Below, in pieces: positions 1-39,067 of a DNA stretch of 39,067 bases. Every line of letters begins with the position of its first letter. Within the stretch, counting starts at the first letter, position 1. The position numbers and the translations under genes are program-made. The notes beneath the pieces are model-generated. The model made no database searches, was not told where the DNA came from, and saw only the letters and a list, made by a program, of their open reading frames with translations. The DNA is taken from assembly GCA_014729085.1 (NCBI GenBank), contig WJKM01000001.1, positions 1 through 39,067 on the forward strand. Reading direction: 5' to 3'. The DNA comes from Candidatus Dojkabacteria bacterium. Its GTDB lineage: Bacteria; Patescibacteriota; Dojkabacteria; B142; WJKM01.

Positions 1-804
1 ATGAGTAATTTCAACTGGATAGGAATAGTGTCCAATATTGTATCTTGAGCTTTTGATGTAGATAGGTTTGACAGATATGGAAATTATATCTTCCCATCTT
101 AGTGAAACTTTTTTTCCAAGTAGGTAAATAATTTTTAGATGGGTTTTAGATGAAGTGATTTTGATTGGGTCCTTTAGTAGAGTAAAGACTACAGCAGCTG
201 CTGTAATGAAAATAATAATAAAGCTCATAAATAATAAGACGGGAAGTGCTTGCGGACTTTCCCGGTAAGCAAAAAAAGTAAGTATACCCCAAAATACTAT
301 CAATATTACAAACAAAATTATATTTGTAATAATAGTTTTTTGTGAATATTGTAGAGTGTAAGGTAGCTGAATATCTGTAATTTTATAATTTGTTTGAGCT
401 TTTATAATTTGAATAGCTTCCTGAAGTCTGTAAATCATACGATTGATTTTAATTTCTTTTTGTTTTGATTTAACCACTATTAATGGGGGGAAGCCTGTTT
501 TTAGATAATCCACTTTCTTGATGTTCTTGAATTTTATGCTTTGAGTAGGAAAAAATTTTTTTTCAAGAGTAATAGCGTCTTTGGTAAGTATTAGTCTTCC
601 ATTAAAATTTAGTAAAAGGTATATTCCGAAAAACCAAAAAGGGGAGAGCAGAAGTGCAATTAAAGCCATATATTGGATTTCTATTGGGTTATAAACAAAG
701 AGAAAAATAAAAATTAGTGTAAGTATGACATCACACAAGAGTATAATTATGCCTGCCCAGTAAAAGGTACGGAGAAAGGGGTATATTTTGTGTTCTTTTT
801 CCAT
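1..804 (-). CDS. Membrane protein with bacterial PH-like domains (truncated by window edge)
   Basis: The reading frame is open from the ATG at 804 to base 1 (268 codons), so the C-terminus lies outside the window. Two hydrophobic helices at about residues 12-32 and 41-61 are followed by a soluble stretch with the pattern GRLILTKDAITLEKKFFPTQ. A second pair of helices near residues 160-205 leads into another beta-rich stretch (KITSSKTHLKIIYLLGKKVS). Two rounds of helix pair plus small beta domain resemble YdbS/DUF304-type bacterial PH membrane proteins; this is a fold-level guess, and no catalytic motif is visible. It starts 53 bases after the HAD gene on the same strand and may be the last member of that operon. 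Confidence 0.6.
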   Translation of the reverse strand, partial: MEKEHKIYPFLRTFYWAGIIILLCDVILTLIFIFLFVYNPIEIQYMALIALLLSPFWFFGIYLLLNFNGRLILTKDAITLEKKFFPTQSIKFKNIKKVDYLKTGFPPLIVVKSKQKEIKINRMIYRLQEAIQIIKAQTNYKITDIQLPYTLQYSQKTIITNIILFVILIVFWGILTFFAYRESPQALPVLLFMSFIIIFITAAAVVFTLLKDPIKITSSKTHLKIIYLLGKKVSLRWEDIISISVKPIYIKSSRYNIGHYSYPVEITH

Positions 805-857
805 ATTTATTTATTAATATTCTTTATTTTACAATAAGTTTAGATTCGACTTGTAAT

Positions 858-1562
858 TTAAAGAATATTCATTAACTCGAGAAAATTATGGATCTCGAAA
901 TTAGGGCGGGGGATAGAGTTTGGGAAGTTTTCTTTGTTTGGATTAAACCAAATTACTTTTAATCCTGCTTTTTTAGCTCCAAGTATGTCTTCTTTTGGTG
1001 TGTCTCCAATCATAATTGTTGTATCTTTGCTTGCTCCTGCTATTTTTAGAGCATGATTGAATATAGCAGGGTCTGGTTTCCTGATTTTTTTATCAAAATC
1101 AATGGATCTTACTGTATGTTTAAAGTAGGTTTCTATACCTGAACCATCAATCCTGGTATGTGAATTAGAGAGCAGCGTTAGAATATATTTTTGGCTAAGA
1201 TATTTAACTACAGTCCTAGTATCATCGCTAAGCAATGGAGGAGGGCGATCTTTATTTTTAGAGTATTGCACAATGACCTCTTTAATTATATTAGGATCTT
1301 TGATTGGTTTTAAGGCCTCATTAAAATATAATCGTCTGAATTCCGTTTTATGCAATTGTTTTGTATGTTCGGAAGCAACTTTTTTTCGCGAGGATAGCAA
1401 ATTATTTTTTGAGAATAATTTATCAACCAAAGGTTTTTTATATTTCCCTTTGTATTTATTGAGAAAAAAATTTTTTGTTTTGCTTAAAGCTTCTTTCGCC
1501 CAGTTTTGTTCATCGACTAGAGTGCCATCCAGATCGAAAAATATGTGTTTCATTTTATTCAT
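858..1562 (-). CDS. HAD-superfamily phosphatase
   Basis: A 234-residue HAD hydrolase, the usual length for the phosphoglycolate phosphatase/YjjG-like class, which removes phosphate from small metabolites through an aspartyl-phosphate intermediate. Motif I is FFDLDGTL (nucleophile D10, acid D12). Motif II is LLSNSH (S132). The motif III lysine is in KPDP (K162), and motif IV is IGDTPKEDILGAKKAG (D187, D192). The helical cap between motifs I and II is lysine-rich. The ATG at 1562 overlaps the end of the CYTH-like gene by 8 bases; an ATG three codons later is also possible. As the fourth gene of the radical SAM operon it probably acts on a phosphorylated intermediate of that pathway. Substrate unknown. 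Confidence 0.9.
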   Translation of the reverse strand: MNKMKHIFFDLDGTLVDEQNWAKEALSKTKNFFLNKYKGKYKKPLVDKLFSKNNLLSSRKKVASEHTKQLHKTEFRRLYFNEALKPIKDPNIIKEVIVQYSKNKDRPPPLLSDDTRTVVKYLSQKYILTLLSNSHTRIDGSGIETYFKHTVRSIDFDKKIRKPDPAIFNHALKIAGASKDTTIMIGDTPKEDILGAKKAGLKVIWFNPNKENFPNSIPRPNFEIHNFLELMNIL

Positions 1563-2259
1563 TGTTTATTTGACTTTCAATTAAAGCAGAGTATTTTTTT
1601 TGTTTTATTGGAATAAGTTTTGCACCACTAGTTGTTAATTTTTTAACAATCTCATTTTCCCCTGATCCTTCAACTTCTATTCTTAAGTGATTTGAGATTC
1701 CATCAACGTTTTCATTATAAGAATTGAAAATTCCGAGTATTTCATCTACAGCTAACCCGGACAAAGGTTCATCTGGTTTGTTGGTACCGAATTTCCATCT
1801 GCGTTTTAAAATAGTAAATTGTGGTAAAAGGTTCTGTTCTTTAATTATTCTGGTTAACTCCTCGAAATCGTCCGTTGTTAAGTCTTTAAAAGTCAATCCG
1901 TTACTACAATATGAACACCATTTATTTGTTTCTTGTATTTCTGCAGGTAAAGAGGATATTATTAAGTAGGCTTCCGGAAGCATTAGATTACCAGTGTTGT
2001 AAATTCCTCTCAATCTAAATTCGCCTCCCTGTTTTGCTAAATCAAAGTTTGGAGTATCAAAATATATATCTTTACATATAGTCGGAGTAGAAGGGTGCCC
2101 AAGATCTTGTTCCAGAATATGTAATAGGCGAGGTGTTTCATCCCCCTCGATTCCATAACAGATAGGGGTAGAGAAGTTCTCGGTGTGTTTGTCTAACCCA
2201 ATTTGCGTGGATTTTATTTGTTCGTGTATATTATCAAAATGTGGGTTATTTTTTTCCAT
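1555..2259 (-). CDS. CYTH-like (triphosphate tunnel metalloenzyme family) protein
   Basis: A 234-residue protein with the CYTH signature YFDTPNFDLAKQGGEFRLR (about residues 67-85), which matches the family pattern of a 'YxDT' strand followed by 'LxLR'. Later come a basic strand KRRWKF, an acidic strand RIEVEG and a C-terminal KKYSAL, in the order expected for the eight-stranded tunnel. The N-terminal ExExK metal/triphosphate motif is not recognisable: the equivalent strand reads CYGIEGDE. Canonical members hydrolyse or cyclise triphosphates; with this motif altered, activity is uncertain and the protein could bind a phosphorylated ligand instead. It overlaps the PRTase-like gene upstream by 14 bases and the HAD gene downstream by 8, so the genes are probably co-translated. 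Confidence 0.65.
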   Translation of the reverse strand: MEKNNPHFDNIHEQIKSTQIGLDKHTENFSTPICYGIEGDETPRLLHILEQDLGHPSTPTICKDIYFDTPNFDLAKQGGEFRLRGIYNTGNLMLPEAYLIISSLPAEIQETNKWCSYCSNGLTFKDLTTDDFEELTRIIKEQNLLPQFTILKRRWKFGTNKPDEPLSGLAVDEILGIFNSYNENVDGISNHLRIEVEGSGENEIVKKLTTSGAKLIPIKQKKYSALIESQINNE

Positions 2260-3274
2260 TAGAGTTGTTTGTTAGGTGTATAATCAAATCTAAATACCAT
2301 GAATCTGGTTTTAGCTTCAGTCTTTGAATATCGTTATTGCTAAATAAGTGGTCTAAAAATACAAAATAGTCTAGATTCTGCAAAGATTCCCATGTCTTAG
2401 GAAAGAGACCAAGTGTTTTTGCATTTCCTCCGAGTATTTTTTTTGCATGTTTTAGAGTGGCTCCAGTCCCAGCTTTATCTATAATTATTAAGTCTTCCCC
2501 TGGTATTTTTGAATATTTATGCGAAAGTAAAACCTCTTCTATGGGTTTATTTCTACAGCTCCAAAAGGGATCAACATCTAGATGAATCTCGATAAGAAGT
2601 ACATTATCATCTATTCCTTCACTTAAATATCCAAGGGCATATTTACATCCCGAATGTGCAATAAATACTTTATGCTTGGCTAGTATGGAAATTTCATGCC
2701 ATATTTTCCCTTTTTTTATATATTCAACATTGTATAATTTGCAGAATTCTTTATACTTGCTCTCAATATGGTGCAGGTACTGGTCCTTATATTGTCGGTA
2801 AATTTGAATATGGGGTCCTTTCTCATAATTAATTTTTCTGTCTGTAAAAGCTTTGTAATTCTTTTTTTTGTTGGATTTATCTAAGCCAAGTTTTTTAATT
2901 ATTTTGCTTAATATTTCTTTTCGGACCTTTGTGAGAATTGGTCTTTTATTATTTCCAAGTACAAACCAAAAATCGAATAATTTAAATAGTTCTGTATCAT
3001 ATTTCGAAGCAATCTCTTTATATTCCGTTATGTTTTCATTTAAGTTTTCCCAGACAGCTAATAATTTTTTAAGGCCATAGTTCTGCAGGAGAGTAGTATC
3101 ACTTAGATCAAGAAGAGATATCGATGGATATCCGATACAATATCCACTTTGGGAAATACTATATATTCTTAAGCCTTGTTTTTTACATTCCAAAGCTCTT
3201 TTAGAATTTTTTACTTCCCAGGTTTTTATTATATGATTATAAAATTTTCCTTGAATTGGTTTTTTTGTGTTCAT
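2246..3274 (-). CDS. Phosphoribosyltransferase-like protein
   Basis: A 342-residue protein. The C-terminal part carries DLIIIDKAGTGATL (residues 261-274), which fits the PRPP-binding loop of type I phosphoribosyltransferases (hydrophobic strand, acidic residue, then a TGxT-like turn). It is preceded by a strand-rich segment with HLDVDPFWSCR. The loop reads DKAGTGAT rather than the common DDxxTTGxT, so it is a divergent member. The N-terminal 200 residues, rich in lysine and tyrosine, match no family I recognise. It lies 18 bases downstream of the radical SAM gene and overlaps the CYTH-like gene. Its context suggests a role in making or salvaging a ribosylated compound; this is inference. Confidence 0.5.
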   Translation of the reverse strand: MNTKKPIQGKFYNHIIKTWEVKNSKRALECKKQGLRIYSISQSGYCIGYPSISLLDLSDTTLLQNYGLKKLLAVWENLNENITEYKEIASKYDTELFKLFDFWFVLGNNKRPILTKVRKEILSKIIKKLGLDKSNKKKNYKAFTDRKINYEKGPHIQIYRQYKDQYLHHIESKYKEFCKLYNVEYIKKGKIWHEISILAKHKVFIAHSGCKYALGYLSEGIDDNVLLIEIHLDVDPFWSCRNKPIEEVLLSHKYSKIPGEDLIIIDKAGTGATLKHAKKILGGNAKTLGLFPKTWESLQNLDYFVFLDHLFSNNDIQRLKLKPDSWYLDLIIHLTNNSNGKK

Positions 3275-3292
3275 TTTTTTGTATCAAAAGAA

Positions 3293-4453
3293 TCAATCAA
3301 AGTATCCTCTATATACTTCGCCATCAATTGAATTTCTTACAAAACCACCTATTTCAGGCATAAAGTTGTGTTTTGTAAAGATATCATTCACTCTGTGTGC
3401 CATGTCCAGCAGGTATTCAATTGTAGGTGTCTTTTCATTGCGTAAGGCTGATCCCTTATCTGGGTGGAAAATATTTAATGAAGGTACAATGCCTTTTTCC
3501 GCTAATTCTTCCAATTTGTCGAACATTTCATCTAAGGGTTCTAGTCCGGCTACTAGAGTACAATAGACATTCCCTTTACCAAAGATTTTTACAGCATAGT
3601 TCAATGCTTCAAAATATTTCTCATGACTATAAATTTGAGACTTCCCAGGACAAATTTGATTAAATAGTTCTCGATTAATAATCTCTTTACATACTGTTAC
3701 CGTATCTAATCCTGCTTCTTTCATTTGGTCGTACCATTCAAACTCAATTGGAGGATGGAATACTAAATGCTGGACAAATTTTTTTGGGGAAATTTTTTTT
3801 ATTATTCTTAAAATTTTTAATAGTTCCTTATAGCCAGTATTGGGGTCTGATCTTGTGCCAGAGCAATAGTTTAAATAACGTACTTCATCTTTAGAGTGTT
3901 TAATGACAAGTTTCATTGCTTCTTCTGCAAGTTCTGGTGTAATGACTTTAACTGCTTTTTTTCCAACCGTCTTTCTTGTTTTACCCAAGGAACAAAATTT
4001 ACAAGGCATTCCCTTTTCCCAAAAAAGGCAACCGCCGTATATAAAAATTCCAAGTGCATATTTTGTAAAAAAGTCGAATATGTCTTCACAATTTTTCCCG
4101 TTTTCTAATTTTTTGCCATAGAATTGAGGTCTTTTTAAATAATCTATTTGAGTACATTTTTCTTTTTTGTAGAACAAAAATTTTTGGGCATCCTTCCCTA
4201 TCTTTACTTTCCAAGGGGAATCCGCTCTGTAATGAACCCCAACAGCAGTTTCCTCTACATCTTTAGTTGGTGGAATTAATAGTACAGGAGGAAGCCCAAC
4301 TTTTCCGGATAAGCCGATATCGCTGTTCCCGAAATGGTAAGTTTTTTCCATATATAGTGAACCAATACCTTTAAGGGTATTTTGGTCAAAGCTTACCCCC
4401 TCTGATAATAAGCCTATTTTTATATGTCCTGGATTGGTTAAGTTTAGTTTCAT
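3293..4453 (-). CDS. Radical SAM protein with CX8CX2C motif
   Basis: A 386-residue protein and the first gene of the minus-strand operon. The sequence GGCLFWEKGMPCKFCSLGKT places cysteines at 142, 151 and 154, giving CX8CX2C where most radical SAM enzymes have CX3CX2C. The preceding IFIYGG and following CSLGK agree with an iron-sulphur cluster site in a TIM-barrel enzyme. Later barrel elements are visible: RYLNYCSGTRSDPNTG, a GLDTVTVCKEIIN strand, LVAGLEP and SLNIFHPDKGSAL. The first 130 residues form an extra domain. Such enzymes cleave S-adenosylmethionine to start radical chemistry. The reaction is unknown; PRTase-like, CYTH-like and HAD neighbours point to a nucleoside- or phosphate-bearing substrate. 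The start is the ATG at 4453, downstream of an extended -10 promoter. Confidence 0.8.
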   Translation of the reverse strand: MKLNLTNPGHIKIGLLSEGVSFDQNTLKGIGSLYMEKTYHFGNSDIGLSGKVGLPPVLLIPPTKDVEETAVGVHYRADSPWKVKIGKDAQKFLFYKKEKCTQIDYLKRPQFYGKKLENGKNCEDIFDFFTKYALGIFIYGGCLFWEKGMPCKFCSLGKTRKTVGKKAVKVITPELAEEAMKLVIKHSKDEVRYLNYCSGTRSDPNTGYKELLKILRIIKKISPKKFVQHLVFHPPIEFEWYDQMKEAGLDTVTVCKEIINRELFNQICPGKSQIYSHEKYFEALNYAVKIFGKGNVYCTLVAGLEPLDEMFDKLEELAEKGIVPSLNIFHPDKGSALRNEKTPTIEYLLDMAHRVNDIFTKHNFMPEIGGFVRNSIDGEVYRGYFD

Positions 4454-4522
4454 TTTTTTAAATAAAGTATTAGATAAAAACTCATAGTTATTAAATAAGT
4501 AGTTGATTGATAATATAGTACG

Positions 4523-4531
4523 ATTATATCA
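4523..4531 (-). promoter_or_regulatory. Extended -10 promoter for the radical SAM operon
   Basis: On the minus strand the sequence reads TGATATAAT, a TGn extension directly before a perfect TATAAT. It lies about 70 bases upstream of the radical SAM ATG at 4453. No good -35 hexamer is seen at 17-18 bases, which is common for extended -10 promoters. Confidence 0.5.
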
Positions 4532-4841
4532 AAAGATGGACATGGAGTAGACACCAAGATTTGGAATTATCATAAATTCACTTTTTTACTTTAAATATTT
4601 AACTAAGTACATTTCTATAGCTTAAGCATTATATTTGCAAATTAATTGAAAGTTTTGAGTTTAAATGTTAATTTTGTGAACCTCCAAAGCTATCACAAAA
4701 ACCCCTGAGTGTATCTTTCCTTGGTAGAGCAGCGAGAATGAAATTTTCGGTAGTAAATAAGGCTGAGCGAGGTTATAGGATGATAATCCTTGTTTATTAT
4801 TAGAAGCATATTGATGGACTACCCTTATTTGGGGCTAATAA
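4532..4841. other. Non-coding divergent intergenic region
   Basis: No convincing gene lies between the minus-strand radical SAM operon and the small plus-strand gene at 4901. The stretch separates two outward-facing extended -10 promoters. A small hairpin (AGGAT, GATA, ATCCT) occurs near 4777-4790, and the flanking segment 4730-4800 is slightly richer in G than its surroundings. I see no tRNA or open reading frame here. Confidence 0.5.
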
Positions 4842-4871
4842 TTGAAAGTAATTATGTCGTTGTGATATAAT
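4842..4871 (+). promoter_or_regulatory. Promoter for the small cysteine protein gene
   Basis: TTGAAA at 4842-4847 and TATAAT at 4866-4871 are separated by 18 bases, with a TGA extension directly before the -10. Expected transcription start is near 4878, giving a leader of about 23 bases before the ATG at 4901. Confidence 0.65.
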
Positions 4872-4900
4872 CTATAGGATTAATTCTTAGTTATTTATAA

Positions 4901-5149
4901 ATGGAAAATTTAACGAATCCAAACTACCAGGCAATCATTAACGGTGTAAATTGTTCCGGTTGCCATTTGGCTGCACATTGTAATCAAGAAGCTTCACCAA
5001 TTTATCCAAATATTAATCTACGGGAAGCAATTGACGCGGGTGTTATTCCGAAAAAAGCCGATGCATCACGATTAAGATTTCTTTTAGCAGGAGATTGTTA
5101 TGGGTCTTTGAGAAGTGAACAAAGTGGGCATGCAGCAACAATAATATAG
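4901..5149 (+). CDS. Small cysteine-motif protein of unknown function
   Basis: An 82-residue protein I do not recognise. Near the N-terminus is NCSGCHLAAHC, a CxxCx5C cluster that could bind zinc or iron-sulphur, and one further cysteine follows in AGDCYGS. There is no signal peptide or membrane segment, so it is probably cytoplasmic. A well-formed promoter stands directly upstream, the frame is free of rare features, and the start is the only ATG in a sensible position. The convergent gene at 5697-6059 has a cysteine motif of identical spacing, so the two may be distant relatives or act together. Confidence 0.6.
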   Translation: MENLTNPNYQAIINGVNCSGCHLAAHCNQEASPIYPNINLREAIDAGVIPKKADASRLRFLLAGDCYGSLRSEQSGHAATII

Positions 5150-5316
5150 ACAAGGGTTCTAATAATATATAGAGGATTATATAGTCTTTTGTTATTGATG
5201 ATTGAAAATAAATCATTACTATTTGATTTTAGAGGATAGATGAATTTTGGAAACTTGGCATTTTTACTTTACAGTCATTTTATAATATACTCCAAACGTC
5301 TTTTTGGCAGTGAAAA

Positions 5317-5344
5317 TTTCACGTTTATACATATCAACGTGAAA
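5317..5344. terminator. Perfect 9-bp hairpin, probable terminator
   Basis: TTTCACGTT at 5317-5325 is the exact reverse complement of AACGTGAAA at 5336-5344, with a 10-base loop. On the minus strand it is followed by four T residues; on the plus strand by CTTTAT. It lies 170 bases beyond the stop of the 4901 gene, so it may end that transcript, but the weak T-tract leaves other roles open. Confidence 0.4.
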
Positions 5345-5380
5345 CTTTATAAGTATCCTCTTATTGTTCATTTTTGTCTT

Positions 5381-5530
5381 TAAGCACCGTGCCTGCCTAT
5401 AGCCCTCTTCGCTAGAAACCTCTGTTTTCAAGCGGAGGATGAATACAGATTTTCTGCTTCAAAGGATTCCGCTTTGAAACCGTGAATTTTAGTCCGCAGT
5501 ATTTCATTTTGCAGTCAGGCAGGTAACTCG
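5381..5530. ncRNA. Candidate structured non-coding element
   Basis: A segment with visibly higher GC than its surroundings and no reading frame. It is bounded by an inverted repeat, CCTGCCT at 5392-5398 and AGGCAGG at 5517-5523. Inside are a CCTC...GAGG pairing near 5431-5448 and a CTTCAAAGG/CTTTGAAA hairpin at about 5457-5479. This could be a folded RNA or a small dispersed repeat. Strand and identity are unknown; no known RNA family was recognised. Confidence 0.3.
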
Positions 5531-5559
5531 AACTGACAGTTCTCATCTAAATCAGTATA

Positions 5560-5598
5560 AATTAAAAAAGTCCATCATTAAGATGAACTTTTTTAATT
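5560..5598. terminator. Bidirectional terminator-like hairpin
   Basis: A 17-base stem (5560-5576 with 5582-5598) with one mismatch and a 5-base loop. Runs of A on the left arm and T on the right arm give a T-tract in either direction, as in bidirectional intrinsic terminators. It separates the structured element from the minus-strand gene at 5697. Confidence 0.6.
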
Positions 5599-5643
5599 TG
5601 CAGGGTATAGAAAAAGTTTGGAACTGGATAAGTCATTTTCTAG

Positions 5644-5676
5644 AAAAAAATAAAGCATCCAAAATGGATGCTTTAT
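5644..5676 (-). terminator. Intrinsic terminator of the 5697-6059 gene
   Basis: A perfect 12-base stem (5650-5661 with 5665-5676, core GCATCC/GGATGC) and a 3-base loop. In the minus-strand RNA it is followed by seven U residues. It begins 20 bases past the stop codon of the minus-strand gene. Confidence 0.85.
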
Positions 5677-5696
5677 GAATAGTGTTTAACTCTTTT

Positions 5697-6059
5697 CTAT
5701 GTACTTCCGAATTTTGCTTGAAGAGGACAATTTGAACAAATTTGAGAATTATTAAATTTTGACCTTACTATTGGGTAGTTACTTTCCCCCTTATCCCCAG
5801 GTGATCCAAGTGTAATATTAGGATGTCCTGTTAAAGGTTCATCTGGAGAAACGTAGCACTGACCAAGTGAGGTACAAGTACTACATACAGGAACAATGTG
5901 TGTTTCTGCATATTCCCATGCCTGTTGAGGTGTTAATTTCATAGATTCAAGACCTTTAAACCAGATCATAGAGCCAGAAACTCCTTCTACTACTTTAGCT
6001 CCAGCCTCAGGTCCTGTTGCAGGGCCAATACGATCTGTTACTGTTGTAAGATATTCCAT
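5697..6059 (-). CDS. Small cysteine-rich protein of unknown function
   Basis: A 120-residue protein I do not recognise. It has VCSTCTSLGQC (CxxCx5C) in the middle and a second CSNC pair near the C-terminus, so a two-site zinc or iron-sulphur protein is plausible. No signal peptide or membrane helix is seen. The frame could be extended to a TTG at 6083, but the promoter at 6087-6116 predicts a transcription start near 6080, so I chose the ATG at 6059. A strong terminator follows, making it a single-gene transcript. The cysteine spacing equals that of the convergent gene at 4901. Confidence 0.65.
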   Translation of the reverse strand: MEYLTTVTDRIGPATGPEAGAKVVEGVSGSMIWFKGLESMKLTPQQAWEYAETHIVPVCSTCTSLGQCYVSPDEPLTGHPNITLGSPGDKGESNYPIVRSKFNNSQICSNCPLQAKFGST

Positions 6060-6086
6060 GAATTGAGTAGTAAAATATAACAATGA

Positions 6087-6116
6087 ATTTTACTATAAGA
6101 TTGCCAATTGTGTCAA
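6087..6116 (-). promoter_or_regulatory. Promoter of the 5697-6059 gene
   Basis: On the minus strand a perfect TTGACA (6116-6111) is followed after 18 bases by TAAAAT (6092-6087). The expected transcription start near 6080 leaves a leader of about 20 bases before the ATG at 6059 and helps fix that start. Confidence 0.6.
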
Positions 6117-6247
6117 TAATTAAGATTGTTAGTATATGAATAACGAAGGGAAATAACCTATTTGGAAGGAATGCAGATGCTGTATGAAAGTTCGAACTAT
6201 TTGTTGAATAATGTTTTTGAGTGGAGGAATTTATTAAAAGCCTAAAT

Positions 6248-6598
6248 TTAATAGTTATATTTCTGTAAATATTGTCTGAAATCGTCTAAGGAAAAGATTT
6301 CTTTAAGATATTCACCTTTCTTAAATTTTCCATTAATTGAAATAACAAGCCCCTCAACATACTTGTATTTAGTTTGGGGGTTGAAATCGTAGATGTATTC
6401 ATATAATTTCTTACATTTATATGAAAGTTTACCAGTAATTGTTTTTAAAGACTTCCTATTCAAGAATTTATGATTCTTAACTTCGAGAGCATATAGTTTC
6501 TTATTGAGAACGATAATAAAATCATAATCACTCTTAACGCCTTTTATAGTTATATTCTTATAATAAACAATATCATTTTCATCTAGAATTTCTTGCAC
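6248..6598 (-). CDS. PD-(D/E)xK nuclease-like domain protein (NERD-like)
   Basis: A 116-residue protein with SDYDFIIVLNKKLYALEVKN, which fits the core of PD-(D/E)xK nuclease folds: an aspartate near residue 26, then E39-x-K41 on the next strand. NERD-type domains have this order and often occur with transmembrane segments. The start codon is GTG at 6598, directly after AGAGGAG and seven A residues. The upstream gene encodes two membrane helices and overlaps by 16 bases. A -1 slip on AAAAAAG would join the two frames exactly at this GTG, so this may be either a separate protein or the C-terminal half of a membrane-anchored nuclease. Confidence 0.65.
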   Translation of the reverse strand: MQEILDENDIVYYKNITIKGVKSDYDFIIVLNKKLYALEVKNHKFLNRKSLKTITGKLSYKCKKLYEYIYDFNPQTKYKYVEGLVISINGKFKKGEYLKEIFSLDDFRQYLQKYNY

Positions 6599-6834
6599 TT
6601 TTTTTCTCCTCTGTGTCCTTTGTCAAATCTTAGGAAGATTTTTAAAGTTGAGTCAGAAAATTCTACTAGAAGTATAAGGGGAGTTAGAAGAGCCAAAGAT
6701 ACAATAATCTCTCTAAGGGGGAAAAAAAATTGTAGAACTGAAATATAAATTATTGACAATAAGCTAATAATTATCCATCTAATTAAGTGTTTTTTTCGTT
6801 TCCTTTCAACAAAGGGTAGTTTTGAAGATTGCAT
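6583..6834 (-). CDS. Small two-helix membrane protein
   Basis: An 83-residue protein. A basic N-terminus (ERKRKKH) is followed by two hydrophobic segments at about residues 18-37 and 41-60, then a charged tail. By the positive-inside rule both ends lie in the cytoplasm. No catalytic motif is present. It overlaps the nuclease-like gene downstream by 16 bases, and the overlap contains a Shine-Dalgarno-like AGAGGAG followed by the heptamer AAAAAAG. The natural reading is a membrane anchor for the nuclease-like domain, either as a partner or as the first half of one protein split by a frameshift. Confidence 0.6.
   Translation of the reverse strand: MQSSKLPFVERKRKKHLIRWIIISLLSIIYISVLQFFFPLREIIVSLALLTPLILLVEFSDSTLKIFLRFDKGHRGEKKCKKF
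6598..6610 (-). promoter_or_regulatory. Ribosome-binding site overlapping a -1 slippery heptamer
   Basis: On the minus strand the order is AGGAG, seven A residues, then GTG. In the frame of the upstream gene the A-run reads A AAA AAG, a known type of -1 slippery heptamer. A one-base backward slip enters the downstream frame exactly at its GTG. The site may therefore serve reinitiation, frameshifting or both; a sequencing or mutational indel is the simple alternative. Confidence 0.45.
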
Positions 6835-6857
6835 TCCTGGCTATTATTATATTAAGT

Positions 6858-7248
6858 TTATGATTCTTCTTGAATAAATTTTAATACAATTGATTTAAAA
6901 TCAACAGGATCAACATCCGATTTTAATAAATAGCCAATAGCGCCGATTTCCAGACATTTGTCAATTGCTTGATCCCCAGCAATATTGGATAACATTACGA
7001 TCTTGGGATTATTGAATAGAGAAGGACTTTCCATTGCAGTTTCAAGTAAAGATACTCCATCTTTGTAAGGCATTATAATATCTGAAATCACTAAGTCATA
7101 TTTATACAATTTCATTTTTTCTTCACCTTCCAAGCCATTTGAAGCAGTATCCACAAAGGTATCCTTGGTAGATAACAAATCGAAGTATATTTCCCTTGCA
7201 TCTTTTTCAGGCTGGATTAAAAAGTATTTTGTTTTTGGACTTCTTCAT
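6858..7248 (-). pseudogene. Response-regulator receiver domain with a one-base frameshift
   Basis: From the ATG at 7248 the frame reads MKKSKNKILF and then runs into a TGA. Removing one base from the five-base homopolymer at 7219-7223 restores a full receiver domain: KILLIQPEKDAREIYFDLL, VISDIIMP with the phospho-acceptor aspartate, VMLSN, and the switch lysine in YLLKSD. Without the repair only a TTG-started fragment (6858-7178) lacking the first strand remains. In the repaired protein the usual acidic pair before the first helix is Q-P, so metal binding may be weak even if it is expressed. There is no output domain; length is about 129 residues. It could be a pseudogene, a sequencing error or a programmed +1 shift. 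Confidence 0.65.
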
Positions 7249-7316
7249 CCTTGTAATCTTTTGTCCCGACAATGGGGCTTCTTCTTTTGCAATTTGTAAA
7301 GCTTCACGCTTCTTTT

Positions 7317-7892
7317 CTACAAGGCTACTATTATTATTTGTAAGGGTATTTTTTTCTTTTGTTTAAATCCTCCTGTAACCCATACAGTAAAGAAAATAAT
7401 AGCTATAATAAATATTCCTAACCAAGTACTATCACTACTGATATCTTCTGTTGTGTTTTGTGTAGGAACATATGAATATGTTGGAATAGATTGTTGGTTT
7501 TGTTTTGCTCGTTGGTAATATAATTGTTGAGCGAGATTACAATTTGCAATACTAGATTGTACATTCCATGTATTACCTATCTGACAACATACGCTATTTG
7601 TACATTCATCAGGTGTTAATACTAATGGAGTACAGTAATTGAATGGATAAAAGCAGATAATATTATTATTTGATTGAGGAATATCCGAATTAACTAAGCC
7701 ACATGTGCACGATGGGCTTTGTTCTCCATCTTGACATATGTAGAATCCATTTGAACCACAATAGGCTACACCACCATGATGGGAGCAACAGCCTTGCTTA
7801 GCAAAAGTACTAGTAATAATCAAAGTTAAGAGGATTATTACTAATGTTAGGCATTTAAAGCTATTATGAAAGAGTTTCTGTTGATTCCGCAA
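7317..7892 (-). CDS. Secreted cysteine-rich, C-terminally anchored protein
   Basis: A 191-residue protein starting at TTG (7892); no ATG is available in frame. Residues 13-31 form a signal peptide or anchor ending STFA. The exposed part holds about 15 cysteines, including GCCSHHGGVAYCG and CQDGEQSPSCTC, a cysteine pattern also seen in small exported proteins and in C-terminal parts of some secreted nucleases. A second hydrophobic segment (about 157-174) near the C-terminus is followed by KQKKK. The predicted end (IPLQIIIVAL) follows a run of seven A residues; a -1 shift there would give a 40-residue lysine/glutamate-rich tail instead, so the true C-terminus is uncertain. Function unknown. Confidence 0.55.
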   Translation of the reverse strand: MRNQQKLFHNSFKCLTLVIILLTLIITSTFAKQGCCSHHGGVAYCGSNGFYICQDGEQSPSCTCGLVNSDIPQSNNNIICFYPFNYCTPLVLTPDECTNSVCCQIGNTWNVQSSIANCNLAQQLYYQRAKQNQQSIPTYSYVPTQNTTEDISSDSTWLGIFIIAIIFFTVWVTGGFKQKKKIPLQIIIVAL

Positions 7893-8036
7893 TTTCTTGT
7901 ATTTGTTTTAAGGATAGTACTAGTAAATGATAAGAAAATTTTTAATTGTAATCAAGGTGAGTCACGAAGATATTATTTTTAAAGCGAAAGTTTTATTGTA
8001 CAATTAGTCAAATAATTTAAATATTAAGTTTTTTAT

Positions 8037-9542
8037 ATGAGATTTTCAGAAGCGGTGTATCATATGTCTAAACTCTATTTGGATAAGGTTGTATCCTCTT
8101 TTACTAAAAATATAAAAAAATTAAATGAAGAGGAATCAAGGGATTTAATTAACAAGAACATAAAGGACATAACTTCAAAAGACCACATATCTAAGAAATT
8201 TAATTTTGGTGAGTACGACTTCATAAAAAGAAATATTATGTTGGAACTTGTAATCTTTCTGTTATTGCAAAGAGAGTATAAGGTCAATGAGAAGCATATA
8301 TTTAAGAAATTCAACCAGTTTATCAAAAACAAATTAAAACAAATTAAAAATCTTGAGGTGCTTAATAATATTGATGAAAGAGCTGTCGATTTGGTTGAAA
8401 CTTTATTTGAAGTTATTCAGGAAGATAAACATATATCGTCAGATGAGGAGAGAATATTATTAAGATTACAAAAGAAACTGGATTTAAATCAATTAGAGTT
8501 TAGGTCAATTGTTTACCATAAAAATAAATTTAATTTATTAAAGAATTTTTCTGATAGCCTGATAGATGAAGGAATAAAGGAATTAATGAATTTAGGTTTA
8601 GTTTTGTATTTAAATAAAGATGTAAAAGAAAGATGCTACCTAATACCCGAGCAGATAAGTCTAATATTGACAGAAAAGCTAGGTTACCCTTTAGATATAA
8701 AAGCCTATTATCTGCTTTTCAAAAATACCTCAAAGAAATCCTTAGCAGATCTTGCGAAAAAGCTAAACTTAACGGTTTCGGGAACTAAAGAGGAACTAAT
8801 AGACAGATTTTATTATCAAGGTTATTCTGCATATAAACTACTTGAAAAGATCGGTAAAAAAGATCTGCAGGATATAGCTAGGTCAATTGAAGATATAAAG
8901 ATTAGCGGAACCAAAGATGAGGTAATTAATAATATTATTAAGTTTTTCTTTAAACTAGATACTAATCCTGTTGCTAAGAAAAGCAAACTCAAAGATTCAG
9001 ATATATGGGAATATTATGAGGACATAGCTAATAGAAATTATAACCTGCTTCGACAGCTTGGAATTATAAAAAAAGATCTGGAAATCGAGCATCTATTTGA
9101 GAAATTAACTGTATATGGTTTTGAAAAATTAGGAAATCTTAAAACAAAGGACCTAAAAGGTTCAAATAGGGCAGATGGTTGTATCGAGACGGATAAGGGA
9201 ATAATTTATTGGGATAATAAAAGTCAGGAAAGTCCATATGAATTTCCAAACAAGCATCAAAAACAATTCTTACAATACATAAAGGCTTCTGATCAAGAGT
9301 TATTATATTTTCTTGTAATAACTAATGACATTGAGGATACAAAGAGTGTGGAGGCTAATTGTATTAAGTTGTCGGGTTTAACAAATATTAATATTGGGGT
9401 GATTAGTGCAAGGACCTTAAAAAATTTCTTGGAAGAATACAATAAAGAAAACAAGAATAAAGCCTTAAATATCCAACTATTTAATCATAATGGAGTAATT
9501 ACTAAAGAAATATTGAAAATGCGTTTTGGGATTTTTAGGTAA
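8037..9542 (+). CDS. SAP-domain protein with FokI-like PD-(D/E)xK nuclease motif
   Basis: A 501-residue protein. The first 220 residues are helical and charged. Two SAP-like DNA-binding motifs follow at about 234-262 (SLADLAKKLNLTVSGTKEEL) and 274-303 (DLQDIARS...SGTKDEVI). Near 378-412 is RADG, then GIIYWDNKSQ, then YEFPNKHQKQFLQYI. This matches the order of the FokI cleavage domain, in which PDG, a strand ending DTK, and a Y-LP-Q helix form the active site; the predicted catalytic residues are D380, D393 and K395. A DNA-cleaving role, perhaps in defence or element maintenance, is inferred. No methyltransferase lies nearby. The gene stands alone between opposing genes. Confidence 0.6.
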   Translation: MRFSEAVYHMSKLYLDKVVSSFTKNIKKLNEEESRDLINKNIKDITSKDHISKKFNFGEYDFIKRNIMLELVIFLLLQREYKVNEKHIFKKFNQFIKNKLKQIKNLEVLNNIDERAVDLVETLFEVIQEDKHISSDEERILLRLQKKLDLNQLEFRSIVYHKNKFNLLKNFSDSLIDEGIKELMNLGLVLYLNKDVKERCYLIPEQISLILTEKLGYPLDIKAYYLLFKNTSKKSLADLAKKLNLTVSGTKEELIDRFYYQGYSAYKLLEKIGKKDLQDIARSIEDIKISGTKDEVINNIIKFFFKLDTNPVAKKSKLKDSDIWEYYEDIANRNYNLLRQLGIIKKDLEIEHLFEKLTVYGFEKLGNLKTKDLKGSNRADGCIETDKGIIYWDNKSQESPYEFPNKHQKQFLQYIKASDQELLYFLVITNDIEDTKSVEANCIKLSGLTNINIGVISARTLKNFLEEYNKENKNKALNIQLFNHNGVITKEILKMRFGIFR

Positions 9543-9594
9543 ATCTTTTCTCTTCGATAATATAAATAATTTGATATGTTCAAATTAAGTATCC

Positions 9595-9603
9595 TGTTAT
9601 AAT
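9595..9603 (+). promoter_or_regulatory. Extended -10 promoter for the YkgJ-like gene
   Basis: TGTTATAAT combines a TGn extension with a perfect TATAAT, 28 bases upstream of the ATG at 9631. A TTGATA at 9571-9576 is too far (21 bases) to be a normal -35. Confidence 0.5.
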
Positions 9604-9630
9604 CCCTACTAACTTTGAGTAAATTAAGAT

Positions 9631-9897
9631 ATGCTTATGGAAAAAAATATTTGGGGATTAAATGAATGTAATTTACCTAATGGTGGAACCTGCTGGGCCT
9701 GTTGTATTGCTCCTTATGACGAAACCTTGGAATCTGTACAGATGTGTGAAGATCTTGATCATAGTCTATCTAGGGGTCATTGTGGGATACATCCAGACAG
9801 GTTAGGGACTTGTCGAAGATTTCATTGTGGAAACCCCAGAGTTACTGATGAAATCAAGGAAAGACTGAGACAGATAGCAAACAGATATTGTCTGTAG
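9631..9897 (+). CDS. YkgJ-like cysteine cluster protein
   Basis: An 88-residue protein with GGTCWACC near the N-terminus and GIHPDRLGTCRRFHC later. This is the arrangement of the YkgJ/zinc- or iron-chelating family (a CxxCC start and an RPxxCRxFxC-like end). A middle cysteine (QMCED) and GHC add possible ligands. The family is probably a metal-cluster binder; no reaction is assigned here. It may start at the ATG at 9631 or two codons later at 9637. A single-gene transcript is likely because the next gene is convergent and its stop lies one base away. Confidence 0.7.
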   Translation: MLMEKNIWGLNECNLPNGGTCWACCIAPYDETLESVQMCEDLDHSLSRGHCGIHPDRLGTCRRFHCGNPRVTDEIKERLRQIANRYCL

Positions 9898-9898
9898 A

Positions 9899-10216
9899 TT
9901 ACGTTTGTTTTTGTTTCTGATATATAAGACCAAGACACTTTCTACAAGTGATTTTTTTGCTGAAAGGATTTTTGAATAGTGTTCCTTTCCTTTTTCCACA
10001 TTCAGGACATTCAAACCATAATCTTTCCCCCCCAAATGCTGTTTCTGAAGTACTTAAATTTATTTTATATCCTTGGACTTCTAAGTAAGATCTAATAAGT
10101 TTTATTTTGATCTGAGGCTTAATTTCTCTTATACATTCATTTATATCTAACTTTTCCAGATCCTCAATACAGAATAAATCATTAAGCCCATATGATTTAG
10201 GTATTTTTTGAGTCAT
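9899..10216 (-). CDS. Zinc-ribbon protein of mobile elements
   Basis: A 105-residue protein ending in a four-cysteine ribbon: FGGERLWFECPECGKRKGTL, then ITCRKCLGLIY. The pattern (FGG-R-WFxCPxCG then CRxCxxLxY) is one I associate with small proteins in integrated plasmids and conjugative elements. I chose the ATG at 10216, which overlaps the upstream gene by 20 bases; the longer frame to 10276 would overlap it by 80. It probably binds nucleic acid. It forms a two-gene unit with the helical protein upstream at the left end of the probable mobile element. Confidence 0.65.
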   Translation of the reverse strand: MTQKIPKSYGLNDLFCIEDLEKLDINECIREIKPQIKIKLIRSYLEVQGYKINLSTSETAFGGERLWFECPECGKRKGTLFKNPFSKKITCRKCLGLIYQKQKQT

Positions 10217-10811
10217 TGTCTTTAGAATTAAAATTTGGATTATTTTGTAATAATTGTTTTTCTGCAATATAGGCATTTTCTGTTTTTACGTTTACTTTTA
10301 ATGGTGGTGATTTGATTCTTTTTAACATGGAGAGAGATTTTAAATATTGTTTATATGCTCTGTCAGTTTCTTTGCATAGTTTTGAATAGTAGCTTATCTT
10401 TTCATTACTTAGGTACTCAATATCCTTAAAGAATTGTGATCTGTTTGTATATTCAAGGAATCGGATGTATGCACTAGTTACCATTTGTACAAGTGCTTTT
10501 TCACTGGGACTTCTGCAATTGTATTCTTCTGTTATGTCTCTTGCAAACTTAATAGATAGCTCTTTATATATTTCGTCCACAGAGCTGGAAAGCAGACAGT
10601 GTGTGTCTAATTCATATATTCTGTAATGTTTCCTTATTAAGTCAGTCATTTTTTCTTTTTCTTTATTTGTTAAACCCTTTTCCTTATATTTATTCATTAG
10701 ATCAAGTAATTTCTCTAAAGCTTTTTTAGGGTCATGACTGATACTTCCGACACTATTGATAATATCCAGTACGTCATTTTCTTTTATTTCCTTATTTTTT
10801 TTGTTAGACAT
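10197..10811 (-). CDS. Helical mobile-element accessory protein
   Basis: A 204-residue, almost wholly helical and charged protein. The central SPSEKALVQMVTSAYIRFLE and a helix with YKQYLKSLSMLKRIKSPP resemble uncharacterised proteins that accompany recombinases and zinc-ribbon proteins in integrated elements. No catalytic motif or membrane segment is seen. The ATG is at 10811, and the gene overlaps the zinc-ribbon gene downstream. It is divergent from the gene at 10994. Function unknown; assignment to a mobile element is by pattern and context. Confidence 0.55.
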   Translation of the reverse strand: MSNKKNKEIKENDVLDIINSVGSISHDPKKALEKLLDLMNKYKEKGLTNKEKEKMTDLIRKHYRIYELDTHCLLSSSVDEIYKELSIKFARDITEEYNCRSPSEKALVQMVTSAYIRFLEYTNRSQFFKDIEYLSNEKISYYSKLCKETDRAYKQYLKSLSMLKRIKSPPLKVNVKTENAYIAEKQLLQNNPNFNSKDNDSKNT

Positions 10812-10915
10812 AGCTTGTATTGTTTAGATATACTTAATTCTATTTTTATTATAGCATTTATTATCTCCACAATAGTCTGATAGTCAACATGGTATTAAAT
10901 TGAGGAGATATTTCT

Positions 10916-10924
10916 TGGTATAAT
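10916..10924 (+). promoter_or_regulatory. Extended -10 promoter
   Basis: TGGTATAAT (TGn plus perfect TATAAT) lies 70 bases upstream of the ATG at 10994. The predicted transcript would carry the terminator-like hairpin at 10955-10991 in its leader. Confidence 0.5.
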
Positions 10925-10954
10925 AGATTGTATTTAAAATCAATTTGGAATTAT

Positions 10955-10991
10955 AAGGGGGCTTTCTCCAAATTGAGCCTCCTTATTTTTT
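10955..10991 (+). terminator. Leader terminator/attenuator hairpin
   Basis: AAGGGGGCT (10955-10963) pairs with AGCCTCCTT (10976-10984) with one G-T wobble and a 12-base loop, and is followed by ATTTTTT. It has the form of an intrinsic terminator and ends three bases before the ATG at 10994, between promoter and gene. This position suggests attenuation rather than simple termination. The right arm CCTCCTT also matches the anti-Shine-Dalgarno sequence. Confidence 0.65.
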
Positions 10992-10993
10992 AT

Positions 10994-11911
10994 ATGAATA
11001 AGCTACTTAAGCCTGCAGAACAAGATGAGATAAAGAATATTTTAAAAGCATTATTCTATCATTTTGGAGATGAACTTGAAAACCTTGATTATATGATTTT
11101 TCAACCATTGCATAATGATTCAATTCATAAGGGACAGGAATTAAAAGAATTTGATTTCTATGATATCAATATTTATAAAAAAAGAGGTCATGAGCACAAA
11201 ACTGGATATATCATCAATTATTCAAAAAGAAAAACTTTAAGATTTTTTATCCAAAATAAATTTTTTATCTTAGAAGAACCTTTTACGAGGATATTTGGGT
11301 CTTATATTCCTACCGAACTTCATAAGAAGGACTTAAAGATAATTGGTCAATATTACTATAATACTTCAGCTGGTATAATCAGCTTGTATCTTGATATTGA
11401 ATCGGAGAATAAAGCTTTAAATTTTTGGCGAGATAAAATTTATCCAGTATCTCTTACCGTAGCAAAAATTAATCGAAAAAAAGTTATTAGTTATAAAGAT
11501 TCTTTCGAATTGTTATTTCAAAAAACTCAAGATGGATTGGAAAGAAAATATGAAATTTCTACTCGTACAGGGAGTATAAATATTTCCTTCAATATTCACA
11601 ATGAAATTTTTAAATATCAGAAAGCTAACCAACCAGAAATACTGTTTAATTTTTCTAAATCAAAAAGTAAAAAGATAAAAAGTAAAAATTCATTATTACT
11701 TAACAAGCTTTTTCATGAACCAGACAATCAAGTTGAATTAACAAAAAAAGAAAGTTCTAGTTTACAGAGGATAAAAGAAAAACTTTACAGGGGTGATAGT
11801 AAAACTACTCCTCCTGAATCGACAATCCCCAAGGAGATAGTCGATAAGATGTTCAATCGAACAAGAAAATGGGGTAGACTTAATATCGAGGGTTTTATTG
11901 ATACAAAATAG
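10994..11911 (+). CDS. Hypothetical protein of the mobile element
   Basis: A 305-residue protein from the ATG at 10994 (MNKLLKPAEQDEIKN). A longer frame begins at 10928, but that would translate through the terminator hairpin, so the inner start is preferred. It is rich in lysine, phenylalanine and tyrosine, with alternating beta-strand patterns (IISLYLDIESE, SINISFNIHNE) and a basic linker KSKSKKIKSK near residue 230. No known motif is recognised and there is no membrane segment. It is preceded by an attenuator-like hairpin and followed by a hairpin at 11916-11950. Confidence 0.6.
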   Translation: MNKLLKPAEQDEIKNILKALFYHFGDELENLDYMIFQPLHNDSIHKGQELKEFDFYDINIYKKRGHEHKTGYIINYSKRKTLRFFIQNKFFILEEPFTRIFGSYIPTELHKKDLKIIGQYYYNTSAGIISLYLDIESENKALNFWRDKIYPVSLTVAKINRKKVISYKDSFELLFQKTQDGLERKYEISTRTGSINISFNIHNEIFKYQKANQPEILFNFSKSKSKKIKSKNSLLLNKLFHEPDNQVELTKKESSSLQRIKEKLYRGDSKTTPPESTIPKEIVDKMFNRTRKWGRLNIEGFIDTK

Positions 11912-11915
11912 TATT

Positions 11916-11950
11916 GATTTTGTTATGTGGAGTTTCCACAACAAGAAATC
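11916..11950 (+). other. Imperfect hairpin after the 10994 gene
   Basis: GATTT at the left pairs with AAATC at the right, and an inner TGTGGA/TCCACA stem closes a short loop (12 of 16 positions paired). It begins five bases after the stop codon. No T-tract follows, so it may protect the 3' end rather than terminate transcription. Confidence 0.35.
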
Positions 11951-12062
11951 CACAAGGTTAATATTCAACATTCCTACTTCAAGATTGTAATCTATTCTAA
12001 ACCCATTTGATTCTTCAGGGGCTACTTTCCATATAGATTGAAATAGTACTAACAAAAAATTC

Positions 12063-12068
12063 TTGACA
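12063..12068 (+). promoter_or_regulatory. Possible -35 element
   Basis: A perfect TTGACA, but the nearest good -10 (TATAGT, 12092-12097) is 23 bases away, so this is only a weak promoter candidate for the structured leader and the genes at 12262-14447. Confidence 0.25.
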
Positions 12069-12150
12069 AAAGGAAAAATCTACATGTGAATTATAGTAGA
12101 CCGATTTATTTAGGTTTCACTATGGAAAGGAAAAATAGAAAAATAAAAAA

Positions 12151-12227
12151 ACGACCGAGAGAAAATCGCTCTGAAGAAATCAGAGGACCTCCTCTCGTTT
12201 TCCTTCTATCAATAGAAGGGTTTTATT
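12151..12227 (+). ncRNA. Structured leader or small RNA upstream of the replication genes
   Basis: Three stems lie in about 75 bases. CGAGAG (12156-12161) pairs with CTCTCG (12192-12197). Inside it CTCTGA (12169-12174) pairs with TCAGAG (12180-12185). Then CCTTCTA (12202-12208) pairs with TAGAAGG (12213-12219), followed by GTTTTATT. The strand between stems holds ACCTCCT, identical to the anti-Shine-Dalgarno sequence. It ends 35 bases before the ATG at 12262. It could be an attenuator or a small regulatory RNA controlling copy number; known plasmid controls work this way, but no family is recognised. Confidence 0.4.
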
Positions 12228-12261
12228 GTATTTAAATTATATCAGATTTGGATAAATTACT

Positions 12262-12543
12262 ATGAAAAATAATATAAAAACAGAGAATTTTTACATTGCG
12301 GTAGGGCTTATTGCACAGAATTTTAGTTTGATTGGAATCATTCCTAGAGAGTCTTTCTGCGGAAATATCTATATTTTTAGGAAGGAGAGTGATATAGAGG
12401 AAGCAATTGAGGATATACGAAATGGAAAAGATAGAGTCTCTATGAGAGATGTATATAACGCAAGAAATTATTTAGTAGGAGCTATACAAACACGGAGGTT
12501 TCAACAGCAGGTTGAACAAGAATTGCTATTGAAAGATGAGTAG
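12262..12543 (+). CDS. Small hypothetical protein (DUF5659-like)
   Basis: A 93-residue protein with the layout FYIAVGLIAQNF near the N-terminus, a beta segment with IYIFRKESDIEEAIEDIRNG, then a helix with DVYNARNYLVGAI. This resembles small plasmid/phage proteins of the DUF5659 type, in which a short alpha/beta domain precedes a helix; the match is by eye. No enzyme motif is seen. It is the first gene of a three- or four-gene unit with the primase-finger and RepA-like genes, overlapping the next gene by 8 bases, so co-translation is likely. Confidence 0.6.
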   Translation: MKNNIKTENFYIAVGLIAQNFSLIGIIPRESFCGNIYIFRKESDIEEAIEDIRNGKDRVSMRDVYNARNYLVGAIQTRRFQQQVEQELLLKDE

Positions 12544-13162
12544 TTTTGTTGAAAATGAACAAAACTTTCATTATCTAATTGAATTGGAAGACCAGCACAG
12601 GCGCCAGCTGGCTTCCATGACAATAGAGGAAGAACTTGATGCTTTTCCTGAAGCCGAAGAAATACTTCTAAGGAATAAGAAGATATATGAAAAAAGGCTT
12701 TGTAATTTTGAAAAGCGGATTAAGAATGCTGTTGTAAATATGAAAAAAAGAAAAAGACCAGACTGGGAAGTCGAAATCTTTCTTGATCTAATAACAGTAG
12801 GTAAAGAGTTACAGGAAATTATCAATAATTTAAATTTTATTAATAAATATATTATGAAAATCAAATTACGAAAATTTAGGAATAAAGATCCTAAATATAG
12901 AAGGTTTACTCATGATGTTGAGGTTGCAAGGGGTGTTGATATAGAAAATCTATTTAATCGTTTTGGTATTAATCTTAGGAAAAAATTTGCAATATGTCCT
13001 TTTCATGATGATAAGAACCCTTCATTGAGGGTATATCCAAAAACAAACTCCTGGTATTGTTTCGGATGTGGTAGAGGAGGGGATACTATCGATTTTGTAA
13101 TCAAGATTGCCAAAGTTGATTTTAAGAAAGCAGTTGATTTAATTGTTAACAATGGATTATGA
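12536..13162 (+). CDS. Primase-type CHC2 zinc-finger protein
   Basis: A 208-residue protein. The C-terminal 70 residues are a CHC2 zinc finger as in DnaG: CPFHDDKNPSLRVYPKTNS followed by WYCFGCGRGGDTIDFV, with ligands C, H, C, C. The N-terminal 130 residues are helical and basic (KKRKRPDWEVEIF). The TOPRIM polymerase domain of DnaG is absent, so this alone cannot be a primase. It may bind template DNA for a partner or act as a regulator. The ATG at 12536 overlaps the upstream gene by 8 bases and its stop overlaps the RepA-like ATG by 4, which ties it to plasmid-style replication. Confidence 0.85.
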   Translation: MSSFVENEQNFHYLIELEDQHRRQLASMTIEEELDAFPEAEEILLRNKKIYEKRLCNFEKRIKNAVVNMKKRKRPDWEVEIFLDLITVGKELQEIINNLNFINKYIMKIKLRKFRNKDPKYRRFTHDVEVARGVDIENLFNRFGINLRKKFAICPFHDDKNPSLRVYPKTNSWYCFGCGRGGDTIDFVIKIAKVDFKKAVDLIVNNGL

Positions 13163-14235
13163 ATACGGAAGAATTTAAAAACAGTATCTTAGAGGAAGCT
13201 GATCAAATTGTGAAGAAAAATTATGTATATTTATTGTCAAAAACTGTAACTGAGATTATGAATGATTCGGATTCTGATATGAAATATCTAGTAGAGGGTA
13301 TGATCTTTGAAAAGACAATCAATCTAATATCTGGGCATTCTGGGGTTGGTAAATCTTTATTTACACAATTATTGGCAGGATGTCTTTCGTTAGGAAGTGA
13401 TTTTCTAGATAAATATCTATGCAAAAAATCAAATGTAGCATTCCTGGATAGAGAAAATGAGGATCCAGTCCTTAAAGAAAGGTATAAAAAGATCGACTCA
13501 GATAAAGACTCAATATTTTATTTGGATTTAGAAACTGAGTTTAAAGGAGAGGCGGTAAATGAACTAGAGCAGTTTATTCAACAAAATGATATAGATGTTT
13601 TGATTATTGACACTATGGTTAGATTCCAAAGAGGAGATGAAAATAATTCTAAGGATGTTGCCAGTTTCTTTGCTATTTTGCGCAAACTATTAAAAAGCTT
13701 GAAATCAATATTTTTAATTCATCACTTAAGGAAAGGTAATCCAGATGAGAAGGCAGGTAATATGTCAGCAAGAGGCAGTTCTGATATACCAGCTTCTGTA
13801 GATTCACATTTCTTAATCGAACAAACTAAGAATGCAGATTTTCTTACTATTAGAAATGTAAAGAATAGACTAGTAAAAGAGTTCTCAGATGTGACCTTTA
13901 AAATTGTCAGTGATGAAGATGAATTGAGATTTGAGTTTCAAGGTACAGCATTTGATTTTAAAGAGCATAAACTTACGAAGACGAAAAGGTTAATTTTGGA
14001 GGCAATAGAGCTTCATAATGAGGCAGGTTTTGATCAAATAGTGGAATACGTAAAAGATGGAGGAGGGTATTCTTGTACAAATATTCGTAAGATTATCAAA
14101 GACTATGAAGAGGATAATGTAATTATGACAAGAAAAGATGTAAATAAGATTTTGTATTCCGTTAATCTAGAACATAAAGAGGTCCAGTTTCATCTCAAGA
14201 TTAAACCACAAGAATCTATAGACTTATACTCCTGA
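13159..14235 (+). CDS. RepA-like RecA-fold ATPase (AAA_25 type)
   Basis: A 358-residue protein. Walker A is GHSGVGKS (59-66), and the strand IDVLIIDTM ends in the Walker B aspartate D151. A sensor region SIFLIHHLRKG and the motif SARGSSDIPASVDSHFLIE follow, as in plasmid RSF1010 RepA-type hexameric helicases and AAA_25 proteins. The last 100 residues look like a winged-helix domain. The family unwinds DNA at plasmid or phage origins. The ATG overlaps the primase-finger stop (ATGA), so the two are co-translated. With the recombinase downstream this indicates an integrated element with its own replication genes. Confidence 0.8.
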   Translation: MNTEEFKNSILEEADQIVKKNYVYLLSKTVTEIMNDSDSDMKYLVEGMIFEKTINLISGHSGVGKSLFTQLLAGCLSLGSDFLDKYLCKKSNVAFLDRENEDPVLKERYKKIDSDKDSIFYLDLETEFKGEAVNELEQFIQQNDIDVLIIDTMVRFQRGDENNSKDVASFFAILRKLLKSLKSIFLIHHLRKGNPDEKAGNMSARGSSDIPASVDSHFLIEQTKNADFLTIRNVKNRLVKEFSDVTFKIVSDEDELRFEFQGTAFDFKEHKLTKTKRLILEAIELHNEAGFDQIVEYVKDGGGYSCTNIRKIIKDYEEDNVIMTRKDVNKILYSVNLEHKEVQFHLKIKPQESIDLYS

Positions 14236-14273
14236 CTGTTGTGGAGGATATTTTATATTTTAGTTATTAAATA

Positions 14274-14447
14274 ATGTTAGACATTTCAAAGGCAAGAGAT
14301 ATACTAGAAAAAGACGTTAAAGGATGGAGTGATGAAGAAATCCAAAAGTTGCTCACTTCATTATATTGTCTTGCTGGTAGATACTTGGATAAACATATGA
14401 AAGATGTTTTATCCGATTCAGAAAAAGATTATAATGAAAATGGATAA
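14274..14447 (+). CDS. Small 57-residue acidic helical protein
   Basis: A short open frame starting at the ATG at 14274, 38 bases after the RepA-like gene on the same strand. The protein begins MLDISKARDILEKDVKGWSD and continues with predicted helices (EEIQKLLTSLYCLAGRYLDK). The amphipathic pattern and in-line position support a real gene. It resembles short helical proteins of plasmids, but no family is recognised. It ends just before the large hairpin at 14490. Confidence 0.5.
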   Translation: MLDISKARDILEKDVKGWSDEEIQKLLTSLYCLAGRYLDKHMKDVLSDSEKDYNENG

Positions 14448-14451
14448 GACA

Positions 14452-14539
14452 AACTATACACATAAGACAATCAAATTTTGTCTCGATTTAGGGGCTACTT
14501 GCAACGTGTATAGTTACACTTATCCAACAGGTAGCCCCT
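14452..14539 (+). other. Large hairpin with alternative pairings
   Basis: AGGGGCTACTTG (14490-14501) pairs with CAGGTAGCCCCT (14528-14539), 12 base pairs with one wobble. Its loop holds GTGTATAGTT (14506-14515), which is the exact reverse complement of AACTATACAC at 14452-14461 and can also fold internally (GTGTA/TACAC). A further GACAA/TTGTC hairpin lies at 14466-14482. Two mutually exclusive folds are therefore possible, as in attenuators or switch RNAs; a plain terminator after the small gene is the alternative, although no clear T-tract follows. Confidence 0.5.
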
Positions 14540-14593
14540 ATTTCGTTATTTGTTTGTTATTTATAGAGTTCTTTATAAAGTCAAGGAATCGCT

Positions 14594-14615
14594 GGTTCGA
14601 GTCCCATCATCCGTA
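14594..14615 (+). pseudogene. tRNA 3'-end fragment
   Basis: GGTTCGAGTCCCATCATCCG and two more bases fit the T-loop, the 3' T-stem, a seven-base acceptor strand and a discriminator A of a tRNA, but no matching 5' portion (which would begin ACGGATG) exists upstream. Such 3' remnants often mark one end of an integrated element. The upstream bases do not complete the T-stem. A run of eight T follows. Confidence 0.45.
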
Positions 14616-14643
14616 CTTTTTTTTAAAAAAGCCAAAGAAAGTC

Positions 14644-14672
14644 TTGACTTATACTATTAATATTAATATTAA
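14644..14672 (+). promoter_or_regulatory. Recombinase promoter
   Basis: TTGACT (14644-14649) and TATTAA (14667-14672) are separated by 17 bases, placing the start point about 16 bases upstream of the ATG at 14696. A perfect 26-base palindrome (14652-14677) covers the spacer and -10, so it could be an operator. Confidence 0.55.
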
Positions 14673-14677
14673 TAGTA
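14652..14677. repeat. 26-bp perfect palindrome
   Basis: Each 13-base half (TACTATTAATATT and its reverse complement) is complete with no spacer. It overlaps the predicted -10 box of the recombinase promoter. AT-only palindromes can arise by chance in this composition, but 26 bases including the outer C/G pair is long. Confidence 0.6.
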
Positions 14678-14695
14678 CATTACTTCTAATCAATC

Positions 14696-16240
14696 ATGAC
14701 AATGAAACAAAAAAGTATTATTTATGCTAGAGTTTCATCAAACATGCAAGCAAAAGAGGGGCATGGTTTAGACAGTCAAGAAACTATGTGTAGAAAATAT
14801 GCTGAATCAAATGATTACAATGTTTTAAAGGTATTTAAGGATTCAGGGGTTTCGGGAGGAGTTATAGATAGACCAGCCATGAAGAAACTCCTTGAATTTC
14901 TAGAAGAACGGGACGAGGAAATTATCGTAATATTTGATGATATTAAAAGATTTGCTAGGGATGTAATGGGTCATTTTTCTCTTAAATCAGAAATATATTC
15001 ACGAGGTGGAAGGATAGAGTCGCCTACTCATAAATTTGAGGATTCTCCTGAAGGTAGATTTGTTGAAACAATACTGGCAAGTGTTGGAGAACTTGAAAGG
15101 AATCAAAATAGAAGGCAGGTTATTAGACGTCAGAAAGCAAGATTATTAAATGGATACTGGGCATTCAAGAATCCTAGAGGATTAAAGTTTGTCAAAAAGC
15201 CTGGGCATGGAAAGGTCCTGATTCCAGATGAACCAGTTGCCTCAATCTTTAAAGAAGCAATTATTAAATACAGAGATGGTTATTTAAATACATTTAAAGA
15301 AGTAAGGGAGTTTATTAATAAGAAGTATAAGCTTTATGATATTGACGAAAGAATATCTATAAAGGGAACTGTAGGGGTGCTTAAGAATCTTCTTTATGCT
15401 GGTTACCTGGAACATAAAGCCTGGGATGTGGACCTTAGAAAAGGAAAACATGAAGGAATTGTTACATATGACACATATCTACAAGTTCAAAAGAAGCTGG
15501 AGAGTGGATCATTTGATACATTCAGGAAAGATATAAAGGAGGACTTCCCTTTAAGAGGTCATCTTCTATGTCCTTATTGCGATAATTTGATGACTGCTTG
15601 CTGGAGTAAAGGATGTAGTAAGTATTATGCAAATTATTATTGTTATCAGAAAGGTTGTGAATGTCGTTATAAGGTTTGTAATCAAGATAAAGTGCATGAA
15701 AAATTTGAGAAATACTTAGAAAAGGTTAAGCCTAAGAAGAACATGCTTATATTACTTGAAAAGGTGATTTTTGATGTATGGTCAGATAGAAAAGAGCAGG
15801 AGAGTAGGTCTAAAATTAATTCTAAAATGTTAATAAAAAGAATAGATGATAAGATTGAAACCTATATGGAGAGAATAGGTAAACTGAATAATAGTCCATT
15901 AATTAAGCAGTATGAACAAAAAGTATCCGCTCTTCTTGAGGAAAAAGAAAAGATAACTGAGGAAACTGGAAATTTAAAATATACTGAGGAAGAACTTCGA
16001 ACTGCTTTAGGTCAAGTTTTAGATATTCTTAAATCGCCATGCAGGCATTGGGTAGACGGGACTCTAGAGGATAAAAAAATCTTCATGAAATTCTTTTTTG
16101 ACGGGAATATTTATTATGATCTAAAAAGTGGATTTCGAACTAAAAGATATTCTCCTATTGTTAGGATATTAAAGGATATAGATGATTCAACTTTGTCTAT
16201 GGAGAAAAAAGTGCAGGGAGAGAGATTCGAACTCCCGTAG
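14696..16240 (+). CDS. Large serine recombinase
   Basis: A 514-residue site-specific recombinase of the large serine type. The resolvase domain begins IIYARVSSNMQ (catalytic serine in ARVSS), with the conserved DDIKRFARD segment, SPEGRF and the E-helix GELERNQNRRQVIRRQ. The recombinase domain follows (about 160-270), then a zinc ribbon (LLCPYCDNLMTACWSKGCSK...CECRYKVC) and a coiled coil (about 370-430) typical of phage and element integrases. It inserts or excises the element by serine-linked double-strand exchange. The ATG at 14696 is chosen; another lies two codons on. The last 29 bases lie inside tRNA-Tyr, so the tail GERFELP is encoded by the tRNA complement, which suggests this is the element's right end. 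Confidence 0.93.
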   Translation: MTMKQKSIIYARVSSNMQAKEGHGLDSQETMCRKYAESNDYNVLKVFKDSGVSGGVIDRPAMKKLLEFLEERDEEIIVIFDDIKRFARDVMGHFSLKSEIYSRGGRIESPTHKFEDSPEGRFVETILASVGELERNQNRRQVIRRQKARLLNGYWAFKNPRGLKFVKKPGHGKVLIPDEPVASIFKEAIIKYRDGYLNTFKEVREFINKKYKLYDIDERISIKGTVGVLKNLLYAGYLEHKAWDVDLRKGKHEGIVTYDTYLQVQKKLESGSFDTFRKDIKEDFPLRGHLLCPYCDNLMTACWSKGCSKYYANYYCYQKGCECRYKVCNQDKVHEKFEKYLEKVKPKKNMLILLEKVIFDVWSDRKEQESRSKINSKMLIKRIDDKIETYMERIGKLNNSPLIKQYEQKVSALLEEKEKITEETGNLKYTEEELRTALGQVLDILKSPCRHWVDGTLEDKKIFMKFFFDGNIYYDLKSGFRTKRYSPIVRILKDIDDSTLSMEKKVQGERFELP

Positions 16241-16294
16241 CCGTGAGGCGCCAGATTTACAGTCTGGTGCAATTGACCGCTCTGCCATCCCTGC
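16212..16294 (-). tRNA. tRNA-Tyr (GTA)
   Basis: An 83-base class II tRNA. The acceptor arms are GCAGGGA and TCCCTGC with discriminator A. The anticodon arm CCAGA-CTGTAAA-TCTGG gives anticodon GTA. The long variable arm is as expected for bacterial tRNA-Tyr, and the T-arm contains GTTCGAATC. CCA is not encoded. Six T residues follow almost directly on the minus strand, giving a simple terminator. The recombinase gene overlaps its 3' half on the other strand. It is transcribed after tRNA-Thr. Confidence 0.96.
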
Positions 16295-16342
16295 TTAGTC
16301 TATTAAATTTTGTTGTGCAATATGTCTTTAATTTTTTCTACA

Positions 16343-16441
16343 AAATATGAATTGAGCTGGGAGTGAGACTCGAACTCACGACCGACGGTTTACAAAACCG
16401 TTGCTCTAACCAACTGAGCTATCCCAGCTCAATTCATATTT
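16343..16441. repeat. 20-bp inverted repeat enclosing tRNA-Thr
   Basis: AAATATGAATTGAGCTGGGA (16343-16362) is the exact reverse complement of 16422-16441. Seven base pairs are the tRNA-Thr acceptor stem; the other 13 extend it on both sides with no mismatch. The precursor RNA would form a 20-bp helix, or the DNA a cruciform. Confidence 0.9.
16355..16428 (-). tRNA. tRNA-Thr (TGT)
   Basis: A 74-base tRNA. Acceptor arms GCTGGGA and TCCCAGC with discriminator T; D-arm GCTCAGTTGGTTAGAGC; anticodon arm ACGGT-TTTGTAAA-CCGT region with anticodon TGT; T-arm TGAG-TTCGAGT-CTCA. CCA is not encoded. It is the first of two tRNAs transcribed from the promoter at 16494-16522, about 60 bases before tRNA-Tyr. 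Confidence 0.96.
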
Positions 16442-16493
16442 AGGATTTAATTTTAAATGAACAAGATCATTCAAACCTCAATTTTCAGACTCT

Positions 16494-16522
16494 ATTATAC
16501 ACGAAGTTATATGTTTTTTGGA
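16494..16522 (-). promoter_or_regulatory. Promoter of the tRNA-Thr/tRNA-Tyr unit
   Basis: On the minus strand TATAAT (16499-16494) is preceded after 17 bases by TCCAAA, a poor -35. The start point near 16487 leaves a leader of about 60 bases before tRNA-Thr. Confidence 0.45.
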
Positions 16523-16554
16523 AATAGGAAGGGAGTCATATAAAAGTCCCTCGT

Positions 16555-16680
16555 AAGGAGGTTCAATTGAGGACCGATAAAAATCCAAGTGGGTATTCTC
16601 AACCTCAATTCCACGGAAAAGAGGCGCTTTTGAATTCCCTTATAAAATGCTGTTAGGTTCAATATGCAACCTCAGTACTT
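16555..16680. ncRNA. Repeat-bearing intergenic segment, possible structured RNA
   Basis: No gene is found between tRNA-Thr and rpmB. The motif AACCTCAATT occurs at 16474-16483 and 16601-16610, with a variant AACCTCAGTA at 16668-16677. An inverted copy AATTGAGG (16565-16572) pairs with 16603-16610, and AGGTT (16655-16659) pairs with AACCT (16668-16672). GGTTCAAT occurs twice. The competing pairings suggest a folded RNA or a binding-site array; the strand is unknown and no known RNA family is recognised. Confidence 0.3.
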
Positions 16681-16708
16681 GGGACAATATAAGTATAACA
16701 GTTTGGAC

Positions 16709-16736
16709 TTGAATAATCCAGTTTTACTGATATAAT
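16709..16736 (+). promoter_or_regulatory. Promoter of rpmB
   Basis: TTGAAT (16709-16714), a 16-base spacer and TATAAT (16731-16736) with a TGA extension before it. The ATG of rpmB is at 16814, leaving a leader of about 70 bases. Confidence 0.6.
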
Positions 16737-16813
16737 TATTAAGCTGATTTTAATCATACGCTTGTTTTATGGTATTATTAATACGTTTAAATTAATTTGA
16801 TTTTCTAAGAATC

Positions 16814-17080
16814 ATGTCAAGAACTTGTGACGCTAGTGGAAAAACAGTAATCCATGGTGGTACTCGCAAACACAGAAGGGGTAAAGCTGGAGGTACAAAA
16901 GGTCCATGGGCATATAAAGCTACAAGAAAAAATAGAACTTGGAAGCCCAATTTACGTAAAGTCAGAGTAAAGGTTGGAGGTTCTGATAAAACTATAAAGA
17001 TTAGTATGAAGTACTATAAAAAGTTAAGAAAAGAGGGAAGAATTTGGCTCGAAACTGAAGGAGAATACGCTTACCTTTAA
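16814..17080 (+). CDS. rpmB: 50S ribosomal protein bL28
   Basis: An 88-residue basic protein of the large ribosomal subunit. Family features are the CDASGK start, the glycine/histidine/arginine-rich loop, RTWKPNLRKVRVKVGG in the middle, and the strand-helix IKISMKYYKKLRKEG. The length is within the family range. The single N-terminal cysteine means the zinc-binding set of some L28 proteins is absent. It has its own promoter and a strong terminator 20 bases after the stop, so it is a single-gene unit between the tRNA region and mreB. Confidence 0.88.
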   Translation: MSRTCDASGKTVIHGGTRKHRRGKAGGTKGPWAYKATRKNRTWKPNLRKVRVKVGGSDKTIKISMKYYKKLRKEGRIWLETEGEYAYL

Positions 17081-17102
17081 GATTCAAATAAGCATAAAAT
17101 AT

Positions 17103-17128
17103 AAATCTCACCATCGGTGGGATTTTTT
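17103..17128 (+). terminator. Intrinsic terminator of rpmB
   Basis: AATCTCACC and GGTGGGATT form a 9-bp stem (one wobble) with loop ATC, followed by a T-run. It starts 23 bases after the rpmB stop. Confidence 0.9.
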
Positions 17129-17321
17129 GTGTTTACATACAATAAGCTTTTTACAATTATATTTGTCATCTTTTATCTGTATAATATATTTAACTTATCA
17201 TTTTGTTTTATAAAAATCAGAGGTGTTTAGGTATGGTTACAATGTAGTGGTCCGATGTTATTAGTATATCTAGGTATGTATTCTTTAATGGATTTTTATC
17301 AATTACTATTAAAAGTCAATT

Positions 17322-18380
17322 ATGAAAAATTATTTTGATAGATTTTTAGAAAAAATTACATACGATATAGGTATTGATCTAGGTACTGCGAATACATTAG
17401 TGGCATTAAAAAATTTTGGCATTGTAATACATGAACCAAGCGTAGTTGCTGTAAATAAAAACACAAACGAAGTTTTGGCAGTCGGACTTGAGGCACGTCA
17501 TATGATAGGCAGGACGCCTTCCTATATAACATCCGTAAGTCCGCTTAGGGATGGTATTATTACCGATTTTGATATTACTGAAGCGATGGTACGTTATTTT
17601 TTAAATAAAGTACATAGGGATTTCCCCAAGTTTTTTAATATTTCCCGCCCAAGACTTGTAATCGGAGTACCTTCCAAGATAACAGAAGTAGAGGTAAAAG
17701 CTGTGGTAGACGCAGGTATATCTGCTGGGGCAAGAAAGGTTTATATAATCGAAGAACCTATGGCTGCTGCTATTGGTACTAAACTTCCCATAGAAAATGC
17801 TACTGGTAATATGATAGTTGATATTGGGGGCGGAACAACAGATATTGCAGTTATCTCACTTGGAGGGATTATAGTAGATAATACCATTAAAATTGCGGGG
17901 AATGAGATGGATGAAGCAATTGTAAATTACATAAGGAATAAATACAATTTGTTAATTGGGGTAAAGATGGCAGAAGATATAAAAATCGAGCTTGGTTCTG
18001 CGATTCCTCAAAAAAAGGAGGAGACTATAGAAGTGAAGGGACGGGATTTAGTAACAGGTTTACCAAAGGTGATTAAATTCACAAGTGTAGAAGTACGAGA
18101 GGCAATAATGGGGGAAATTGAGAAAATTACCGAAGCAATAAAGGAAGCGATTGAAAAAACTCCGCCGGAAATTATTTCTGATTTACTAGAAAAAGGAATT
18201 ATTCTAACAGGAGGAGGTTCGCTTATAAGAGGATTAGATAAATTCCTTGAAAAAAGGCTTAAGTTGCCCGTTCTAACTGTGGAAGATCCAATGGCTTCTG
18301 TTGCCAAGGGGACTGAAATTTTGCTGGATGAAATTGATTTATTAGAGAAGGTTAAGGTTGAACATAATGATATTATATAA
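17322..18380 (+). CDS. mreB: Rod shape-determining actin homologue MreB
   Basis: A 352-residue bacterial actin, slightly longer than usual. Phosphate loop 1 is IGIDLGTANTLV, the connecting region has SPLRDGIITDFD, phosphate loop 2 is DIGGGTTDIAVI, and the adenosine motif is GIILTGGGSLIRGLDKFL. It forms membrane-bound filaments that direct wall synthesis. The gene precedes mrdA by 51 bases, the normal functional pairing, but no mreC or mreD lies between or near them. The start is the ATG at 17322; a TATAAT at 17180-17185 is a possible but weakly supported promoter. Confidence 0.96.
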   Translation: MKNYFDRFLEKITYDIGIDLGTANTLVALKNFGIVIHEPSVVAVNKNTNEVLAVGLEARHMIGRTPSYITSVSPLRDGIITDFDITEAMVRYFLNKVHRDFPKFFNISRPRLVIGVPSKITEVEVKAVVDAGISAGARKVYIIEEPMAAAIGTKLPIENATGNMIVDIGGGTTDIAVISLGGIIVDNTIKIAGNEMDEAIVNYIRNKYNLLIGVKMAEDIKIELGSAIPQKKEETIEVKGRDLVTGLPKVIKFTSVEVREAIMGEIEKITEAIKEAIEKTPPEIISDLLEKGIILTGGGSLIRGLDKFLEKRLKLPVLTVEDPMASVAKGTEILLDEIDLLEKVKVEHNDII

Positions 18381-18431
18381 AGCCTCTTATTAATTGTTTG
18401 AATATGATAGCTTTGCTAGAAAGTAAATGTT

Positions 18432-20279
18432 ATGTATCTTTTAGACAAATTAGCACCATCTAAAAAAGGTTTCTCATTTATAAAATTATTTTATGTAGCA
18501 ATATCGTGTCTAATTATTGGTATTTTGCTATCGAATCTGTATAGTCTGCAAATTTTGCATGGTAATGAAAACTTGGAACAGGCAGTTGAAAATACATATT
18601 CTAAAAAGATAGTACAAGCTCCCAGGGGAGGGATATTTGATAAAAACCTAAAATCGCTGGCACAAAACGAAACATACTATGCTATTTCTCTTGACCTATC
18701 TAAATTAAAAGGAGGGGATCTAGATGAAATCCTTGAACAGATTGGTAAAGTTGATGGTTTAGAAAATGAAGATATCAAGGCAAGAATCGAAGAAGGTAAA
18801 GGAAAAGATACTATAGAAATTTTGGATAGGATAACTAAAGAACATTTTGATCAATTAGTTGATGTTTTGGCTGAATTTGCGTCAGTAACCTTTTTAGAAA
18901 AATCAATCCGGAAGTATAATTATGGGGAAATTAGTTCGCATGTTATTGGCTATATTGGGGAGGCTAATGAGTCGGAAATAGAAAACGAGGGTCTACAGCC
19001 GCACTCATATATAGGAAAAGATGGGATAGAACGGTTTTATGATAGATATTTAAGGGGAAGGGATGGAGAAATTATCAATATAAAAAGATTGGATGGAAGT
19101 CTGGATACTTTTAAAACAGCATCTGAAGAGCCGGGTGCGAGGGTTGTTTTAACAATAGATATTGTTTGGCAGAAATATTTGTATGAGATTTTAAAAAACA
19201 GTATAAAGGAGGAGAAAATCTTCGGTGGATCTGCTGTTATTATGGAAAGTGATACTGGTAAAGTTATTTCAATGGTTAGTTATCCTTCATATGATTCTAA
19301 TCTGTTTTCTCAGGGTATAGGTATAACTGAATTTAATAGTTTGATAGATGATCCACGGACTCCCCTTCTCAATAGAAGTATTGCAATTCAAGCTGCTCCA
19401 GGGTCAACCTTTAAGCCATTAATTGCAACTGCTGCATTAGGCCATGATGTAGTAAATCCCGAAGTATATTATTATTCTGCAGGTTGTGAAAAAATAGATG
19501 AGACACATACTTTTTGTGAGGCGGATGGAAGGGTTCTTGGGGATGTTAATATGTATACAGGTATTGCGAGGTCTAGTAATTTATACTTTTGTCATATTGG
19601 AAAAGAGTTTAATAAAAAATTCGGCTTTGAAAATGGTATTCAATATATAGTGGAGTATACAGATAGATTTGGAATAGGAGAGGAAACAGGTATTGATTTG
19701 TGGGGAGAAGTCCCCGGTAATATGTCTACCCCTGAATATATTCAAAAAACACAAGACAGAGATTGGTATGTAGGAGATATGTGTAATACCGTAATAGGAC
19801 AGGGAGCTGTTTCTGTCACTCCAATTAGGATGGTTGTAGCAATTGCATCCCTTGTAAATGGGGGGAATGTTATGCGTCCGTACTTAGTAGAGAAAATCGA
19901 AAATACAAGTGGAAATATAGTATATGAAAATTTTTCAGAAAAAAAACATACATTAGAATTAACACCCGAAGAGCTCCAGGTGATTAATGATGGTATGAGG
20001 AAGGCTGTGACCGATAGTCAGGGATCAGCGAGATATCTGAATAGTATTGAGGGAGGATTTCGAGCTAAAACTGGCTCTGCAGATGCTTCTGAGCGTTTGA
20101 ATAACGGTGAAATTATTGATGGGGCTCATTCTTGGGTTGTGGGGACATTTACATATAATGGGACAGATTATAGTTTTGTGGTTTTTCGTCAATATGGTGG
20201 TAGAGGCTATAAATCCGTTCCAATTGTTGGAGATTTTGTACGATGTTTATATTCCGATTTTAAAGATGGTTGTTATTAG
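18432..20279 (+). CDS. mrdA: Penicillin-binding protein 2 (transpeptidase)
   Basis: A 615-residue class B penicillin-binding protein. One membrane anchor lies at residues 18-38, followed by the dimerisation domain with APRGGIFDKN. The transpeptidase domain has STFK (S325-K328), SSN (S381-N383) and KTG (546-548). It cross-links peptidoglycan on the outer face of the membrane, and with MreB drives lateral growth. Length and motifs fit MrdA/PBP2 better than FtsI because of the mreB neighbour, though FtsI-like use cannot be excluded. Start at the ATG at 18432. No RodA glycosyltransferase is adjacent. Confidence 0.93.
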   Translation: MYLLDKLAPSKKGFSFIKLFYVAISCLIIGILLSNLYSLQILHGNENLEQAVENTYSKKIVQAPRGGIFDKNLKSLAQNETYYAISLDLSKLKGGDLDEILEQIGKVDGLENEDIKARIEEGKGKDTIEILDRITKEHFDQLVDVLAEFASVTFLEKSIRKYNYGEISSHVIGYIGEANESEIENEGLQPHSYIGKDGIERFYDRYLRGRDGEIINIKRLDGSLDTFKTASEEPGARVVLTIDIVWQKYLYEILKNSIKEEKIFGGSAVIMESDTGKVISMVSYPSYDSNLFSQGIGITEFNSLIDDPRTPLLNRSIAIQAAPGSTFKPLIATAALGHDVVNPEVYYYSAGCEKIDETHTFCEADGRVLGDVNMYTGIARSSNLYFCHIGKEFNKKFGFENGIQYIVEYTDRFGIGEETGIDLWGEVPGNMSTPEYIQKTQDRDWYVGDMCNTVIGQGAVSVTPIRMVVAIASLVNGGNVMRPYLVEKIENTSGNIVYENFSEKKHTLELTPEELQVINDGMRKAVTDSQGSARYLNSIEGGFRAKTGSADASERLNNGEIIDGAHSWVVGTFTYNGTDYSFVVFRQYGGRGYKSVPIVGDFVRCLYSDFKDGCY

Positions 20280-20456
20280 ATTTAGGGGTTTAACCACATA
20301 TATTAAGAAATGTTACGTTTTACTTCTTGTTTTATCACTTTAAAGCGTTAAAATATCTTTGCATAACATTAAACGAAAAGAAGGTGAAATATTTGAAAAG
20401 ATAAGGGGATTTTAGTATATTTAAAAAGCAAATATTTTAAATTATTTTTTGATTAA

Positions 20457-20993
20457 ATGGATATAACTTATAAAAAATCAAATGGTTTGATTCTTAATAA
20501 TAAAACAGTCAAACTTCTAATTTCTAATAAAGATAAATATAAAGGTGATGATTTCGATTTGGTTATAGCACAGGAGTATGAAGGGGATGGTTTTAGTATC
20601 AACTCACCAGGGGAGTACGAAATAAGTGGGGTATCTGTTTTGGCACAGAGCAGTAAAGGTACCGACGAAATTGATGTTATTGAAGTAATGTTTGACGATA
20701 TATCTATTTTATTGGTTAAACCAGGTTTTGAATACTCAAAATACATTCACGATAATATTGGCGATGTGAATATCTTAATTGTTGAAGCTGGTGATAAGAG
20801 TAAAAATGGTTCTCTTGTATCAAAATTTGATCCCGAGATTTTTGCATGTTATGGAGATCAAAAGGTAATTGATAATTTAATTAAGAAGTTAGGTATTTCA
20901 AAATATAAAACTCAAAATAAAGTTAGTGCAAAATCATCACAATTTGGAAGTGAAGATTTTGTTTTGGAGACTATTGTTTTAAAGTCGAAATAA
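20457..20993 (+). CDS. Metallo-beta-lactamase-fold-like protein lacking metal ligands
   Basis: A 178-residue protein with the pattern FSINSPGEYEISGVSVLAQ, which resembles the PGEYE(V)xGV segment of small metallo-hydrolase proteins common in Patescibacteria. The strands DISILLVKPGF and DVNILIVEAG continue the fold. The canonical HxHxDH motif is absent: the region where it should be reads GDDFDLVIAQEYEGDG. It is therefore probably not a hydrolase, and may be a degenerate structural or binding form. It sits between mrdA and dnaB on the same strand, with a 177-base leader lacking a clear promoter. Confidence 0.55.
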   Translation: MDITYKKSNGLILNNKTVKLLISNKDKYKGDDFDLVIAQEYEGDGFSINSPGEYEISGVSVLAQSSKGTDEIDVIEVMFDDISILLVKPGFEYSKYIHDNIGDVNILIVEAGDKSKNGSLVSKFDPEIFACYGDQKVIDNLIKKLGISKYKTQNKVSAKSSQFGSEDFVLETIVLKSK

Positions 20994-21047
20994 GATCTAG
21001 TATCAAAGAAAAGCATACTTTAATATTTATCCATCTAAGAATATCTC

Positions 21048-22376
21048 GTGAAAGTTAAAACTATACCACATAACGAAGAGGCAGAAAAAGGTGTCATTGG
21101 TTCAATCTTGATAGATGAAGATGTGGTATTAAAGATATTAGATACAATTTCGAGTGAAGATTTCTATAATCCCAAACATAAGTTGATATTTAAATGTGTA
21201 GAAGAACTTTTTCATAATCAGCAGGCCATTGATACTTTAACTTTAACAAGTAGGCTCAAAAAGAAAAAAAAATTAAAGAGTGTGGGTGGAGCCTCTTATA
21301 TTTCCGAAATAGTTGAATCGGTGCCTACTTCAGGTCATGCAGAAAACTATGCTGAATTGATTAAAGATGCAAGTATAAGGAGAGATTTAGTGAAGTATTC
21401 ATCTGAGGTTAATAAAAAGGCTTATGAAGAAGACAAACCCGTAACTGATTTACTAAATATAGCAGAGAAAGGGATTTTTGAAATTTCCCAAGAAAATATT
21501 CAGAAGGATTTTATCCACGTCTCTGATCTTCTAGAAGAGGCTTATGAAAAGGCTGCTGAATTAGCTGCAAATAAAGATGAGATAAGAGGTATTAAAACTG
21601 GTTTTTCTTCTCTGGATAATATTTTGGGAGGATTTCAAGGTTCAGATTTAATCATACTTGCAGCACGGCCATCTGTTGGTAAAAGTGCATTGGTCTTAGA
21701 TTTTGCTCGATTTGCTGCAGTCAATCAAAAAAAGAATGTTGGAATTTTTTCTCTAGAAATGTCCAATTTACAGGTTATGGACAGATTATTGGCAATGCAG
21801 GTGGGAGTAGGGCTTTGGGATTTGAGAATGGGCAAACTGAGTGAGGATTCTTTTGGTAGACTTGGGGATGCAATGGGAATTTTATCAGAATCAAATATTT
21901 TTATTGATGATACACCAGGTCTTCATATTAATGAAATGAGGACTAAATGCAGACGTTTAAAGATGGAAAGAGGGCTTGATTTGATAGTTCTTGACTACCT
22001 TCAACTTATGCAGGCGAATACAAAGGAGAATAGGGTACAGGAGGTTTCGGAAATTTCTAGATTTTTGAAAATACTTGCAAAAGAATTGGAGATTCCTGTA
22101 ATTACAGCGGCACAGCTCAATAGGGCTATAGAGCAAAGAACTGACCGAAGACCACAGTTGTCGGATTTAAGAGAATCTGGTTCAATTGAGCAGGATGCAG
22201 ATATTGTCATGTTTCTACAAAGAGAAGAAATGTATAATCCAGATACCGAAAGAAAGGGAATTGCGGATTTATTAGTTGCAAAGCATAGGAATGGACCGAC
22301 AGGTAATATTGAATTGTATTTTGTCCGCGATCAGGCGAGGTTTAGACAACTAGATAAAAAATATTCAAAAGAATAA
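21048..22376 (+). CDS. dnaB: Replicative DNA helicase DnaB
   Basis: A 442-residue hexameric helicase. The N-terminal domain (about 1-110) begins PHNEEAEKGVIGSILID. The RecA-fold domain has GIKTGFSSLDNILGGFQGSDL, Walker A ARPSVGKS (206-213), Walker B in LDLIVLDYLQLM, and a downstream AAQLNRAIEQR and RESGSIEQDAD. It unwinds DNA at the replication fork and recruits primase. Start is the GTG at 21048. No intein is present: the domain is continuous at the usual insertion sites. Confidence 0.97.
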   Translation: MKVKTIPHNEEAEKGVIGSILIDEDVVLKILDTISSEDFYNPKHKLIFKCVEELFHNQQAIDTLTLTSRLKKKKKLKSVGGASYISEIVESVPTSGHAENYAELIKDASIRRDLVKYSSEVNKKAYEEDKPVTDLLNIAEKGIFEISQENIQKDFIHVSDLLEEAYEKAAELAANKDEIRGIKTGFSSLDNILGGFQGSDLIILAARPSVGKSALVLDFARFAAVNQKKNVGIFSLEMSNLQVMDRLLAMQVGVGLWDLRMGKLSEDSFGRLGDAMGILSESNIFIDDTPGLHINEMRTKCRRLKMERGLDLIVLDYLQLMQANTKENRVQEVSEISRFLKILAKELEIPVITAAQLNRAIEQRTDRRPQLSDLRESGSIEQDADIVMFLQREEMYNPDTERKGIADLLVAKHRNGPTGNIELYFVRDQARFRQLDKKYSKE

Positions 22377-22468
22377 TAGTACAATATATAATAAATAAGG
22401 TTGCATATATTTAGCAATTTTTCTTTTTTTTTAATTCGAAATCTAAATAAAATATAAATTTTATAAAT

Positions 22469-22789
22469 ATGCAAGATAAAGACCCAAATGTTTTTAGTTT
22501 TATGATGCAATTAGTCCAGCAAAAATATGGTGATGAGGTTGACGCTACATTTCTAAACACCGAAGCAGATAAACTTTATAATAGTTTTGGAGATGTTTTA
22601 GTCAGATATTTTGAACCTTTATTAACAGATGATCAAAAACGGCAGTTCGACTCACTTGTACAGAATAATTCAGGGCAAGATAAGATTCTTGAGTTTTTAA
22701 TGTCGTCAATTGAGAATTTAGATGCTAAAATTCAGCAGGTATTAGTACGATTTAGGGATAGTTATTTAAATTCACCACCGCAGAATTAA
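22469..22789 (+). CDS. Small acidic helical protein (DUF5663-like)
   Basis: A 106-residue helical acidic protein with LNTEADKLYNSFGDVLVRYF, then LLTDDQKRQFDSLVQ, and ending SIENLDAKIQQVLVRFRDSY. This order of helices resembles short uncharacterised Patescibacteria proteins of the DUF5663 kind; the assignment is by eye. No catalytic residues or membrane segment are visible. It lies 92 bases after dnaB and 32 before the next hypothetical gene and may be co-transcribed with dnaB. Confidence 0.65.
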   Translation: MQDKDPNVFSFMMQLVQQKYGDEVDATFLNTEADKLYNSFGDVLVRYFEPLLTDDQKRQFDSLVQNNSGQDKILEFLMSSIENLDAKIQQVLVRFRDSYLNSPPQN

Positions 22790-22821
22790 ATGCGTTGGAT
22801 GAAAAGTAAAATAAATAGAAA

Positions 22822-23241
22822 ATGTTGCCAAAATCTATAGGTAAAAAAGGAAATCCAGGTGATAAATCTGTGAGTGCTGCTATGTCCAGATGGTCTATTG
22901 ATGAAGGAATGAAGAAAAAAATTCAAGATTGGGAAAAAGGTAGCACCCCCGAAAAGGAGGAAATTGAAGAGGAGGCAAAGCAAGAAGTTGAAAAACAAAG
23001 ATTGGAAAGCCAACAAATGGCGGAAAGACAGAGAGCCGCACAGAGGCTGAAAGAGAATATTGAAAGAGTTAGGGCATATAAAGAGAGACAAAAAATGCGA
23101 AAGAAAAAGGCAAAGACTATGGCAGGTGTTGCAGGTAAGTTATCTTGGAATATTTTTGGCTTTTCGAATAGAAGTGAAGTAAGTCAAGTACAGAGAATGA
23201 GGATAAGAAAACAAGAAGGAGGGTCTAGTTTTAAAGCCTAA
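22822..23241 (+). CDS. Charged coiled-coil hypothetical protein
   Basis: A 139-residue basic protein. The first 30 residues (LPKSIGKKGNPGDKSVSAAM) are glycine and lysine rich. Residues 35-100 form a long charged helix (EKEEIEEEAKQEVEKQRLES) that is probably a coiled coil, followed by a basic tail (KERQKMRKKKAKTMAG). There is no membrane segment or known domain. Nucleic-acid or ribosome binding would fit the charge but is a guess. Confidence 0.6.
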   Translation: MLPKSIGKKGNPGDKSVSAAMSRWSIDEGMKKKIQDWEKGSTPEKEEIEEEAKQEVEKQRLESQQMAERQRAAQRLKENIERVRAYKERQKMRKKKAKTMAGVAGKLSWNIFGFSNRSEVSQVQRMRIRKQEGGSSFKA

Positions 23242-23345
23242 TATTTTGTACCGAAATTTGATATTCATATCCGATGATATAGTTAAATTCATTCTTGAAC
23301 CTCGAATTTTAAGAAAGACATATAACTAGAGCACGAACTATAATT

Positions 23346-23431
23346 GCCGAGATGGTGGAACTGGTAGACACGTCGGACTCAAAATCCGATGCGAGTTAAA
23401 TCGCGTGGGGGTTCAACTCCCCCTCTCGGCA
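23346..23431 (+). tRNA. tRNA-Leu (CAA)
   Basis: An 86-base class II tRNA with acceptor arms GCCGAGA and TCTCGGC and discriminator A. The anticodon arm TCGGA-CTCAAAA-TCCGA gives anticodon CAA. The variable arm GCGAGTTAAATCGCG is long as expected for leucine, and the T-arm is GGGGGTTCAACTCCCCC. CCA is not encoded. A possible promoter (TTGAAC at 23295 and TATAAC at 23321) has a 20-base spacer. efp starts 31 bases downstream and may be co-transcribed. Confidence 0.97.
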
Positions 23432-23461
23432 TATTGCAAGTTTAATTAAAAAATAATAATT

Positions 23462-24025
23462 ATGGCAACAATAAACTCTAATGATTTGAGACAAGGAATG
23501 GTTTTCTACGAAAACGATACTCCTTATTTAGTAATCAAATATTCTCATATGAAGAAGGGAAGAGGCCAGGCAACCATAAGAGTCAAAGTTAAAAACTTGG
23601 AAAGTGAAGCAATAAGAGAATTAACATATACAAACGAACAAAAGGTCGAAGCTGCTGATGTGGAAAAGAAAACAGTACAATATTTATATTCTGATGAAAA
23701 AAATGCCTATTTTATGAATAATGATGATTACTCCCAGTTTCAAATTAATAAAGAAAATGTTGGAGATGAGTTAGAATTCTTAAAGGAAGGTCAGAAAGTT
23801 ATTGTTATGTTTTTAGAAGGAAACCCAATTGCAATTGAGTTGCCAAAAGTTGTTGAACTTGAAATAAAGGAGACGAGCGAGGCTGTTTCTGGTAATACAG
23901 TTTCTGGGGCAATGAAAGATGCAGTTTTAGAAACTGGGTCCACAATACAAGTACCTTTATTTATTAAGACTGGAGAGAAGATAAAAGTGAATACTGAATC
24001 TAAAAGTTATGTTTCTAGAGTATAA
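23462..24025 (+). CDS. efp: Translation elongation factor P
   Basis: A 187-residue three-domain factor that enters the ribosomal E site and helps peptide-bond formation at proline runs. The KOW-like first domain begins INSNDLRQGMVFYENDTPYL. The tip loop reads KKGRGQA, so position 34 is arginine in place of the lysine found in E. coli-type EF-P, and the usual proline before the glycine is also lysine. The oligonucleotide-binding domains contain VKNLESEA and the C-terminal GSTIQVPLFIKTGEKIKV. No modification enzyme gene is nearby. Start at the ATG at 23462, directly after tRNA-Leu. Confidence 0.96.
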   Translation: MATINSNDLRQGMVFYENDTPYLVIKYSHMKKGRGQATIRVKVKNLESEAIRELTYTNEQKVEAADVEKKTVQYLYSDEKNAYFMNNDDYSQFQINKENVGDELEFLKEGQKVIVMFLEGNPIAIELPKVVELEIKETSEAVSGNTVSGAMKDAVLETGSTIQVPLFIKTGEKIKVNTESKSYVSRV

Positions 24026-24138
24026 ATGTTATTTTGCTATTGAAACATAGTTACTAAAGGTTTAGAATTTAACATAACTCTTCTGTTTATTTGTATCTGC
24101 CTTTAATTTAAATGAATTAATATATTAATTAAGTTTGT

Positions 24139-24978
24139 ATGAATATTTTTGACATAATTGTCGATGCCCTTGAATTTAATGAAGGCGTTGATTTTATTAA
24201 TATTTTGGCATGTGTTGGACTATATTGGTTGTTTTTTTGGTTTTCAATATCTGTTTGGGTTTTTCTAGATGCCAGAAAGAGATACGAAAATCCGAGAATT
24301 GCTCTTCTTTGGGCATTTGTAGTTTTTTTTCTGTTTTTTCCAGCATTAATTTTTTATTTGGCAGTAAGAAAATCTGAAGACCCTCTAGAACTGGATTTGT
24401 ATGAGGAGGCTGGAGGGGTAAACGTTCCGTTGGTTAATTTTACTGGAAATGAAGGTATGCAGATGACGTTAGAGTTAAATATCCAAAAAATGCCGGTATC
24501 TGCACAACCAAATGACATGGAAGTGGATGTGAGATGGAAATCCAAGCAAGACAAGATGAAACTTATTGAAAAAGTTAAAGAGCAGAAAGAAGAGAAGAAG
24601 AGACCGGAAAAGAAAGTATCGAATTTTATATTAAGAGTTAAGAGGAAAATTAAATCACTCATCGATAACTTTAAGAAGAAACGAGAAGAGAAGAAAAAGC
24701 AGAAGAGGTCTGAAAAGAAAATAAAAATCGAAATAGCGAAAAAGAAAAAAAAGGATGAAAAAGACAGTAGGAAAGAGAAGGAAATAGGAAAAGAAAGTAT
24801 GGAGAAGGAGAACAAAGATAAAAGCAACAAAGAAAAGAAAGAAAACTTGAATAAGAAAGAAGAAGAAATGAAAAAACGAAAAAATGAAGAAAAAGTTGAA
24901 AAATCAGAAAAGGATGAACATCAGAACAAAAAGGAGGAAGAAGAACGTGAGCATAAGGAAAATAAAAATGATAACTAA
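24139..24978 (+). CDS. Membrane protein with long lysine/glutamate-rich tail
   Basis: A 279-residue protein. Two hydrophobic segments at about residues 20-45 and 53-75 (LYWLFFWFSISVWVFLDARK and WAFVVFFLFFPALIFYLAVR) are followed by a soluble middle region. From about residue 135 to the end it is almost only lysine, glutamate, asparagine and aspartate. That tail may be a stable charged helix or disordered, on the cytoplasmic face. The matching DNA is a purine-rich block. Function unknown; a scaffold or ribosome-associated role is only speculation. It follows efp by 113 bases. Confidence 0.6.
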   Translation: MNIFDIIVDALEFNEGVDFINILACVGLYWLFFWFSISVWVFLDARKRYENPRIALLWAFVVFFLFFPALIFYLAVRKSEDPLELDLYEEAGGVNVPLVNFTGNEGMQMTLELNIQKMPVSAQPNDMEVDVRWKSKQDKMKLIEKVKEQKEEKKRPEKKVSNFILRVKRKIKSLIDNFKKKREEKKKQKRSEKKIKIEIAKKKKKDEKDSRKEKEIGKESMEKENKDKSNKEKKENLNKKEEEMKKRKNEEKVEKSEKDEHQNKKEEEEREHKENKNDN

Positions 24979-25009
24979 ATATATATCTAAATTTATATTC
25001 ATAATATAA

Positions 25010-26281
25010 ATGTCAGTTAGTCTTGAGAAATTAGAAAATGGAATGCGAGTGTTATATATTCCGCAAGAATCCATGCTTTCCACAACAATTATGATCTTGG
25101 TGAAGGTAGGTTCGCGATATGAGGATAAGGTAAATAATGGTATTGCTCATTTTGTCGAACATATGTTTTTTAAGGGAACAAAGAAGCGTCCTTCAAGCAA
25201 GGCAATTGGTATGGCAATAGAGAGGATAGGCGGAAATTCTAATGCTTTTACATCATTTGATTATACTGGCTATTATATTAAGGTACCAAAAGAGAATCTT
25301 TCGGAAGCTCTTAAAATATTAGCCGATTTAATGAAAAATGGTTTATTTAAACAAGAGGAGATAGAAAAAGAGCGTGGTGTTATTAAAGAAGAAATTAGAA
25401 TGTATGAGGATAATCCTATGAGAAAGGTCTCTTCCTTATGGTTCTCAGAATTTTTTGGTGATACACCTTTAGGGAGAGATATTGCAGGAACTATTGAGAG
25501 TGTAGATTCTATGGACAGAAAATTTTTCATGGATTTTGTAGACAAATACTATGTTGGAGATAATATACTTCTAACTGTATCTGGAGGGACAGAAAAGGAG
25601 AAAACAAAGGAATTGATCATTAAAAATTTTTCCGATCTTCCTAATGGAAGTTCAAAAAAATTTCAAAATTATGAAAAACAAGAGAGGAAATCTAAGATAA
25701 AAAATTTTCATAAGCCTTTGGAACAAAGTCATCTAATATTGGGAGGTTATTCTTTTCCAAGAGATTACCAAAATAAATATACTCTAAAGGTAGGGCAGGC
25801 AATTTTAAGTCAGGGATTTGGTTCTCGATTATTTCAAGTTATTAGAGATAAATTAGGCCTTGCTTATTATATCTATTCGAAACATCAAAATTTAGAAGAA
25901 ATAGGTGTTTTTCAGATAGGTTTGGGGGTTGAGAATTCAAAAGTGAAGCTGGCCGTTCGAGCATTAATCGAAGAATTGCGTCATATCTTTAAGGGTAATT
26001 TTGATCAGGAAGAACTCGAAAGAGCAAAAAACTATTTACTAGGAGGTTTGGTAACTGACATGGAGAATACAGATGATTTTGCAGTTTGGTATGGCTTGCA
26101 AGAATTACTGATGAATAGATATGACACAATTGATGAAGTGAAAAAACAAATTCTTGGTGTACAGAAAAATGATGTTATAGATGAAATGCAGAAAATATAT
26201 AGTGGACAAAATCTTCTTTTAGTTGGGCTTACTCCTCATCAAGATTTAGATGGTGATATTGAAGATCTTTTGAGTTTGTAG
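25010..26281 (+). CDS. M16-family zinc metalloprotease (pitrilysin/insulinase type)
   Basis: A 423-residue peptidase, the size of single-module M16 family members such as the processing-peptidase type. The inverted zinc motif HxxEH is present as HFVEH (H47, E50, H51), and the third ligand glutamate is in VIKEEIRMYED (E127 or E128). The second half-domain holds ILSQGFGSRLFQVIRDKLGLAY, the arginine-tyrosine signature. These enzymes degrade or process peptides inside a closed chamber. No signal peptide is visible, so it is probably cytoplasmic. It begins 31 bases after the charged membrane protein gene, suggesting one transcript. Confidence 0.93.
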   Translation: MSVSLEKLENGMRVLYIPQESMLSTTIMILVKVGSRYEDKVNNGIAHFVEHMFFKGTKKRPSSKAIGMAIERIGGNSNAFTSFDYTGYYIKVPKENLSEALKILADLMKNGLFKQEEIEKERGVIKEEIRMYEDNPMRKVSSLWFSEFFGDTPLGRDIAGTIESVDSMDRKFFMDFVDKYYVGDNILLTVSGGTEKEKTKELIIKNFSDLPNGSSKKFQNYEKQERKSKIKNFHKPLEQSHLILGGYSFPRDYQNKYTLKVGQAILSQGFGSRLFQVIRDKLGLAYYIYSKHQNLEEIGVFQIGLGVENSKVKLAVRALIEELRHIFKGNFDQEELERAKNYLLGGLVTDMENTDDFAVWYGLQELLMNRYDTIDEVKKQILGVQKNDVIDEMQKIYSGQNLLLVGLTPHQDLDGDIEDLLSL

Positions 26282-26339
26282 TTTTTTCCTATATTCGTAA
26301 CTAACTATTCATTAATTTTAAATAAATTAGAAACTTAAA

Positions 26340-27257
26340 GTGATAATACTGAAGATTATAATCATAGGTTTTTCAATACTGATTTTTAATATCATTGTGT
26401 ATCGTCAATTTTCATCGCAATACAATAAATTTGTACGTTTTGACTTCTTGTTTGTTTTTCAATTTATTTTTTTTGTTTTGGGAAGAGTATGGGGTATTCT
26501 GTTAAATCTTGAGGATTATTCAAATATTTGGACAATTAATCCTTTGATGCAGCAAGGAGAACAGTTGTATTTTCTAAACTCATGGCCTTGGTTTTTTCTT
26601 AAGGTGTGGGATGGTAACTTCAATATTAATTTCATATACTTGTTCTTAATTATCGCCTTGAGTATGACGCTTTTTATTTTTAGAAAAAAGATAACTACCC
26701 GTTCACATTTATTTAATGTTTTTTCTTATAGTGTTTTAATTGCGTTTTCTATTAGTTTAGTTTCTAGTATTGTTTTATCAGTTCCAATTTTGGGTGCGGA
26801 TCTTACTATTTTTAGTTTGAATTCTACGTTTAGTTATTTGATCATCAATATCTTGATTTTGATTATCATTATGTTTATTAAACAGTATGACCGAAGTGCT
26901 ATATACTTTGTTATCATTTATATTTTTTGGGGATTGTTTAGTTTATTTATTCGTTTGGCTCACAAACAATTTAACAACGATTTTTGGGGTATAGATTTCT
27001 ATTATCTAGAAAGTTTTATATGTCTTGCTTTTCCAATTATATATTTTATATATGTGATACTTAGGCAAAATTTAGCAAAGCAAAGAAGTAGCAAATTGGA
27101 AAATTTAAAGAATTTAAGATTGAATCGTAAAGCTCGACCAAGAGTAAATTATTCCCGTATAAAAGCCGGCCAAAGAAATAATAAACGAAATCTCCGAAAC
27201 ATATTCTCCAAGTTCCCAACTCTCTTTAAGAAAAAAAAGAATCCACGCGAATCCTAA
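26340..27257 (+). CDS. Polytopic membrane protein, possibly a divergent Lgt-like protein
   Basis: A 305-residue protein starting at GTG (26340) with about seven membrane segments and a basic cytoplasmic tail (residues 245-305, rich in Arg, Lys and Asn). One stretch, FVLGRVWGILLNLEDYSNIW then KVWDGNFN, loosely resembles the R...N..Y and W-G-G-S parts of prolipoprotein diacylglyceryl transferase, and lspA is the next gene. The family's HGGL motif and key arginine are not visible, so it is either a much-degraded Lgt relative or an unrelated membrane protein. The Lgt idea rests mainly on position. Confidence 0.45.
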   Translation: MIILKIIIIGFSILIFNIIVYRQFSSQYNKFVRFDFLFVFQFIFFVLGRVWGILLNLEDYSNIWTINPLMQQGEQLYFLNSWPWFFLKVWDGNFNINFIYLFLIIALSMTLFIFRKKITTRSHLFNVFSYSVLIAFSISLVSSIVLSVPILGADLTIFSLNSTFSYLIINILILIIIMFIKQYDRSAIYFVIIYIFWGLFSLFIRLAHKQFNNDFWGIDFYYLESFICLAFPIIYFIYVILRQNLAKQRSSKLENLKNLRLNRKARPRVNYSRIKAGQRNNKRNLRNIFSKFPTLFKKKKNPRES

Positions 27258-27350
27258 TAGTTTAGCTTGTAAAAATTGATAATTGATGAAGATAGTATAA
27301 TAAGATGGCTTTGAATTATTTAATCAATTATTACTATATAAATTGTCAGA

Positions 27351-27785
27351 ATGAATAATTTTGAATGGATGAAAGAAAATAAACTTATTATTAAAGTACT
27401 CCTTTTTTTAGTGTTGATCTTTATTGATAGATTAACAAAGTATATTATTATCTCCTATTCTGATATTGCTTACTCTAGTAATAGTGGCTTTGCATTTGGA
27501 CTTCTAGAGGGATTTGAATTTGCACTTATTATTAATTTGATTGCTCTAATCTGTATGGGGATAGTCGCTATTAAAGATTCGTTTAGTATGGAATTAATTT
27601 TTTTGCTTGCAGGAGCAACTAGTAATTTTTTTGACAGGGTGTATTTGGGAGGTATTATAGATTTTATTAAAATTTTGTCTTTCCCCTGGTTTAATTTTGC
27701 GGATATGTTTATAAATATTGGGATTATCTTATATATTTTACGTATTTTATTGCCTGATATTAAGAAGTTCATTTCCAAACACTAA
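27351..27785 (+). CDS. lspA: Lipoprotein signal peptidase (signal peptidase II)
   Basis: A 144-residue membrane aspartyl protease that cleaves the signal peptide of prolipoproteins after lipid attachment. Four hydrophobic segments are visible. Catalytic aspartates are D104 in GGIIDFI and D118 in FNFADMFINIG, and the conserved SNFFDRV (usual GNLIDR) and FIDRLTK are present. It is short, as in many minimal genomes, but complete. A TATAAT at 27296-27301 lies upstream without a well-spaced -35. The pseudouridine synthase gene follows by 22 bases. Confidence 0.93.
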   Translation: MNNFEWMKENKLIIKVLLFLVLIFIDRLTKYIIISYSDIAYSSNSGFAFGLLEGFEFALIINLIALICMGIVAIKDSFSMELIFLLAGATSNFFDRVYLGGIIDFIKILSFPWFNFADMFINIGIILYILRILLPDIKKFISKH

Positions 27786-27807
27786 GTTAAATTATAGAAA
27801 TAATAAA

Positions 27808-28782
27808 ATGGAAAAAAGGGAATTAATTATTGATTCGGATGTAGCAAATCAAAGGTTGGATATAGCTTTAGCTATTAGTTTTAATGACTTAACAAGAAGT
27901 GCAATTAAAAAATGTATCGAGGCAAATCAAGTAAAGGTAAATGGAAAGGTTGAATACAAAGCTAATTATAAGACAAGAAAAGGCGATAGAATTATTTTGC
28001 AAATAGAAGAAGCAACTGGACATCATAAGCTAGAACCGGAAAACATTCCTATTGATATAGTCTATGAAGATGATGATATCGTAGCTGTTAATAAACCTGC
28101 TGGTATGGTTGTCCATCCTGCGAGTGGTAATTGGAGCGGTACTTTGATGAATGCTTTGGTGTATCACTATGAGAATATATCTAATATTGGAAAGCCTATT
28201 AGGGCAGGATTAATCCACAGATTAGATAAGGATACATCTGGTGTAATATTGGTAGGGAAGACAAATAAAGGTCTGTGGTATTATTCCAGAATGTTTGCAA
28301 AGCGACTTGTGGAGAAAGAGTATATTTTATGTGCTTCAGGTAAACTGGATAATAATATAAGGCTTCATGGGGAGACTGAGATACAAACCTATGTAGCTCG
28401 AAATAAAACTAACAGAAAGAAGATGAGGGCGATTAGTATGAAATATGCCCAGATTAGTCCTCTTCCATCTGATGCACGTATTGCTAAAACAGTATTTAGT
28501 TTAAGGGATTCAAAAAAAGATGTATATTTTTTGTCTGCTTATCCAAAGACAGGGAGGACTCATCAGATTAGAGTGCATTCTAAATATTTAGGTACTCCAA
28601 TTATCGGGGATGAAATATATGGAGGAATAGGATGTGAGAGAATGTTATTGCATGCCTACAGCTTAAAGTTTAAAACTATTCAGGGAAAAGAAATGATTAT
28701 ATCAGCAAAACCCGATAAGAAATTCATTAGGTTGGCAGAGAGTTATGATTTTAAAATATTTAAATATCTAAATAAGGAATAG
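27808..28782 (+). CDS. rluD: RluA-family rRNA pseudouridine synthase
   Basis: A 324-residue enzyme that isomerises uridine in RNA. The S4 RNA-binding domain occupies residues 12-70 (RLDIALA...TRSAIKKCIEANQVKVNGK). The catalytic signature is HRLDKDTSGVILV with D140, and later TGRTHQIRVH and the C-terminal LLHAYSL follow. I chose the ATG at 27808; a longer frame begins 90 bases earlier but would overlap lspA. The domain order matches RluD, which acts on the large-subunit helix 69; the exact target cannot be set from sequence alone. Confidence 0.9.
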   Translation: MEKRELIIDSDVANQRLDIALAISFNDLTRSAIKKCIEANQVKVNGKVEYKANYKTRKGDRIILQIEEATGHHKLEPENIPIDIVYEDDDIVAVNKPAGMVVHPASGNWSGTLMNALVYHYENISNIGKPIRAGLIHRLDKDTSGVILVGKTNKGLWYYSRMFAKRLVEKEYILCASGKLDNNIRLHGETEIQTYVARNKTNRKKMRAISMKYAQISPLPSDARIAKTVFSLRDSKKDVYFLSAYPKTGRTHQIRVHSKYLGTPIIGDEIYGGIGCERMLLHAYSLKFKTIQGKEMIISAKPDKKFIRLAESYDFKIFKYLNKE

Positions 28783-28824
28783 TTTTAAATAATACTAGGA
28801 TAAATTAGGTTTCTTCACTACAAA

Positions 28825-30129
28825 ATGATTAAATTATTTGGAAAAAAAAGGAAAAAGACTACTAAGAAAAAGTCTAAGAAAAAAATAGGAAGAAATATCA
28901 TCCGCGTTGTTTTACTAAAAGTAAGAAATGCACTTTTGGTATTAACTTTTATATTATTACCGATTTTTTTGATTTATTATTCTTATACTATCTTCAGTAT
29001 TGAATTTTCTCAATTAGGTAGAGGGTTGCCTTCCCCAGAATGGGATTTGGATTCTAGATTGTCTCTTGTTTTTATTGGAGGAGATGAACAAGAGAACGGA
29101 TATGTCTTTATTGATTTTTTAGCTTTGGTTCAAATAGATCCTGTTAATCGTGAAGTTGTCATTTTTAATATCAATCCGTTATTCACAATAGACTATTGGT
29201 CTGATGATAAATTTGTAACAATAAAAAATTCCTTAGCTATTTATAAAAATAATGATGAGAATAAGGGGTTAGAGGAGTTAATTTTTGGGGTTCAGGCATT
29301 AACTGCAAATAAAATTGATGGTTATGTGTTTGTTACGAAAGAGGGTTTCGGTGAAGTATTTTCTTCGTTAGGCTCCATAAAATTAGAGGCTCCTAGTGAA
29401 GTGGCTGACTCTGATCTTCCAGCGGATTTTATTATTCAGGAGGGAGAGAATAAAGTCAAAGGCTATGATTTAATTTACTATCTAAGTGCTGATGAAAATG
29501 GAGAAAATGATAAAATGAAAAGGCAAGTTTTAGCGTTAAAATCTTTTTTGCAAGAATTTGATTGGTTCCGATTTCTTTTTAAGATCAAGGCAAATTGTTC
29601 AAAAATTGAGGAGAATGTAAAAACAAATCTCAGTTTAAGTGAAATGCTTAAATTGTTTTATATATTGAATTTTCAAAAAGAAATAGATTACAAAATTGGT
29701 TATTCTCAAAGTTACCCTGGATATAAAGTATATACGAGTGCAGGAGAAATATGGAGGCCGGTATATGAAGATATTGATCAAGACTTACAAAAAATATTTA
29801 CTAGAAATAATGTAAAATTGGAGCAGGCAAGAGTAGATATTTTAAATTCTACTGATACTGCTGGGCTTGCGAAAACTAGAGCGAGATGGTTAAACAATAG
29901 AGGTATTCGTGTTGTTCTTACAGGTAATTACAACGAAAAAGAAGTTCCACATACACTTATATATGTAAAACAACCAGAAGAGTATACAAATACATTAAGT
30001 GAAATAGCTAGTACTTTTTATGGGGATGTTAGGATTCTAAAAAGAAAATATCCGGGAAGATCATTTGGTGAAATAGTAATTATTTTAGGTGAGAATGAAT
30101 TAGTAAAGTTTGAAGACGATACGGTTTGA
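28825..30129 (+). CDS. LytR-CpsA-Psr-like protein with LytR_C domain
   Basis: A 434-residue membrane-anchored protein. A very basic N-terminus (KKRKKTTKKKSKKK) precedes one membrane helix at about 35-55. The outer part resembles an LCP domain (LSLVFIGGDEQENGYVFIDF then LALVQIDPVNREVVIFNINP), but the usual SxPRDxxV segment with its arginine is replaced by NINPLFTI. Near the C-terminus VDILNSTDTAGLAKTRARWL is a typical LytR_C segment. Intact LCP enzymes attach wall polymers to peptidoglycan; this divergent copy may have lost catalysis. It begins 42 bases after rluD. Confidence 0.65.
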   Translation: MIKLFGKKRKKTTKKKSKKKIGRNIIRVVLLKVRNALLVLTFILLPIFLIYYSYTIFSIEFSQLGRGLPSPEWDLDSRLSLVFIGGDEQENGYVFIDFLALVQIDPVNREVVIFNINPLFTIDYWSDDKFVTIKNSLAIYKNNDENKGLEELIFGVQALTANKIDGYVFVTKEGFGEVFSSLGSIKLEAPSEVADSDLPADFIIQEGENKVKGYDLIYYLSADENGENDKMKRQVLALKSFLQEFDWFRFLFKIKANCSKIEENVKTNLSLSEMLKLFYILNFQKEIDYKIGYSQSYPGYKVYTSAGEIWRPVYEDIDQDLQKIFTRNNVKLEQARVDILNSTDTAGLAKTRARWLNNRGIRVVLTGNYNEKEVPHTLIYVKQPEEYTNTLSEIASTFYGDVRILKRKYPGRSFGEIVIILGENELVKFEDDTV

Positions 30130-30191
30130 GAGTTAAACTGTTGTTTATTAAAGAAATTGCATGAACTTGTTTAATTATTATTTATATTATT

Positions 30192-30974
30192 ATGTCAGGA
30201 CATTCAAAATGGGCAAAGATTAAAAGACAGAAACATGCTAATGATGCTAAGAGAGGGGCTTTGTTTACAAAATTGGGAAAGGCTATAAGAATAGCAGCTG
30301 CAGAAGGTGGGGGTGATCCAGAGCTAAATTTTGCTTTGCGTCTAGCCATAGATAAGGCAAAAGAAAGTAATATGCCCAAGGATAATATCAAAAGGGCAAT
30401 AAAAAGAGGAACTGGAGAAAGTGGATCAGGTGCTATTCAAAAAGTAATATATGAAGGAGTAGGTCCTGACGGATCAGCTTTTATAGTGAAATGTTCTACC
30501 GACAATACAAATAGGACCGTATCTGAAATAAGAAAAATTTTTGAGACTAATGGAGGTAGTATGGGCTCCGCAGGTAGTATGACATGGAAATTTGAAGAAC
30601 TGGGCGTTATTGAGATTAAGTCTGCTAAATTTGAAAAAGCAGAGAAATTTGGTGAAGAAGATAAGTATGTTTCGGTATCAAAAGACGATTTAGAGTTGGA
30701 TCTTTATGATATTGAAGGAATTAAAGATGTAAAAAGAGCGACAGAAGAAGACGATTTTGATTTTGAAATTATTACACAAAAAATAGATTTTGCTAAAGTA
30801 CATAAAAAAGTAGAGGATCAAAAGATTCAGATACTTACAGCAGAGTTACGTTTTCTTCCAAAGAATGAAAAGAAGGTTGAAGATGAAGTACAAGAAAAAG
30901 TATTAGGGCTAATGGATAAATTGGATGATCATGACGATGTAGATAATGTCTTTACTGATGTAGATTTGGGATAG
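30192..30974 (+). CDS. yebC: YebC/PmpR-family protein
   Basis: A 260-residue member of the YebC family. It begins with the signature SGHSKWAKIKRQKHANDAKR, followed by the acidic-basic PKDNIKRAIKRGTGE and the central YEGVGPDGSAFIVKCSTDN. Length is the usual 240-260. Members act as transcription regulators or, as more recent work proposes, translation factors for difficult peptide sequences. It precedes ruvC by 46 bases, the classical arrangement, so co-transcription with the recombination genes is likely. Confidence 0.96.
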   Translation: MSGHSKWAKIKRQKHANDAKRGALFTKLGKAIRIAAAEGGGDPELNFALRLAIDKAKESNMPKDNIKRAIKRGTGESGSGAIQKVIYEGVGPDGSAFIVKCSTDNTNRTVSEIRKIFETNGGSMGSAGSMTWKFEELGVIEIKSAKFEKAEKFGEEDKYVSVSKDDLELDLYDIEGIKDVKRATEEDDFDFEIITQKIDFAKVHKKVEDQKIQILTAELRFLPKNEKKVEDEVQEKVLGLMDKLDDHDDVDNVFTDVDLG

Positions 30975-31020
30975 AATTTTCGAAAACAAGCAGAGTAAAG
31001 TAGCTGTTATAACTATACAA

Positions 31021-31512
31021 ATGGATAATCAGATTACTGTGTTGGGAATTGACGTTGGTATTGCCATTACTGGATGGGCTGCAATTAAAAAAAATAAAAC
31101 AAATTCAAATTTTTATTCGGTGCATGGATATGGTGTCATTCGCACGGCGGCTAAAAAGGAGATGTGTACGAGATTGAAAGAAATATATGATGGAGTTGAG
31201 GAACTCATTGAGAAATATTCTCCTAATCATCTTGCAATAGAGGATGTTTTTTATTTTAAAAATCAGAAAACTGTAATAAAGGTAGGACAAGCAAGAGGGG
31301 TTTGTATTGTTGCAGGGGCGAATAAAGGTATAGAAATATATGATTACACACCGTTACAAGTAAAACAAGCTGTAACTGGTTATGGTAGAGCAGGCAAAAA
31401 GCAGGTCCAAAAAATGGTTAAGACTATCCTGGGTCTAAAAGAAGAACCAAAACCTGATGATGCAGCTGATGCTTTAGCAGTTGCTATTTGTCATCTCAAT
31501 ACAGTTAAATAA
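31021..31512 (+). CDS. ruvC: Holliday junction resolvase RuvC
   Basis: A 163-residue RNase-H-fold endonuclease that cuts four-way junctions symmetrically. The first catalytic aspartate lies in LGIDVGIAITGW, the glutamate in LAIEDVFYFKN, and the C-terminal pair in PDDAADALAVAICH. The DNA-binding loop KQAVTGYGRAGKKQVQKMV is present. The first strand reads GIDVG instead of GIDPG, a mild variant. The usual partners ruvA and ruvB follow on the same strand. Confidence 0.95.
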   Translation: MDNQITVLGIDVGIAITGWAAIKKNKTNSNFYSVHGYGVIRTAAKKEMCTRLKEIYDGVEELIEKYSPNHLAIEDVFYFKNQKTVIKVGQARGVCIVAGANKGIEIYDYTPLQVKQAVTGYGRAGKKQVQKMVKTILGLKEEPKPDDAADALAVAICHLNTVK

Positions 31513-31537
31513 GTATTTAAATTATAATCGTTTTAAA

Positions 31538-32140
31538 ATGTTAGGTTTTTTGCAGGGGGAAGTTACAGAAAAAATTGGTGAGGAATCAATAATTGAGGTC
31601 TCAGATGGTATTGGCTATTTAGTCCGTTTAGTTGGGGTAAATGTTTTAGAGGGTAGGAAAATTTCTGTGTATATATATACGTATGTAAGGGAGGATGCAA
31701 TAAGGTTGTACGGTTTTGAAACAAAAAAAGATCTGCAACTTTTCAAGATGCTGTTGTCGGTAAGTGGTATTGGTCCCAAATCTGCAACTGCTTTGGTTGA
31801 GAGTCGTGGTTCGGAGCAGATAGCGAATGCAATTTTGACTGAGAATACTGCGGGATTGAAAGTAACTGGGGTTGGAAATAAAACAGCTAAAAAAATTATA
31901 CTAGAATTGAAAAAAAAGATTGAGGAGTTAGGAATTGATACCGAAGGGGCAGAAACCCGGAGTGTAGAACAGGAGAGGATTAAGAAGAAGTTTAGCGAAG
32001 TCAAGGATGCTTTGCTAGGCCTTGGTTATACCTCAAGAGAAATTCAAAGAGTTATATCAGAAATCAAAGATTCGGAGAACACAAACAATCAAGATGTTGG
32101 TGAGTTGTTGAAAAGCGCTCTTATTTATTTAAAAAAATAA
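31538..32140 (+). CDS. ruvA: Holliday junction DNA helicase subunit RuvA
   Basis: A 200-residue protein, the standard length. Domain I begins MLGFLQGEVTEKIGEESIIE, domain II has helix-hairpin-helix motifs (LLSVSGIGPKSATALVE and LKVTGVGNKTAKKIILELKK), and domain III is the RuvB-contact domain (VKDALLGLGYTSREIQRVIS). RuvA holds the Holliday junction as a tetramer. I chose the ATG at 31538; an earlier start would overlap ruvC. It lies 25 bases after ruvC and 60 before ruvB. Confidence 0.95.
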   Translation: MLGFLQGEVTEKIGEESIIEVSDGIGYLVRLVGVNVLEGRKISVYIYTYVREDAIRLYGFETKKDLQLFKMLLSVSGIGPKSATALVESRGSEQIANAILTENTAGLKVTGVGNKTAKKIILELKKKIEELGIDTEGAETRSVEQERIKKKFSEVKDALLGLGYTSREIQRVISEIKDSENTNNQDVGELLKSALIYLKK

Positions 32141-32200
32141 ACATATTTGTGTTAGGATACAATGAAATCTTAAATTTATTATTACTATAATCTTATTAAA

Positions 32201-33214
32201 ATGATTGACGAAGTTACTAATTTAGAGACCAACAATGAAGAGGAAAGAACAATTGAAAAATCGCTGAGACCAAAAACGTTTTCTGATGTAATTGGACGTA
32301 CCTCAGAAATTCAAAATTTACGAATTATGATTAAAGCAGCTAAGAAAAGAGGTATTGCACTTGATCATTTGATTTTTCATGGTCCTCCAGGACTAGGTAA
32401 GACTGCAATTTCTTATGTTGTTGCACATGAGATGGGAGTCCCGTTACATATAACATCAGGACCTGCTATTGAGCGACAAGGGGATTTAGCATCAATATTA
32501 ACTGGAATTGAGGAAAAAGCGATACTTTTTATTGATGAAATACATAGGTTAAATAGAGTGGTTGAGGAGGTGCTTTACCCTGCAATGGAAGATAGGGCCA
32601 TAGATGTTGTAATAGGAAAAGGTCCTTCTGCAAAGACGCTACGTTTAGAACTAAGTAGTTTTACATTAATAGGTGCAACTACTCGTATGGGAAGAATAAG
32701 TGCTCCTTTACGAGATAGGTTTGGGGCAAACTTTAGATTTGGTTTTTATGATTATGAAGATTTGGCAAGAATCGTGCAACAAAAAGCTGATGTACTTGAA
32801 ACAACAATAGATAAAGAAGCAGCTTATGAAATCGCTAGAAGATCAAGAAAGACCCCTAGAATTGCAATTCGTATTCTGAAGAGGATGAGAGATTTTGCAG
32901 ATGTTAACAATGACGGGAAAATTACCAAAAAGGAGGTTGTAGAGGGCTTAAAGATGCTTAATATTGATAGAATTGGTTTAGACTATTTGGATAGAAAAAT
33001 ATTGCAAACTATTATTGAAAATTTTGAAGGAGGACCAGTCGGACTTTCAACAATAGCAGCATCTATTTCTGAAGATTTGGAGACCATAGAGGATGTCTGC
33101 GAACCCTTCTTATTGCGTGAAGGTCTTATCAAAAGAACACCAAGGGGAAGAGTGGTAACTAAAAAGGGGATAGAACACATGAAAGAATCTGGTGAGTCAG
33201 TTTATTTACTTTAA
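32201..33214 (+). CDS. ruvB: Holliday junction DNA helicase RuvB
   Basis: A 337-residue AAA+ motor. The N-terminal SLRPKTFSDVIG is standard, Walker A is GPPGLGKT, Walker B is LFIDEIHRLNRVVEE, sensor 1 is LIGATTRMG, and the arginine finger is in APLRDRFG. The C-terminal winged helix contains GPVGLSTIAASISEDLETIE and IKRTPRGRVVT. It drives branch migration with RuvA. The linker contains ADVNNDGKIT, slightly EF-hand-like, but this matches the ordinary RuvB pattern in this position. Confidence 0.97.
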   Translation: MIDEVTNLETNNEEERTIEKSLRPKTFSDVIGRTSEIQNLRIMIKAAKKRGIALDHLIFHGPPGLGKTAISYVVAHEMGVPLHITSGPAIERQGDLASILTGIEEKAILFIDEIHRLNRVVEEVLYPAMEDRAIDVVIGKGPSAKTLRLELSSFTLIGATTRMGRISAPLRDRFGANFRFGFYDYEDLARIVQQKADVLETTIDKEAAYEIARRSRKTPRIAIRILKRMRDFADVNNDGKITKKEVVEGLKMLNIDRIGLDYLDRKILQTIIENFEGGPVGLSTIAASISEDLETIEDVCEPFLLREGLIKRTPRGRVVTKKGIEHMKESGESVYLL

Positions 33215-33226
33215 TGAGTTAACATC

Positions 33227-34054
33227 ATGAAAAATATTTCTACCCGGAATAGAGCCTTAATTCTTTCAACTCTACTAACGGGCATATATATGATTTTTCA
33301 TTTACAGCTATCGATATTAGAATATTTATATCAATATGATTGGGGCATTTTCGTACTTCCGGGAATGATATCGATTCTAATGTTTCTTGCATTGTTTTGG
33401 GTGTTAAATTTTTCGGTAAAAGGGGAAAGAATTATTACGATAAATATATTTGCTTCACTTAGTATTTTCATTATATTTTTGTTTTTTGAGTTCTTATACT
33501 TTACACAGACCTCTCTTGAACAACTTACTACAACAATCCTTTCAATAATTTTGGTATTTGTAGTTAATTACATTGTTATTTTAACCGTAAATATTTTAAA
33601 TTATTCTTATATCAAACAAATTCCTTTAGGCCAGGCAGGTAGAGCAGCTAGTTATATTATTAGTTTGATAGTTCAGTATTTTGCATTCTTCTTGATGTTT
33701 TCAAAGGATATGAATGTTTTTCTAAGAACATTATTGATATTTTTAGTAGTATTATTTTTTGCTTATTCTTTACTTTGGAATTTAGCAATTTCCTTTACAA
33801 AGAGAGCTTTTTCTTCATTATCTATAGCTATTGTTGTACTACTTTTTTCCTTAGTTATTAATCTATGGCCTATTTCCACTTATTTGATAAGTTTAGTATT
33901 GTCGATCATTCTTTATATATCTTTAGGGATTGCTTTAGAAATAAGGGAGAAGGTCAGTAGACAGGTTTGGATCGAATATGGAGTATTATTAGTATTAGTC
34001 TTCTTGATTCTAATAATAGGTAGCGAATGGGGTATAAATGGCCCGTTAATTTAA
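33227..34054 (+). CDS. Polytopic membrane protein of unknown function
   Basis: A 275-residue, very hydrophobic protein with about eight membrane segments and short loops (for example LVLVFLILIIGSEWGING at the end). There is no signal motif, transporter signature or catalytic residue I can identify. It lies 12 bases after ruvB and 53 before dprA, so it is probably co-transcribed with them, but its role in recombination is not evident from sequence. A lineage-specific membrane protein is the simplest description. Confidence 0.65.
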   Translation: MKNISTRNRALILSTLLTGIYMIFHLQLSILEYLYQYDWGIFVLPGMISILMFLALFWVLNFSVKGERIITINIFASLSIFIIFLFFEFLYFTQTSLEQLTTTILSIILVFVVNYIVILTVNILNYSYIKQIPLGQAGRAASYIISLIVQYFAFFLMFSKDMNVFLRTLLIFLVVLFFAYSLLWNLAISFTKRAFSSLSIAIVVLLFSLVINLWPISTYLISLVLSIILYISLGIALEIREKVSRQVWIEYGVLLVLVFLILIIGSEWGINGPLI

Positions 34055-34107
34055 CCATATTTTCTTTGATTACTTTTTCCTTTTCAATTTGTTATTAATC
34101 AAGTTTT

Positions 34108-35202
34108 ATGAAGACGAAAGAAAAACTTTCCAGATTTTGTCTTTCTATGATTGATGGAGTAGGTCCTTCTACTTTTCATAAGCTTGTATCTCAGTTCCGA
34201 AGCACATTGGCAATTTGGGATAACCCTTCAGAATTGGGTATACCCAAAGAACTTTCAAAAAAAATTGAAAAACAAAAATTGAATTTTAATGTTGAAAAAC
34301 AGCTAAAAAAATTAGAAGCTAAAGATATAGGGTTTATTGCATTCGGAGAAGAAGATTATCCTTCATATTTATCTCAAACAAAAAATCCTCCCCCTTGTTT
34401 ATATTATGCTGGAAATTATCAAGCAGAGTTGTTCAAGAAGTCGATTTCTATTGTCGGCACACGTCAGATTTCAGATTATGGCAGAGCGGTAGCAAAGAGA
34501 TTTGTAGTAGAACTAGTGAAGAATGGATTTACAATTATTTCTGGTATGGCATTTGGAGTAGATAGTGCGGCGCACCGTTATACTATAGACTGTAAAGGCA
34601 GAACAATAGGGGTATTAGCATCTAGTGTAGATGAGCCTACTCCAAAGAGAAATAGGGGTTTGTATAATCAAATAATTAATAATAATGGTTTGATTATCTC
34701 TGAAACTTTTCCCGGAACAGAGATCGGTCCTTGGTCCTTTCCACAAAGAAATCGTATTATTGCTGGCACTTCTTTGGGTACTTTGGTAATTGAGGCTGGT
34801 GAGGATAGCGGCGCACTAATTACCGCAGATATAGCATTTTCGGAAAACAGGGAAATTTTTGCTGTTCCTGGGGATATCAATAGAGGTTTATCAAAAGGCA
34901 CTAATAAACTCATTAAATATACAAAAGCTAAGTTAGTAGAGGAACCGAAAGATATCATCGTAGAATTTGAAAATATGCTTGAAGAGAGTCCTTTTGAAAA
35001 AACAGAAAATAAAAAGATATTCGAAAGGAAAGATCCGCTTGAAAATGAAATTTTACGTTTATTAACAGAAGATTCCTTGACGGTAGAAGAAATTGGAAAT
35101 ACATTAATGAAGACTTCTTCAAAAATATCCACTCACTTATCTTTACTGGAAGTTGAAGAAATAATACAGAAAGGGATGGATGGTAAGTTTAGATTATTAT
35201 AG
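34108..35202 (+). CDS. dprA: DNA processing protein DprA
   Basis: A 364-residue protein that loads RecA onto incoming single-stranded DNA. The N-terminal SAM-like helical part is followed by the Rossmann domain: SIVGTRQISDYGRAVAKRFV, SGMAFGVDSAAHRYTI and SETFPGTEIGPWSFPQRNRI, then EAGEDSGALITADIA and FAVPGDI. A C-terminal winged helix (LTVEEIGNTLMKTSSKISTH) is present, as in full-length members. Its presence agrees with natural competence, which is reported for Patescibacteria, but no com genes lie in this window. Confidence 0.96.
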   Translation: MKTKEKLSRFCLSMIDGVGPSTFHKLVSQFRSTLAIWDNPSELGIPKELSKKIEKQKLNFNVEKQLKKLEAKDIGFIAFGEEDYPSYLSQTKNPPPCLYYAGNYQAELFKKSISIVGTRQISDYGRAVAKRFVVELVKNGFTIISGMAFGVDSAAHRYTIDCKGRTIGVLASSVDEPTPKRNRGLYNQIINNNGLIISETFPGTEIGPWSFPQRNRIIAGTSLGTLVIEAGEDSGALITADIAFSENREIFAVPGDINRGLSKGTNKLIKYTKAKLVEEPKDIIVEFENMLEESPFEKTENKKIFERKDPLENEILRLLTEDSLTVEEIGNTLMKTSSKISTHLSLLEVEEIIQKGMDGKFRLL

Positions 35203-35355
35203 TTTTGATACTTCCTATAAAAGTTTTCAATAAATATTTGCAGTTAACCTTGATGATTTGATAGGATTGAGGGTTAGTATAGAACAATGTTTTTATATAG
35301 AAATGAATTAAGTGATATACTTACAAAACGAATTAATTTAAGTTATATAGATTTT

Positions 35356-37605
35356 ATGGATAGTTTAGTTATAGTAGAATCTCCTTCAAAAGCGAAAACC
35401 ATCAAGAAATATCTTGGTAAGGGTTTTGAGGTTGTTGCATCTAAAGGACATATTGTAGATTTGCCTAAATCTGAATTGGGAGTCGATGTGGAGCATAACT
35501 TTAAACCAAAGTATAAAGTTACTAAAAGAAAGGCATTAAAAACCTTAAAGGATTCTTTTAAAGGTAAGGATTCTCTAGTTTTAGCTGTTGACCCAGACCG
35601 AGAAGGGGAAGCAATAGGCTGGCACGTTGCTGAGAAACTTGGAGTAATCACAAAAGGTGGGAAGATTAAAAAAGGGAAGGATTTAAAACGAATTGTATTT
35701 ACTTCTATTACAAAAGATAGTGTTCAGGAAGCAATAAATAATCCTCGAACATTGGATGGAGATTTGTTTAATGCCCAACAAGCAAGAAGGGTATTGGATA
35801 GATTAGTGGGATATAAATTGTCTCCCCTGCTTTGGAAAAAAATAAGGTATGGTTTATCTGCCGGTAGGGTTCAGTCTGTTGCTGTAAAATTAGTGGTTGA
35901 ACGAGAGGCAGAAAGGGAAGCTTTCAAGCCAGATGAGTATTGGAAAATAACTGCATGCTTAAATCAAAAAGAAACAGAAAAGCAACCAATAGTTAAAACG
36001 ATATTGAAGGAAGAAAGAGAAGAAAAGAAAAAGGATTGCGAAGAGGATAGTATAGAATTTAATTTATCAAAAATAAAAAATAAAAAATTTGAGTTAAATA
36101 AGAAGAAAGAAGTTGATCAAATATTGCAAAAGATTAAGAATAAAATCTGGAAAGTATCAGAAATTAGTTCAAAAGATGTAAGCCGAAATCCCAAACCTCC
36201 TTTTACTACAAGTACTTTTCAACAAACAGCTTCAAGTTGGTTAGGTTTTACACCAAAACGTAGCATGAGAGTTGCTCAAAAATTATACGAAAAAGGTATG
36301 ATTTCATATATGAGAACTGATTCAACTAACTTATCGAAATCGGCTCTCAAATCAGCTCGAGCTTATATAGAAAAAGAAATAGGGAAAAAATATTTACCTC
36401 AAAAGCCAAAATACTATAAAACGAAAGCAAAAGTTGCTCAAGAAGCTCATGAAGCTATTAGACCTACGGATTTTTCCAAAACTCCAGGAAAGGTAGATTT
36501 AAAATCAGACGATAAGAAGATTTATAAACTAATATGGCAAAGAGCATTAGCTTCTCAGATGAAAGCTGCAAAGTTAGAAAGTAGTAAAGTCGAGATTGAA
36601 ATAGGTGATTATTTATTTCAATCAACAGGACAAAGAATAATATTTAAAGGATACTTAGAAATTTATCCCGAAAAAGTAAGTGAAAATATTCTACCTAAAC
36701 TCAAGAAGGGAGAGGTTTTATATTTAAACGTCTTATTCGGATCTCAACATTTTACACAACCTCCTGCAAGATATACTGAAGCAAGTTTGATTAAAGAGCT
36801 AGAATCGTATGGAATAGGCAGACCTTCTACGTATGTACCAATTATTTCTACTATTCAAACTAGAAAATATGTGAAAAAAGATGGAAAGTACTTCTATCCA
36901 ACCGATACTGGGAAAATTGTGACTAAATTATTGAAAGAAAATTTTGCAGACGTTGTGGATTATGATTTTACTGCTAAGATGGAAAAAAATCTTGATGATG
37001 TAGCTAACGGTGAAAAAGACTGGGTCAAGATGATGGAGAAATTTTATTTTCCATTTGAGAAACAAATCAAAAAGAAAGAGAAGGAGATTGACAGAGAAAC
37101 CTATACTGTACTTGAAGAGGCACCAGCAGAAATTAAATGCCCAGATTGCGGAGGAAAGATGAATATAAAGCTTGGGAAGTACGGTCGATTTTATAGTTGT
37201 AAAAAGTGGCCTGATTGTAAAGGCATTTTAGATATTGAAGGAAAGACAGAAGATGATTTGAAGAAAGAAGCAAAAAGTAAGCAATTTTTAAAGATATACA
37301 AAGCTGCTCCACAAACTGATGATGGACGTGATTATTTACTTAAAAGAGGAAGGTATGGAAAGTTTTGGGCACATCCTGATTATCCCAAGGTTAAAGATGC
37401 CCAACCACTTGAGTATACTGATGAGGTGTTTGATCAAGTATATGGTACTCCACCTAAAGCAGAAGACGGAACTAAAATGATACTTCGTAGAGGTAAATAC
37501 GGTGAGTTTTGGGCGCATCCCGATTATCCAAAGAAAAAAGAGATAAAGAAGTTGGATAAGAAAAGAGTGAAGGCACAAAAGAAAATACTTGGATTAGATA
37601 CATAA
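35356..37605 (+). CDS. topA: DNA topoisomerase I (type IA)
   Basis: A 749-residue enzyme relaxing negative supercoils. The TOPRIM domain has VIVESPSKAKTIKKYLG (E8) and AVDPDREGEAIGWH (D79, D81). The catalytic tyrosine is Y318 in GMISYMRTDST. The core continues with FTQPPARYTEASLIKELESY. One four-cysteine zinc ribbon follows near 594-622 (CPDCGGK ... CKKWPDCKG). Two later repeats (RGRYGKFWAHPDYPK and RGKYGEFWAHPDYPK) keep the shape of zinc ribbons but have lost all cysteines. I chose the ATG at 35356, which precedes the conserved strand directly; the longer frame to 35287 adds no conserved sequence. Confidence 0.96.
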   Translation: MDSLVIVESPSKAKTIKKYLGKGFEVVASKGHIVDLPKSELGVDVEHNFKPKYKVTKRKALKTLKDSFKGKDSLVLAVDPDREGEAIGWHVAEKLGVITKGGKIKKGKDLKRIVFTSITKDSVQEAINNPRTLDGDLFNAQQARRVLDRLVGYKLSPLLWKKIRYGLSAGRVQSVAVKLVVEREAEREAFKPDEYWKITACLNQKETEKQPIVKTILKEEREEKKKDCEEDSIEFNLSKIKNKKFELNKKKEVDQILQKIKNKIWKVSEISSKDVSRNPKPPFTTSTFQQTASSWLGFTPKRSMRVAQKLYEKGMISYMRTDSTNLSKSALKSARAYIEKEIGKKYLPQKPKYYKTKAKVAQEAHEAIRPTDFSKTPGKVDLKSDDKKIYKLIWQRALASQMKAAKLESSKVEIEIGDYLFQSTGQRIIFKGYLEIYPEKVSENILPKLKKGEVLYLNVLFGSQHFTQPPARYTEASLIKELESYGIGRPSTYVPIISTIQTRKYVKKDGKYFYPTDTGKIVTKLLKENFADVVDYDFTAKMEKNLDDVANGEKDWVKMMEKFYFPFEKQIKKKEKEIDRETYTVLEEAPAEIKCPDCGGKMNIKLGKYGRFYSCKKWPDCKGILDIEGKTEDDLKKEAKSKQFLKIYKAAPQTDDGRDYLLKRGRYGKFWAHPDYPKVKDAQPLEYTDEVFDQVYGTPPKAEDGTKMILRRGKYGEFWAHPDYPKKKEIKKLDKKRVKAQKKILGLDT

Positions 37606-37765
37606 TTTTTCGGTAAAAAATCGGTCGGTTATTATTAATTGATATCTCCTAAAAATTTTTTTCAATAAATGCATTTAAAAAGCTTTTTCAACCCCTCCAT
37701 ATATAAGGGATCTATATCTTACAATAAAGTTGCTTTTTTAAGCATATTTTGACCCACTTAAGCTG

Positions 37766-37794
37766 TTGAATTCTACTTAGGAATAGGTTATTCT
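37766..37794 (+). promoter_or_regulatory. Promoter of the surface protein gene
   Basis: TTGAAT (37766-37771), a 17-base spacer and TATTCT (37789-37794). The start point near 37801 leaves a leader of about 44 bases before the GTG at 37845. Confidence 0.45.
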
Positions 37795-37844
37795 AAATCT
37801 AATGCTGCACACAATTTAATATATTTTCTGTCTCATGATTACTT

Positions 37845-39067
37845 GTGAAAAGAAATAGATTTGCACAAATAAGCTATATTATTGCCAGACTTCAGAATTG
37901 GTTATTCTCTCTATGTTTACTATCAACACTGATAATTTTTACAGGGATATATTTCTACGTAAAAGTAGAAACAGTAACAGCGGCAATAAATGAAAGCATA
38001 AACATACAGGGGAAGATAACAAATGATGATGGGACAAATTTAACAAATACAGATGCAGGATGTATAAACGAGACAGGGTCTGACACATGTGACTTTAGGA
38101 TAAGAGTATATGATCAAGCAGCAACAGGAAACTTACTTTGGGAACAGACGCAAGCGGATGTAGAGTTATCAGACAATGCAGGAATATACAGTTTAGATTT
38201 AGATTTTTCAACAGGGTATCAGGGTAGTTATGACGATACAATCTTCAAGACAAACAGTCTATTTATTCAAGTAGAGTTTGATCCAAGCGGGAATGGGGAC
38301 TTTACAGAAGGAGAGATATTTTTAGACAGTTCAGGGAACAGGCATCAGTTAACATCAGTACCACAGGCATATTATGCAAAGTATGCTGAGTATTTGAGTA
38401 ATGAGAACAGTTATGTAAAGTTAGTACCTGGAGGGTCAGGACAAGTACTGGGAGATAATGAAGCAGGAACAAGTCTCATACATATAGACGAAAGTGATAA
38501 CAACAACACTCCAAATTTGATAGAGTTAGAGAAAGATGGGAGTGACGTATTTGTGGTGAATAATGATGGAAGTGTGACAATAGCAGATGGGAGTGTAATT
38601 GGAGCGACAGGACTAAATATAGATTTTGATGATACTTCAAACAGAGCACAATTGACAGGAGGAGTACTCAATTTAGATCCAATGTCACAACCTGGGTCAA
38701 GTACACAAGGAGATATATATTCAGACAGTTCAAATCAAAACCTTTACTATTATGATGGGGCAAGTTGGATAGATTTAACAGCAGGAGGAGGATATTGGAG
38801 CAGAAATTCTTCAAGTGGATATTTATACACATCGACAGCTGGAGATGACATACAGTTAACAGATGGGGACTGGATAGGATTGGGATCAGCAGGGGAGAGG
38901 ATAGAGTTTGACGGAACAAATGGAGCATTATTGATGACAGGAGATTTAATTCCATCATCAGGAAGTACATTTGATCTTGGATCCACATCAAGCTACTGGA
39001 ATGATCTATACCTTGAAGGAGGAACGATATATTTTAATGATACAACAGATGCAACAATAGGATACAA
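37845..39067 (+). CDS. Large exported surface protein, N-terminal part (runs off the window)
   Basis: The frame from the GTG at 37845 is open to the end of the window (407 codons). A membrane/signal segment at about residues 18-38 (WLFSLCLLSTLIIFTGIYFY) is followed by a secreted part rich in Thr, Ser, Gly, Asp and Asn. It first has a beta-sandwich-like domain (INIQGKITNDDG, RIRVYDQAATGNLLWEQTQA, QLTSVPQAYYAKYAEYL), then short repeats such as DIYSDSSNQNLYYYDGASW and STFDLGSTSSYWNDLYLEGG. These repeats are common in giant surface and tail-fibre-like proteins of Patescibacteria. Codon use (ACA, ATA, GGA) differs from its neighbours. Probably a cell-surface adhesin; full size unknown. Confidence 0.75.
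   Translation, partial: MKRNRFAQISYIIARLQNWLFSLCLLSTLIIFTGIYFYVKVETVTAAINESINIQGKITNDDGTNLTNTDAGCINETGSDTCDFRIRVYDQAATGNLLWEQTQADVELSDNAGIYSLDLDFSTGYQGSYDDTIFKTNSLFIQVEFDPSGNGDFTEGEIFLDSSGNRHQLTSVPQAYYAKYAEYLSNENSYVKLVPGGSGQVLGDNEAGTSLIHIDESDNNNTPNLIELEKDGSDVFVVNNDGSVTIADGSVIGATGLNIDFDDTSNRAQLTGGVLNLDPMSQPGSSTQGDIYSDSSNQNLYYYDGASWIDLTAGGGYWSRNSSSGYLYTSTAGDDIQLTDGDWIGLGSAGERIEFDGTNGALLMTGDLIPSSGSTFDLGSTSSYWNDLYLEGGTIYFNDTTDATIGY

Follow-up and report, generated by a model that had tools for sequence, protein, structure and literature searches.

What do four densely packed genes of a Dojkabacteria genome have in common, and do they belong to one pathway? Within the 39,067-nucleotide stretch of DNA that was analysed (hereafter, the window), the minus strand carries a radical SAM gene (3293-4453; 386 aa), a gene for a protein resembling phosphoribosyltransferases (PRTase-like; 2246-3274; 342 aa), a CYTH-domain gene (1555-2259; 234 aa) and a gene for a hydrolase of HAD superfamily, subfamily I (858-1562; 234 aa). 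A preliminary description of this DNA had read them as a four-gene unit behind one extended -10 promoter. Its coordinates and spacing are reproduced by our reading of the ORFs, with an 18-base gap followed by overlaps of 14 and 8 bases. The promoter is less certain. An extended -10-like element, TGATATAAT, does lie upstream on the minus strand (4523-4531), roughly 70 bases ahead of where the radical SAM gene begins, but promoter-like sites here occur at chance level: the AT-rich positions 1-5400 hold 23 sigma-70-like sites against 24.6 expected. For extended -10 sites, the window has 9 against 4.5 expected, and a single such site is weak evidence. Across the genome (1.6 Mb in 23 contigs), the radical SAM gene and the PRTase-like gene each occur once.

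The identity of the radical SAM protein is well supported. It matches the radical SAM domain in Pfam (PF04055, 7.2e-10) and, among NCBIfam models, lies far over the cut-off of the variant radical SAM family NF045502 (4.9e-83, 279 bits against a cut-off of 125), a domain model whose family has no assigned reaction. The cluster-binding cysteines, CX8CX2C, are kept at residues 142-154 and are invariant across the three homologs that we aligned. A second family, TIGR04043, is homologous in its radical SAM domain, but the window protein scores 121 bits, under the cut-off of 303.7, and judged by these scores is only a distant relative. TIGR04043 is the radical SAM protein of the Nit1C cluster (MSMEG_0568/NitD), where it neighbours the aminoimidazole-ribotide-synthase-like NitF (PMC11049912). 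NitF is thus a second ribotide-related neighbour of such a protein, and was counted in favour of the pathway discussed below.

Other members of NF045502 occur in the phylum (genomes G310 and G217) and on plasmids of Agrobacterium pusense and Streptomyces. We considered these as further copies of the gene set and rejected them, as their neighbours are unrelated and a PRTase-like gene is not beside them. A 'phage' match, MT835476, was also set aside; it resembles bacterial DNA and has no PRTase-like gene. Protein-pattern scans of genome contigs with the radical SAM protein, and with the PRTase-like protein, found no relatives.

The HAD assignment likewise stands. The protein matches PF00702 (3.1e-20), and its catalytic motifs (DLDGT, SNS, RKP and GDTPKED) are intact. 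The best NCBIfam match is TIGR02253 for this protein and for its relative described below, with the window protein scoring under the cut-off. It is probably an ordinary HAD phosphatase. We counted against a shared pathway that HADs are promiscuous, abundant and able to enter operons by chance.

The CYTH protein had been described as triphosphate-tunnel-like, and this description holds at the level of the family but not at that of the active site. Likeness to the CYTH/triphosphate tunnel metalloenzymes consists of a match to PF01928 (1.8e-8; 34.9 bits against a cut-off of 23.2), which begins at profile position 21, together with the FRLR arginines and the C-terminal IEVE. However, alignment and pattern comparison with CYTH proteins of the class show that the ExExK motif is replaced (PICYGIEG versus, e.g., EVELKL), and the tunnel lysine of T-x-K is also lost. 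ExExK is the hallmark of CYTH/TTM proteins and coordinates the metal and the substrate (PMC8233210). The losses recall the cluster-7 CYTH proteins that lack ExExK, one of which, from a plant, has pyrophosphatase activity (PMC8233210). Because the hallmark is lost and proteins of that kind include one with such an activity, we do not regard the window protein as simply a classical triphosphatase; it is probably non-classical or ligand-binding.

It is more difficult to assign the 342-aa protein, which had been called a PRPP-loop protein. A PRPP-loop-like motif, IIIDKAGTGAT, is present at residues 263-273 (within IIIDKAGTGATLK, 263-275), but no PRTase family in Pfam or NCBIfam matches the protein even at E<=1. 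Its homolog, introduced below, carries IIIDRSYTGNT in the same alignment columns, and a motif of this kind arises in about 0.1% of shuffles of each of the two proteins. Both have the second acidic residue and TGxT of the PRPP loop, with Ile in place of the canonical first acidic residue. In comparisons using hhalign with hpt, apt and yhgH of E. coli, the best local overlap fell on the PRPP loop each time, with weak scores. The likeness to type I phosphoribosyltransferases such as E. coli Hpt is thus a motif in matching register (LIIIDKAGTGATL versus LIVEDIIDSGNTL), while the window protein differs in lacking the first acidic residue and a profile match, and in having about 180 extra N-terminal residues. 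A single-sequence AlphaFold model was too poor to use (pLDDT 40.5). Sequence comparison with the PDB returned nothing relevant, its matches being spurious ones to repeat proteins (PPR and Pumilio, for example), and comparison with phages and plasmids gave nothing convincing. We call the protein PRTase-like, as distinct from a proven PRTase, and use "PRPP loop" as a claim about the motif.

With the radical SAM protein as query, the order yielded one relative, in a genome of another family (G382; locus L012), which scores 289 bits against NF045502. Here, eight minus-strand genes form a run with overlaps of at most 4 bases and gaps of 2-5 bases. In the direction of transcription, they encode an adenylate-kinase-like protein (L012:10835-11482; 5.4e-16), a homolog of the PRTase-like protein (9921-10838; 29% identity, E 2e-34), a HAD homolog (9211-9924; 36% over 104 aa, E 3e-10), the radical SAM homolog (8027-9208; 30% identity over its length), a NUDIX protein (7512-8030; 4.1e-14), a thymidylate-kinase-like protein (6598-7512; 1.4e-9, TIGR00041 3e-13) with a ParB-like C-terminus (weak, E 0.025), an uncharacterised ORF (6089-6592) and a P-loop protein (5748-6092). 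Three of the four operon genes therefore have homologs that are consecutive in this genome (L012:8027-10838, minus strand). The preliminary description had held that unlinked genes in close relatives would speak against a pathway; for these three, we find linkage. The order is different (radical SAM, PRTase-like, CYTH, HAD in the window; kinase, PRTase-like, HAD, radical SAM, NUDIX, kinase in G382), and since linkage is kept at about 30% identity despite this reshuffling, the genes are not likely to be neighbours by chance. The run contains no CYTH gene. The proposed four-gene unit is accordingly reduced to three genes: comparison of the two loci indicates a core of radical SAM, PRTase-like and HAD genes, with CYTH, whose hallmark residues are lost, as an accessory.

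The core is rare and patchy, and its members are kept together. A profile of the PRTase-like protein, built from the pair, and a radical SAM profile match the same 2 genomes among 86 of the class. If the two genes were distributed independently, the chance of hitting the same pair would be 1/3655, before counting adjacency. It is important to note that this linkage rests on n=2 genomes. No further match to the PRTase-like profile came from 380 evenly sampled genomes of the phylum or from 353 genomes of the class to which G310 belongs, and G385 (89% complete), the closest genome sampled from the same family as the window, has neither the radical SAM nor the PRTase-like gene. The idea that the set might be conserved across Patescibacteria is thus not supported, as we detected the PRTase-like gene in only 2 genomes among the several hundred of the phylum that the searches covered.

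Both loci lie near genes for integration. In the window, a serine recombinase gene (14696-16240, plus strand) overlaps with its 3' end a tRNA-Tyr gene (16211-16294, minus strand), and primase and RepA-like ATPase genes are beside it; this is probably the integration module of an island, and the operon may be part of that island. We found no terminal or tRNA-end repeats marking the boundaries of the island, and did not locate its other end. The L012 run has a serine integrase and a terminase (phrog_38, 2.6e-74) to one side and a tRNA-Ser to the other. Its patchy occurrence and the serine integrases near it suggest that the cassette is mobile. Among the surrounding genes, some are defence-like: a NERD-domain ORF (6248-6598) and a SAP/TerB protein (8037-9542) in the window, and an Mrr-like nuclease (L012:4024-4692) near the other copy.

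Our preferred reading, to which we give a probability of roughly 55%, is that these genes are a horizontally moving cassette whose core produces or alters a small molecule carrying ribose and phosphate, which is most likely a modified nucleotide. In the order of steps that we envisage, the PRTase-like protein would couple PRPP to a base, or to an acceptor resembling one, or else act on a ribose-5-phosphate. The radical SAM protein would then modify the base or sugar using a 5'-deoxyadenosyl radical from the 4Fe-4S cluster bound by CX8CX2C, and the HAD would take off a phosphate. Lineage-specific accessory genes would adjust the phosphorylation state, these being the nucleotide kinases and NUDIX protein in G382 and the CYTH protein in the window; the latter, having lost ExExK, may bind a (tri)phosphate without hydrolysing it. 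Our best reason for favouring a nucleotide substrate is that the kinases and NUDIX protein, all enzymes of nucleotide phosphates, adjoin the core in G382. The earlier proposal of an uncharacterised nucleoside or phosphate pathway is therefore retained for the core, which is linked beside these enzymes and whose radical SAM and PRTase-like members co-occur in 2 of 86 genomes, but not for all four genes.

It might instead be that the genes are unrelated cargo of an island, neighbours that share no pathway. The serine integrase, primase and RepA-like ATPase genes in this region of the contig and the sparse distribution of the core would fit such a passenger status, yet we consider it unlikely: genes of the three core families also adjoin one another in the divergent G382 locus, and in the 86 genomes of the class neither the radical SAM gene nor the PRTase-like gene is present without the other. 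A role akin to that of the Nit1C cluster, in cofactor, nitrile or tRNA-related metabolism, would account for the weak match to TIGR04043, but that match is under the cut-off, and reading the ORFs of the window reveals no nitrilase or other Nit1C gene, and the partners differ; this too is improbable.

Two further alternatives also involve nucleotide chemistry. An anti-phage defence or toxin-like module could make a chain-terminating or signalling nucleotide, by a logic akin to that of prokaryotic viperins. The defence-like genes near both copies, the nucleotide kinases in G382 and the mobile, sparse nature of the cassette are consistent with this. However, the genes near the window operon and L012 are not common to both, PADLOC matches none of the four operon proteins, and the radical SAM protein is of family NF045502 and has CX8CX2C, whereas the cysteine motif of viperin-like radical SAM proteins is CX3CX2C. 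We regard defence as rather doubtful, although slightly less so than the use of modified nucleotides in the DNA of a phage or integrated element, i.e., DNA hypermodification or nucleotide supply. For the latter, the G382 copy is near the terminase and integrase, and its run has thymidylate-kinase-like and NUDIX genes; against it, neither locus shows a DNA polymerase, a thymidylate synthase homolog or a modification enzyme, the window proteins have no informative match in PHROG, and viral contigs, scanned both with individual proteins and with alignments, gave no relatives, so that none of them is known to carry the PRTase-like gene. Defence, DNA modification and Nit1C-like metabolism all have less support than a core that makes a modified nucleotide.

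Tellurite (Ter)-associated modules with PRTase and HAD proteins have been proposed to make a nucleoside-like metabolite. Compared by description only, they share the PRTase and HAD components with the core, but we know of no radical SAM protein in them. The stretch of the Klebsiella virulence plasmid pLVPK that we retrieved contained no ter operon. We found no description of the gene set in the open-licence literature. A bolder proposal, which we offer tentatively and hold to be less likely than not, is that small-genome bacteria carry an undescribed mobile system in which a variant radical SAM protein and an unrecognised phosphoribosyltransferase family produce a new modified nucleotide, perhaps a signal, an antimetabolite or a building block of DNA or RNA, with kinase/NUDIX or CYTH genes as interchangeable accessories.

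If the modified-nucleotide reading is true, there would be a substrate class against which NF045502 radical SAM enzymes could be tested, and a divergent PRTase-like family outside current profiles would be added. The three-gene core is small enough for direct expression and assay. The reading would also mean that bacteria with reduced genomes swap compact cassettes for nucleotide chemistry.

Near the four-gene operon of the window lie two small ORFs, at 4901-5149 on the plus strand and 5697-6083 on the minus strand, that carry CxxC-rich motifs (CSGCHLAAHC; CSTCTSLGQC ... CSNCPLQAKF). Neither ORF has a match in Pfam, and both possibly encode small metal-binding proteins. Further along the window, the plus-strand gene at 8037-9542 encodes a protein of 501 aa. 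It contains two domains of the SAP type (7.9e-10 and 4.8e-6), matches TerB weakly (1e-4) and bears a weak resemblance to nucleases at its C-terminus; its role is possibly in defence or DNA processing. The mobile-element region at 9899-16294 encodes a CHC2 zinc-finger protein, a RepA-like AAA_25 ATPase and a serine recombinase, the 3' end of whose gene overlaps a tRNA-Tyr.

Divergent from the eight-gene cluster of genome G382 is a 190-aa ORF (locus L012, 11588-12160, plus strand) that has no Pfam match. Judged by eye, its N-terminus resembles nucleotide N-hydrolases/deoxyribosyltransferases and its C-terminus looks Arc-like (phrog_582, E 0.09). The record MT835476.1, labelled 'Bacteriophage sp.', carries ABC transporter, sugar kinase and oxidoreductase genes at about 73-92 kb, a stretch that looks like bacterial DNA.

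An NF045502 radical SAM protein (29% identical) is also encoded on the Agrobacterium pusense plasmid NZ_CP123353.1 (locus 5723-10638), where its neighbours are a second radical SAM gene, a NUDIX gene and galE. This locus is a further NUDIX-associated context.
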